Shown here one piece after another: positions 1 to 64,000 of a stretch of DNA of 64,000 bases; position 1 is the first letter of the stretch; every line of letters begins with the position of its first letter. This stretch comes from Astropecten irregularis. Taxonomy: Eukaryota > Echinodermata > Asteroidea > Paxillosida > Astropectinidae. The notes beneath the pieces are model-generated. The model did no database searches. It was not told where the DNA came from and saw nothing but the letters and a program-made list of their open reading frames with translations. The stretch is from contig OZ020254.1 of the NCBI GenBank assembly GCA_963971285.1, forward strand, positions 5,580,001 through 5,644,000. The letters run 5' to 3'. The position numbers and the translations under genes are program-made.

Positions 1-2267
1 TGCCATTCAGAGAGTCCACCATCTCTTCCAGACCATCCTCTGCAAACAAAAAATATCAAAATCATTTTCGAGTTTTCTTGTGTTCTTCATGAACTTGTAA
101 ATAAATACCCCAACACTGTACTGACAATTTTGTTAATGTTTATCATAGATCATTGGATAGCACGCCTATGGGCTTTTTGTACAAAATGTCACCACAATCT
201 GTACTATGTATCAAAAATACATAGCAAAAACCCAAGGTACCGGGATCATGAGAAAACAACGCCAAGAAAGAAGAGGTTCGACACATATGACTTGGTTCCA
301 ATTAATTTAATGCAGAACTCATAATCTTGGAGCACTCAATAACAACAGAAATTTAATGTAGGAATGAACATAACATTTCAGAAATCTGGGTGGGCGTTGC
401 CGGTGGTTCCTTGGCCCAACTACACTGCGCATAGCAGCGTGGCCTGAATATAAAGATGGTACATGTATGGTAAATCACCCTAGTATGTTACCAGTGGCAT
501 TTGTTCTACACATTATAATTCGGCCATGTGAATAGGCTACTACATGCACTGTAGGAACCGCAAGGAACATTATCACCAGACAGCAGCTAGCAAGCCTCCA
601 GTCTACCTGCAAATTAGTCAATTGTCAAATGGGGGCAGTATGGGTAGATTAAAAAAGATGGGCGGGGCTACAGCAAAGGATCCAGTTCAGCAAAGTCAGA
701 ATGAGCTCTAATTACTCTTATTAGCTTTTTTTTTTAAATCAACTTACCACCTGTGTCAACAACCTTGAGCTCATATGATTTTCCCTCATATCCAAAAACT
801 GCCCTGTTTGTAAAAAAAGAAAGAAAGAAATAAGCGTTGTGGTACAGAGAAATGAAGAGGCAACAACACGTGTATGTCAATTGTCATTGGGTCCATTTCC
901 TTGTCATAATGAGGGCGCCCCTTTTTATAACTGTGGTTCTCATTTCTTTTTTCACCTTGAGGGAGGAGTCGGTCGGTCGGACAAACAAAAGTTTGGTGGG
1001 AAAAAAAATCTGGCTGAATACACAAAAACCTAAAGAAAATGATGAGAAATGTTCATTGTATTCACTGTAATCTCGTTTGAATATTTCTTTTATTATTTCT
1101 GTGATAGAAAGTATAAAAATGTAGGCATAATTGGCAAAATTTGTCTCCAGAAATTCTGGATTTTTTTTTTATATGTCATTCTAGATATAGGGTCGGCGTC
1201 AAAAAAAGGTGTTTTTTTTCTTTGGCGATTGTGGGTTGACGGGATCCCAAAACACATTGATTTTTTTGGCTCTGAACTAACTTCTACTCCTCAAAAATGA
1301 TACTTTTGACTTCCAGCAAATGTTCCTGGGTCCTTAAAAGCCTAGATTGAAGAAATTTGTTAAACATTTCAGGGTTAAAATTCAATTTTCTTACGCGCTT
1401 CTTGTAAACTTTAAAACAGGCCGTCTGATCGCGTGCGGCCATTTTGTCTGGTCTGGTTAGTCTAGTGCCCAGACCCAACATATCAAGAGTCCTCAAAATG
1501 TCAGAGTGGAAACCAGACTATTCTCGTGTGCGGCCGTCCGTGCAGCGGTGAAATGTTACAATCTTGGTTACCGTTTTTACCCCATAATTTCCCTCAAAAA
1601 TCAAAGCCCTGCCCTCTTTCCAAAAAATTAACCTTGGTAATATAGAGGAGAAGACCAACAAAGTATATGTAGGTAAGTTACTTTTCAAAAAGAAGTTTCC
1701 TTTCCTTTATAGTTTTAGGACCCGTAAAGCTACAATCCCCTTTTCTTTGGTCGGAGCCCAAAATATGAGTCGGTCGGAAATGAGAACCACAGCCTCACAG
1801 GCACAGTAATAAAATTAAAAAGGGGCGCCCTGGACCTACCTAGGCTACATTAAAGTCATTATTTATAATTATTCAGTCAATGAATGAAAATAACATAATG
1901 CAAAGATCTAAATCTCTAGTAAATAGGCCCACTAAATATATAATAATTATTAAAGAAGAACACACTTGTCCCCTTTCCTTTATATTTATAGTTTTTGGAA
2001 CCACTTGTCCACAATTAACGCAAATATATTCACAGCGCACAAAATGCGTGCATAGGCATGATACAGAACTGTATTCACAACCCGGAAATGACAGGGTAGC
2101 CTTTACTGTTGAAGTTCTCGTGTAGCCTACGTTGCTCGTCAAATAATTTAAGCACTTTCCACAGCAAATCCAAATTGACCTTACCAGTCAGTCGCCGAAT
2201 TGACATCCGAAACATCTTTCCATGCCTTCATCAGGGCATCTTTGTATTTGAAAAAGCTAACGGCCAT
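1..2267 (-). CDS. DBNL: Drebrin-like protein / actin-binding protein 1, N-terminal exons (partial)
   Basis: This is the start of a drebrin-like/mAbp1 adaptor, which binds F-actin through an N-terminal ADF-homology domain and links actin to endocytosis. Three coding exons are visible. Exon 1 is 2267-2185 (starts MAVSFFKYKDALMKAW, ends ..NSATD + TG). Exon 2 is 803-748 (WAVFGYEGKSYELKVVDTG). Exon 3 is 39-1 (EDGLEEMVDSLNG) and runs off the left edge. The donors are gtaag and the acceptors are AG; joining them keeps frame and gives 60 residues. The TDW..F.YEG...VV.TGE.GLEEMV pattern matches the first 60 residues of vertebrate DBNL. Drebrin (DBN1) shares this domain, so DBNL versus DBN1 cannot be settled without the C-terminal SH3 region, which lies outside. 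Intron 1 carries a ~925-bp inverted-repeat element. Confidence 0.82.
909..1832. mobile_element. Non-autonomous inverted-repeat element in DBNL intron 1
   Basis: The left end near 909 (AGGGCGCCCCTTTTTA, then CTGTGGTTCTCATTTC) is the reverse complement of the right end near 1770-1832 (GAAATGAGAACCACAG, later AAAAAGGGGCGCCCT). Both ends also carry a CGGTCGG motif. No transposase reading frame is present. The interior (about 1330-1570) holds a second repeat that recurs in opposite orientation at about 61600-61835. The exact ends and the target duplication are uncertain. Confidence 0.5.
1330..1570 (+). repeat. Dispersed repeat copy (partner at about 61600-61835)
   Basis: The shared blocks are GCCTAGATTGAAGAAAT, a TTTTCTTA.GCGCTT segment, TGTCTGGTCTGG, AAACCAGACTA and a cGGCCGTCC block. 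They occur in the same order, on the opposite strand, at about 61835-61600. It is diverged and has no coding potential. It may be an inner part of the 909-1832 element or an independent repeat. Confidence 0.45.
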
Positions 2268-2394
2268 ATTTGAGGCCTAAATTTCGCTTCCGTTTGAGGA
2301 AAAGTAACAGAAGTACGGTGTACGTTACGTACGTGCACAGTGCAGTGAGAAACAGAGTGAGAGAACGCTATGCTTCAACACAGGCACCGTACCC

Positions 2395-2522
2395 TGGTGC
2401 ATTCGTTTAGCTTCCCCGGGTCGATACCAGTCAACCTCGGCCTCATTCTCTCGCTTGTTTTGTGCAGTATAGCGCGACCATTCCCTGTAAGGACTGACCC
2501 GTGTTAGCTAGACGAATGCATC
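2395..2522. mobile_element. Palindromic MITE, family F (GGTGCATTCGTTTAGCT ends)
   Basis: The left end GGTGCATTCGTTTAGCT is inverted at the right end (GTGTTAGCTAGACGAATGCA). The interior CTCGCTTGTTTTGTGCAGTATA is shared with 60582-60709 and partly with 38843-38944, so this is a dispersed family rather than a unique hairpin. It has no coding capacity. Confidence 0.6.
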
Positions 2523-2902
2523 CACTGTGCAATGCGATGTGCGATCATGCACGCCATGCCATACGCCATACGCCACTGCACTGCACATGCAATTTTTTAT
2601 CGGTCTCCCATTCATTTGCCGAACTCTGCACCGTACCACTAGCTGTGCAGAGTTAGGCACAGGCGGTAATTCTGTGATCGACGGCGAGATAAGGAATTGA
2701 ACTTTTTGTCTTTTCTTTTTTCATAGAAAAATTAAAAGGTGTTTAAAATACTTTGCACGAAATTCACTGCTACAACAGTACTAGTACTTTCTGATCGAAA
2801 CCTTTGTCTGCAGTTCAACTGGAGTGCCAAAATAAGGGCCTGGGACAAACATTATGTAACAATTATGTTACAATTATTATTATCTTTCCTGTCCACATAA
2901 TG

Positions 2903-3062
2903 TCGTTGTTTTACTAATTTCTGGATAAATACACATTTCAGGCGGAAACATCATAACAGTATGTTTCTACCACAACCATCTTCATATCCTGTAAGTTATA
3001 CGTACGTAAATCTGTGAACATTTCTGTTTTTGTTTTTTACCAAAGTATGATACTACCTTTAA
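2903..3062 (+). mobile_element. MITE family A, truncated copy (right half)
   Basis: It contains the family core: TTTCTGGATAAATACA, TTTCAGGCGGAAA, GTATGTTTCTACCAC, AAATCTGTGAACATTTCTG, and the terminal CCAAAGTATGATACTACCTT. The left half is missing. Confidence 0.6.
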
Positions 3063-3298
3063 TGAAACAGAACAAACATTGAAAACATGCTTGATAATTT
3101 CTTGATCATCCCGCTGCGCATGGAATCGGATTTCTGCCCCAGGTTTTGACATTGCAAAAAGTTGGTATTGTATATAGTCAATCGATCCCTGCTAGCTGGA
3201 AAATGCATTTCAATTATGTTTTATGCAAATAAAAAAAATATCTGGGATTTGAAAGTTCAGGGTTGCCTAATATTTGTTTACAGGTTACATCCCTATCA

Positions 3299-3412
3299 TG
3301 TTTGTTTAACACAAAGGATCCTATATTTAGGGATCCACCTACTATGCAGGGTACGCTAAAAAGGGATCCGGATCCGCAATTTTCGTGATCCTGTGCATTA
3401 AACAAACAGGCC
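3299..3412. mobile_element. MITE family E (GGCCTGTTTGT ends), degraded left end
   Basis: The right terminus AAACAAACAGGCC and interior GGATCCACCTACTATGCAGG match the intact copies at 12846-12963 and 48055-48162. The left terminus is diverged (atgTTTGTTTAACACA), and no clean target duplication is seen. Confidence 0.55.
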
Positions 3413-3456
3413 CGATAAACGGCAATTGTGCCCTCAACGTCCACAAAGTGATATTC

Positions 3457-3485
3457 AAGATGGCGCTGCCCATGTCGTTAAACGC
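3457..3485 (+). promoter_or_regulatory. YY1-like motif and candidate PAAT 5' UTR exon end
   Basis: TTCAAGATGGCGCTGCCCATG matches the AAGATGGCGGC element found at the start sites of many animal housekeeping genes. Its ATG opens a 9-codon reading frame, and a possible donor (cgc|gtaaca) lies at 3486. A matching 3' splice site (tattgtag) lies at 5403, just before the PAAT start codon. Use as the PAAT promoter and first exon is inference. Confidence 0.35.
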
Positions 3486-4053
3486 GTAACATTACTCATT
3501 AGGCTTGGTGAAATTAGTAAATAAAACTAGTACAGTAGTAGTAAAAGTAACACCATAGGGCTTATACGTTACCATGGTTATAACTGACATCTGTACATTC
3601 GAGTTGTGTTTGTATGATGAAGTGATTCATACTCAGCTCTCCCACTTTGCCAATTCTGATTTAGGCCCATAGGCCATATTTATTATTTCTTTGTTTGACT
3701 TTTTCTTTGCTTGCTTTGGCCTTTGGCTTTGCCTTTGATTTGGCATTGCCTTTGGCTGTGGAGGCCTGGGCCGTCAGTGGAATTCTTGCCAAAAAGGGAG
3801 TCTATTTTACATTTCATTATGGACCTGCATCAGAAAGTAACTGTGGCATCATCGTGGAATGTTCAGGGCCCGTATGATATCAACTGTATCTTGCAATGTC
3901 AATGTGAAGATGAAAGGTAATTCATTTTGGTAGTTGCGATGATTGTAAATTTGTAGTTGCGATGATTGTAACCCTATATGTCTGACATGGGGACTTTGAC
4001 CAATCCGGTCCCAATTGTCAGACCATTTTTATTTTTTGAGGTGTACAATCTGG

Positions 4054-5113
4054 GAATGCTGGTCAACTCGTACGCCGACCAACTCGTACGCCCCAACTCG
4101 TACGCTGACCAACTCGTACGCCGACCAACTCGTATGCCAACCAACTCGTACGCCAACCAACTCGTACGCCACCACCAATATTAAGACCGTAGACTGTAAT
4201 AACGAAATAAATAAAAAAAAATTTTGATGGAGTGGAGTGAGTGTGGAAAGCTTCTTTTTATAGTTTGTAATAACGAAATAAATGTGGTTTTTTTGAGAGA
4301 CTGGAAACCTTTTTTTTTTTGGTATGCACCTTATGGGATCGGTATTGTGTGAGTGGATAGTGCGTGCGGGGGCTCTAATTATTTGTAGTTTGTAATAACG
4401 AAATTCGTTGTGACTGGGTACCTTTTTACTATTTTTTTTTGTGATGCGAATTTCCAAATCTCTAGTACGTACGACAGTAATTACCTTTTTCATAATCTAC
4501 TGTAAATTGTAATCTACTATATCAGGTATGGTGCTCCCCTAGTCGCCAATTTTAAAATACTCTCCTAAAATCTCGATGCTGGAAAACTATACCAGCCGGT
4601 CAGTATCCTCCATTTCAGTCAGCCTACCGTAAAAAACACATTTTTAATTGATTCTGTAATTGCACCTTTGAACATCCTCGGATGGAAATGGCGCACAAGA
4701 AATGCAATCAATTATTAATTAATTAATTAAAATCCAACCTAACATTACTTTTGAGCACTTCCACATACAGAATGTTTCCTTTTATGTTCCTTTTATGTTC
4801 ACAAACGACATCCAATTCCACGTACATAATGCTTCCTTTATTTCCGTTTATTTTCACAAACGAGTTCCACATAGTGAATTTACAGAATGCTTCCTTTTAT
4901 TTTCACTCAACATGACAAAATCTACTGAAGAAAAAAACGGCCAACGTTTACAAACTACAGGCTTAATTATACGTGGCGTACGAGTTGTTTGGCGTACGAG
5001 TTGGTTGGCGTACGAGTTGGCTGGCGTACGAGTTGGTCGGCGTACGAGTTGACCAAACGGCGTACGAGTTGGTTGGCGTACGAGTTGGTCGGCGTACGAG
5101 TTGACCAGCTTCG
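4054..5113. mobile_element. Foldback (TU-like) transposable element
   Basis: Long terminal inverted repeats consist of tandem ~16-bp units (CTCGTACGCCGACCAA type). There are seven units at about 4065-4175 and eight inverted units at about 4974-5106. The outermost GCTGGTCAACTCGTACG is shared by both ends. The interior (4180-4970) has short direct repeats (TTGTAATAACGAAAT three times; TTCCTTTTAT..TTCACAAACGA) and no transposase. CAATCTGG(G) flanks both sides (4046-4053 and 5114-5121), consistent with an 8-9 bp target-site duplication. The layout resembles the sea-urchin TU elements as I recall them (outer domain of ~15-bp repeats, 8-bp duplication). Family membership is inference. Confidence 0.78.
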
Positions 5114-5424
5114 CAATCTGGGTGGTATTGTAAACCAACATGGCAGTATCTTAATGTGGGTCATTTAACTTGTTTAAATGGAAATCTTGTAAACATGGTA
5201 AGTACAACAAGTTCATTACTTGAAAATGTAAATCAACATTCTATCAACTTTGAACTGTATTTCAAATAATGTTCATCTTCCACTGGCTGCCCTGACTGGA
5301 TAAATCCTTGTGAATCAACCCATTGTACATTGAATGGAACCTACACGTAGTTTCAAATAACTGTGTATCGTAATTGTTTTTATTTGACATATTTTATTGT
5401 AGTTCACAACGTGAGACATCTGTG

Positions 5425-8097
5425 ATGCACAGTATCAAGCTGGCTCCACCAGCATCAACAGCTAACGATGATGACAACTCCCCACCGTGCCAATTGGTCC
5501 TGACCTGTCTCCCTGGAACTGCCGTCACGTCTGTTGAGGTTATAAGCAATGCCCGTCATGTTGAGCTGTACGACAGTCTGGATTCATATTGTTGCACAGT
5601 GAGAGGACAGAGGCACGAGGTGGACGAGGGTGAGGGGGATCATTCCACCGGTTCAGTCATGTATTTGGCTAGGCTGAATGTAGAAAATGTCTCCCATCGG
5701 TGCAGACTCAAGGTAAGATTGAGGATGTAAATCTTTTGAGTTGTTTGATACCACTACCAGTGAATCTTCGGTTTTCACCCTGCCATGAGGCTCTTGTGTC
5801 ACTGAGCAAGACAATTTGCTACAAGTTGGCTCTCCACACCCAGGAGTACATGTACACATGTAAATAGGTACCTTTGAATGATGAATTGGTATTGTGAAAA
5901 TGAGCATATATGTAATGTTCCTTTTTGAGGAGAGGTACAGTGTACATTAGTGCTGTGGCGTGTGGAGTGTTGTGACCATGTGGTCTGGCATGTCGTAGTC
6001 AAGATCTTGTGGTCAATCTACAGATTGTGGGTTTGAAACCAGTTACGAGCTAATGGTGCTTGTGTCCTTAGGGCTTGGGCAAGACGCTTTATCACATTAT
6101 TGCTCCTCTTCACCCAGGTGTAAATGGGTACCTGTGAGGGTAGAGATGGCTTTGTAGGCAGCTGCGAGCTGTATACTCCCCAGGGAGCTGAGATTGTTTC
6201 AGGGGCTGATTTCACTAACGCTTTGCGACCATCGTAAAGCCCATATCCATCGCTAACAGGAAAATCGAGCGCTACTTTGCGTAGGAATTTTCCGTTTAGC
6301 GATGGATTTAGGCTTTACGATGATCGCAAAGCGTTAGTGAAATCGGCCCCAGGAATGTAAATGGGCCCGTTGACTAGGGATAATAATAGTGTAAAGCATC
6401 GCGATACTCTTCTTGTGTGTAAGAACGCTATATAAATGCCTAAATTATAAATTTATTATTAATGTATAAAGCTCTTGAAGGTCCTCGTAAGCAGGGCTAC
6501 TATCAAATCTGACTTGTTTTCATCATTGCCATCCTCTCCACAGTTTGTTTCCTTGACTGATAAATGCCAGCTCACACTGAACCAGGTCATGGTCACCACC
6601 ACAGGGACAGAGAGCGAATCACACACCCTCAGTGTGGGCGGAGTAGGTGGGCGGGGCATTGATATGGTGAAAGTCAGGGAAATCATGGCTAGCTTGGAGC
6701 AGCCGATTCCGTCTAACGTGCAGAGCCTCATGCAGACTGTGGAGCAGTACCAAAAGGTATGGCCTGTCTTATGTAGCATTAGATCAATTATATTTTTTTA
6801 AACTTCTTTTTGTATTCTCAGTCTCTTTAAACTACTGTATTTGAGAGAAAGAATCCCAGACTGTAATCAGAGAATTAAGCCAAAATGATGAGAATTTGAG
6901 AAACAAAGCAGACAGGGCAAGTCAAGTCATAGAATTTGAATCTAGCATATTTGAGGTGAGAAGGTTTTATTTAGAGCTCCTGTTATTTAGATATCAGCAG
7001 CCAGGTATGAACTATATAGAAATTGATCCTATTATTAATTTATATTGTGTTGTATTGTAGAACCAGGCATCTGTCCTAGATGACCTTCAACAAGCAGCCA
7101 CATCCCAGCTGTCAGCATCCACAACCACTGATCCTAAAGCCTCACTTGCCTCCAACATGGCTGGCATGCTGTCTGCATTCTCCAAAGCCAGTGCCTACCA
7201 GCAAGCCGCCAGTCGGGCTACCAGACGCAGCCATGCTGCTGCCCCAAGTGAGGCTGCAGAGTTGAGCAACCAGTCCCATACTAGTGTGGATAACGAGGGT
7301 GATTCCAAAGTCAGTGACTCTCCATCCCAGCAGTTTAACGTGGACAGCCTGACAAAACTGTTGGCATCTTTGGGCGGGAGAAGACCCCAGGAAGGAGGAG
7401 AGAATACAGAGACACATGGATGCGATGGTGCAGGCGGGATGCTAAATGCCCTGAGGACCATGTGTCGGGATGTCAGTAACATGAGAGCTGCAGACAGACA
7501 GGCTGCTGAAAGGTCCTATGGACCTGACAGACAGGAACGTGATGCCAATTCTGAAATTACAAGGTAATGCCAAACAGAATCATTTGCCAGCTGAGACAGT
7601 TACCGGGGTGTGGTGCTTGGAGCCAACACATCAGAGCTTGAGGGGGATGGATGGGGACCAATGTGGATGTAGTCTTTACAGATGATTTCTTTCTAGATAT
7701 TGTACATTCAGGTTCAGGCACAATTTAGGTTGAAGATCCCTTAATCCAAAATATTTTTGTTTGTTAGAAACCGGCAGCAATTTTTTTCCAGTCACTTCAG
7801 GGACAGAATATCACTTTCAGAGGATATAGAAATATACCGGTAATGTTTGATTATGGACTGATTTTGTTTTGCAGACAAACGGAGAAACCCCTTCTTAATA
7901 ATGGAATGGTCGAACTAGAGAAGAGACTCATGGGATACGTCGTTGCCACAGAGGAGAGGATCATGGGAAGGCTGGATCGCCAGATTGAGCTGTTGAGGGA
8001 TCACATTGACTTAAGATTCAACAAACTGGAAGCCATGTTGCAAGTGGCAGAAATCCCAGCTAAACGTGACGGACTGATACCAGAGGAATTGGACTGA
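5425..8097 (+). CDS. PAAT: PAAT (protein associated with ABC transporters) homologue
   Basis: This is the orthologue of human C10orf88/PAAT, an ATP-binding protein reported to associate with mitochondrial ABC transporters. The coding exons are 5425-5712, 6544-6756, 7061-7563 and 7875-8097. The joins keep frame and give 408 residues (human about 445). Conserved stretches are the N-terminal domain (..ISNARHVELYDS..YC.T.RG.., ..ARLNVE..SHRCRLK..), the segment VKVREIMASLEQ near residue 140, and a C-terminal amphipathic helix/coiled coil around residues 345-385 (VELEKRLMGYV..RLDRQIELLRDHID), which aligns with the human C-terminus. The middle (residues ~170-330) is low-complexity and poorly conserved. 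I took ATG 5425 because a 3' splice site sits just upstream; a 5' non-coding exon is likely. AATAAA signals lie at 8819 and 8828. Confidence 0.85.
5985..6480 (+). mobile_element. tRNA-derived SINE in PAAT intron 1, split by a hairpin MITE
   Basis: The head carries a B-box-like GTGGGTTTGAAACC. The body has GGGCAAGACGCTTTATCAC and TTCACCCAGGTGTAAATGG, and the tail is GCTATATAAATGCCTAAATT followed by AT-rich repeats. This is the usual build of a deuterostome tRNA-SINE. A family C hairpin (6202-6350) is inserted in the body. Confidence 0.6.
6202..6350. mobile_element. Hairpin MITE, family C (GGGGCTGATTTCACTAACG ends)
   Basis: This is a near-perfect palindrome. The left GATTTCACTAACGCTTTGCG and right CGCAAAGCGTTAGTGAAATC arms enclose a second inverted block (CGTAAAGCCCATATCCATCG). 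Relatives are at 31967-32115, 34707-34838 and 56130-56282. It interrupts a SINE, so it is younger than that copy. Confidence 0.75.
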
Positions 8098-8125
8098 TAT
8101 TATACCAAATACGAACCAAAACCAC

Positions 8126-8298
8126 AAAATACTTGTATATTTCAAGGATGCATGGTTGAAAATTATTCAGAACTTCAGAATTAATATGATTTTTTTACCA
8201 TTCATGATTTTTAAAATCATGAATGGTAAAAAAATCATATTAATTCTGAAGTTCTGAATAATTTTCAACCATGCATCCTTGAAATATACAAGTATTTT
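8126..8298. repeat. 86-bp perfect inverted repeat with 1-nt spacer in PAAT 3' UTR
   Basis: The left arm 8126-8211 and right arm 8213-8298 are exact reverse complements over 86 bases, separated by one T at 8212. Pairing stops abruptly at both ends. It begins 28 bases after the PAAT stop codon, so a transcript would form an uninterrupted 86-bp hairpin. No relative was seen elsewhere in the window. Confidence 0.92.
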
Positions 8299-8818
8299 AG
8301 ATTTTATAAGTGGAGGTTCAAACTTGAAGCAATTTTAGGAAAATATCGCAATCAAAATTAAAATAGCTTACATATTTTTTTGTGTACATCGTAAGACTCT
8401 TTCAGTTGTATATCTTCATTTTCATCTAACTTTTCTTCTTGTAAAAGAGTAGGTAAATTGAATGGGATTTCAAACAAATGGTAACAAACTCTTAGTTAAA
8501 TTGGCATAACTTTATACCAGCTTGACCAAGTCACAGCTCAATGTGACAGAATCCATACCAAATACAAACTCAGATCATTTATTGTGTTTGAAGGATGCAT
8601 GGCTGGAACTTACTCAAGTCTTATCCAGTGTCTCCACCTGTCATTATAAGCTTGATCAACTGATGGTTCAAACTGTATTACGTCATTTTCGGGAAAATGA
8701 AGTCATGGAACATTATCTCCCAGTTCCTTCTAGTAAGAGTCTGTCAGCTTGAGCTGTGTAATACTTTCATTCTTATGCAACTTTTCTTAAAGAGGAGCTA
8801 ATGATTCAAATGGGATTC

Positions 8819-8833
8819 AATAAATTCAATAAA
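8819..8833 (+). terminator. Tandem AATAAA polyadenylation signals, PAAT
   Basis: AATAAA occurs at 8819-8824 and 8828-8833, about 720 bases after the stop codon and beyond the palindrome. They are the best candidates for the PAAT mRNA end. Confidence 0.4.
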
Positions 8834-9477
8834 TAAATGGGAAAAAAGTGAAATAATGTTATATCTATCAATCAATGAAACTGTTTGTAAATTAGCCGCA
8901 TTTCATTGTGCCCGACAAGGTCACAGAGGTTTTAAAATGTGCAAACATTAAAATAAATGAAACTGTATCAAAAAAGACTATTTTTCTTTCATATTTTATA
9001 ATTTACATCCAATTCCATCAGTCACTTACTTTATCTTCATTTCAAGGTGATTGTATAATATTTCTCACAATTTTACCCCAATTTTACATTCCAAATTCCT
9101 CTCACTGAGATAACACACTGAAATTGAAAACTAGCACGGATCAGATACACATCTGATAAAAATACATAAATCCTATTACAAATATGTAAAATATTTACAC
9201 AGAATATTTACACTGACACGTTAAGGTGGTAATTTTTTTATACATAATGTCTGCTAGTTTGAGGTCCAAACATAAAGCTATTGACTCTCTAGAGAACAAA
9301 CCCACCTGTGGGTATATAAGTCCGTCTCTTGTAGGTCTCTGTGATGCATGTACATGTAGCTCATAGCTCAGCTGGTTGAAAAGAACACAGAGCATCTCGG
9401 TCACGATCTTTTTAAGAGTCCTAGATACTTGATCTCTCATTTTGTTATGAAGATAAGCAAGAGTGAAGATCCGTCTT

Positions 9478-9646
9478 TAGAGGTTATTCACCGACGTCAT
9501 AAAATCACGTGATTGGCGGTCAAGCTTTTCTATGTTGTCTATGGTTACCCGTAGGACACTGTACGCTGAGTGTGCACTGAAGCGTATTGTTTCGCGTGTG
9601 CAATCATTGTGCTTGACGGCCAATGACGTCACGTGAATAACCTCTA
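9478..9646. mobile_element. Palindromic element carrying CRE and E-box motifs
   Basis: The left end TAGAGGTTATTCAC is inverted at the right (GTGAATAACCTCTA). Inner arms GATTGGCGGTCAAGC and GCTTGACGGCCAATG also pair. The right arm contains TGACGTCACGTG, a full CRE plus E-box, and the left arm has GACGTCAT and CACGTG. It has no coding capacity. Confidence 0.6.
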
Positions 9647-9730
9647 TACTTGGGTCATTCCACCAGGAATGAATAGAGAAGAGGTGGCTAGCTTCTTTTT
9701 AATACATAGACGTACTTTCTATTATCCTTT

Positions 9731-9960
9731 AAAGGTAATATCATACTTTGGTTTTTGTCAAAGAAATGCAGATTCATGGGCAAAGATATCAAGACATACA
9801 GTAACACACTCAGTCATCTGTGAAAATTTCAGTCCCACATGGTGCCCACTTTTTGAGAAAACAATGAAAAACAGCAACAGTATTTTTGAAGATTCAGAAA
9901 GATTTTCGGTCGTTGTTTGACTAATTTCTGGATAAATACATCGTTTGAGGCGGAAAAACT
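9731..9960 (+). mobile_element. MITE family A, truncated copy (left half)
   Basis: It starts with AAAGGTAATATCATACTTTGG and continues with AAGAAATGCAGATTCATGGG, CAGTCATCTGTGAAAATTTC, GTGCCCACTTTTTGAGAAAA and TTTCTGGATAAATACA, then stops before the usual right half. Confidence 0.6.
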
Positions 9961-10217
9961 TAGCCTACTTAGCCTGTACATTATAAAGGAAATGTATAAT
10001 TTCCAGGTTTTTTGCCTATGGTTTCAGGGTTTCAGTACAATCACAGCCCTGATACATACACGATGGGAAATGCCACAGATCCTGACCCATCCTGATGGAT
10101 TCTGACCCTACCATGCCTACTGAAAATTTAATTTGCCGTGGCCCAGTGCCTCATCTCCTGAGAGCCATTAAACTTCTAGGTACAACTCTGCACGGAATTC
10201 TCAATGAATAGAGCTGA

Positions 10218-13200
10218 TTACTCGGTGTAAGAGTTTGCAATATCTCCGAGTGTCTCCACTTCCCTGGAGCCCTGTTTGGAGAGGTCATTACTAAGTTGCC
10301 AGATCATGACGACCCCGTCAGCGTCCCCCGTGGCCAATGTAGGCTTCCTGTCGGGGGAAAAAAGGATTGACAACTCATCAAGATTCATAGCAAAGTAACA
10401 GGGCATTGCTTGACATCTCAGAGGCAGAGTCCTTGTATTTCTGTATAAAAACCTTTCTTTTACAGTCGCTTTCCCTAAACTGGTTACTTTCAGGTAGTCT
10501 GTTAGTTTTGCCCCACATATTGCATCACAAATCCTAACACTGTTTTAAATTACTCTAAGCCCAAACTTTGAAAACTGATCTCATACTGCCCAAGTGGACT
10601 TACGTGCTGTTGAACTCCAAAGCGTACACGGCACTCTTCTTGGGGCTTGCCCCCAGCGTGTGCACCGGGTTGATACGACTCGTCTTCAAATCATAGATCA
10701 GGAGCTTGCCCTCCCCTGACGCCACGGCAAAGACCAGCGGGCGCACCGGGGACCAACGGGCGCAGAAGAGGAACCCAGCAGCTGGTTCCAGTGAGATGAT
10801 ATTTCTGGACTGTTGAGAAGCAATTAGATTCAGGAAAGGAGAGTTTAAAATTCACTGAAGAGATAATCGGGTACAAATCCTGATTTCATCCCGGATTACC
10901 ACGATATTGCAATGTGATCATCCCTGGATTATAATGGCTATGATGAGGTTTTTAGTGTAATTACCTCTAGCATGCTGTAAATTCTAGCTGCTGAGTCCAT
11001 ACCACAGGTTAGGAAGAGGTTGCGATGATAGCTGGAACAGTCGATGGAGTGAACTGGGCCATGATGGGGGTGGAATGCGAAGACCACCGGGGAATGTAAA
11101 GGCACTGAACGCAACAGCTCACCTGGACACCAGTGAAACCAAAAGTCAAATTGTACAACTCAAGGATATACATTCTCAACTAATCAGATTACCAACGAAT
11201 GTTAGACTCTGTCGATCTTTACATCATTTAACTCGCAGACCATGATCAGTCAAACCACACGAGCAGAGAGTATTTTCCTGCAACAACAACTTTTTTTTTA
11301 CAGATTGTATTCTATTGGCTTCAATTATGTTGTCTGTTGTTAGTGAATGAGAATGTAATGTTGGCAGTGTAATTTTGTTTGTCTGTTTTCGTGTTAATTC
11401 CGTCCCAAGATTCAGGTGGATTTGTCCGTCATACTGAGATGGCAACGTCTATTGACAAACATAACAACAACAATACAATACACACTCACTTGTTGGAACT
11501 GGATCTGTGGAATTCATGGAACATTTGAAGATGCCTCCTGACTCCGAACCGATCACAAATTGACTCTGATCATCGGAGGAGTAGGAGATACAGTTCACTA
11601 CAATGAGATAACAAAGAAATAACAAAAATGTCAGCACTATACCAGCAGATTAATGGTCGTACCATTGGCCAAGAAAGAATGTTCATGGACTGTTAATCAT
11701 GACAGCATTTTGCCACTGTGGCCATCCTAGCAGAATCTGGTCAATTCAACTGGTGGGCCAATTTCACAGCTTAGCACAAAATTTGCTAACCGTGAAATTT
11801 CTGTCTCAATAAAAACAGGATTAACAACCAAATTACCATGAGTTAAGTATCACTTGTGATTGTTCTTTGGCTGTTGTTCGTGAATATCAAGAGCAAGACA
11901 TATGTGGTAAGCAATTTTTTGTGCTTAACAGCTCCATGAAATTTGCCCCTATACTGTACCATGAAGTACACGGTGTCAATCTGTCAAAAACGGAGCTTTT
12001 TCGTTTCTAGAAACACTGGAGGACCGCAGAGACTCACCTCCCATCTCTCCTTCTCCTTTGGCCCTGGGTCGCCCTAGCATAGCGGGCAGGCTACTGGCTA
12101 AGAGCAAGAATCCCTCAGTGAGTTCTAGAGCTCCCTTCCTGGCATTGACCCTCCACACCAAGACCTGTCCATCACTGCTGACACTCACAATCTGACAAAT
12201 CAAATCAAAGGACAGTTTATAACAAATGGTTATTCATATGATACACATATATCTTGAATATACCGCATAGCATTGTGGAGAAACACCTCTTTATCATGTA
12301 AACAGCACATCCCAAGGGATGATTTTATTAACATTTAGTACCCAATTTTCCGAGGCACAAAAGTTTGATTCTACAATTTAAGCCAATGGAAATTGGACAG
12401 CATTTCTGGAATATTATAAAAAGAAAAACCCAAAACAATTAGATTATCCTTAACCAAAGTCCAGATAACTCAAATGTAAGAAATTTGTGAAGCCAGAATA
12501 AACTGGAAATGCACTGAATCAAAAGATTTCCACTGAGTATGGATTAAACATGAATTCTGAGAGGAAAAGGAGTAACTAGACTTACCTTGTATTTCTTGGG
12601 CTTGTCCGGGTCTTTGAGCCACATGACCTCTGACACCGGCTCCCTGTGTGAGTCATCCCCTATGCCGGAGGTTGCTAGGAGACCGTCATCTTCCCGATTC
12701 AGATCCCAAAGTAAGACCTCTCCTAAACATTGTACAGAAACAAAAAATTCAATCAACAAATAAATCACAGCTTTGTGGGTTTTTTTTCATTGTTAGAGGG
12801 AACTCTGATAGGCACAAGGCACATTTTATGAAGGTGCACACTTGGGGCCTGTTTGTCTAACACACAGGATCCCAGATATGGGTATCCACGTCCTATGCAG
12901 GGTACGTTAAAATGGGATCCGAAACCGCTGGATTCGTGATCTTGTGCGTTAAACAAACAGGCCCTTGGATTCTCAAATATGGGATCTAGCACTCTTACCG
13001 TTGAAGTTACCACCAACTATTGCAGAGGGTTTCTCCGGATGATAAGCTATGCACATCAAGCAACTCTGTTGGTAAACAAAAATAAACAGCAATGATTCAG
13101 AACTGGCCTCATCAGAAAGGCCTTTTGACTGGGCCAAGATTAACAAACACATACTTGGGAACTTGATTTTGTAAAACCAGAGAAATATCTTTCAAACTTA

Positions 13201-16109
13201 CACTGATATCTACTACAGTGTCTGCTTTCTCTGTGTTGACAGATTGTAGGCTTACATTCCACACACACAACGATCCCTGTGCAAAAAGCAAAATCAAATA
13301 CACAACCTTAATAAAGGTCTGAAGTTAAAATTGATGACTGCTTATATAAGCTGATTTATGATTTATCTTGAATCATGTCATTTCAGTAAATGTGTTTATA
13401 AGCACATTACATCACAGGAACAAAGAAATACCATACCAATAACTATGGTCAAATTTTATGTTGATCCTGGTTTTTTGTCCAGACTAAAATGTTGACAAAA
13501 ACAAGCAGGAAGTATATGGTACAAAACTATGACTTACATTATACAAAATCAGCGAAGCAGCTTGGCTCTCATAGCTGATTTTCTGTTCCATAAAAATGGA
13601 CGTTGTAGCCTAACAGTGCTTGCAGCTACGACTGTGGCTGCTTATGTCTATGTCTTTAATAGTGCAGATAGATATATACTGTTGCCCCATAGCAACAGCC
13701 AAAGTCAACAATTCATCAGATCCAGCCAAAGTTTCCAACCCACCCTGTGAGTGCACCAATCCTGGTGGTCCATTCTGCCATAGGCTACTGCTATTGTGGA
13801 GCCTGTGCAGTTCCAGGCTAAGTCTGTGCAGTTGAACTCTCCTTCCAGCGGCACATGGGTGAGTTGTCGTTTGCAGGTCACAGCTTCGGTTTCCTCCTCC
13901 CAGTCAACATCGTAACCTGCGACACGGACAAACAAATAAATTGGCAAGACATTCTGTGGTTTTAGACATTTTGTTGTCAAGCATGCTTGCTGCAAGTATG
14001 GAAATTCACTGGATGCCAGGAGCGAAGTTACTCTGAGGCAGCTGTTCAAAATTTTCCCTGATTTCGGTCTCAGTTTTCATTTCAAAGGTAAACGTCAGGG
14101 AAAAGTCAGTTTACCACACAATAATGATCCTAGAATCTTGGAACTTTGTGGGTAAGATTGCGGTGAGAGAGAGGACCTTACCATCAAATGCATGGCTTCT
14201 TGAATTACGATCAAGCTGGTGACAGATATCCGGTGTTACCCTGGTGATGAAGTCGGTCAAAGCCTACAAAGACAAAAACCAATTTAGACCAATTTAGACC
14301 CAATACATCATCTGACTGATGTAGCGTTTTGCCCTCAGTCTGCCAACCGAATGCTAGTCCAGCGTGGCAATCTTGGGCACATTTTTACACATCTCTACCC
14401 TTTGTATTTAATGATTCAAGTATTTATCTGTAATTCCGTGAATGATCATCAATATGTATGAAGTATTTGCAAAAAGTTGTACTGGGTACTCATTTTCAAA
14501 ACTGTGCAAAATCAAAAATTGGTGAGAAATAGTAGATTACCTGTGAGTTATCTTGAGCGAGCTCAAATGCCTTCTCTTTCTGCGGCTCGGTCTGAATCTG
14601 CAAGGAATGGTCAAGATTTGGACATGTTAGATTGGTTACTACCTATACTCATGGCACTATGTGCATAAACATGATGAACTGTGAAGATCACCAGCAATCA
14701 ACAACTATTACAAGTTAAATTTCAAGATTTCATGCGGTATGTGAGTGGTTTCATAGCTTCTGATCTTGCTGATTGGCATGCAAGCAATGATAATTAATAA
14801 TTGACAATTTGGCACACCACCATCATGTGGCTGGAAAGCTCAGTTGATCAGCATTGCAATTGTATTCTTGGGGTCGCAGGTTTGAATCCTGTTCCAGTAA
14901 ATTATTCTTTCATTTATTTGTTAATCTTTCAATGGCAAGAAAAATCTCAACACTTTTAGCAATGAACTGGCAAAATTTATGTCAACATTCTTCAGCTGCA
15001 TTCCATGTGCAAATGGTACAATTATGACAATATTATTGATGGCCACAAGATACGAGAATCTAGAAGTAAAGTACCTTTGCATTAGACCTGAATGACGTTT
15101 GGGCTTCAGTATTGTTGGTCAAAACTTCACTGGTCTGAGAACCACTGGACTTCAAAGATCTATGTGTAATGAATCAAATAAAAAGGATGGGAAAGAATAC
15201 AAATTAAAGTGCTGACTCCATTCCAATGGTTTTGTATGAATTTGGAAATGTTAGTTTCTTCCATTTGCCATCCTTTGCAATTGTATACAAATTACAACAA
15301 TTAATATTAGTACATAGCACAAAATGCACACATTCACAGCTTTTAAAAAAGGGCTCGATAATGACAAAGTCGGCTTACACTGAAATCATTTTAATATTCA
15401 TGATTTATTGCGGTACCCGCTGCGATATTGGATTCGATTCACCCTGCTGACCCCAGCTAGCTCGGTGGCCTAGTGGTATGGCATCTGCACTAGTAAACAG
15501 GAGGTTGTGGGTTCGAATCCCACCTGGGCCGGCATGTGATTTTTTTTCATGTGCACTCACAACAAGCACTGACTAACTAACTGATCGAGTGCTCATCCAA
15601 AGTCGGTGAAGGGCAAGCCTACTTTGCATAATATTGAGTTAGTTTACTGTAGAAGCCACGTCTGAAAATAATCCTTGTGGACTAAAACTACGTTAGACCC
15701 AGTAACTGGGGCGCTCATGAACTCCCCTTTTTGAGTTTTGGGGTTGACGGCGCTAGCGCTGAACTCCCTTTTTTTTACTTTTAGGGTTGACGGTCGGTCT
15801 AGCCGCGCCGTCAACCCCAAAAGTAAAAAAAGGGAGTTCAGCGCCCCAGTTACTGGGTCTAGACTAAAACATACTAACTGTTATAACCCCCTGTAGGCCC
15901 TAACAAAAACTAAACAAAACTTTTAAGTTCTAATGTTAGGCACTGTCAGAGTACGTGTTAGAGTGAAAAATAGCCGGAGGGAATAAAATTAATCGAACGG
16001 GCCAATTTAACTTTTAAAAGCAAATCACAGTTCCCGACAGGCCAGCATACCTTTCACGTTTCCAACATGACCTGAACTCGACCCCGTCTAAAACCTCATC
16101 CGAAAACAT
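10218..16109 (-). CDS. DYNC2I2: Cytoplasmic dynein-2 intermediate chain 2 (WDR34)
   Basis: This is a WD40 intermediate chain of the dynein-2 motor for retrograde intraflagellar transport. The thirteen exons on the minus strand are 16109-16051, 15159-15075, 14597-14541, 14263-14182, 13916-13744, 13276-13202, 13065-12999, 12722-12586, 12191-12038, 11597-11490, 11122-10965, 10809-10604 and 10347-10218. All junctions keep frame and give 496 residues (human 536). Diagnostic stretches are SHAFDG before the propeller, VAYGRMDHQDW, GEVLLWDL, VSVSSDGQVLVWRV, HRNLFLTCGMDS, ARWSPVRPLVFAVASGEG and the C-terminal GDADGVVMIWQLSND, all at the positions seen in vertebrate WDR34. The N-terminal ~110 residues are the poorly conserved light-chain-binding part. 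Introns hold SINE and MITE copies. Confidence 0.93.
11756..11950. mobile_element. MITE family D (GGGCCAATTTCA..GCTTAGCACAAA ends)
   Basis: The left GGGCCAATTTCACAGCTTAG and right TTTTTTGTGCTTAACAGCTC..TGAAATTTGCCCC ends pair. Interior TTTCTGTCT..AAAAACAGGATTAACAA and CACTTGTGATTGTTCTTTGG match 57800-58033 and 59241-59479. It lies in DYNC2I2 intron 9. Confidence 0.6.
12846..12963. mobile_element. MITE family E with 5-bp target duplication (CTTGG)
   Basis: It is 118 bp with terminal inverted repeats GGCCTGTTTGT / ACAAACAGGCC. CTTGG flanks both sides (12841-12845 and 12964-12968). Interior GGATCC repeats and CCTATGCAGGGTACG match the other two copies. It lies in DYNC2I2 intron 7. Confidence 0.78.
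14763..14940 (+). mobile_element. tRNA-derived SINE, family 1
   Basis: An A-box-like AGCTCAGTTGATCAG and B-box-like GCAGGTTTGAATCC are followed by a CCAGTAAATT..TTTC..TCTTTCAATGG tail. It shares its head context (ATAATTGACAATT.GG) and tail with copies at 28590, 35272 and 54290. It sits in DYNC2I2 intron 2. Confidence 0.5.
15455..15688 (+). mobile_element. tRNA-derived SINE, family 2, ending at a nested palindrome
   Basis: It has A-box TGGCCTAGTGG and B-box GGTTCGAATCCC in a tRNA-like head (about 15463-15533). The acceptor arms do not pair, so this is not a working tRNA gene. The body runs to about 15688, where a palindromic element begins; the sequence resumes with GACTAAAAC at 15862. Confidence 0.5.
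15689..15861. mobile_element. Palindromic element with TAGACCCAGTAACTGGGGCGCT ends
   Basis: The ends TAGACCCAGTAACTGGGG and CCCCAGTTACTGGGTCTA are inverted. The inside also contains GAACTCCC.TTTTT and GGGGTTGACGG in direct and inverted copies. GACTAAAAC flanks both sides (15680-15688 and 15862-15870), a candidate 9-bp target duplication. Fragments recur near 16540-16580, 40232-40310 and 61840-61870. Confidence 0.62.
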
Positions 16110-16253
16110 CTTGGAAACCTCAATTAAGGACAGAAAAGAGTGAACATTTATGGACGTAACTAATGACAACAATTTCGATCACCCCGCCGTCAACTGGAAA
16201 ATGGAATGGTATGTGTCAATCAGGTACGCCAATAGAGGGCGCTTTCAGCGTAA

Positions 16254-16297
16254 TTTTCAAGATGGCGGCGCCCATGGTTGTGGATCCGGATCGTTGA
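16254..16297 (+). promoter_or_regulatory. YY1-like motif and candidate TRNT1 5' UTR exon
   Basis: TTCAAGATGGCGGCGCCCATGG is a strong AAGATGGCGGC match. Its ATG opens an 11-codon upstream reading frame, and a possible donor (ttga|gtaact) is at 16298. The acceptor at 17053 would join it to the TRNT1 first coding exon. The motif is also about 150 bp upstream of the DYNC2I2 start, so it could serve either gene. Confidence 0.35.
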
Positions 16298-16681
16298 GTA
16301 ACTAGCAATTTCATTGATTTCCTTTCGTCAGGGAAGTACTAAGTAGTGAAGAGATAAGGGAAAGTTTTTCGGAAGTGTTATTTTCGTCTGGTTGGTAAGT
16401 CCGGTGATATTGTTTGCTTGAAACTTTGTCAGATCAGTGTCACTTGACAAACTCAGCTCAGTGACAGTGTCACTGCATGATAAGTGCATGGCCGGCCATG
16501 GATGGTCATCAGTCAAATTGTCAGTGTCGGATAATATTATAATGAGCTCCCCTTTTTAAAGTTTGGGGGTCGACGGTCAGTTATTCGAGGAAAGAATTCC
16601 ACAGATGACCATAATTTGTGCACAACTTGAACTCTATCAATGGAACCAACAGAGGGCGTTAGAGAAAAATGGCTGCCGCTG

Positions 16682-16853
16682 TATAGGGCTCCGCGCTCGA
16701 GCTATTTATAGAATACGCCCTTTGTTATCGACAGCTATAGTTACCCGGATGTTCGGACAAACACCACAACATTTACGTGTAAGTTAATGGGGCCACGTGC
16801 GATTTGTTTGTCCGAACTTCTGAATGTGACGCCACGAGCGCGGAGCCCTATTG
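16682..16853. mobile_element. Inverted-repeat element upstream of TRNT1
   Basis: ATAGGGCTCCGCGCTCG (about 16683) is inverted as CGAGCGCGGAGCCCTAT (about 16836). An inner pair GTTCGGACAAAC / GTTTGTCCGAAC (about 16752 and 16805) also matches. A CACGTG E-box lies between the inner arms. Confidence 0.55.
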
Positions 16854-17094
16854 GAAGTGTACAATTTGTAGCTAAAAAAAAACCTGACATTGTAAAAGTA
16901 CTCACTTTTCAGATATGCTACCCAAGTTTTCCACACCTGAGATTGAAGTTCACCATAATTTGGGAAACAATTCCACTGACGGCCATTACAGAACAGGGTT
17001 ATTTTCCTCCAAGAGGAATAAACTGTTTGTGCCTTGTTTATTATTTCAAACAGATTGTAAAAACCCCCTGAGTTGATAGCACAGAGACAAACAA

Positions 17095-20000
17095 ATGCTG
17101 TCTTCTGCTCTCCGGCCATTTAGGAGTATTCTCCAGCGAGCCATTCATCCCAAACCCCTCCCACTGAGATCACCACAGACGTTACCCGCCTTTGCCGCAA
17201 GGCTGGCCAGCACCATTGGAAACAACATGAAGCTAGATACCCCCGAGTTCCATGCCATCTTCACTCCAGAACTCAGACAGCTGGCGGAAATCTTCAAGCA
17301 GCACAGCTATGAATTGAGGATTGCCGGGGGTGCTGTCAGGGACCTTCTCATGGGGGTAGGTAGTAGGTAATATGAAGTCAGGGGAGTGATTTATCAGGAT
17401 TTTTTTGTGATCAAAATTTCCGCAATTTTGTATCGATTTTCAGCCTGATTTTGTGTGTTTTAGCCCAATTTTACGCTATTTTTCAGAATTGTTTTTATTA
17501 CTTTGAGGATTTTTCCTGAAAAGCTAATCACACCCCTGCTAAGTACCTTAGTTACAATTAGGTCCATGTTACCATGCCAGACCAAGGGTTATGATGATTG
17601 TAACTAGAAGTATTGCTAATACACTTATAACTTAGTACAGTTCATGACATATGTCATTGGTTTGTTTTGTACCTGGTAGGTCCTTCAGCGACTATACTGG
17701 AAGTTAAAGTTGATGAAGTTGATTAACTTTTCATTTATACAATCGACTTTTGGATCGGGATACATATTTTTATAAATAAAAATCAGTTGTAAGTGCTGGG
17801 TAAGTGAGTGAAAATATGAGTGATTTTGCTGCCAGAACCTTTGAGAGAACATACAGAGTCTTGTAGATTTTTCTTGGGATCTTCTGTCTGCAGAAGCAGC
17901 CTCAGGATATTGACTTTGCCACCACAGCCACGCCAGCCGAGATGAAGGACATGTTCGACCAGGAAGGCATCCGCATGCTGAACACCAAGGGCGAGAAGCA
18001 TGGCACTGTCACAGCTCGGCTGAACAACAAGGAGAACTTTGAGGTGACCACTCTCAGGGTGGATCGGGTGACGGACGGCCGACATGCTGAGGTGGAGTTC
18101 ACTAAAGACTGGAGGACAGACGCAGAGAGAAGGGACCTCACCATCAATTCCATGTTTCTTGGTAATGAAAATCTCCACATTATCCAAAATGTAATACTTA
18201 AGTCCTTGCAAAGTATTTACAAATAATTCAGAATTGTCATATTTTTCTGCTGGAGTGATGTTTATCCTCATTGAGCATCCATGGACACCTAAAAGCAGAT
18301 AAAAGGTTTGCAGTGTTGGGAAAAGTTCAAAGGTAAGCTCTGGTGGGATGCCACTAACTGACCACGACTATTTGAGTTGGTACCTGGAGTACTTAGTAAG
18401 TAGGAGAAGTTCCATGAATTTATCCTCTTGGTTCCTCAGGAGAGCAGTGTGCACCCTGCACAGTTCTTACAAGCAGAAGGAAGACTCCTTATTAGGATTT
18501 GTTTAAACTCTCATTTTGACCCTGCTACTACTTTTGCCCAGCTCTGGACGGGACGCTGATTGACTTTTTCCATGGCAAAGAGGACCTGGAGCGACGCCAC
18601 GTAGCATTTGTGGGGGACGCCACTGCCCGAATTCAAGAGGACTACCTTAGAATCTTGAGATATTTCAGGTGAGCACAGTGTGCAGGTATGGGAAGTAAAA
18701 ACCATGGCATCATTGAAATGGTTGAGTGGACACTCACTCAAACTCATGGTCTAAGCTGGAATGTTTTTTTACCTCTTTCCCCCGGTCTCAGATTCTATGG
18801 ACGTACAGCCGTTGAGCCTAATGCCCACTGCCCCAAAACGCTGCAAGCCATTCGGGATAATGGCGGGGGGCTTACTGGAATATCCGGGGAACGCATCTGG
18901 ATGGAGCTGAAGAAGATCGTGACTGGGAATCACGCAGCCAGCCTGATGGAGTGCATGCATGATCTACAACTCACACAGCATATGGGTATAAAATGACAAC
19001 CAAATCTGCATGTTTTCAAATATGACGCTTCTCGATCTTTATACATATACCTGTAAATCTGGTAATCTTAAAGTACTCTCAGTTTTGCTATACTCTTATC
19101 TTTAATATGTGGAAACCACAGGTGTCATATTACTCCTGTAATGCTGTTTTCTGGCTCACATTCCAGCAAGAATATCATGTCAGCTTTTGGTTCTGGGAAT
19201 TTTCCCACACCTTTTCTGTAATTACCAGATTCCCACTCTAACTCATTCTTGCCATATCACATAATATGCATAAATTGGTGATGTCTAGCTTTGGAACAAT
19301 CCGGTGCTTAGATGCCATTCTGATCTACTGTAAACAATACTTCTGTGCTATGGACTGCTACTTAGTGCTATAATTATTCATATTGCATTCATGAAATGAT
19401 TCCAGGCCTGCCCGTGGAGACCAACATCACAAATTTCCGCCGTGTTTGGGAAAGGTCCAAATCCCTGGATCCAAAGCCCGTGACCCTGCTGGTCTCCTTG
19501 CTGCGGAACGATATGGAGGTCCAACAGTTTGAAGCTCGTCTCAAGATATCAGCTGATGAGAGAAAGTTGGCGCTCTTTGTGATCGCTGAGAGAGGGGATA
19601 AGGATCACCCCAATAGTCCACTCAAGCCATATCAGGATATTGTTGTTACGGTAAGAGACATATCAAATTTGGTCTTGTGATTTATTTTTATCAGTTTCTG
19701 CATTAAAGTCTTGTTTATCTATCAGTATGCAATTTTTACTTTGTAAATGTTTTCCTTTGTTATAACTTGTCATTTGTGGAGTGAAGTCAATTCTTACTTC
19801 ATGCTGCAGAGCAAATTATGACATCAGAAATGTTCAACACTTGAACTTTGTCTGATCCAACTTGCATGTAATAACACACTCGTGAATGTTTGAGCTCATT
19901 TGGCCATCCGAGTCACAAAAAAAGCAGCCAAAAACAAACTGATTTACTTTCTTCACATAAAGCATGGAAAGTAAAATCACTGTGATGCAGACTTTTTGTT

Positions 20001-20525
20001 CAGACCTTTTCTGTAAAAAGAATGAAATTTCAAGCACAAATATTTCAATGAATTTTTATTACCAATAACACTTCATGTTCCTTGGTCTAAAAATAAACTG
20101 AACGATAGGGCATTTGCCGTTGCAGGACCAAGTTTGTGAAATTCTTTGCCACACCAGTTGAAGAGAATCACAGGTGAAAATGAGTTTGTGCAATAAAGAC
20201 ACATCTCTTCAATAAATCTTACAATTAATTATGAAGTACTTGTCCTCTCCGACAGCTTCAAGGGAAAGAGAAGAATGTTCTTTCCTACACCCAGGAGGTC
20301 TTGAAGTACCGAGGGGAAGCAGAGCTCTACAAAAAGCTGACCGCGTGGGAGATTCCCAAGTTCCCTGTCTCTGGTAAAGACCTTATCTCCGCCGGTGTGC
20401 CTAAGGGGCGGGGCTTTGGGGAGTTCTTGGAGCAGCTGAAGGAGGCGTGGATGGTTAGTGACTTCACGATGACCAGGGAGGAGTTACTGAGGAAGGTATC
20501 TCAGATGCTAGAGGAGGATAGGTGA
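17095..20525 (+). CDS. TRNT1: CCA-adding tRNA nucleotidyltransferase, mitochondrial/cytosolic
   Basis: This enzyme adds and repairs the 3'-CCA of tRNAs from CTP and ATP. The exons are 17095-17355, 17894-18161, 18542-18668, 18792-18985, 19406-19650 and 20256-20525; the joined frame gives 454 residues (human 434). Class II nucleotidyltransferase motifs are present: GGAVRD at residues 78-83, metal-binding DID at 92-94, ERRDLTIN at 165-172, [11 protein letters not shown] at 209-219, and GISGERIW in the neck. The first ~40 residues are basic and lack acids, as in a mitochondrial targeting peptide. The internal [10 protein letters not shown] (Met45) aligns with the human cytosolic start region, so two products are possible. 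AATAAA is at 20923. Intron 5 and the other introns show no gene. Confidence 0.95.
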
Positions 20526-21936
20526 TACCCATTGACATAGTAGACTGTGGCCAGGTTCAGTCCTGTGACCCTGATCATTGGACTGTACGTCTTTGGCCAT
20601 GTGACATTGATGTGACTGAAGGGAGGTACCAAGAGACAGTACTGTTGAGATGGATTTACACATCATGAATGTACATGTAGTGGACTCATTTTATGTTATA
20701 CGTATGGCAAAAGCATGTTTCATTCCCAATATCAAGCACTTTGCTTAATCCAACAAAACATAGCGTCTCCTACCACAAAATGTCGTAACTTTCATAGCTC
20801 AGATAAAAAAAAGCCAGAGTCTGTAAAAGTAAATTGTACTGGACTATAAAAACGAGTCTAGGCCATTCTTCAAGATGCTTTTGATTATATTTTATTTTAA
20901 GAATCTTCAAAGGCACTTGGCAAATAAATGGAATGAACATTATCTCTAACAAAGCCTTCATGAACAATTGACTATGTACAATATTTGCAATACCGGTATA
21001 TACATGTATATGTATGCATTACTTTCTTGTAAACTTAATGGTAATATCATACTTTGGTAGCATACCGAAACAGAAATTTTCACAGATTTATCTACAACTT
21101 ACAGGGTATAAAGATGGTGATGGTAGAAACATACTGTTAACATTTTTCTGCCTGAAATGCTGTATTTATCCAGAAAAAGAGTAAAACAAATTACCAAAAA
21201 CAATTTTGACAACGATGACAAGATTTAAGACATGTTTTCTCAAAAAGTGGGCACCGTATGGGACCGATATTTTTGCAGATGACTGTTATTGTGTTTTCAT
21301 TGATACCGAAGGCCTATTTGTTGCCCATGAATCTGCATTTCTTTGACAAAACCAAAGTATGAAATTACCTTTAAGTGACAGGTGCTGGATCTACTCTGCA
21401 AGACAGTGTCTCAAATATAGCAAGTCTGACAGTTTAAACTCTTCAAATAAGTAGAGGCCTAGAGGGGCATAAATTCAAATCTAATCTTGATTTGAAGCTT
21501 GACAACTTTGATAACTGAAGTTTGTTTAGTGTTTTGGCTGAAGTTGCTAACCACTGTACTTTTTAGCATGTTGAATTGTGAATGTCAATTTGTACTGCTG
21601 TTGTGTCAAAGTTGTATGGCATCCTATTATGTCACACAAAATATAAAACAGCTTGCCTGGACACACAGTAAAGTTTCACATTTACAAGTATTAGTATGCT
21701 CTTCAGAAATCTTTCTTTAGAAAACTATTTTGACAAAGTCAAACATTGTTTTATTTACAGTGGTAATTTTCCAGTTGTATTTAAGAAAATTGTCATTACT
21801 CTGTGAAAAGACCAATAAACCAATTTTCTTTTAAATGCGAGAACTATCTACACCCATTTTTATGTATCAAGACTTGTATTATGAAAGACTCATTTCGTTA
21901 TGGGCAGATCCTTGAGGTTCTTCAGCACGTCTCATT
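20526..21936. other. TRNT1-TMEM128 convergent intergenic region
   Basis: It contains the 3' ends of both genes (AATAAA at 20923 on plus; TTTATT at 21750 as a minus-strand signal) and one full family A MITE (21036-21374). I see nothing else recognisable. Confidence 0.5.
21036..21374 (-). mobile_element. MITE family A, near full-length copy (reverse orientation)
   Basis: The ends GGTAATATCATACTTTGGT and CAAAGTATGAAATTACCTTT are inverted. The interior, on the minus strand, carries the family blocks TTTCTGGATAAATACA, ATCATCTGCAAAAAT and GATTCATGGGCAAC. Confidence 0.65.
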
Positions 21937-24340
21937 TCAGATATTTGGTAGTAGACTGACAGTCACGATGACGCCCATAAACAATGTGAAGAGCATGAAG
22001 GGAGTCAGGAAACCATACACTGGCCATATGGCAATGTTGAGACTGGAAAAAATTAAAAAGGGAACGAGAATGGATACAGGTGAAATAATTTGAATTTAGG
22101 GGCTCAGTGCAGTGAACACCAAGATTAAATAATAGTGCTGTGGCAGTCTTCGGGAAAACGGACCAATCCAGGAAGTTCCGGTCACTACAAATGTAGCCAA
22201 TCCAGTAAGCCCTGTCCACTGGAAATGAGGGCAGTGAACACAGGATCCTCTCCAATGTAATACTACACATCGGTTCATTTGTGTAAGACAAAACAGTGCA
22301 TAGAATAAAGTAATTAAGACTTGTAAATTGGGCAATTAACTTATAATTAACAATAAGTGGAGGAGGTCCCCAAGAATCGGACCTTGCAGACTGGGGACCC
22401 CCCCAAGCCCAACAAACTCTGAAATTGTTCAGTAACAAATGGGGGCGGGACTTAAAGGATTGGTCTATTCTGGAGTGGGCTTCTGAACTAAGGGGGTCCT
22501 CGGTGCTCAGCTTGTGCAGACCACTGAAGTGTGGATGTTAACTGATACAAATCCAAGGCCCCACTCTAAGAGCTATTTTCTCTTGACTGAGACAAACAGA
22601 ACATGCATCTCTTCTGGTTGTTATTTTTCTATTCATTTATTTCTTTGAGATGTGGTTTTTCTTGACTTCATGCTCGGGACTTACCATATTGCACCAAAGA
22701 CGAATGCTCCTGTTGCCATGGGGATGGCCGTTGGGGATGCTTTGTCCCAGTCGTTGACCTTCTTGATCCAACTCAGGAAGACGACGAGATAGGAACCAAT
22801 AATAATGTGGATACCAATAAGAGTCAGGCCCACATACAGCCAGGACCTGCAATTAAAAACGCCCGACTTTACATTAGAATGACTATTGTTTGGGAGGAAC
22901 TTGAGGAGTCTTGTAAGACCAAAACAAGGACAACATCTACTGCTTCTTGCCACATTCTTGGTACAAATTTAGGTCTAAAAAGTGTGTAAACTTGATGATT
23001 TCAACATGCTGTTTCTCATAATTTGTGTCACATCGATGCAAGATTCTTTGATCTTTGAGAAAAACCTTCTTTTTTTTCATTTAATCATTTTTTTTGTGAA
23101 AACCAAATTTATGTCAGTGCAAACTATTGTATACTACAGGAAAGTAAGTGGATGAACAATGAACCCATAACAATGATGTTGTAAGATTTTGAAATCGATT
23201 TGGCAGAATGCCAATGTATTGTCGATATTGTATATACACACATATGTAAATATTACCTTAAATAATGTACCGGTGCGTGACATTGTTGAACTCACAGAAT
23301 GACACAGTGACTTTAATGTGATATAAAATTGTTACCATGCTAGTTTTCTCAGGTTATCTTATAACTAATCATTTTCCCATTGATAGGCCTAGTCCTGCTT
23401 GAATGGCCACATGTGAGAAAGTCAGGCACCGGTCTTATTGAGGACAATGTACCTGTTGATTCTGTGATCTTCCTTGATAGCTGGAATGAGATTAGTGTAG
23501 TATAGCAGGGCGAAGGATCCCAGTATCCACATCAGTGTTTGGATGTTGTATGGGGATCCCGGCTTGGTCTCTGTCTCTCCCGCCTCTTGTCGTCTCTGCA
23601 GTTCCTCCAAACGCTTCGGGTCAATATTCTTGATATCTGTGGAAGGTGAGCGGGGGAGGCATTATTAAACCTTAATGTGAGAATTCATTTCCTATTAAAA
23701 GTAATATCATACTTTGTCAAAGAAATACTGATTCATGGGCAAACATATCAAGGAAAAAAGGAAGATACAGTAAAAGTCATCTGTGAAAATTTCAGTCCCA
23801 TACAGTATCCACTTCTTGATAAAACAGTGAAAAAGTGCCACAGTATTTCTTAAGTCTTTTCTCTTTGATCTGTTTATTTTTGATGTTTAAAAGATAAAAA
23901 ATAATTTTGGTCACTGGTTTTACTCTTTTCTGGATAAAAAAATACAGCATTTCAGGCAGAAAAATTGTAACGGTATGTTTCTACCATCACTATCTTTATA
24001 CTCTGTAAGTTATAGGTTAAATCTGTGAACATTTCTGTTTTGGTATGCTACCAAAGTATGATAGTACCTTAAAGTGAGAAGTGTTAAAATTCCAGAAAGT
24101 AGGAAATTCTGATAAAACTTAAATAAAACTAAGCTGCACAGTGACACTGTTCACCTGTTCATTGAAACTGCCTAACGTTAGAAAAAGGGCGATAAAACCT
24201 GAAAATGACTTGAATTAAAATTTACCTCTCCCGTATGCTGCCATGAACACTTCGGCAATTCTCCTCCTCCGAAGATGGAACTCGTCTTCATCTTTTCTAG
24301 GTGCTTGTTGACGCTGTGTGTCGGTATGCATTTCAGCCAT
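21937..24340 (-). CDS. TMEM128: Transmembrane protein 128
   Basis: This is a small four-helix membrane protein of the vertebrate TMEM128 family, of unknown biochemical role and usually placed at the ER. The exons are 24340-24226, 23636-23453, 22846-22685 and 22042-21937, giving 188 residues (human 165). Predicted helices are about residues 70-90 (NIQTLMWILGSFALLYYTNL), 103-125 (LYVGLTLIGIHIIIGSYLVVF), 139-160 and 163-185 (GFLTPFMLFTLFMGVIV). The last helix matches the human FFTPLLLFTQFMGVV closely. The N-terminal 65 residues are hydrophilic and include RRRR at about residues 33-36. Intron 1 contains a full family A MITE. An upstream in-frame ATG exists, but 24340 (MAEMHTDTQR) gives the expected length. 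Confidence 0.85.
23696..24073 (+). mobile_element. MITE family A, full-length copy in TMEM128 intron 1
   Basis: The ends AAAAGTAATATCATACTTTG and CCAAAGTATGATAGTACCTT are inverted. All family blocks are present in order, including GATCTGTTTATTTTTGAT near the middle. Confidence 0.7.
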
Positions 24341-24727
24341 TATGATAAAATAATCAAGCGCAAGCCTACTCGACTCTAAACAAAAATCATTCGTACACAA
24401 GTTACAGCACACTGTTGTCAAGTAGCGAAGACGCGTAGACTATAGAAATAGTCTGGTACGCCAGACCGTTTTGTGTGCTACTGCGCATAGTGGATACTGG
24501 GAATGAGACTTCGCTCTTCCGGGTTGTGCAAAAGTGTATGGAGCGCCAGATGTTACAGATTGCTTCCCATTAAAAACAAATTCGTACATGCGCATCTTTA
24601 TTCTGTGGACACTGGTGGAGGGATATTTGTGTACTAACTGTATATACGCTTATATGGGTGACCATTGGGGCAAAAAAAAAAAGAAATATTGTAAACAAAA
24701 TAAACAGATACACAAAAACAATTAATT

Positions 24728-25087
24728 AAAGGTACAGTGCAGGATTGGTAATACATGTATACCCAAACATATATGTTTACAGATTTGCATATAGGGTACC
24801 GTATGAAGATGGTGCTGCAGGGTAGAAACATACCATTACAATATTTCCACCTGAAATGCAGTATTTATCCATAAATTAGTCAAACAAAGACCGAAAACAG
24901 TTTAAATCTCGGGGTAAGATCAAAACCATTCCCAAATATGTTTATAAGAACATTTTTTATGTTTATGTTCTTGTGACAATAAGATGTCGGAATGAGCTCA
25001 AATTTTCAATCACAGGTTTATTATTTCAGGTTGATCAGCTGTTGAGTGCTGTTCTTTGACCTTTACCAATCATATTTTATACCTTTA
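24728..25087 (+). mobile_element. MITE family B, full-length copy
   Basis: The left end AAAGGTACAGTGCAGGATTGG is matched by a right end ACCTTTACCAATC..TATACCTTTAA. The interior has AAATGCAGTATTTATCCA, GGGGTAAGATCAAAACCATT and GAGCTCAAATTTTC. Relatives are at 33981-34374, 47111-47469 and 54379-54567. Confidence 0.65.
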
Positions 25088-25364
25088 ACACAAACAACTA
25101 ATTTGAGAAACAAAAGCATATCATACACCAAAAATAAATTTAATTGAAAAACACATGCACACATACAAAGACGAACTTGCAAACAAAAACCCAGATTTTT
25201 ATTTTAAAATTAAATGAATGAAATTACAGAAAATGAAATTCTACACATAAATCATCTCATCTCTGTCAAAAACACCAAATAAGACATCGGTTTTCATATC
25301 AATTTAGTTTTAAGTTTTGCATAAAAATAATGATTTTCAAGGAAGGACAGCTATATAGGTTAGA

Positions 25365-25445
25365 GAGAGGGGGCGGGGCAGGGCAAGGGGAAGGCGGGGT
25401 CGGGGATAGGTGGGGTGGGTTGGGACTGATTGGAAGGGGAAAGAT
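25365..25445 (+). repeat. G-rich tract, potential G-quadruplex
   Basis: It contains many GGGG and GGG runs (GGGGGCGGGGCAGGGC, AAGGGGAAGGCGGGGTCGGGG and others) spaced by 1-6 bases, on the plus strand. It is not in a predicted transcript. Confidence 0.6.
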
Positions 25446-26044
25446 GTGTAGGTGGTGAGACCGAGGTGGTGCACATTCAGTTGAGTGATCAAGTGTATCA
25501 GACATCTTAATTTCAATGGCTCAGTGGATTTTGTGTCTGGAATTTGGGAACTGCAGAAAATGTATAGCAGTTATCCGCACCAACTTTTGAATGAAATATT
25601 AAAGCCATTTTTTTTAGCCGTGACCAATGTAAACATAGGCTAGAAAAGATGCACACAAACGTTTTTCATAGTTATTTGCCAAAGAAGAATAACGCATTAC
25701 ATGTACCTCTTTTTGTGCAAAGCAATGAAAGCATAGCAGAAAGTAACTGTCCTGGATTAACAAAATAAACACAACGACATCTTGAAGGTTATTGTCATGA
25801 CTTGAAATTTCAAAGAAGAAAAAAAAAGATTAGAAATTGAAATCTCTTTCCATCCTCAAGGAAGTTAAGACAAGGGTGACATGGCATCTTACATGAACAT
25901 GCATTGAATACTTCGGTTCAGCTCAGTGAGTGTAATGTCAGGTCACGTCCAGGCTTTGCCTGGAATCTTGTGCTTCTATCTAGCATTGTGGCCTTGAACT
26001 ATCAAGTTCAAACCCCCTGTTTTATCCTGGATCATAGGAAGTAT

Positions 26045-26312
26045 AAGAAGTGGAGACTTAGACTCAGGCTCCAGCTCTATCATCCATGCTGAAAATATAG
26101 GTTGCGGTTTTTCACTGAAGCTGAAACTCTGTTTTCCTTTTCAAACCAGAGAATCGACTTCCAAACAGCAGCCAAAAGCTTCTACTTTGATACCAGTTAT
26201 TTTAGAATGGATTAACGAAAAGGAGCCTGAGCCAGAGCCGAGCCTCTGTTTCATAAACGCCCATAGTTGGCCGGAGCCTGAGCCTGAGTTTCATAAACGC
26301 CCATAGTTGGCA
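26045..26312. mobile_element. MITE family G (GGCTCAGGCTC ends)
   Basis: It begins with ACTCAGGCTCCAGCTC and ends with GAGCCTGAGCC plus TTTCATAAACGCCCATAGTTGG. The last ~45 bases are tandemly duplicated. Interior AACTCTGTTTTCCTTTTCAA and ACCAGAGAATCGACTTCC recur at 46510-46725 and 62977-63208. Confidence 0.6.
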
Positions 26313-26525
26313 TTAACCTGATTAACAAACTAAACCGACATTGATGATGGACAGTATACACAAGCCAGTCTTTATTGATATTGAAGCAAACTGTTTCGTA
26401 CTGAAGTTCACAGCTGTCATGAGGAGGATTGCAGACTCAAAGGCCAATGCCTGTCTAGGCTTTCCAGTGGCTGGGCCCGCGGCCATTTAGTATCAAAGTT
26501 TCTCTTACTCAGATGTTATTTTCTT

Positions 26526-29500
26526 TTATGATGTGCTTGTAATCTCCTCATTGGGAACAAGTGATGCTGTCCTCTCTGTTGCCATGCTGTCCTGCACATC
26601 ACCAGGCCTGTCTGCAATCTGGGCCTCCGATGACATTGTGACCCCATGCCCAACCGTAGTAGGGTTGTCTCCTAACGATATCCTCTCCGGACCACCATTT
26701 TGGGCAGATTGATCCCGGCTGGTGGTGGTAGATGTCACCTCTGGGCCATCGCCCTGCATTCCGATGGCTTCTTGGCCAGCGGTTGACTGTTGTGGTGTGT
26801 TTTCTGAGCTGGCAGAAGTGGTTTTCATCTTGTCAAAAGAAAATAGGAATACAAAACAATTTTTTAAAATGGCATGCCAGGTTTTATGAGGGAATCTATT
26901 CTTTTTAAATAATAAGTGATCTCTTCCTACAAAAGGATAACTTCAGTGTTGGCCATAATAAAATATTGGCTAGTTCCAACCCAATTCCATATGCAATATG
27001 CATGCTTTTTACAGTAACACTGTACAGGCCCCGGCTTGGCTGTAGTATGGAGGTATGTCTCTCTTGTTTTGAACAAGAATACTGTCGAGCCGCTTCCGCT
27101 TCAATGAAAAACCACAACCTATATTTCCAGCTTTTGAATGAGAGGGATGAAGTTCTCGCCTAGACTTGGTTTCATTATCGGGTCCTTGTGTGTGATATCA
27201 CATTAGGATTTTTTTCTCCATCCTCCCCGAAATAAGTCCCCCCCCCCCACCCACCAGTGGTCTGCAGCACAAAGGGCTCAATTATATGTTCCTACCTGGG
27301 CTTCTCTCCGGTTCTTCTCAATCTGCCAAGCGGTCTTGCGGTAGGGATTAGGGGTGTCAATGACATCATAGGTGTGAAGGGGTAACGTGCTCAACCACTG
27401 CATCATACTGGTTGAATATTTACAGGTCAAAGAACATAAACACAGAACAGCAGCAGGCAAATAACAAATTCTTCTGAGCTCTAGTGATCCTCAAAAATGT
27501 TGCTGTCATCAAATAACCACAAGGGAACCTGACTACATTAATTTCAAGTCAATGAAAGGTGAACAAAGAAAAAAATACAAGGGAGCGGGATTTGAACCTG
27601 TGATCCCCTGAATACCATACCAGTGCTGTACCAACTAACTTCGATCCAGAGGTGTCTATTTTAGGAGCTACAAATGTCTATGCCTCGAGGCTACAACAGT
27701 TTCCATAGATCAACCCTGGTGTTATATTAAGCCATAGCCATGTTATTTGGCCACAACCCTACAATCCAACTTCACATCGCAAATTCAATCTTAACTGATT
27801 ATAAACTGATTGATTGAACAGTTTGGGACTGCAATGGAAATTTTCCTGTAAAGGATACGATCTCTGTTCCTTCTCTGTGTTGACAATAGTTGGATAGATG
27901 TGTTCCTTCCTGAAGGCTTCAAGCTGATCCTGTGAAATAAAAAGGCGAAATTGATCAAAGTTTCAAAGATGTTTTTCCTTCCAAGTCAGTTCACACTTTT
28001 GTAAAAAGTACAAAAAAGAACTTAAAAAAAACAACGTATTTTAAGGTAATTTTTCTTCAAAATGAGTATGGGTCTTGGTTATTAAATTTTAAGCAAAAGA
28101 AAAGCTGCAAGTTGGGCACATATATCCAGTTGACTGTATGTGTGAGACAGAATGCACAGGAATTGTTCCTCAGTGCAACAAAATTAAAGTGGCTCCAAGG
28201 TTTATACCTGACACTCCTCCCAGGTCAGCGGGTCGTGCATTCCATCATTGCCCCACCGTCGGTTGTATGCTTCATAATGGACCTATCATTAGTACAGTTG
28301 AAACAAACAAACAAACAACAACAAATAAACAAACAACAACAAATTTTAAAATGCTCTGCCACTGAATGAAAAAGTGACAAATAAAATGAATAATTTTAAA
28401 ATGTCATGTGCATGACAGAAAGCTGACCCAGGGCTTGTGCTAGATGATTACTTATTAATTAAAAAGCAGTGTCCTCTTTGAGTGATCCAGTCCCCCATGT
28501 AATGTTTCTTAGGTTGCAAAATTGATAATTAAGCTGCACGTATCTTCAATGATCCTTGGGATACAGCAGTACGTGAGCAGTTCCATAGCTTCTGACTGCC
28601 AAACGAACAAAGATAATTGACTATTAGGGCCCCCACCATCATACACCTGGATAGCTTAGACATGTTAGATGGTAAAAGCCCTGGTATGGTATTCCAGAGA
28701 TCGCTGGTTAAAATCATGCTCCAGTCACTTTGTCTTTGTTCACTTTTCAATGACTTAAAATCCAGTCAGTTTCCCTTATGGTTTTTGGATGATTATAGGT
28801 ATAAATTGGCTCTTTTTTTACTAGTTCCAGAGGGCATACTATAGGATTTCCCTCAATGTCATTCTAGGACTTTCTTCCCCAAAGTAAAAACTGAATGTAA
28901 AACTTGATACAAAAACAGATTTTGTACAGTATAATGGTTCTTACAGTTCATATGCTTTTTACCAAACCAAACTTGAGTTTGTTTTGTTTCATTTTTGTGT
29001 GTGGATTAACTCACTAATTCTAGGACCAGACCTAGTCCTGGAGCTTTGGGAATATCCAGCTTGGCCTCACCAAAGGCCCTCTCAAGAGTCTCTCCAGGAG
29101 TGAAACCCTTTGCAATAGCGATGACCAATCCTACAAAACAATACCAAGATATCACAACATCAGCTTTTAATATGAACAGGGAAATGTTATCACTGATGTT
29201 GGGATTGGGCAAATCCTTCTTATATACATGTATCGGTAATCTCAGTAAACAAGTGTGCTGTGTTTTGAATGCTTTTGTAGCTGGGCAGTACAAAGATGAT
29301 TCAATGAAAGCTCAGGATCAGGAGGGCACGTCTGTAGCTCGACGAGAGGAACCGGAGAGTGAGGCAGAGTGTACACAGAACTCGGTTCACGTAGGCGGAG
29401 CAAGGAGTATTGTTATTTAAATTTTCAAATTGGTTTGCTGCCTCGGTGTGGTCGCTACACTTTTGAATTGAGCAGTGCCACCATGTATATTTATATCTCT

Positions 29501-32500
29501 CTCTTTTGGGAGTGGTGGTTCTGGATGGAACCGAACCGGTGTAACTTGATGTTTTGAGCAGTATGAGCTCCAAACGTCATTTGGAGACTGCTTTAAGTAC
29601 GGTGCCATGCATGTCCAGTGAAGCAGAGGGAGGAAGGACTCAGGCTGCAGGTGCAGTGTATGAGGCAATAAGGCCTGAACTAGGGTATGGAATCTGTAGG
29701 CTTGTTGTTCATTCAGTTACTCAGTTACGCTTCTTGGCACTCACAAATTTATAAATTTCGCACCTAATTTTAGAATGCATTTTTGTTTAGCAGTGATTCT
29801 GCCGTAAATGGATCTGTGTCCAGATGCAGTGTCCACTCCCAGAACAACCATTCTGATGTCAAACTCACCAATCATCTTCCTGATTTGATGCAGCACAAAG
29901 CTTTGACCTTTGACTCTCAGGATGACAAATTCAAGTCCCTGGTACATGAATGCCTCGTTGCATTTGAACTCCTTGATATAGCGAATGGCGCTGGGGTCTT
30001 TGAAACCTCTATGGGAGAGAGGAAAATATCAGTGAATATTTCCAAGATCAAAAAACATGTTTTGGCATTTGGTTTGACTCTTTTCTGGATAAATATAGCA
30101 TTTGAGGCAGAAGATTTTTCACAGTATGTTTCTACCATTGCCATCTTTATACCCTGTAAGTTATCCGTGCATCTGTGAAGCTTTCTGTTTTGGTTTGTTA
30201 TTAATACCAATGTTAAACATGCCCTTTAATGGGTACAGGACAGGACAGGACTTACCCTATTTGGGCTTTGTAACAATGGCACTATTAAAGTAAATGCTAA
30301 TGAAGTAATACTGCATGGGAATTAAAGAGTCATTAAAATTTCAATGTCATTTCTTTCAAGAACAGTATTACATGACCTTTATGCCTTATGGCTAGGCTTT
30401 TATGTGAAAGTGTGACCCCTGGCATTAGGTTGATGTACATACTTGCCAGACGTGAAATTGTGGAAGTTGTGAGTCCCAACATAGAGTGACAGCAGGTCGC
30501 TCACCTCCTTCAACTTTTCAGCTGAAATTACAAAAAAATATGAGGAGAGAAAAATACTAGTAAGCAATAAATGTACAAGGTCTAGGGTTGGTAAAACCAA
30601 CCCTACTGATCACATTGTTTGGTTTGCTATTGCAGATGAATTGGGGTGTCCAAAACGGGATGTTTAAACACCCCAACACCCCTCTGACTAAAAACCATGC
30701 CGGCTTGAGAAGACAATAATTTTGTGAATAGATGAAAGTTCTTGTTCAGTCTAACTCCAAACCTGTGATTCTGTAGCTTTCAGTGGTTATCTGATCGACT
30801 GGCACAAAGGCGAATGTAGGAAGCATGTACATATAGGTGCGGTAGTCACAGTTGTGTTTGGAGTTGAAACTGGCAGTAGTCCTTTTCACCCCTTGAAAGC
30901 AAGATGAACAAAAAAAGAAACACAAACAAAACAATTTCATTGATAAGTTGAATTGAGTCATACCTCACACCAGTTGCTCTCCTATTTTTTAGGCCTTAGA
31001 ACATGGACAGAATACAGAGGACAAAAATTAAGAAGTTGGTTGATGAGACTTGGTAAATGAATTGAACTGGGCAGAATAAATGGCACGAATTCACAGTCCT
31101 TAAAGGGGGAACAATCTTCATTCTACCAAAGGAAAAATGGACCTACTGGGAAATAATAACAAGAATAATGCAAATTTATTACGCATTGAAATCTGTCAAA
31201 AAGATGCTCAAGAAGCAATAAAAAATGATACGATTAAACATAATTTACAAAAGATATGTGTTATGTAGGCACAGAAACTACAAAAAATGAATGGGAGCTG
31301 ATTTACGAAAGGTAGCTCTGTATGTAACGTAACGAATCCAACATGGATGCCAAAACAGCATGGTTATGGTGTAAACATAAAGTGCGCCCTCTAAAGTCCA
31401 AACGGGCCAGTTACATAAGCAATGAAACACAACAATATGAAGCAAAACAGTTAAATGGGAAACGATGATTCTTTGCTTGGGAGTAATTAGTTGCAAAGAA
31501 AAGGGCCAGCATGAGCAGTGAGCAGACTGAGCACAAGAATGATCACATCTGGAACTGTGAGTACATGGAATGAAGAAACTACCTATTAGCCATTTACCAA
31601 GAACTCTTACCCATGACTCTGATACACGGAGGTAAGTGCTCGTTGATCCTGTCAACGACGTCGTCCAGTAACCTCATCTTAAGCGACACAACCTGGCCAG
31701 ATGCTGAGACTCCTTTGTCGGTACGGGCACATCGCTGGAAGGCCATCTTGCCAAAGAACTGGGCATGCTCCTCGGTGATGGCCTCACACTTGACCAGTGC
31801 CGTGGCAAGATCTTGTTCAATGGTGAGCTCACCAGGATTTCTACAGAGAAGTTAGAAAGAATTTAACGGTTAGTTAAAAATGTCTTAATTCATCATGCAC
31901 TGTCTGTGTTAGGATAGAAACCTGATAAGGACAGGTACAATCATAAAAGGACTTTTTCGCAATTTTCAGATTTCACTAACGCATTGCGACCATCGTAAAG
32001 CCCAAATCCTTCGCTAAACGGAAAATCGATCGCTACTTTGTGGAGGAATTTTCCATTTTAATAACGATGGATTTGGGCTTTACGATGATCGCAAAGCGTT
32101 AGTGAAATCGGCCCCAGGTCTGAATACTGGGATCTTAAAGGAATTTCAAGGATACACCCAGCCATACTAGGACTTCCAAAGACTTCCAGGACAACTCAAA
32201 TACATACATAGTCATGATAGTGAGACCTATGAGAATTGCCAGGAAAAGTAGAGTAGAAAGGTACTGGTACACTACAACTTACTTCTGCATACCCTTGTAG
32301 CCTACTCCGGAGTAGGACAGCAACATGGCTACCTTCCTCTTGACCAGCTTGTTCAGGTTGGAACTACTTCCCTCATCCTACATTTGCCATAGAGAAACAG
32401 ACCGATTCGCACATTAACATTTCAAAATTACATGTACTTTCTTATACTTAAATTTGAGTCTCAGTCACATACATGTATGTATGTCCTTCCATTCCCCAAC

Positions 32501-33105
32501 AACACTAATTATATGATTTTTCAAACCTCTGTTTTAAGCTTTTTGGCAGCAGGCTCATCAGTAGAAGCATCGGTAGAAGGAGCAGCTTCCGCTGCCGCTG
32601 CTGATGAGTTGGGTTGTGTAGAGGTTGAAGTCATGGCAACTGGCTCATGAGCATGATCGGTACAAGCATCAGGAGCACCTTCCCCCGCCGTTGCTGCTGA
32701 GGTGGGTTGTGTAGTGGTTGCAGTCATGGCAACTGGTTCATCAGTAGAAGCATCAGTAGGAGGAGCAGCTTCCACTGCTGCTGTTGATGATGATGAGGTG
32801 GGTTGTGTAGTAGTTGCAGTCATGGCAGCAACGGTGGCTGCTGCAGTTGTGTTTGAAGTAGTGGCTACTGCAGCCACTGCAGATGACACAGTGGGGTGAG
32901 CAGCTGCAGCTGTGGGAGTGTCACTGTTGGTCACTTCAGTTCCAGATTCTAATGGATGCTTGTTACCACTCAGTGCATGGGAACAATCTGGAGGTTGGGT
33001 CACCATGGCAACGACTGCCTCCTCTGGAACTGCATCAGCCATGTTGAATTTCGGCAGGACAGTGCGAAGACGGAGGAGACCTCGTTGTATCCTACTGACC
33101 AGCAT
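26526..33105 (-). CDS. PUS1: tRNA pseudouridine synthase A (PUS1)
   Basis: PUS1 converts uridine to pseudouridine in tRNAs in nucleus and mitochondria. The eleven exons are 33105-32527, 32377-32283, 31840-31611, 30891-30763, 30521-30443, 30008-29869, 29130-29015, 28282-28208, 27929-27859, 27407-27296 and 26828-26526. All joins keep frame and give 642 residues (human 427). The catalytic Asp is D266 in [10 protein letters not shown]. Other family blocks are [59 protein letters not shown] and [10 protein letters not shown]. The first 21 residues ([20 protein letters not shown]) look mitochondrial, and an internal Met (MADAVPEE) could give a nuclear form. Residues ~90-190 are a low-complexity Ala/Thr linker ending in an NLS-like AKKLK. 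The last exon adds a ~100-residue polar tail absent from human. Confidence 0.94.
27540..27650 (-). mobile_element. tRNA-derived SINE, family 1 (reverse copy)
   Basis: Read on the minus strand it has a B-box-like CACAGGTTCAAATCCC and the shared tail TTTGTTCACCTTTC. It lies in PUS1 intron 9. Confidence 0.45.
28300..28345 (+). repeat. AAAC/AAC microsatellite in PUS1 intron 7
   Basis: Runs of CAAA and CAACAA units (AAACAAACAAACAAACAACAA and a second block) lie just upstream of exon 8 on the minus strand, where they read as a T-rich tract. Confidence 0.7.
28590..28770 (+). mobile_element. tRNA-derived SINE, family 1
   Basis: The head is CGAACAAAGATAATTGACTATT. A degraded A-box (TAGCTTAGACATG) and B-box (GCTGGTTAAAATC) follow, then TCCAGTCACTTTGTCTTTG and TTCACTTTTCAATGA. 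The same head and tail frame the copy at 35272-35440. Confidence 0.55.
30070..30230 (+). mobile_element. MITE family A, truncated copy in PUS1 intron 5
   Basis: It carries TTTCTGGATAAATA, TTTGAGGCAGAA, CAGTATGTTTCTACCATT, ACCCTGTAAGTTAT and TTTCTGTTTTGGT; the left half and the right terminus are degraded. Confidence 0.5.
31967..32115. mobile_element. Hairpin MITE, family C, in PUS1 intron 2
   Basis: The arms GATTTCACTAACGCATTGCG and CGCAAAGCGTTAGTGAAATC pair. The inner block CGTAAAGCCCAAATCC pairs with GGATTTGGGCTTTACG. It is very close to the copy at 6202-6350, which suggests recent activity. Confidence 0.75.
32560..32870 (-). repeat. Degenerate tandem repeats inside PUS1 exon 1
   Basis: Three imperfect units of roughly 95 bp encode [11 protein letters not shown]....[14 protein letters not shown]-type segments of about 32 residues. 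The third unit runs into AKKLKTE. The repeat is in frame and expands the linker between the leader and the catalytic domain. Confidence 0.75.
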
Positions 33106-33646
33106 TGACCGCTTATGTTGGTGGAAGTCGTAGCGTCACAGTTGAAGTAGGTTACATGGACCTTGAGTCAAATATAAATAGAAGTCAGTTGGGTAAACTC
33201 AGAATTAATTGAATTTTAATGGTCAGTGTGTGCTTTGTGCTAAAAGTAGGAAGTCGTTGCCCCCTTTTGCTTTGATCATTATTTCTTTCCTTAAGGTTGA
33301 TGTTTAAAGACTAAAACTAGAATGACATTACAGTGAAACACTGCTATAACAAACATAGTGGGATCCACTGTCTTTTACAGCTGTCATTGGTTAATATTTG
33401 TTTATAACAATTTAAAAAACAACGTCTAGTACATGTATGTTTTGCAATTGGGAGCCAAAGATGACGTTTGGTAGGCCTTTAGCCAAATGTTCAATGGCAT
33501 AGCATTGTTTGTTTTAGATATGTTCCACTGTAATTAAAAAATCTTAAATGTTCAGTTTATGATAAACAGGGAGTTTACATGTAACATAGTACAAAGGGTA
33601 TCCCAAAGATGCCCACGCTCTAAACCCATATACGGTTGAGTAGGCT

Positions 33647-33797
33647 GGGGTCAATTTCACCAAACTCATCGTAACTTACTATCAATCGTGGGACTTATGA
33701 ATGCATTGCAGCCCCACGTTGAAGTTGTGGGATACGATGGGTTATCCTTCGTAACTCGAGATACGATCAATCGTAGGGCTTTGTGAAATCGACCCCT
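33647..33797. mobile_element. Palindromic element, family C variant
   Basis: The ends GGGGTCAATTTCACCAAACTC and AGGGCTTTGTGAAATCGACCCC pair. The inner blocks ATCGTAACT and CGATCAATCGTAGGG pair with their partners. The interior differs from typical family C copies. Confidence 0.5.
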
Positions 33798-33980
33798 GGT
33801 GATAGTTGCAAGGTGCGATCGGAGGATGATGATTTGTACCAAAACCCCATAATCATACCCTTTGGATATTTTGAAAATGAATATCTAGTATTAACAAGCT
33901 CCCCCCGTTGAAAGTCATCCCATTTCATTTATAAGGAATAAGGAAACTAAGATTATCCCACAGGCCATAAATGTAGTTGT

Positions 33981-34374
33981 TAAACGTACAGTACAGGATT
34001 TGTAACATATGCAAACAGTAATGTTCACAGATTTACGTATAACTTTCAGGGTATCAAGATGGTGCTGGTGGAAACATAGCGTTAAAATATTGCCACCTGA
34101 AATGGTGTATTCATCCAGAAAATAGAAAAAACAAAGACTGAAAAAACAGTTGTTATATTGGGGTAAGATCAAAACCATTACCGGTATGTTTTATAAGAAA
34201 AATTGAGTCGGGTGGGTTTTCGCCATTTTCTTGTGACTCAGATTTCCGATTGAGCTCAAATTTTCACAGGTTTATCATCTCATGTATATACACTGTACAT
34301 GTAGGATCAGACAAAGTGTGAGTGCTGTTCTGTGACCTTTCCCAATCATGTATCATACCTTTAACTTAAAATCT
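33981..34374 (+). mobile_element. MITE family B copy
   Basis: It matches 24728-25087 through ACAGTACAGGATT.GTAAC, ATTTACGTATAACTTTCAGGG, GGGGTAAGATCAAAACCATT, GAGCTCAAATTTTC and a CATACCTTTAA end. Confidence 0.6.
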
Positions 34375-34680
34375 GAAGTTTGCAAAGCTTTTCATTATGT
34401 AAGAGCAGCTATGTGAAATTGGAAACAAAATTACACACTTGCCAATAGTCATTTTCACTAAAGTGTTTATTGCAATATTAACAACATGTATTTCTTTAAG
34501 AAACAAAACCCAAGTCATTCAATCAGTCTTTCCAAAATATTTACATGAATTTCCATTTAATTTTCATCCACTTAATAACTTTCAAACAAATACAAAATCA
34601 GAAATTTCTCTTCCATACTGATGAAAAATTGAAAACCACTTTCCTCTTTTTTGCCTGCTGACCTCATCTCAGCAAGAAGT

Positions 34681-34900
34681 TGCGTGGTCTAGCTGATAGG
34701 ACATCAGGGGCTGATTTCACTATTAAAAGTCATTTCAAAATTCATTGCAAAGTTTTTGCTAAATCTATCTTTAGAATCCGTCTCTTCTTTGGATTTGGGC
34801 AATAGCAATGATCGCAAAGCGTTGGAGACATCGGCCCCTGCACTAGCAAGCAGAGGGACTAGGGTTCGAAGCCTAACTAACACACCTATTTGTAAGGAGT
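34681..34900 (+). mobile_element. tRNA-derived SINE broken by a family C hairpin
   Basis: The A-box region (GTGGTCTAGCTGATAGGACATCA) ends at about 34706 and the SINE resumes at 34839 with TGCACTAGCAAGCAGAGGGACTAGGGTTCGAAGCC, which carries the B-box. The 132-bp insert 34707-34838 is a family C hairpin. Confidence 0.6.
34707..34838. mobile_element. Hairpin MITE, family C, nested in a SINE
   Basis: The ends GGGGCTGATTTCA and the right end ..ATCGGCCCC pair with several mismatches. The right arm keeps GATCGCAAAGCGTT. It is more diverged than the copies at 6202 and 31967. Confidence 0.6.
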
Positions 34901-35271
34901 GACAATTTTTGTTCTTGTGGATACCCAACTGTTCATAACAGAGGGCCACTTTTACTTTTGGTTACTTTATACATACATTTCTAAATTGCCCTCCATTTGT
35001 CATCGTTATGCAACTCTGACCCATGGGTGACCTTTGCAAGGAATATCAGGCTAAAGAACAACCATCACTAATAGTAAATTTTACCAGTATTGATTTTGAC
35101 AGCAGTTTTAAAGGACACAGCTCAATCATTTGTGAAACTGGAAAGATCCTGTCCATGTATTTAAGTGGATAACCAACTTCTACTCTACACTGTACATTAT
35201 GTGCTTCATTTTCTACTTCTTAAAAAAGTAAGTAACAATATTTGAAACTATTCATCAAATAACCACAAGGG

Positions 35272-35440
35272 AAACTGACTGAACGAACAAAGATAATTTA
35301 CTATTGGGGTCACCACCAACACCAACGTAGGGCTGGATGGCTCAGTTGGTAGAGCTCCTGTACGGTATTTAGGAGGTCGCCGGTTCGAATCCCACTCCAG
35401 TCAATTTTTTCTTTGTTCACTTTTCAATGATATTTAAAAT
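35272..35440 (+). mobile_element. tRNA-derived SINE, family 1, best-preserved copy
   Basis: The head is CGAACAAAGATAATTTACTATT. A tRNA-like part (about 35331-35402) has A-box TGGCTCAGTTGG, B-box GGTTCGAATCC and pairing acceptor arms (GGCTGGA / TCCAGTC). T6 and a TTTGTTCACTTTTCAATGA tail follow. The T-stem has mismatches and the flanks are repeated elsewhere, so I call it a SINE and not a tRNA gene. Confidence 0.6.
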
Positions 35441-35499
35441 TATTAAAACCAGACAATTGAAGTCTATTTTGTTTAATATTAAAGTCTATGTAATGTGGT

Positions 35500-37464
35500 T
35501 CAAACTTGTTTCCAGATAACTAACCACAACATGAGCCAATTTGGAAAGACAACCATTGTGGCCAAGCCGTAAGACCAGTTCCCAAATAGATAACCATCCA
35601 CGACTGCACTGTACAAGGCATGCTTGGACATGTGGAATGAGGTCTGCAATAATGCAGCAATGTCTAGATGAGATGATGTGGCTGCATTGAAGATCATGAG
35701 GAATACAAAGAGGAGGACTGGCGGGGAGATGAGAAGGAGAAGTAAGGCATTGAAAAGACGGAGCGGAGTCCTCGATGACGGCCTCACGACAGCGCTAATG
35801 GGTACCATTGCAACGCTGAGGAAGAATGCCAGAGAGAAGTTGATCATGGAGATGGCGGAGAGAATCACTGTCTGCCAGATCAGGGCAATGGATTTCAGCA
35901 GCTGCCACTCGGCTACCGCTTGATCTGGATCAGATGTGGGAGTCATCCGGCGACGGATAATGTGTGGGAACATGGCCGAGCCGACGAAGAGCCCCAAAAC
36001 GCCCAGGCTGACCGCCTCCTCCGGGGTTAGTTTGAAAGACTTGGCCAATCGAGCCATGAATAATTCTGGGCTCATGTACAGCAGGGCACCAGTCACTGAG
36101 GCTCCGATCAGGAGCGGGATGGTGGAATTGAACGGCCGGGGCACGAAGTCCTCTGTGCTTTCCGGAGCTACCTCTGGTTTCTCCTCTGAAGGATCTTCCT
36201 TTGATTCTTTTGCAGATTGAGATTTGAGGATTCTACCAGACTTGATCCATGAGGCAAGACCATTCAGTAAAGGGACCATCATCAGGAGGGCAAAGGGAGG
36301 CATGTACAGTCCGATGGAGACATACCGGTCACAATTTGGGAGGACGTAGAAGAAGAAGGACTGATGCAATCTCTCCAGGAGGTTGTTGATGCTTCTGATG
36401 ATGCCTTCAAGAACACGCCCTGCCACCTGCATATTCTTCCCTGGTTTCTTGGCAGGTATGGCCTTGATGGTAATTGCCTCAATGTGGTACTGGAGGAATA
36501 GTCCATGTACACCCCGGGGTTGACCGGATGCCTGGTGCGCCATGTTCAACAACATGGTCTTGGCGGATTTCTCAAAACCTTCCCTGGTAAGGCGATTGTA
36601 ACTGCTACCGTCCACTTGGCCTTGGAAGGCAACGGGCATCCCTTCCTTGATGCACATTCTCACGACTAAGTTAAAGAGATCCAAATTGGGGAGGTGACCA
36701 TTGATGCCTTCTGTCACCAGATCTAGGTAACTGATGTGTGGTGTCCCCATCTCAAGATTGACGGCACCCATGATGGCTCCACTGCGACCCTTCATGATTG
36801 AGGAGCTAATGTAGTCAGATGGGATGCCTTGGTAGGCCTCAAGCCATGCCTGCATTCCAATGTCTTCCTTGTCGACCACCAGGAAGATAAGATCCTTCGA
36901 CCAGTAGGTCTTAGTGTGGAAGAACCTAGCCAGTGACATCATAAGTCCAACCCCATACTCTGTCCCTCCCAGTTCCTTGGCCAACTTTCCACCGCGGAAA
37001 GGCACCATCATCACTATTGCTTCGGTACCTGCAATTCTAGGAGCTCTGAGAATGGCATAGACATTGGTTCCTTGGATAACCTTGGGCACCCGCTGATTCC
37101 CAACAACATCTGTCTCCAAGAATGGATGGTTGATGCTGAAATTCTGGGTGTAGGTGTCCAGTCCAATCTGTGTGAACTCAGTCTCCAGATATCCGACTGG
37201 CATCCCGTCATCACTGTCGATGGCCTTTTTGTATTCCTCTGCCGATAATTCCACGTTGTAACTGTTATCGGAGTACTCACGGTCCACCAACCCCGGCAGC
37301 AGAGCATTCTCTGAGAAGTAGGTACCTGCATTGAGCGTTGGGTAGGCAAGGGCAAGTAAGTAGGACACTCCGGCCACATAGCACAGGAGGCTCCCGACTC
37401 TGTAGAAACGGAGGATGAAAGTGGATAGCAACGCTTGTGTCTTAGGATCAGTCATGAGCCCCAT
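35500..37464 (-). CDS. GPAA1: GPI transamidase subunit GAA1 (GPAA1)
   Basis: GPAA1 is part of the ER GPI-transamidase (with PIGK, PIGS, PIGT, PIGU) that attaches GPI anchors to proteins. One uninterrupted reading frame encodes 654 residues (human 621). There is a short cytosolic N-terminus, a first transmembrane helix at about residues 22-42, and a large luminal domain of M28-peptidase-like fold (ILRAPR..GTEAIVMMVPF, DLIFLVVDKEDIGMQAWL, GAIMGAVNLEM). A C-terminal multi-helix bundle runs from about residue 380 to the end. A Lys/Glu-rich cytosolic loop lies near residues 415-445. No intron interrupts it, while every other complete gene here has four or more exons. ATTAAA is at 35472-35477 (minus). 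The start MGLMTDPKTQ fits the family. Confidence 0.95.
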   Translation of the reverse strand: MGLMTDPKTQALLSTFILRFYRVGSLLCYVAGVSYLLALAYPTLNAGTYFSENALLPGLVDREYSDNSYNVELSAEEYKKAIDSDDGMPVGYLETEFTQIGLDTYTQNFSINHPFLETDVVGNQRVPKVIQGTNVYAILRAPRIAGTEAIVMMVPFRGGKLAKELGGTEYGVGLMMSLARFFHTKTYWSKDLIFLVVDKEDIGMQAWLEAYQGIPSDYISSSIMKGRSGAIMGAVNLEMGTPHISYLDLVTEGINGHLPNLDLFNLVVRMCIKEGMPVAFQGQVDGSSYNRLTREGFEKSAKTMLLNMAHQASGQPRGVHGLFLQYHIEAITIKAIPAKKPGKNMQVAGRVLEGIIRSINNLLERLHQSFFFYVLPNCDRYVSIGLYMPPFALLMMVPLLNGLASWIKSGRILKSQSAKESKEDPSEEKPEVAPESTEDFVPRPFNSTIPLLIGASVTGALLYMSPELFMARLAKSFKLTPEEAVSLGVLGLFVGSAMFPHIIRRRMTPTSDPDQAVAEWQLLKSIALIWQTVILSAISMINFSLAFFLSVAMVPISAVVRPSSRTPLRLFNALLLLLISPPVLLFVFLMIFNAATSSHLDIAALLQTSFHMSKHALYSAVVDGYLFGNWSYGLATMVVFPNWLMLWLVIWKQV

Positions 37465-40400
37465 GATGGCAGGTGCAAAGACACTGGCTTCTCAGTCCAA
37501 ATACCAATAACGAACGTGATCTGCAGGGGGGCAACAAATGAAGCAAGACAATTCTCATCACCGTCAGCTCCAACTTTTAACAAGGTTTACAGAAAAGATG
37601 CCAAATCTTGTCAAAGGTCAAGAGTTCAAAGTGCCAGGGAGCTTCCTGCAAAAAGAACTGATCACAGCATTTTCTATTACATGTACAATAACACTTGACA
37701 GTCACATCTGAGTGGTGTGATCTCTCAAGCGTTCATTTGACAAAACTTCAAGGAATAATGACTGCCCAGTCAAATTTTCCAACAAACTGATTTTTGTAGT
37801 GGTCCATTACATCATAATGGTTAGTATAAACAATCCATAGCAAAAACAATATAACCCTCAAAATAGACACACCAGAAACTCTTTGTGCGTGTTTATGACC
37901 ATGGGTCCGGTGAATAGAAGGCAAACTTTGCTTTCGCAGCAGGAACCTTCCTCTAGCTACATGTACATTAGATAGAAGACATTTTCAATCTGAATTATGC
38001 TAATAAAAGTCTAAACATCTAAAACAGCTTAGCAAAATGGATATGAAAAACAACAAAGTGAGATGAACATTATTATGTTATGTGTACCATGGCAACAACC
38101 TTCACACTGATGTGAAACGGCTGCAGTATCATGTGATTGTTTATCAGACTGGTACTCTTTTCAAACTCCCTCAGTGAAACTGTGGAGAAGTCTGGGATTC
38201 AATCATCTCATTCTCTAGTCGGATTCCCCTTCAAAGATTTTTTCGTACCTCAAGTTCTGATGAGCCACAGGGTACATGTACATTGAATAGCATCCAGTTT
38301 ACATGTAAATGAACAAAAGATTGTTGTATTGTACTAGCTGCAGTAACTGTAGCGCAATATTATTCCTGACGTTGTTGTCGTATATGGGGCTACAGGACGA
38401 TGTATATGAAAATCACGAGTCGAAAATTCCCCACCCCTAAAATGACTGTTATTCAGCGATCTGTGGCATAATGACTCACCCTGGTGTTCCTGATGTCGTG
38501 AAGATGCACTCAGAAGATACAAAATTCAATTATCATTGCAGATGTCAACAAAAAAAGCAATTTTCAGCCCAAATCTTAGTACATACAAAAATGTCATCGC
38601 TCCATCTCGAGAATTGCACATGTGTAGATCAGTGGAGTAGACTGGTCCCGTTCGCTCCATTGCACGTAAATTGAATGTAGACTGGACAGGGTAGAGATCA
38701 TTCTTATGTATTTCCTTATTATTATTTTGCAAAGCACCATGGGAATTGTCTCAGAATCTGAGACTTTTTAGTATGTACTGAGATTTGGGCTGAACATTTC
38801 TCGTTTTGTTGACATCCGAAATGATAATTGCATTTTGTATCTTCTGTTTTGTGCAATATAGCACGACCATTCCCAGTAAGGGCTGACCCGTGTTAGCTAA
38901 ACGAATGCACCCTAAAACTAGTTAAGGAGTTAACGAATGCACCCAATGTGTTCGCCAGTGTCTAGCGCCCTCAGTCATCAGACTCGAGGTTAACGGCGCA
39001 CACACGCCATCCATATGCACGCCATGCACACACCGTACCCAACAACAGAACCCGTGCTGCGCCGCGTTGCAAGCAGGTGTAGGCTACGTATTCAGCACAT
39101 CCTTACTGCACAGATGTTAATGCAAGCTAATGATATGGTGTCTTATTACTTAGGTGGATTCATCTTCTTATCTCCAAAACCTTTTTTTCCGAGCGAATCT
39201 TACCGAAAATGCCTTCAAAGTCCCGTAATCAGGAGCTGGTTTTCCCCTCTGTGGTTCAATTCGATGGCGCTTTGGTAGTGAAATTTAGTCTGGTTCGTCG
39301 ATCGTCGAAATTTTGTGTCCATTCAATCGTGTATATAGCATAATGGGTACCAGACCACCATGGCCACATTTGACATGGTACCCAAACTTCTTATCGTATT
39401 TTCCTATGATCAGTCCTGTTCGGTACCCATTTATGGAAATATGAGGCCATACCATTCAGCAGCAAGGGTAAGTCATATTTCTTATATCCAATTATTGTTT
39501 TATCAATTGGTAATTTGTTATTGAAAAGAAAAAGGGAGTTCTCAATTATTAAAAAAAATACTTAAGTCACTAACATTTGTCCTTTTGAAATGTTTTCTTT
39601 GTCAAATTTTAAATGTCAAAAATGTGTAGACAAAATATATCCCCTATTCTTACAAAGTAGAAAGTTCAAAACACAGGTAGGTTACATATTGACGGCAGTG
39701 CATGTGCAGAAAGACGTGGGTGGATGTGGACCAGCCTCTTTTTTTTTTAGTCTGGGTAAAAATATTTCCTGGATTGCCATTTGCTTTGCTAATGCTACTT
39801 TTCTTGGGCCTGACAAAAACTTCCGGGCCGCATTAAACCAAGCTAAAGTGAAGTAAGTTTGGTGCATTTTCCTACCTCATTCTTAAAAAATAATGGCACA
39901 ATTTCTGGTCAAAAATGATGTGATGCCAGGTAACTCACTTGAGCAGCCAGGGCAGTATGTTTTTGTATGCACTGCACTTCTGGTTTTGCACCAGGCCTAC
40001 CACAGTCTGACACTACCTGGACTAGGGTAGGCCTAGTACATGTAGGCTTAGTAGTAAGTAGTAGTAGGCCTACATGTTTGTAGTACTAGGCCAGTATTAC
40101 TTTTCCTTTACTAGTTTTACTACACTACAGTTCTGACGTGTTGAGTGCACTTCGCGCAATTTTAATTTTAGAATTGTGCAATAAGATTTCCACTGCGCAC
40201 AATTTTGATGTCGCATCCTACAATTCCTAGTACCTAGACCCAGTATTAAACTGGGGCGCTGAACTCCCAGTTTTAGTTTTGGGGGTTGACGGATGGTCTA
40301 GCGCTCCAGAGAAACCCATAAAGTTTGAGATTTTGTATCCAGAAAAAATTGTACTGCATGATGATGATACTTTGATAGCGTACTGCCTTATTTAATTTTG

Positions 40401-40603
40401 GGACTGGACGGTCATACTATACGGTCATACATATTCAGAATTGGCCAATCAGAAGAATGCCTGTGCCAGCAAAGCAAACGCTACTTCCATTTATTTTTTG
40501 TTTTTCTAGGAATTTACTGAGAGAAATTGATTTCTTTTCCCTTTTATGTATCATTTAAGTTTTAACTATTAGACACTGGAGGAGTTGACCAAACTCTGAC
40601 ACC
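37465..40603. other. GPAA1-LRR divergent intergenic region
   Basis: I find no gene here. It holds a partial family F element (38843-38944) and a fragment of the TAGACCC palindrome (40232-40310). The remaining unique sequence has no recognisable motif, and the short open frames (for example 39590-39856) look random. Confidence 0.45.
38843..38944. mobile_element. MITE family F, partial copy
   Basis: It contains TTTTGTGCAATATAGCACGACC, GTAAGGGCTGACCCGTGTTAGC and AAACGAATGCACCC, with the terminal ACGAATGCACCC repeated about 30 bp on. The left end is missing. Confidence 0.5.
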
Positions 40604-43600
40604 ATGGTGAAGAAGTTAGAGGATGTGTGCTTGCAGTGCATAGGCCAGAACCTGAACAGCATCAGTCAAGTCGGCCGGCTACTGCCCACCAAACACAAGG
40701 AGATTCTCCTGCAGCGTTTAGCTGACCACGACATGCTGACTCCCGAGTACTTGCCGCACGTCACGTACCACCTGTTCTCTCCGGCACTGCGGTCAGTGAG
40801 GTTCAAGGCATGCGAGCAGGTGACAGATGCTGTTCTGATGCAACTGGAGGCCTGCCAGTGCCAGCTGGAATCCCTCTATGTAGGCAGGTGCAACCATGTT
40901 TCTGGTAAGTATTCCTCTGACCAATTTAGTTCATTGTCCATTAGCATGAAGTTGACAAAGCTTAAAAAGTTGCTTATTAGGCCACATAAACATAATAACT
41001 TGTTTAGCGTCCCCGCCCGACCTCCGATATGAACCCGACCTGTATTATTATAATTTTTTTTATTTGTCTCAAAAAAAATAAATATTGGGGGAAACAATTA
41101 TTTCTTGTATGTAAAAGCAGTGTGCGCTAATATCTACCGTAATTTTCGGACTAAACATCATGAAGGCCACCTGGGGTAGAAGCCGCAGCATGCGAAAAAT
41201 GTACAAATTTAAGCGGAAGGGACATTTGATAATCAACGTTCCGGAAATTTGTACCGATGTGGCGGACTGAAGGAATATCAGCCGAGCGCATGACTAGAAC
41301 TACCGTAACCCGACTTGAGTCAAGTCTACATACTTAAAGGTTTCTCTAGTCTACTGAAATTTCCAATGGTCAGATATCTAGCTTGAAAGCTTCTATGGTC
41401 TTCAGTATTTTCCTAACATGTTTTCTGACCATGAATACCATGTATCTTTTCTTCCACAGGCATGTTGCCATTCTATCCTTAAAATAAAAAAAAAAAAAAA
41501 AAATCTCCCTCCCTACCTAGAAAATTTGGAAGAGGTGGACGCTAAACAATTTTTTTTTTATGTGGCCTTAGGCTCACAATGTTAATCTACAGTGTATTTA
41601 AAAAAGAAAGGGGTTACTAACTAGTCGAAACTCAGTGTGGTTTGCATCGCTTACATTGATTGTGAGAACCTTTTTATTTTCTAAAATGAATTTAGAAATT
41701 CAGCTGAAATCCAGTTTTTTGGTCGAGTAGGATATTTTCATGCTTTGAAGATTTTTGCACTGAATAAAACTAAAAATTATAATTTGAAGCATGTACATGT
41801 ATCTTCAGTATTTAAGTGACAGTTTTGCTGCATAATTCAGATTTTCCTAATTGTTAAAAAGTTGTATGCACAAACAAAAGTAAAATGTGCAAAAGCTGTG
41901 GCTGGAGCTATGACCTTGGGCCGATTTCATAAAGCTCCGCGACATGTCGCAACTCGATTTGCAACGCGTCACATCTATGCGATGAGTCCATAGAGAAAGG
42001 ATGCTCCTTAACTCTGCGACGCTTTTTAAGTTTTATGAAATCGGCCCCTGGTCACACAAGGTGCTGGCAATGCTTGTAAATTCATGCAAAATTTCTTTGT
42101 AGTTGAATGTGACCTTTGTGCATGCATGCGACATTGTTGATGCGACTAAATTGAGTCAGTAGTATCCACATGCCTTTATTTGATCCGAATTTGCAGATGC
42201 AGGCCTGCATGCTCTCCTGAGCAAACAGAAATCCTTGAAGACACTGACGCTGAAGAGTCTGCCCTTAATCACCTGCCGAACCCTGGAGGCAGTCTGTTGT
42301 CCCGATTCCCTGGTTGAGGTCAAAGTTCACTGCAGCAACATCAGCAACAAAGGTGAAGAATCCATGTGTTTTCGCTTCCAATACCACTGAATACTGCATT
42401 TTAACCTACATATTACATAACAAAGACTTGTTATGAAAGGAACTCGAGTTCTTTTGAACAGATGGTTGCAAGTTTGAGGAGCTTTTTATTTTGGAAGAAT
42501 TTTAAAGCTATACTTTGAAATTCACCTGAAATGTCCTAAAAACCAATTCTGTCTTTGCTGCATTTTGGAAGAGTTTAGGAGAGGGAGTTTAATCTTAGTA
42601 GCAGACGTGACTGTATGTATAGGATAGTCTTGAGTCCTGACATTGACCAACATGATGAAATGACACCAATAACTGAGAAGGTGACCCTGATGTTTAGGAT
42701 GTTTTCTATTTACATTATTTATGGTTCCTTCCCATTGTGTTTGTGTAGGCATCCAGAGTCTTGTCACCAGAAACCCCAGGATAGCCAACCTGGCGTTCAG
42801 CACCCCAACATTCAAAGTCACCTCGGAGGTGGTACCTGTCCTCTCTACAGCGCTAGGGAAAAACTTAGTAAGTCAGAGATTGGTCGTGGGAGAAAGGAAT
42901 AGAGCAGTCTCCTAGATCAGAAATTCTGCTTATCATTTGACTCTGGTATCTCATTTTGTAAAGTAAATTGTGTGAAAACCAGTGCTTTCCCAGAGATTAC
43001 AATCACAACTTCATCACTTCTCATTTTACAGATTGATCTGGATCTCTCCAATCTGAATACCTTGAATGACAAGAGCCTGACGTCCGTTGCGGAGAATTGC
43101 CCAAACCTCACTCGGTAAGTTCACCAAATTAGCTCAAATATCAGTTCATACATGTAGCTGTTAAGCATGAGGGATCTTCTGAAACTGGAATTATCGTTTT
43201 TTTCCGAGTGTGAGTGGAAAAGTCTTTGGGTTTGTTCTTTGTGACACATTGCTTGACCTCTGTGACCTGTACTTACAGTCAAACAGGAATTATGATCGTG
43301 ATTCTTTCACCAAGTATCAATGTTAGGGAAGGTCTTTCTTTGTGACATATTTTTTAATATTTATGCTCTGAGATCCCTACTACCAGAGGTAGCTAGCCCG
43401 TCATTTTGATATGGTACCAACTAGGATCATAATTCCTTTGTGAATTGTCTATATTAGGGATGGTCTTTCTTTGCGACACAAACATATTATGATTAAGTCA
43501 CGTAACTTCAGATCAAAATTGCATTCTTTATATTGCTACATGAAAATAAGATCTTAACCAAACGTCTTGGTACATGTATATGTAGAAGGTTATTAAAGTA

Positions 43601-46600
43601 TTTTATATCATTTTTCAAAAAAGCTTTATTTTCTGTTATCAATAGACATAATGTCTAGTTTCATCTTGCACTTTTTCTGTTCTTTGTTTCTGTTGCAGTT
43701 TGATATTAATGGGCTGCAACAAGATCACAAGTGAAGGTCTACTGCCGGTAAGATTAATGTTATGAAGAATAATATCACAGAATTGCCTGAATCAGAGCTT
43801 TCAGATACACGTCTTGGCATGCTTGGTGAGGAACTGCCCTGAATCTGACAATACTCGGATGTTTTGCAAAACATGTAACCATGGTCATAGATAAAATATT
43901 GAATGTTGGGTGATGAGTTATTAACATGCACTATGTTGAATAATTATTCTTCTGGGAACAGAGGTGGTTGTGAAAAAATATGGAAACTGCTTGTACATAC
44001 TTGATGTTCTGGTTCTTGTGTCTTGTCTACATGTAGTTAGCTCACCTCGGCTTCTTTTAAAATCATTTGCCTTTTCTAAAGATTTACATTTATTCACATG
44101 GTACCTTATTTACAATATCTCTGTGCAAACCTCGCCTCTGTTTCAAATCAGAGAAATAAATCTTTAAAAGCATTGATATCATTTACACATGTATACAAGT
44201 CTTGTTGACATTCATATTTTTTTTGTATTGTTGACGTTCATGTTTTTGTTTATCCAAATGCCAAATAGCTGTTCTCCCACTGCAAAAAGCTACAAGAACT
44301 GGACCTTTCATTTTGCTACAAGGCCTTAGAGCCTGCCAGTGCCAACGTACTAGAACACCTGCCCTTGAACGTTAACTGCCTGTGCCTGAGTGGACTGCCT
44401 ATAGAGGGCGCCGCACTCCACCGGGCGCTGGTACGGCTGACAAAGCTGAGCGAGCTGAGGTTATGTGGCGTCAACAACTTGTCGGAGGAAGAGATGGAGG
44501 AGGTATTATTTAATCAGCCCAAATTTACTTTCTCTCGGAAAATGGGAAACTACCACTATCCTGCCCAGTAGAATTCTACCTTCTAATCTGTTCCCAATTT
44601 CATGGCACTGCTTACTGTAAGTGTCAATTCCGCACTTGCAGAATCAGACAATTCTCTCCGTGCAGAGTTGTGTGCATGAGCGTAGTCCTCATAACTAAGG
44701 ATTCCTTGCTTACTCCTAGAATTCCATTTCCAACCCTGTAATCATTTATTAAGGATCGTGAGTGCAAAGGTCGGTAGTAAGAAGAGCCACAAAATTGGGC
44801 CATGTCGGCAGTGTGATAATTATTACTATACAGGGTGTCCCAGAAAAACCGCAACACTTGTGTCGAGAACTATTATATAAAAATTAAACTGTTTATCACT
44901 TCAAGATTCAGATAATGGATACAGCCATGTCTTGGCTATCACCATGTAGAATTTGAGCAAAATTGGACTGAAATTGAGAGGAAAAAACTAAGACTGAATT
45001 ACCCAACCTTAAAACCTGATTTTCATCTTCCTTTCATACACATTATGTGTGTATTGACCACTCTGCGTGTTATCCTTGCAAATTTGTTTGTAAGGAGTAC
45101 TCTTTCAATTGGTCACATTTTCGCCAATTTCAGCCCCATTATGCTTAAATTTTACATGGTGATAGCCAAGACATGGCTGTATCACATATCTGAATCTCAA
45201 AGTGATAAACAGTTTAATTTTAACATAATGGGTCCCGACATAGTGTTGCGTTTTTTCTGGGACACCCTGGATAGTAATAATAAGTGGTTTAGTTGGGAAA
45301 ATCAATATTTTAGCCTCAAGTGTTTAATTTATATGATATAAAATCTGTTGTGCATTTATATAGTTTTCAATTGATTTTAATGATAGTGAACTGCCAAAGT
45401 AGTCTGTAAAGTAGTGTATCATATAAAAATTTTTTTGCAAATTTTGTTTTTATGATCAGATTTTTCATAGCATTGGTGGTCAGCTGACTCTCCTGGACAT
45501 GAGTAGCTGCCATGAGTCCATGACTGACCACGCCCTGCGCTCCGTTATGAAGCACTGCACAGAGCTGGAAACCCTATGCATATCCTTCTGCCTCCGTCTT
45601 ACGGGGGAGTCCTTCATCAACTTAATACGGGACCCCAGGAGGGCCAAGAATCTCGTCAGTTTGAATCTCAACGGCATGAAAGAGGTGAGGATTGTGCTGT
45701 TAAAAAAGAGGACGAGCAATGAGTATTATTCAGCCAAATGGTTGGACCTGAACATTTGAATTTGCTCATCTTGTGTAAAATTATGCTTGCTGATATTGTG
45801 CATTTCAGACAAAATTTGCTTGAGTTTTCAAGATTCTCAGTAAAATTTACAAAGCTTATACATGTGTAACTTTCCCGCAGTTCAAAATGTCGATCTCGGG
45901 AAACACATCTTAAGTTTAAACCACACATGGTGTTTCCTGTGGTAAGTGTGGTATCCTGAATACCACAATACACCACAGTGTGGTTTTTGTGGTACATGTA
46001 ATGTGTTGTTTATGATCCAGTCCCCCTGTAGAGACTGTGGTAATGTGTGGTAAGGAGCACTTGTCTTATGTGAATGGTGCAGAGTGTCAGGGTTAAGCTA
46101 CACTTTAGATAGCTCCAGCACCAATTTTGTGTGTTTTTGTCCGTTTTCCGTAGATTTCCCACTCCATTCTCCTTGGCATTGTAACGTCCTGCCCTAACCT
46201 GGAGTGCATCCGTCTGGCCGGTTTGAAGTGTGTAGACGATGCCCTGTTGTTTGACTTGGCTTCCAACTGCCCTAAGCTCAGAGACGTCTCCATCAAGAGC
46301 TCCACTGGAGTGGATTCTCATCAGGTTTGCAAGATCTATCATGTTTAGAATTTCAAAATCGACAGAAATCAATGCGGGGTTAGTATCGCGGTGCTGGATT
46401 GGTTTGTACTGCAGTCAAAACGTTTAGCCCGATAAGACCAAACTGTAGACCCCACACTGAAAACTGCTGTAATATCTATCAAAAGTCAGATCCGGTATTA
46501 AGCCTGGGACCTTTCACAAAGATCGGCTCAGGCTCAGGCTCCATTTCTTGAACCCATTTTAAAATTATGCGTATCAAAATAGACTTTTGACTGCAGTTCG

Positions 46601-47938
46601 AAAAGATAGGTTTAAAAATGAAAACAGAGCTTCAGCTTCAATACAAAACCTCAACCTGTATTTTCAACATATGGTTCACAGAGCCAAAGCCAGAGCCGGA
46701 GCTGAGCTTTGAGAAAGCTAGCCCCCTGGTTTCTGCCCCAGCCACAGGCCGCAGACACTGATGTTCTTTCAGAAATTGTTGTTTTACAATTTGTTTTTCA
46801 TGCATGGTTTATTTTATGGCTGCTGTACAGTATTATTGTGTATAGTTAATACCGTATGAACTATTTGCCAATTATTGCAATAGGTGACAGATGCTGGAAT
46901 TCTGCACTTGGTGCGGTACTGCAACATACAGTATATAGTCATTTCAGGCATCCATAAGATCACCGACAAGAGTATCTTGGCTCTGGCCAACTCCTGCCCA
47001 GACCTCAAGAGCTTGTATGCATCTGGCTGCACTATGGTCACTGCTGCTGGACTCCACTACCTTAAGGTCAGTGGAAAGTTGTCATTCATGAAGATCTTAA
47101 GGCTAATATATGGTATAATACATGATTGGTAAAGGTCACTGAGCAGCACTCACACTTTGTCTAATCCAGCATATACATCAAATAATAAACCTGGGAAAAT
47201 TTGAGCTCAATCTGACATCTGAGTCATGAGAAAATAGTGAAAACCCGACTCAATTTTTCTTATAAAACATGACAAATGGTTTTGATCTTACCCTGAGATT
47301 AGATTCATTTTCGGTCTTTGTCCGACAAATTTCTGGGAAAAATACACCATTTCAAGCAGAAATATTGTGAAGTTTGTTTCTACCAGCACCATCTTCATAT
47401 CCTGAAAGTTATACGTAAATCTGTGAACATTTCTGTTTGGGTATAACCAATTCTGTACTGCACCTTTAAGCATAAAAGCCTTTTGTTCATAACATCAAAG
47501 ACTGAGTGTTGCCTGAGTGTTTTGCCCACCAAGGTTGGAGAAATTACGGGGAAGGCATCAATGCCGTGTAGAAACATTTAATCACAGTTTTAAAAAAAAT
47601 GTTTAAGTCTTACCATTATTTTTGATTGAAATAGAGAGTTTGCAGAAGTTTTGTCATTTCTCTCAGCAAGGTTGAATGTTTTCCTAACATATCTGCCCAT
47701 GTCAACTATTGTGGCATTGTTTTAAACATGGTTGTAGCATGGCATTGTATTAAAACACCCTAGACCGAATCATGAAACAGTTGACGTTTCACCTCTTTTC
47801 TGCTCTGTCCTCTTGTTGCAGGACATGTGCAACAACAGAGTCCATGTGGTGCACAAGATTCCCAATCTTGACCCCAACCAGGTCATGGGCAAGAATCTGG
47901 ACACTGGGGAATTTTGCCGTGTTGACCAGATGCACTGA
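40604..47938 (+). CDS. Leucine-rich repeat protein, AMN1/FBXL-like
   Basis: This is a cysteine-type LRR protein of 545 residues in ten exons: 40604-40904, 42197-42352, 42749-42867, 43032-43114, 43699-43747, 44269-44502, 45460-45684, 46154-46324, 46884-47066 and 47822-47938. All junctions keep frame. LRR units of about 25-28 residues recur (CEQVTDAVLMQLEA, LNDKSLTSVAENCPNL, MGCNKITSEGL, SCHESMTDHALRSVMKHC, ISGIHKITDKSILALANSCPDL). The N-terminal ~45 residues (LEDVCLQCIGQNL....RLLPTKHKEILLQRL) resemble the start of AMN1 and the VHL/BC-box region of some LRR ubiquitin-ligase receptors. No classical F-box is seen. The C-terminal ~38 residues lie outside the repeats. I do not recognise a one-to-one human orthologue. 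AATAAA is at 49070. Confidence 0.8.
40980..41567. mobile_element. MITE with TTA target duplication (PIF/Harbinger-like)
   Basis: It is 588 bp. The ends GGCCACATAAAcAtAAtaacTTGTTTAGCGTCC and GGACGCTAAACAA..ATGTGGCC are inverted. TTA flanks both sides (40977-40979 and 41568-41570). It has no transposase. The assignment to PIF/Harbinger rests only on the 3-bp TTA duplication. It lies in intron 1 of the LRR gene. Confidence 0.62.
41918..42048. mobile_element. Palindromic element, family C variant, in LRR intron 1
   Basis: The ends GGGCCGATTTCATAAAGC and TTTATGAAATCGGCCCC pair. The interior CTCCGCGACATGTCGC and ACTCTGCGACGC is unlike other family C copies, so only the ends are shared. Confidence 0.6.
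44831..45269. mobile_element. Tc1/mariner-like MITE with long inverted repeats
   Basis: The termini CAGGGTGTCCCAGAAAAA and TTTTTTCTGGGACACCCTG match the common CAGGGTGTCCC ends of mariner-type elements. The arms stay paired for about 170 bp (for example ACAGCCATGTCTTGGCTATC and GATAGCCAAGACATGGCTGT). It lies in LRR intron 6. A TA precedes the left end, but the right flank is GATA, so the target duplication is imperfect. Confidence 0.7.
45880..46105 (+). repeat. Dispersed GTGGTA/TACCAC repeat, copy 1
   Basis: It contains AAACCACACATGG, GTGGTATCCTGAATACCAC (itself palindromic) and TTTATGATCCAGTCCCCCTG, then AGAGACTGTGGTAATGTGTG. Copies are at about 48625-48835 and 51160-51250. It lies in LRR intron 7. 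Confidence 0.6.
46510..46725. mobile_element. MITE family G copy in LRR intron 8
   Basis: GGCTCAGGCTCAGGCTCC at the left is inverted at the right (GAGCCAAAGCCAGAGCCGGAGC). Interior AAACAGAGCTTCAGCTTCAAT is shared with 62977-63208. Confidence 0.6.
47111..47469 (-). mobile_element. MITE family B copy in LRR intron 9
   Basis: It reads on the minus strand from AAAGGTGCAGTACAGAATTGG through GGGTAAGATCAAAACCATT and TTGAGCTCAAATTTTCCC to ACCAATCATGTATTATACC. Confidence 0.6.
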
Positions 47939-48054
47939 CGAGCCACTGGACCTTCTGTAGGGATGCCACTGTACAATTTGACCGGTAGCCAGGTAAATTG
48001 TTCACATAATGTTGGATGAAATTGTTCTGGTTTGGTTAATTCCAACTTACTTAG

Positions 48055-48162
48055 GGCCTGTTTGTTTCACGCAAAGGATCCGATATTTTGGGATCCACCT
48101 CCTATGCAGAGTGCGCTAAAATGGGATCCAGATCCGCAGGATTCGTCATAAACAAACAGGCC
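48055..48162. mobile_element. MITE family E with 5-bp target duplication (CTTAG)
   Basis: It is 108 bp with ends GGCCTGTTTGT / ACAAACAGGCC. CTTAG flanks both sides (48050-48054 and 48163-48167). Interior GGATCCACCTCCTATGCAG and CGCTAAAATGGGATCC match the other copies. Confidence 0.8.
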
Positions 48163-48393
48163 CTTAGTCTCAGATATGCACTGTTTATGCTCAAATAACC
48201 CAGGCGGAAGGGTTAAACTGATTTTTAGAGTCCTGGATAGTCATCTTTGCATTCTTTGTAGTTTTTTATTTTTTTATTTCAGTATACGTATGGAGACGTC
48301 ATGAAGATGATCTAAGCCCCAGATGCAACATTAGGAGGTTAGCGTAAACTGCAAGATTTATAGCAGTGTGTCTGTAATAGTGAACTGTAACCT

Positions 48394-48547
48394 GGGGCCA
48401 ATTTCATAAAACTGTTAAGCACAAAAATTTGCTAAGCATGACATTCCTGTCTGGAATGGAATTTTCAACGGTGGATTGTTTTATTGGGTGAGACATTTTT
48501 GTGCTAAGCAACTTTTTGTGCTTAACAGTTTTATGAAATTGGCTCCT
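48394..48547. mobile_element. MITE family D, short copy
   Basis: The arms GGGCCAATTTCATAAAACTG and CAGTTTTATGAAATTGGCTC pair. GTTAAGCACAAAAATTTGC and TTTTTGTGCTTAAC form the inner stem. It lies in the 3' UTR region of the LRR gene. Confidence 0.65.
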
Positions 48548-48624
48548 GGTTCTTACAAAATGGGCTTAATTGACCCCGTAACTTGTTTTGAGCTCCATGT
48601 CTTTGTTACCTGATTAACCCTAAC

Positions 48625-48835
48625 CCTCCAGCATACCACAGTTTACCACACCACAGTTTACCACAGTTTTTCCAGTATTATGTGGTATCCTGAATACCAC
48701 AATACTCAGCAGTGCGGTTTGTGTGGTAATGCATGGTTTATGATCCAGTCCCCCCTGTAGAGACTGTGGTAATGTGTGATAAGCAGCACTTGTCTTGTGT
48801 GGTATGTACAGAGGGGTTAAGGTTAAAGTGATGTG
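48625..48835 (+). repeat. Dispersed GTGGTA/TACCAC repeat, copy 2
   Basis: It shares GTGGTATCCTGAATACCAC, TTTATGATCCAGTCCCCC, AGAGACTGTGGTAATGTGTG and GCAGCACTTGTCTT with copy 1. Confidence 0.6.
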
Positions 48836-49685
48836 CCCCCCACATAAATAAGTACCGGTAAGTCAGTTTGTTTTGAGAATTTAATATCTGCTTCTTATGC
48901 TATTCTTCAGGGATGTGAAATCTCCTATTTTTATCGGATGTCTGATTTTTTTTTTTAACTCAAACAGCAAATCTCCAACTTTATTTCGAAGTAGCTTTCA
49001 CATCCCTGTATTCTCATTGCAAATTAGTTTTTTTTTTAATTTTTTCTATCTTTTTTTTTCAAACAGTCAAATAAATGAATGTCATAATGAACGACACATG
49101 TCTGCACATCCAATTAAAACTGTATATAAGAGTAAAGTATTTTAGACTCATTTTGTTCGAGCCCTTGACATTTTACCCTCATGCAATACTTTTTAGAGAT
49201 ATTTTACAATATAGTTTATAGTATAATGGATATTCTGTTTTGAAATAGGACAAATTTGGTATATTTGTAAAAGTAGTTTTTTCCCTTACATCTGGAGCAG
49301 ATATGTACATGTTCATAGAGTAGTGTACTGTACTTCACTGAAGATTATTAAAATCTGAAGACAAAAACTTTGAATTAAGTTCAATCTTACTCCTTGCAAG
49401 CACAGCCAATCTGTTTGCTAAACTTTTATATTTTTTTTGTAATGGAGGTTTCTGTTCACTGCAGTTCTTCTATGCTGCGAGCATATGCAGTTTATCAATC
49501 TTGCTGCAATATTTGATTTTTGTTTTTTTCAATCAAAAGATACTTTTTGTAAGCTTTGTTGAAGTTTTACCTTTTCATGCGTATGCACATATCCATTCTA
49601 TGCACTTGATTGCCTGTCCACAAAGTGATACATACCATTAAAAGTAATTCAATCAATTGTTATTCCTATTTTCAAGGGCTGGTCT

Positions 49686-50062
49686 TAAAGGTAGTATCAC
49701 ACTTTGGGTTTTGTCAAAAAAGTACAGATTCATGGGCAAAAATATAAAGGAAGATACAGTCACAGTTCTCACAGTCATCTGTGAAAATTTCAGTTCCATA
49801 CTGTGCCCACTTTTTGAGAAAATTGTGAAAAACGGCCACAGTATTTCTTAAGTCTGTTCTCTTTTATTTTTGATCTTTTAAAAGATCAAAAAGATTTTTG
49901 GTCGTTGTTTTACTAATTTCTGGATAAATACAGCTTTTCAGGCGGAAACATTTTAACGGTGTGTTTCTACCACCACCATCTTCATACCCTGTAAGTTATA
50001 CGTCAATCTGTGAACATTTCTGTTTTGGTGTCTTACCAAAGTATGATACATGTATTACCTTT
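49686..50062 (+). mobile_element. MITE family A, full-length copy
   Basis: The ends AAAGGTAGTATCACACTTTGG and CCAAAGTATGATACATGTATTACCTTT are inverted; the central TTTTTGATCTTTTAAAAGATCAAAA is palindromic. A further end fragment (AAGGTAATATCATACTAAGG) abuts the right side at 50063. Confidence 0.7.
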
Positions 50063-51159
50063 GAAGGTAATATCATACTAAGGCCCCCCAGTGGGTAGCT
50101 ATGGCTGACGGTGCCAGTGGTCGATTGCACCAAGCAAGTAAATCAATCGTAGATCATGTGAACCAATCTTAATTGCTAAGCAACGTGTGATGTCACAATA
50201 CACACCACTATCTATATTGATACCGACAACTCATCTTAAGATTGATCTTAAAGTTTCCTGAAATCGACCCCTGAACACATTTTGCTTTTTGTTCATTATT
50301 TCCACAGTTCTTTTCTTAGAACCCTTACCTGTTAAGATGGTAGCAGTATAGGCCTCGACTCTTTAATTTATTATCAATGCTTCTTGGTCTGACCATCAAC
50401 TTGAAACCATCAAATTTGAACAATTTTCTCAAAACTGAAATAAGGAATTGACGGAGACAGAGGTGGTGTTATATGAATGTGAGATGACATGAACCTTACA
50501 ACTTGAGACTTGTTCATTGATGATAGCATTGATATGTACACGTACACATGATTATAGGAAGGGGGAGATCTGTTCCGCAATGCTGCACTGTAGACAAACG
50601 CAATTTCTTTTTATGTAAATGAAATTGTTTTCAGTAAACAAAATGATGGTATATCAATAACAATTATTTCAATTATTATATGTACTCCTAGTAGTCACTT
50701 CTATAGTTGTGTATGTTGGAAAGGAGGTGGGGGGGATGTTGGAAAAGATGAAGCCTTTAATAGTCAAGACACTTGTGACATTTGTTTATTTAGCGGTATG
50801 GTGTATGTTTTTTTAACTGTGCAAATAATGCTTGAAAAACATGTGAACATCATGGCTAAGGTGAACCAATGCAATGATTGTCTTGAATGAAGACTACAGA
50901 TAGTTTTGAATAATTACATCATGCCTTCACATGTATGATATGTGCCAATTAACCATCATTCATTAATAAGATGTTTTAACATTTATCTGTATCTGTATAC
51001 ATTGTAGGCTTGTGTAGAATTGTCTAAAGCTATACATTTGAAACAGACAGTGCCACAATATAATCTTACTTCATATAATGACTTTCAAGTTTGTAAAATG
51101 GGCCCATTTAATGTCTAGACTTGAAAACATATACATGTACCGAGTTCCACACACTAAGG

Positions 51160-51250
51160 TTCCTTCCAAACCACACATGGTTTTTCCTTGTGGTAATGCT
51201 GATATCCTGAATACCACAATACAAGACAGTGTAGTTTTTGGTTAATAATG
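51160..51250 (+). repeat. Dispersed GTGGTA/TACCAC repeat, copy 3 (partial)
   Basis: AAACCACACATGGTTTTTCC, TATCCTGAATACCACAATAC and ACAGTGTAGTTTTTGG match the first half of copy 1. Confidence 0.5.
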
Positions 51251-51698
51251 ATTCCATCAACCACCACAAAATTCCACTGAGACTCCTTAAAATTATCTCT
51301 TTTTGTCAACCTTTATAGTAAGTCCTTCATTTACATGTACCTTTTAACAGTTTGAAAGAATCCTGTCCTAAGATTTTGTTGCTGTTTTTTTTTGTTATTA
51401 TGAGAGCACTTGCTTTGCGCAGTGGGCCAGGTGCAATTTGGTTAATTTATACATTTTGAGGACATTTGAGGGATTCCACATTACTAATTATCTTTTTTCT
51501 TAAATGAGTTACTTGAAGAATTCAACATGTTAACATGTGATCTCATAATCAGAAAAGTAGCAAAAAATATGTATCATAATTATGACATATTATCTATTAG
51601 ACAATTTTTTATTTTGGTTTTATTTTCTTTTTAACTCCACATTCATGCTTAGCACATGCTCAGAGTTGGGACTTGTAACTCTAAATTAGTACAAAACC

Positions 51699-51817
51699 AA
51701 TGGGAGACTTTGGATAACCGGTCTTCTCCAGCACACGCGCACGCAATTGTGAGCATGCACGTGTTGTTTTGCGCGTGCGCTGTTGACTAGAAGACGGGTT
51801 CTCCAAAGTCTCCCATT
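51699..51817. mobile_element. Palindromic element (AATGGGAGACTTTGGA ends)
   Basis: AATGGGAGACTTTGGATAAC is inverted as GTTCTCCAAAGTCTCCCATT. The inner arms GTCTTCT and AGAAGAC, and the CGCGCACGC/GCGTGCGC blocks, pair as well. Confidence 0.62.
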
Positions 51818-52334
51818 ATAGCTATTGTTAACAATTGTTACATTTTTATACAATGTACTTATTATTCTGCAATATGTAATATTATTAATAAATTTGTTCA
51901 ATAGAATGTACGACTTAATTTCTCCTGTTGATGCATTTTTATCTCCAATGTGTGTATCCTGTGCATTGAGTTCAGGTCTTTCCACCAGCCTCCCGAATGG
52001 ATGGGACAGGATTTGTGTGGTGTACATTTAGATCAGAAAAGTTGTATGGTTTGGCCTATGAGTATGGGCAACCAGTAATGGGCGTGGCTGGATATATTGT
52101 TGAAGCCATGGGTAAATGTTTATTACACCCCCCTCCCCCTATTTGTTGTGGTGTTTGTTACATTTGTTTATACCAAGGAGATATACACCTTTTTTGAGTA
52201 CAGAGATTTGATTAGTTGGCAGTTCTTATTTCTTCCAATTCATTCTAATCCTGGATGGCGTGGAAGGAACACCATTAGCATTTTTTTGTGGAACAATTCA
52301 TCAGTGTCTTTGTACTCCTGCAGATTCATGCAGA

Positions 52335-52698
52335 GTTGTCTATATGACAGTTTGATTTTTGTCAAAGAAATGCAGATTCATGGGCATAAATACCAAGGAA
52401 GATACAGTAACAGTCATCTGTGAAATTTTCAGTCCCATGAGGTGCCCACTTTTTGAGAAAAACAGTTAAAAACGGCCACAGTATTTTTAAAATCTTTTCG
52501 CTGTTGTTTTATCGTCTTTAAAAGATCAAAATTGGTTTTGGTCACTGGTTTTACTCTTTTTCTGGATAAATACAGCATTTCAGGCAGAGGAAATTTAGAG
52601 GCATGTTTCTACCATCACCATCTTCATACCCTGTACGTTAGAAGGTAAATCTGTGAATTAAATTTCTGTATGTTACCAAAGGATAATATTACCTTTAA
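52335..52698 (+). mobile_element. MITE family A copy with degraded left end
   Basis: It contains GAAATGCAGATTCATGGGC, CAGTCATCTGTGAAATTTTC, GTGCCCACTTTTTGAGAAAA, TTTCTGGATAAATACAGC and ends CCAAAGGATAATATTACCTTT. Confidence 0.65.
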
Positions 52699-53200
52699 TG
52701 CACACCAATGTGTAGTATACTCTGTATTGCATTGGGTGCAACAATAGGACCTAAAGTCCTTCATTTCATTAACTGTTTATGCACAGTCACCGAGTTCTTG
52801 TTATGGCAAAGTGTTACAGTATGACAACATTTTAGAAATTCATTGTTAATAAAACCTGACGTTTGAATTCTGGAATTTGTGACGGGAAAAAGCTCTTTAA
52901 TTGGATTCAGAGTTGTCCTGACAGATTGCTCATTCCCGGAATGTTGAAAGAAATGATACCAAAACGCTCTTAAATTTACTTTTTTTTAAATTGTGTTATT
53001 GATTCAGCATCAACACAATGAGACTTGGTACTACATGTATTAACTGTTCCACATTCAATTGGAAATTACAAAACCTCTGAATTCTTAATTTTAAGAAAAG
53101 AACACACTATTAACTCTTTTTAAAAAGCATTTAAATTACTGTTGTCATTTAAAGGTGAAAACAGATAATTATTTTTACAATTTAACATCATAACCTTTAC

Positions 53201-53392
53201 AATGGACCTTTCCCATGAAATATGTTAATTAGATACGTGCACGCGCAAATGCATCACTGGTTGGCAAGCTCCATGCCCTCTGCGTTGTATGTGGTACATA
53301 CATGCCTAATGTAGCTGCAACTTTCTTGCCAACCAGTAGTGCATTTGCGCGTGTGCATATCTAATTAGCATATTTCATGGGAAAGGTCCATT
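53201..53392. mobile_element. Palindromic element (AATGGACCTTTCCCATG ends)
   Basis: The arms of about 55-65 bp (AATGGACCTTTCCCATGAAA..AATTAGATA..CGCGCAAATGCA..CTGGTTGGCAAG) are inverted in the right half, with a spacer of about 65 bp. It is well paired. Confidence 0.7.
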
Positions 53393-53833
53393 ACATGCTG
53401 GAGGTTGGAGAGAAGTAATTGCACAAAATGTAATCCCCAAACAGGTTTTGAACCCCAGATCTGGACCTCATGGACATCGGTTAACTGTTGGTATCACACT
53501 GTATCGAGGTGTCCATTAGCATGCTATGCGTTAAAGATTTCACATCAGATGGATGGAGTAAACTAGTGGTTGAGATCCAGGTCAAGACATTCACCTCCTT
53601 TGCTTGACCTTTGACCTTTGTACTTTGATTCTAGAGCACACACAAAGTATGTATTCTTAAACGAATAGGCCGGAAACGTGCAGTGAAGGTAAATGAGCAA
53701 TGCATTGTGGGACAGATTGACCTTGTCCACAAAATTCCGCAGGCCAACTATCTGTGGAACGGTCTATGGCTTTCCCACTGCAATCTGACTCATCTGGCTG
53801 TTTTGACCATTAAACACTGAATAAACTTGGCCA

Positions 53834-56800
53834 TTATTGTGCCTCCTCCGGTATTACAGATATGGTTAGCTGCTGCGACCCCCGGATGACGAGTACTTGT
53901 ATCTTCTGCAGGGTGTGCACCGCGTTGTAGACAGCAGTAGCCGACTTGACTGGTTTGCCATCAATGTGGGTGATGATGTCACCTGCTTTCATGCCAGCAC
54001 TTTGAAACAAAAACAAAAGGATGAAGAAAATCTAAATTTTAAAGTAGGTTCACGAAGCACAAATCATCACAATACAGTGGAATACCACTATAAAGATCAC
54101 CGCTATACCGACCATTTGGCGATACTAAACATCATCCTTGCTACCAATTTGTGTGTGCAATACATGCTCAATATCTGAATATGGTTCTTTACATCAATAT
54201 GACAAACGACCACAATAATGAACAATATTTGTAGATCCTGCCATGTTTGTCACAGTGGAATTCCACTGCAATATTAAATTAAGAAAGATAAATGACAATT
54301 TGAGACACCAACAACATAGGGCCTGGCACAGTATTCCCAAGCTTGCAGGCTCGAATCCCACTCCGGTAAATTTTTCTTAAAGGTATAATACATGATTAAT
54401 AAAGGTCACTGAACAGCACTCTTACTTTCTCTGAAAAAACATTTCTGGATAAATACAGCATTTCAGCCGGAAATATGTAAACGGTACATTTCTACCAGCA
54501 CAATCTTCATATCCTGAAAGTTATACGTAAATCTGTGAACATTTCTATTTGGGTGTGTTACCTTTAAGGGACCATTCAAATAAGACCAATTGAAGTAGCT
54601 TTTAACTAAAGATGCTTATCCTTTCTTGTAAATGTATAAATGCTGTTTGCTCACACTTTCCAGCATTTACTTGGATTTTTTATTCATATCACCTTTATCT
54701 TGCGCGATCTTCCATACTTACACTTGAGCTGGTGATCCAATAGCAATTCTGTATACCAGCACACCGTGCGTGACATTGGGAAAGTCAGCCATTCGTGACT
54801 TTAGATCATTAAGGAGAGCAGGGTTGAGGGACAGCATGGTGATGCCAATGTACCCTCGCTTGTCTGCTTGGCTTGTGGATGGTTTCTTGCCGCCAGAGAA
54901 CCAGCCGGTCCATCCTGGGGTAGAAGCTGTGCACCCAAAAATTCAAATGAACATCTTGTTGATTATAATGGACACAGGTTTATGCATTGCCTTTATAATT
55001 AGCCTGGCCCTCTACAGCAAATGAATAAGTTCACAACTGAATGACACATTCAAGTGTGATGGACACAGGCGAGGCCATCATTTGGAGTAATCTCTGCCCA
55101 AATTTGTACTCTGACATTTACATGTATTAAACAAAAACTAAACAATAAGAAGGGTCTGTAACTTTGAGCAAGTGCCTATAAATTTGGCCCACCGTGAATC
55201 GCATGTAATAGAAATCTAAAAGTTTCTTAAATCCTCAGGTACATATATTTGCCTGAGCTCGATTTTGTTTTTCAAGCAAAATCATCCAGTTCCTTTGTTC
55301 ATGCTAACATCAAACTTAGGCACCTTGGCGTTCAGTGTGGAATGACCCCTGATTAGAGGGTTTCAGTGTGAATAATTTCTTTTTTTTTTAATCCTACCTT
55401 CATCTTTCATTCTCTTCTCCACTTCCTCAAGGAAGTCACGAGCATTATCAATGGGGATGGCAAAGGATATTCCTGAAGTCACCTTCATCGTGTTGATTCC
55501 TATGGCCTCTCCGTCCAGGTTCACCAATGGGCCACCGGAATTACCAAACTAGGAAATACCAAAACAATAACAAAATAACAACAACTGAACTTCAGTTACA
55601 AAACCTACTGCATTTTGAGTTATACAGTCTTTCTAAATTCTTTTCAAGAAATTTCTTAAGATATTTTCAACTGATAATTCTTCTTTGCTTACCAGTTTTC
55701 TACCAGCTCAGCTATTTAGCCCAATAATGGCACACAATTACATAATATAATTGCTTGGAGCTAGGAGGGCCCGACACGTTTCCATCCTAGAAGGATCTTC
55801 CTCAAAGATCCTACTCAGATCAAACGTGTCAGGCCCTCCTAACTCCAAACATTTTATATTTCAGGTCATTTTTAGTTGGTGAGCAGTTTGCAGCAGTTTA
55901 TTACCTGTCTTGACATAATATATACACTGTATATTGCGAGAATAAAGAGATATTTCTCCATTTATTTATTTACTTATTTTATGAAATCATCAGCAAATAA
56001 CAGCCACTTACAAGATTCTTTTAAAAACATCTGATTTCATGAATTGTCGCTAATTTGAAAACTGCAAATGGGTTAGAATTTGTGCTGAAGGTGACAATCA
56101 GTGGATGAAAATGTGAAGGTCACAGATCAGGGGCAGATTTCACTAACACTTTGCGATCTTTGCTAAAGCCCAAATGCATCATCAAACGGAAAATAGACTG
56201 CTGCTTTAAATAGCAATTTGCCATTTAGCGATGGATGTGGGCTTAAGTGTTGATTGCAAAGCATTTAAGTGAAATCAGCCCCTGGACTGTGTCAGGTCAG
56301 GACGCTGTGGGCAAAGCTTGATGGATCCGTTCACGGATCGGTCAGTACACCACCTTCATTAAGTAAATGCTCACATTAATGGCTGCATCTGTCTGTATGT
56401 AGTCAATGTCCTTGCTGAGACCTAGCTCCTTGCTGGTACGGCTGACTGTGCTGACAATACCCGCAGTGATGGTGTTGCTTAGTGTCAGGGGGCTGCCCAT
56501 GGCAATCACCCATTCTCCCGGACGAAGGCGGGATGATTTGCCCAGCTTCATGGTCGGAAGGTTGTTCTGAAGAAACCAAAAGCAACAAAGAATAATAATA
56601 CACATTTCTGTTTTCAAAAGTTTAAACAAGAAAACAAAACAGAAGCAGCCACATTCCCTTCACATCACATTACAAAGGAAGTATAAAGCAGGCTTTGCTC
56701 TAGATACTGTAACGTACTTGCCAAAGCCATGTCACATCCTATTTCAAAAGAGAGGAACAATCTCACGTCTGTTTATATCTGATGCTACTTACCCCGTCGT

Positions 56801-57772
56801 CAATCTTCACAGCCGCAAGGTCAGACACTGAATCCACAGCTACCACATGGCCGTTGACTAGCCGTCCATTGGGAAGCTTGACTTTGACGGCCTGCTGACC
56901 CATCATCCTGTTGGCCACGACGTGAGCATTGGTTAGAATAAGACCATCAGAGCTGACGATGAATCCAGAGCCGTTGGAGATCGGAACCTGCTGGCGACCC
57001 ATCATGGGATGTCTAGTGGAATGCAGAGTTAAGAATAATTTGTACATTTAAATTCTGGTCATGATTGAAGTCAAAATCATTTATAAAGCGTTCTACAGGA
57101 CTGCAGCAACTGGATCTAATCATATTATTATTAAATATTAATATTAACATTATGATAGCAATGAATGTAATGACACGTAATCTTCCATCATTACCTTCCA
57201 TGGATCTCAATATAGACTACAGAGGGCGCTGCTATATCTACTGCATCAGCAATGAAGTTAAATCGGTGGGAGCGCGGAGGCATATAACCGTCCCCCTCAT
57301 CAACGACTTTGGCTGCCTTGACTACGGGGAAAATCCCCCTCTGTTCCTCTGCACTTGTTGGCTGAAACGAATCTTGAAAGCCGGCACTTAGGCCTAAATC
57401 ATAACTGCTGCCTGCATCAACATCCTGGAAATCTTCTGAAGAATTTTCACGTGCCTGTTCTTCCTTCAACGCTTGTAATTTTCGTCGTTTCTTATCCCTG
57501 CGGGGTTCAAACCTATGATACTGCATTTCACGCGCAAATGGCGTAATTATGATCAGTCCCACCACCAGCGCGGCGAGTTGGAGGAGCTTTTTCTGAAAGA
57601 TCTTCTTGTTCTCGTCCATGTTCTTTTGTGTAATTGCTCTGCATATTGTTGTCCGCGGTTCTACAGTTTGAAGGATGTGACGATTCGGAAAACAAACCTG
57701 ACGGCTGTTGTGTAGAAATGGCATAGACTTTGGCACAATTGTCAACATTCGTCTAACCATGGAGGCCGCCAT
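53834..57772 (-). CDS. HTRA2: Mitochondrial serine protease HtrA2/Omi
   Basis: HTRA2 is a trypsin-fold quality-control protease of the mitochondrial intermembrane space. The exons are 57772-57195, 57012-56793, 56566-56375, 55548-55398, 54926-54722 and 53999-53834, all in phase, giving 503 residues (human 458). A basic leader is followed by one membrane helix at about residues 63-79 ([17 protein letters not shown]). The catalytic triad is H223 (TNAHVV), D257 (SDLAAVKID) and S334 (GNSGGP). A C-terminal PDZ domain follows (about 390-495; [20 protein letters not shown]). The linker between helix and protease is about 95 residues and charged, with no evident AVPS-like motif. The start ATG lies in a YY1-type AAGATGGCGGC. 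HTRA1/3/4 are excluded by the leader/TM and lack of IGFBP/Kazal domains. Confidence 0.95.
54290..54375 (+). mobile_element. tRNA-derived SINE, family 1, degraded
   Basis: GACAATTTGAGACACCAACAAC is followed by a B-box-like GCAGGCTCGAATCCCACTCC and a GTAAATTTTTCTT tail. It lies in HTRA2 intron 5, directly beside a family B fragment. Confidence 0.45.
54379..54567 (+). mobile_element. MITE family B, internally deleted copy
   Basis: It begins AAAGGTATAATACATGATT and ends GTTACCTTTAAGG. The middle jumps to TTTCTGGATAAATACAGC, a block shared with family A. Confidence 0.55.
55755..55848. repeat. 94-bp palindrome in HTRA2 intron 3
   Basis: TTGGAGCTAGGAGGGCCCGAC and ACGTTT pair with AAACGTGTCAGGCCCTCCTA..CTCCAA. 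The inner GATC/AGGATCTT blocks also pair. The sequence just downstream (GGTCATTTTTAGTTGGTGAGCAGTTTGC) recurs at about 63760-63795, so the whole is probably a dispersed element. Confidence 0.6.
56130..56282. mobile_element. Hairpin MITE, family C, in HTRA2 intron 3
   Basis: The ends GGGGCAGATTTCACTAAC and TTAAGTGAAATCAGCCCC pair, with inner AAGCCCAAATGCATC and GATGGATGTGGGCTT. It is more diverged than the copy at 6202. Confidence 0.65.
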
Positions 57773-57799
57773 CTTGCTTTTGTGATCTCCGTAGTCCGT

Positions 57800-58033
57800 G
57801 GGCCAATTGCATATATATAGAGCTGCTTAGCACAAAAAATTGCTTAGCACAGAAAAAGCTTGCCCAATAAAACAAACCACCATTGAAAATTCCATTTGAT
57901 ATTCATGGTCATCGACCAACAGCCAAAGAACAATTGCAAGTGATACACAACACACGGAAATTTGGTTGTTAATCCTGTTTTTACTAAGACAGAAATATCA
58001 TGCTTAGGGCGAATTTTTGTGCTAAGCAGGGCC
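57800..58033. mobile_element. MITE family D next to the HTRA2 start codon
   Basis: It starts about 28 bp upstream of the HTRA2 ATG with GGGCCAATTGCATATATATA and AGAGCTGCTTAGCACAAAAA. The inverted right arm is TTTTTGTGCTAAGCAG. Interior AACAAACCACCATTGAAAA, AGCCAAAGAACAATTGC and TTGTTAATCCTGTTTTTAC match 59241-59479. Confidence 0.65.
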
Positions 58034-59240
58034 CAATTTCATGGGGAAAAAAATTCCCCATTGGAACAATTATACGTGGAATTAGCGGGCTATTTTCAAT
58101 TCGAATGTCATAACTAACAATTAACGCGGAAAAAGCTACAGTTGTTAATCGAGTATGAGGAAGAATAATATCATGTTCTCTCGATTACTGTGACTTTTTT
58201 TTGGTATAAATGACAATTAAAGACCGTCATTTTTTGATAAATTTCACAACTCTCTCCAGTTTTTGTTGAAATGTAGGCCATAATTATTGTGTGTGAATCG
58301 CAATTTTCCGCTACTTTCTGCTGCACTGCCCTTTTTCAGGGTGCACCACACTAAAAAGCTCAAAAATCAATGCGCCGAGGTGATGATCATAATTGTGTGT
58401 ACCCTTCAAATGATTTTTAAATATGCAATTTAGGGGTCATGCAATTAATATATTGTGTAATTATGCCTGGATATGACAACCTGGGGTTTAGTGCTTCAGC
58501 CTGTTGTGGAGACTTGAGACATTTTGGTCTAAAATCCGATCCTACATTGTTTTGTGGAGGGTTGCTTCATGAAAACTCGTAACAAGTCGGTTACGGAAAA
58601 ACATTTCGGGTGTGTTTTTTCATTCTTGGGGCAATTAGCAAAAAAATCCAATCGGTTACATAACCAAAAATTGAAAAGAATTGGGTATATAGATGAGGGT
58701 TCAAACTACCATTTACAGCTTGTATTGCACCAACAACTGCGGCTTCTGGATGGGTTTTTTTTTAATTGCATTGTCATGAAATAATTATGTCTCACACTGT
58801 GTTCATCAGGCTTCCTTCCTCCATGATCAGTCTAATCATTAGCTTCGCTCTGTTGAGCTGCCAAATTCATGTCAATGTATCACAAGGCCAAAGCAATGGA
58901 TTATCCTATTATGGTAATACCTAAAAAGAACAATACCCACTGGCATAAGAACAGTTTAAAACGACGTCACATTCATTAGCCAATCAGAGTAGGGAAAGTG
59001 AAAAAATATATTATACCAAACACTATAATGGCCAATCACGTTTATTCCAATTTCCAGGCTCTTCCAGCGCCGGCAGGGTTATAATGTTTCTGGATTAATC
59101 AGGAAGGTGAGAAAGTTTGTCACACACTATACAACGTGCACAGTGTTCATCAGTATAAAAATTTTCTTCGCTCTGTTGAGCTTCTTGGATGAAAGACTGT
59201 ATAGGAATGACTAGATACATTGACCATGTTTAAGCGAACA

Positions 59241-59479
59241 GGGGCCGATTTCATAGAACTGCTTAGCACAAAAATTTTCTAAGCATGACATTTCTGTCTT
59301 AGTAAAAACAGGATTAACAAACAAATTTCCGTGTGTTGAGTATCACTTGCAATTGTTCTTTGGCTCTTGTCGGGCTGGCCATAACATTTGGAGTTTTCAA
59401 TGGTGGTTTGTTTTATTGGGCAAGCTATGTTTGTGCTAAGCAATTTTTTGTGCTAAGCAGCTCTATGAAATTGGCCCCT
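59241..59479. mobile_element. MITE family D, full-length copy
   Basis: GGGGCCGATTTCATAGAACTG and CAGCTCTATGAAATTGGCCCC are inverted, with inner CTTAGCACAAAAATTTTC and AATTTTTTGTGCTAAG. It is the best-preserved family D copy in the window. Confidence 0.7.
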
Positions 59480-59800
59480 GACTGAATTTTTTTTTTTTTC
59501 AAAATGCGCCTGAATGAAATCTAGATCTCAAGAATAATTACAATAATTGATTATTAAAAACCAATATTATACTGCGCTTCATGGCCGTATGTCAAGTCTT
59601 ATTATTATACGACCTCAATCATGGAGAACGACATTTTTATTGATTCATTGTCCGATTTTAGGCTAATACGAAGGTTAAAAGTAGGCCTACATGTAAAATT
59701 AAGTTCAATTTACAGGGTTGCGCATTTTTAGTAATATTGTAGGGACTCCCCAGTCTCCCCCATCAGGTCTCGGTCTCCCCCCTTGGTCTAAAACTTTACA

Positions 59801-60089
59801 GGGCCCAATTTTATGGAATCCGTTACGGCCAGTTTGTGCTTGCGGACAAAGTACGCGTGAAATCTATTTCATGGAATCCGTAAGTAAGACTTTCGGTTAC
59901 AGAGGATTTTCTAGGGTAACCGTGATTATAAATTCCTTGTTTACCGTCGTTAGGCTTACCGAAAAGAAAACATTCCCGTGAAAAACGCTATAGGCCGTAA
60001 GCATTACTAAGCAAAGCTACGAAGAATTAAGAAGAAAATGTAAGCGAAAAATTTTTCTAACGGTAACGGATTCCATGAAAATGGGCCCA
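59801..60089. mobile_element. Palindromic element (GGGCCCAATTTTATGGAATCC ends)
   Basis: GGCCCAATTTTATGGAATCC..GTTACGG is inverted as CGGTAACGGATTCCATGAAAATGGGCCC. The inner arms are imperfect (TTTACCGTCGTTAGGCTTACCG, CCGTAAGCATTAC). It is 289 bp and non-coding. Confidence 0.62.
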
Positions 60090-60164
60090 GATAGAGGGCT
60101 CGAGTAGAACACTGTAGAGGCCTACTTAGTTTTACCATACGGCCGTAACCCGTTAGGAATACCT

Positions 60165-60225
60165 CCATGGTTTGCCCATGAATCTGCATTTTCTTTAACA
60201 GAAACCAAAGTATGAAATTATCGGA
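60165..60225 (-). mobile_element. MITE family A, short terminal fragment
   Basis: TTTGCCCATGAATCTGCATTTTC and AACCAAAGTATGAAATTA are the reverse complement of the family A left terminus. Confidence 0.5.
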
Positions 60226-60581
60226 ATACCAAATTATCCATGTAAAACATGGGGACACAATTACTAGGAGGGGAACGGAATGTGCTGCCGGACACTTTTA
60301 CCTGACTGAAATATGAATCGGTCCGGGACGTCACATTTACAAGTCATGTGGGACAGATTAACTTGATGAAACCATAGAGCTAAGAACTATAAACTTTGCT
60401 TGAGGCTATGGGCCTTTACGAAACTTGGCTTCTTGAGGCTTTGCTTGGTATACTTATTTCGCTAACGCCATTATTTTGAGGCCTACTAGTACTACATACA
60501 AAGCGAAACTTGGTGAAACTAGAGGAACTGCGCCAGCACTATTGTTGTGTAACCTTTACACCGGCAACACGTAACACATTT

Positions 60582-60709
60582 GGTGCATTCGTTTAGCTCA
60601 CTCGGGTCGACACCATTCAACTTCGTCCCCATTCTCTCGCTTGTTTTGTGCAGTATAACGCGACGGTTCCCAGTAAGGGCTGACCCGTGTTAGCTTAACG
60701 AATGCACCC
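60582..60709. mobile_element. MITE family F copy
   Basis: GGTGCATTCGTTTAGCTCAC and GTGTTAGCTTAACGAATGCACC are inverted. Interior CTCTCGCTTGTTTTGTGCAG matches 2395-2522. Confidence 0.65.
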
Positions 60710-61195
60710 TTTGCATGACTTGCAACTATGAGGGCGCCCTTTCCAAAATGTGTCTAGTAGGCATTAGGTCTATATCATTATCACGAAGTGCTCGCAGCGC
60801 AGCCAACATGGACAAAGTATTTTGATAAAGCAGGCTTAGGCCTATTCCTAGTAAATGTGAGTAATTTTGCTGAATTGCTTTTGCAGGATCGGCTCCTGTC
60901 CTAACTCTCCACACAGGGCAAATTATCTAGCAATTTAGAATCGTCAGTTTTACTTAAACAGGGGGGTTAGTTAGTGTGCATTGCCATTAGTCCACAACAT
61001 TACATAGTATTTTCAGACATGGCTTTCTAGTTCTATAGTAAACAATGTTTACCTCCCCGAGGAGTAAACTATTTCTACCTCCATTAGGCATTACTATGGC
61101 ATTGGGCCTATTCTCACCTAAATAATTATGTTGACCAGTTAATGAGTTATGATGTCCTCTTCATTATTGGCAAATTAGTATAAGTAAATTTGGGG

Positions 61196-61334
61196 GTTAC
61201 CTCAGTTTAGTACACTCGGGGTAGCTGGTAGGTACCCAGCTTCTACAGTAAACTAACTTAGGCCTACCTAAAATGCTAAATTATACGATTGGGTCTCGGT
61301 ACCAGCTAACCTGAGTGTACTAAACTGAGGTAAC
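61196..61334. mobile_element. Palindromic element (GTTACCTCAGTTTAGTACACTC ends)
   Basis: GTTACCTCAGTTTAGTACAC..TAGCTGGTA is inverted as TACCAGCTA..GTGTACTAAACTGAGGTAAC over about 35 bp. It is 139 bp and non-coding. Confidence 0.65.
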
Positions 61335-61599
61335 GTCTAAATTTGTGTAAATGAGTGCAGGGCTTTGATTTTTGACGGAATTTATGGAGGTCTGAAAGAA
61401 ATCCTTGTGGCTCACTAACCCCTAAACGGGCTAGGCCCTTACTTGCTTATAACTTAGGTAGGCCTAAAAATATTACTATTTAAAATCATTACTATTACTA
61501 ACGTTAGGCTAGTAGTATAGGCCTAAGGCTTAGTGATATCTGAACACTGAAGGGTATGATAAGTAACTAGGAAATAAAACAACTTTTTGCTAAAAACGG

Positions 61600-61835
61600 T
61601 AACGAAAATGCGACTTTTCACAGTCTCATGGACGGCCGCAGCAGATGAGAATATAGACCTAGTCTGGTTTCCCCTCTCATTGTGTAGACTTTTGGTACGT
61701 TGAGTGTAGGTACTAGACTGAACTAGACTAGCCAGACCAGACAAAAAAATGGCATATGGGCTGTTTTCAACAAGCGCATAAGAAAATTGTATTTTCACTC
61801 TGAAATGTTGCACACATTTCTTCAATCTAGGGTAC
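61600..61835 (-). repeat. Dispersed repeat, partner of 1330-1570
   Basis: On the minus strand it reads CTAGATTGAAGAAATGTG, then TTTTCTTATGCGCTTG, TGTCTGGTCTGGCTAG, AAACCAGACTAGG and ACGGCCGTCCATGAG, in the same order as the copy in DBNL intron 1. Confidence 0.45.
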
Positions 61836-62142
61836 TCGCTGTACTCCCTTTTTTAAATTTTGGGACTTGACAGTGGTGTATAATATACATTAGTAACATA
61901 AAAACAGTGTATAGCATCCCAGTTGTAATGAGTCTAAGATTGTGCATAAAATCACCTATTTAAACCAGAACCAATGTTAGTCGTTTTCTTGTATAACTTA
62001 ATTTTGATCCATAGTATCTATGAGCAATATGGTAAGTTCAGAGAAAAGTTTGTTTGTTTGCAAAAACTCTGGACATTTTTCATTTCAGATTAGACCAGAA
62101 GAATTTCTCAGTGCAGAGCGGACCCCAGAGGGCAAGCCAAAC

Positions 62143-64000
62143 ATGAATACTGACATCTCACAACTGTTTAGTTCAGAGAGGTCAGATCCATTTTTTTTTA
62201 ATTGCTACCTTAATTTAAGTTTTTAACCCTAACCCCCTGGGGGCAATATACTGTTTACCATCCTGAATCCTCCACAATCCTCCAATGGTCATACCTTAAA
62301 AATTACGTTCATCCTGAATCCTCCACAGTCCTCCAGTGATTTCACTTATATACTCAAAATGAGAGGTACCTGAATCCTGAATCCTTCACAATCCTCCATT
62401 GGCCCTACCTTAAAAATTGCGTTTATCCTGAATCCTTGCCACTCCTCCAGTGGTCCTCACTTGAAAATGACATTATATCCTGAGTCCTCCAAAATCCTCC
62501 AAAACTACCAGGAGGATTTTGGAGGATTCAGGTGGGTTAAGGTAGATTTGTTAATCAAAGTGAATAGGCCATGGGCTCTTCCGCAGACAGGCCTAATGTG
62601 TGCAGTGACTATTAAGGCATTGTGGCTCAGTATGCGCTAACATTTTGCACACAAAGTCCCATAGGCCGGCTATCCATGAAATGGTGTTTGGTTATTGAAG
62701 CTCATTTAATTTTCCAGTTAATACTATGTGTAAAACTGTGTTTCATATGACCAGGGGCCGATTTCTTTTAAGTCTTGTTTTGCGATCATCGCTATTGAGC
62801 AAGCGATGTGATGGCTAACTGCAAATCCATCGCACTTGCGATGGCGTTGATTTTTCAAACATGGGTCACACTGCGACTAAAATTGTGCTCTAACCCGATG
62901 GAGTGACCCATCATCTTATGTTTGGTCTCATGAGGGCGCTATGTCACTGTCTAATACCATAATTGGGATTTTACGAAATGGAGGCTCAGGCTCCGGCTCC
63001 AGTTCCATTTCGTGAATCCATTTTGAAATAACGGGTATCAAAAACTAAAAGAGGTTTTTTTCTGGGGTTCGGAAGTAGATTCTCTGGTTTGAAAAGGAAA
63101 ACAGAGCTTCAGCTTCAATGAAAAACCACAACTAATGTTTTCAGTGTATGGATGTCAGAGCTGGAGCCTGAGCCTGGGCCTAAGCCTCCGTTTCGTAAAT
63201 GCCCATCGTCAGGCAAAATACTTGGAAATCGCATAACAAGACTTGGCATAGAGTTAATTTTTAAAGTTAGAATTGAAATTGTTTCACATGCATTTAATTA
63301 CAAGAATGCAATTATGCACAAATTATTCTGATATTATGGCTGGAATTTCATGCGATATGCGACCCCAAAGGTGGCGTCAATAAGGCCTAATCAGTAGGTT
63401 AAAACAATATGGAGTGTAACAGAACTTAACAGTTTTACACTGTGTAATGTGTATCATCTGCCTTCCAAGCACTTAATGCTTCGTTTGTTTGTTTGTGTGT
63501 TTGTTTGTTTGTAGGTTGACTGGGGGAAGCCTAGCCGGGATTCTGCTTCTCATCTACATGCCACTGGGGTTGATCCTGACAGTACTACGCATCTTCCTGG
63601 GTTTCCATGTCTTTGTCATATCCTGCCTCCTACCCAGGGCATCACTCATCAGAAGGTGCGACCACTGTCAACCTCTAGATTGGTCTTCAAGTGTCTTAAA
63701 TCAGTCCTCTTTGACAACAAATTCTAGTATCAAAACATCTGGCCTTCCTAACTCTAAAGCGTTTAATAAGGTCATTATTTTGGCTGGTGAGCAGTTTACT
63801 TTAGGTTAACTTTTGGTGATGAAGCATGGACATCTTGGTCAGAGAATCATGCCCCAGCTCTGTGTCATGACCCGTTATACAAATGAGCGCCTCTGTATAT
63901 GATAACTGGAACGTTTTTCTTGTCTCGTTAGGGTTATTCTTCGCATAATGTCCATATTCCTGGGTTTGGTCATCTCGCATGAGGGCCTAGAGCACCGAGA
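62143..64000 (+). CDS. AUP1: AUP1 lipid droplet-regulating VLDL assembly factor, N-terminal exons (partial)
   Basis: AUP1 is a monotopic ER/lipid-droplet protein with an acyltransferase-like domain, a CUE domain and a UBE2G2-binding region, used in ER-associated degradation. The coding exons are 62143-62180, 63515-63655 and 63932-64000 (runs off the right edge), joined in frame to about 82 residues. The hairpin membrane segment LLLIYMPLGLILTVLRIFLG, then FHVFVISCLLPRASLIRR and RIMSIFLGLVI, match the start of vertebrate AUP1 (LLLLYAP.G..LLVLRLFLG.HVFLVSC.LP). ATG 62143 (MNTDISQLFSSER) is chosen because it aligns with the human N-terminus; an upstream in-frame ATG at 62020 would require reading through a 3' splice site. 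Confidence 0.85.
62250..62540 (+). repeat. Tandem repeat of CATCCTGAATCCTCCACAATC units in AUP1 intron 1
   Basis: About four diverged units of roughly 65-75 bp each start with ATCCTGAATCCTCCACAATCC and continue TCCA.TGG.C.TACCTTAAAAATT. The right end carries the inverted motif GGAGGATTTTGGAGGATTCAGG. The flanks ACCCTAACCCCC and GTGGGTTAAGG are also roughly inverted. Confidence 0.65.
62977..63208. mobile_element. MITE family G copy in AUP1 intron 1
   Basis: GAAATGGAGGCTCAGGCTCC is inverted as GGAGCCTGAGCCTGGGCC..CTCCGTTTC. Interior GATTCTCTGGTTTGAAAAGG and AAACAGAGCTTCAGCTTCAAT match the other copies. Confidence 0.65.

Follow-up and report, generated by a model that had tools for sequence, protein, structure and literature searches.

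The window analysed here is a 64,000-nucleotide stretch of the Astropecten irregularis genome (contig OZ020254.1, positions 5,580,001 to 5,644,000 of the forward strand). An intron with GT...AG borders, picked by eye, separates two coding exons of a PAAT-like (C10orf88-like) gene, the two-exon reading of which matches Pfam PF14958 (E 2.9e-18), and a foldback element of 1060 bp is seated within this intron. The features of the locus are as follows.

3917-5402, plus strand: host intron holding the element, between two coding exons
4046-4053, no strand: left target-site duplication CAATCTGG, the same as 5114-5121
4054-5113, plus strand: foldback element, 1060 bp, very probably a non-autonomous Mutator-like element
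4054-4063, plus strand: left terminal motif GAATGCTGGT, exact in 30 of 32 loci where a left end was identified
4064-4173, plus strand: left array of seven units, with steps of 16, 14, 16, 16, 16 and 16 bp
4174-4199, plus strand: inner part of the left inverted repeat, past the array, aligning to the inner right end
4439-4440, no strand: putative deletion junction, where longer elements carry the transposase gene, placed from the alignment with the longer member L048
4948-4974, minus strand: inner part of the right inverted repeat, past the array
4975-5103, minus strand: right array of eight units, with steps from the outer end of 16, 16, 20, 16, 16, 16 and 16 bp
5104-5113, plus strand: right terminal motif ACCAGCTTCG, exact in 34 of the 40 loci with a right end found
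5114-5121, no strand: right target-site duplication CAATCTGG

Elsewhere in the window, a 663-aa open frame on the minus strand (35500-37491), with no visible intron in that stretch, matches Pfam Gaa1, a GPI transamidase component (E 1e-146). Three other inverted-repeat elements lie at 57817-59466, 44819-45281 and 38511-38846, with arms of about 215, 158 and 85 bp that are 88-89% identical, and no duplication of 6 bases or more was found near their ends. A dispersed repeat family, up to about 380 bp in length, is present in many copies and in both orientations.

2902-3062, 9720-9958, 21033-21377, 23690-24078, 30036-30200: dispersed repeat copies
33980-34365, 47112-47469, 49684-50049, 52342-52700, 54377-54562: dispersed repeat copies

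Borders and inverted arrays of the element

The termini of the element were fixed at 4054 and 5113 by comparison with other copies, in which the duplication directly abuts GAATGCTGGT. The original prediction had drawn the borders at 4046 and 5121 with a target duplication of 8-9 bp; the duplication itself stood, its length was settled at 8 bp and the borders moved inward accordingly. A 9-bp duplication was rejected for the window copy, as the ninth G on the left is a base of the conserved left terminus and, because it belongs to the element, its agreement with the right side is coincidental. Among 200,000 random flank pairs from the window, an exact direct repeat of at least 8 bases lying no more than 5 bases from both ends occurred 161 times, and one of at least 9 bases 48 times.

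Both ends are built from a 16-bp word, CAACTCGTACGCCGAC. With up to two mismatches allowed, CAACTCGTACGCC matched 15 times in the window, all within the element, against 0.30 matches expected from shuffles. The seven left and eight right units in opposite orientation that had been predicted were recovered, running from 4064 on the left and up to 5103 on the right, and the steps between them are mostly 16 bp; the left array has a single 14-bp step and the right array a single 20-bp step. Beyond the arrays, the inverted repeat extends towards the interior by about 26 bases per side, to about 4199 and 4948. The window copy has the mark of foldback elements, long inverted repeats in which tandem subrepeats make up an outer part and an inner part follows, and the unit arrays together with the inverted repeat confirmed the earlier description of a foldback element with minisatellite-built ends. 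Its interior is non-coding as far as tested: the 155-aa stop-to-stop frame across the left array had no Pfam match at E values up to 1, and no MULE transposase domain was found with Pfam in the copy itself, which agrees with the earlier statement that it encodes no transposase.

The TU foldback elements of sea urchin carry tandem units of about 15 bp in the outer inverted repeat and make 8-bp duplications, and the likeness between them and the window element would be one of architecture only. We consider it quite improbable that the element belongs to the TU family in the strict sense, that is, to the same lineage: a sea-urchin foldback element (Liebermann 1983) is listed among the foldbacks in PMC4079207 and the design is similar, but architecture alone does not show descent, and a literature search on TU and sea-urchin foldback elements found no description of TU.

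Longer relatives and the origin of the window copy

Three longer members with the same two ends were found in the genome, L048 (3348 bp), L049 (4574 bp) and L050 (3611 bp), with the duplication TTGTAATAG in L048 and L049, which share flanks, and GTGTAGAA in L050. All three have a transposase gene on the opposite strand with a related coding stretch: the L048 frame of 398 aa and an L049 frame match the Pfam MULE domain PF10551 (E 2.1e-10 and 2e-11, respectively), and in L050 the same coding stretch is split over frames. The presence of a MULE domain between the family ends in L048 and L049 marks the family as very probably Mutator-like. Upstream, in a frame separate from the MULE frame, a PHD finger (PF00628) was found in L048 (E 2.5e-5; 24.6 bits against a cut-off of 24) and, marginally below that cut-off, in L064 (E 6.6e-5, 23.3 bits). 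L064 is a fragment with six left-type units; in the 4.6 kb examined, it has neither a recognised left terminus nor a right array. In the alignment of catalytic positions, it retains D, D, C-x2-H and E. The catalytic E position falls beyond the frame in L048, L049 and L050, and no two-ended copy with an unbroken transposase was seen, as the L048 frame stops before the E position and the coding stretches of L049 and L050 are split between frames.

A search of the genome with the MULE profile gave 33 matches, with all 59 candidates scored. Units are present in three of the ten MULE loci returned, namely L064, L065 (the same as L049) and L066 (the same as L048), and L050 is also among the MULE-profile matches listed. 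The original prediction had placed a trans-acting source elsewhere in the genome, and this is borne out in so far as L048, L049 and L050, with the same ends, carry a MULE gene, which is broken in the copies seen. A weak match of a low-complexity L048 frame to a viral-envelope Pfam family, below the cut-off, was taken as chance. A second MULE group (L059, L061-L063), about 43% identical to L048 and with stop-free frames of 508-514 aa, lacks the 16-bp units; L061 combines a FLYWCH finger with the MULE domain, and L059 has Q at the catalytic E position.

Bases 1-395 of the window element match bases 1-450 of the L048 element at 73%, and bases 387-1060 match bases 2670-3348 at 92%. These matches lie to either side of the gene in L048, so the window copy most likely derives from a gene-bearing element by deletion and is non-autonomous; loss of the gene through an internal deletion near 4440 is the simplest reading. 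With left parts only 73% alike, L048 is to be seen as a relative and not as the immediate parent, and no exact shared block was found at the putative deletion junction between the window copy and L048. The window element is very probably a non-autonomous, internally deleted member of a foldback Mutator-like (MULE) transposon family.

The longer members would supply the transposase in trans, and it is their MULE transposase that would have moved the window copy. The enzyme would attach to the 16-bp words repeated in each end, the bound ends would be brought together and cuts would be made outside the terminal motifs; the piece would then be inserted at a new site through staggered cuts 8 (sometimes 9) bases apart, the repair of which would leave the target duplication. 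Each 16-bp unit is a putative transposase-binding site. This course of events follows what is known for the superfamily, while the sequences themselves display the conserved ends, the duplications, both empty sites and the gene-bearing relatives. For Galileo, of the P superfamily, repeated units are reported as extra binding sites, as cited in PMC4079207.

A foldback structure can, according to PMC4079207, arise in several superfamilies, and the element might in principle have no relation to the MULE genes and belong instead to another superfamily that makes 7-9 bp duplications (P/Galileo, hAT or Merlin); Merlin duplications are also 8-9 bp (PMC8101967). This is very unlikely, as two-ended members with the same termini carry the MULE domain at the E values given above, and the ends of Merlin are described in PMC8101967 as 5'-GG, in contrast to GA and CG here.

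Copies, target duplications and empty sites

A copy search of the species' own assembly (475.7 Mb, 168 contigs) yielded 182 matches, and 40 of the 1623 first-look candidates were scored, so that the sample leans to close copies. The edge alignment comprised 40 loci, the window copy and 39 further ones, in which L021, L022 and L028 (false left ends) and L041 (right end only) were replaced by the longer stretches L048, L049, L050 and L055; the best pair was taken where a locus offered several candidate ends, which matters for L018 and L033. Both ends, with at most two substitutions, were present in 32 of the 40 loci, and the other eight, with one end only, were left out of the duplication count. 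An exact 8-bp duplication flanked 23 of the 32 two-ended loci and an exact 9-bp duplication four (L023, L048, L049 and L055, with L048 and L049 sharing flanks); one locus (L015) had a duplication with one mismatch and four (L019, L025, L032 and L043) had none. These are the target-site duplications of 8-10 bp expected of MULEs, and many copies with duplications is also what the original prediction had anticipated for the genome; as to its expectation of an inverted arrangement, 32 of the 40 loci keep both ends and eight do not. Around the right-end-only loci L051-L054 and L056, no left end was found within about 9 kb and no transposase match was obtained. L055 (C20:7569700-7579600, reverse) has its family ends 8428 bp apart with the 9-bp duplication ATTTTTATT, and there was no transposase match between them.

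Two places within the window preserve an unoccupied target, each in a repeat copy related to one that is filled elsewhere.

1455-1462, no strand: unfilled target GGTTAGTC in a dispersed repeat, which in L013 contains a family copy
38462-38469, no strand: unfilled target TGTGGCAT in a dispersed repeat, which in L040 contains a family copy

When joined, the flanks of L013 align to the 1455-1462 region at 96.4% across 477 columns; the joined L040 flanks align to the 38462-38469 region, gap-free, at 89.1% across 257 columns. Each alignment contains a single 8-bp target, and each empty site lies in a repeat copy related to the filled one and is not an allele of the filled place. Across the genome, the exact 23-base right terminus occurs 92 times (42 forward, 50 reverse), over many contigs, and the exact 21-base left terminus 365 times (258 forward, 107 reverse), with 0 matches for the control patterns. 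That the structure is a host minisatellite, or an inverted duplication formed locally, which expanded where it stands without ever transposing, and that the CAATCTGG match is due to chance, has next to no probability: the units are short and tandem, and register slips do occur, as seen from the 14- and 20-bp steps, but the idea is refuted by the 23 exact 8-bp and four exact 9-bp duplications among the 32 two-ended loci, the two empty sites and the dispersal of the 92 exact right ends.

The nearest copy to the window element is L010, with 97.9% identity over 807 interior bases; its duplication, GTTTCCCA, differs from that of the window copy, and no similarity was found between the flanks of the two. 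The suggestion of a recent insertion is plausible. In a right-hand interior stretch, 41 rows, which include loci fetched twice, lie 0.004-0.07 from their consensus with a pairwise median of 0.053; these figures are divergences and not a date. Base counts from 20 target sites showed nothing striking as to target preference, and a two-unit pattern gave 0 matches in collections of viral contigs and genome contigs, both of which may omit the element's own genome.

Here, a non-coding foldback element is linked to transposase-bearing relatives in one genome, together with duplications and empty sites. Many foldback families have no such transposase link, for example Tetris as described in PMC4079207.

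Known foldback systems, unit spacing and satellite arrays

Foldback Mutator-like elements are a known kind, represented by Muta1 and Tm1, and the enzyme of the longer relatives points to the Mutator superfamily; as described in their sources, these two have the closest architectures that we found in print. Muta1, a MULE of 3198 bp from Aedes aegypti with a DDE transposase, is classed as a type 2 foldback; it has intact copies and shows activity in yeast (PMC5225508). In the description given there, it shares with the window family duplications of 8 or 9 bp, and its inverted repeats consist of a 10-bp terminal motif and nine copies of a 12-bp repeat separated by 3-4 bp spacers, a step of 15-16 bp. 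The terminal motif of Muta1 is an imperfect palindrome, whereas the two terminal motifs of the window family differ; the window family also has the upstream PHD finger, and no intact copy of it was seen. This comparison is one of described features. Tm1, a Mutator/foldback element of root-knot nematodes, likewise has asymmetric terminal motifs outside the inverted repeat, tandem units of 13-15 bp in varying number, and both non-coding and transposase-coding members (PMC3169594). According to the same source, it differs in its terminal motifs, which are 7 bp and of other sequence, in its duplications, mostly 9 bp (8-10) against 8 bp here, and in its transposase, described as Phantom-like.

The Repbase family Rehavkus resembles the window family in its PHD finger, minisatellite and MULE-like structure (PMC6446971), and a PHD finger is present in L048 and, just under the cut-off, in L064. 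Compared by description, Rehavkus is different in having the minisatellite before the 3' repeat only, 9-bp duplications and a distribution in arthropods and annelids (PMC6446971); in the window family, a 9-bp duplication was found in 4 of the 32 two-ended loci and an 8-bp one in 23. The MULE survey in that paper reports limited evidence in chordates and no MULE transposase in the lancelet sequences it examined.

The spacing of the outermost units is fixed and differs between the two ends. Outer steps of 16 and 14 bp are kept in 30 of 32 left arrays (exceptions L012 and L025), and steps of 16, 16 and 20 bp in 30 of 40 right arrays (exceptions L010, L018, L029, L031, L032, L033, L037, L039, L046 and L050); these figures count loci and not independent events, as L029/L031, L034/L039 and L048/L049 share flanks. 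The outer spacing is constant while the total varies, since left arrays have 4 to 10 units and right arrays 2 to 16. This asymmetric spacing may stem from shared ancestry as well as from function, and it suggests a rule, open to testing, by which the two ends would be distinguished.

The surplus of left termini in the genome is due, at least in part, to satellites. Of 100 listed left ends, 46 fall within a single C9 array (L068, 23.979-24.147 Mb) and five within one on C12 (L069, 20.392-20.397 Mb). A junction sequence common to these two arrays occurs exactly 189 times in the genome (131 and 58 on the two strands), and a third array, on C22 (3.630-3.688 Mb), was recognised from the junction places listed only; among the right termini listed, none falls in the C9, C12 or C22 arrays. 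The monomers, 1671 bp on C9 (TRF: 2.5 copies, 100%) and about 1248 bp on C12, each consist of one left end followed by non-coding DNA, are 90.7% identical over 740 columns and had no Rfam or tRNA match. These one-sided satellites represent a transposon end entering satellite DNA. The Drosophila virilis foldback Tetris is comparable: its inverted repeats contain tandem units, its duplications are 8-10 bp and part of it occurs in satellite arrays. As PMC4079207 describes it, the units are about 220 bp, no transposase was found and the satellite is made of the unit itself; in the present arrays, the whole left end occurs once per monomer of 1.25-1.67 kb.

As the outer spacing is fixed but different at the two ends (16, 14 versus 16, 16, 20) and the terminal motifs are unlike, the two ends might be functionally unequal, the left being the stronger recognition or nicking site, and a solo left end in unrelated DNA, cut again and again by the transposase, might have seeded the satellites by rolling-circle or re-replication. 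We regard this as an improbable suggestion; if true, it would explain why left ends stand alone in the satellite monomers. A lone copy outside the arrays (L070, C8:13194900-13197400) comprises most of one monomer and has its start and its end at the same position on the monomer circle, as would be expected of a founder or of a re-inserted circle.
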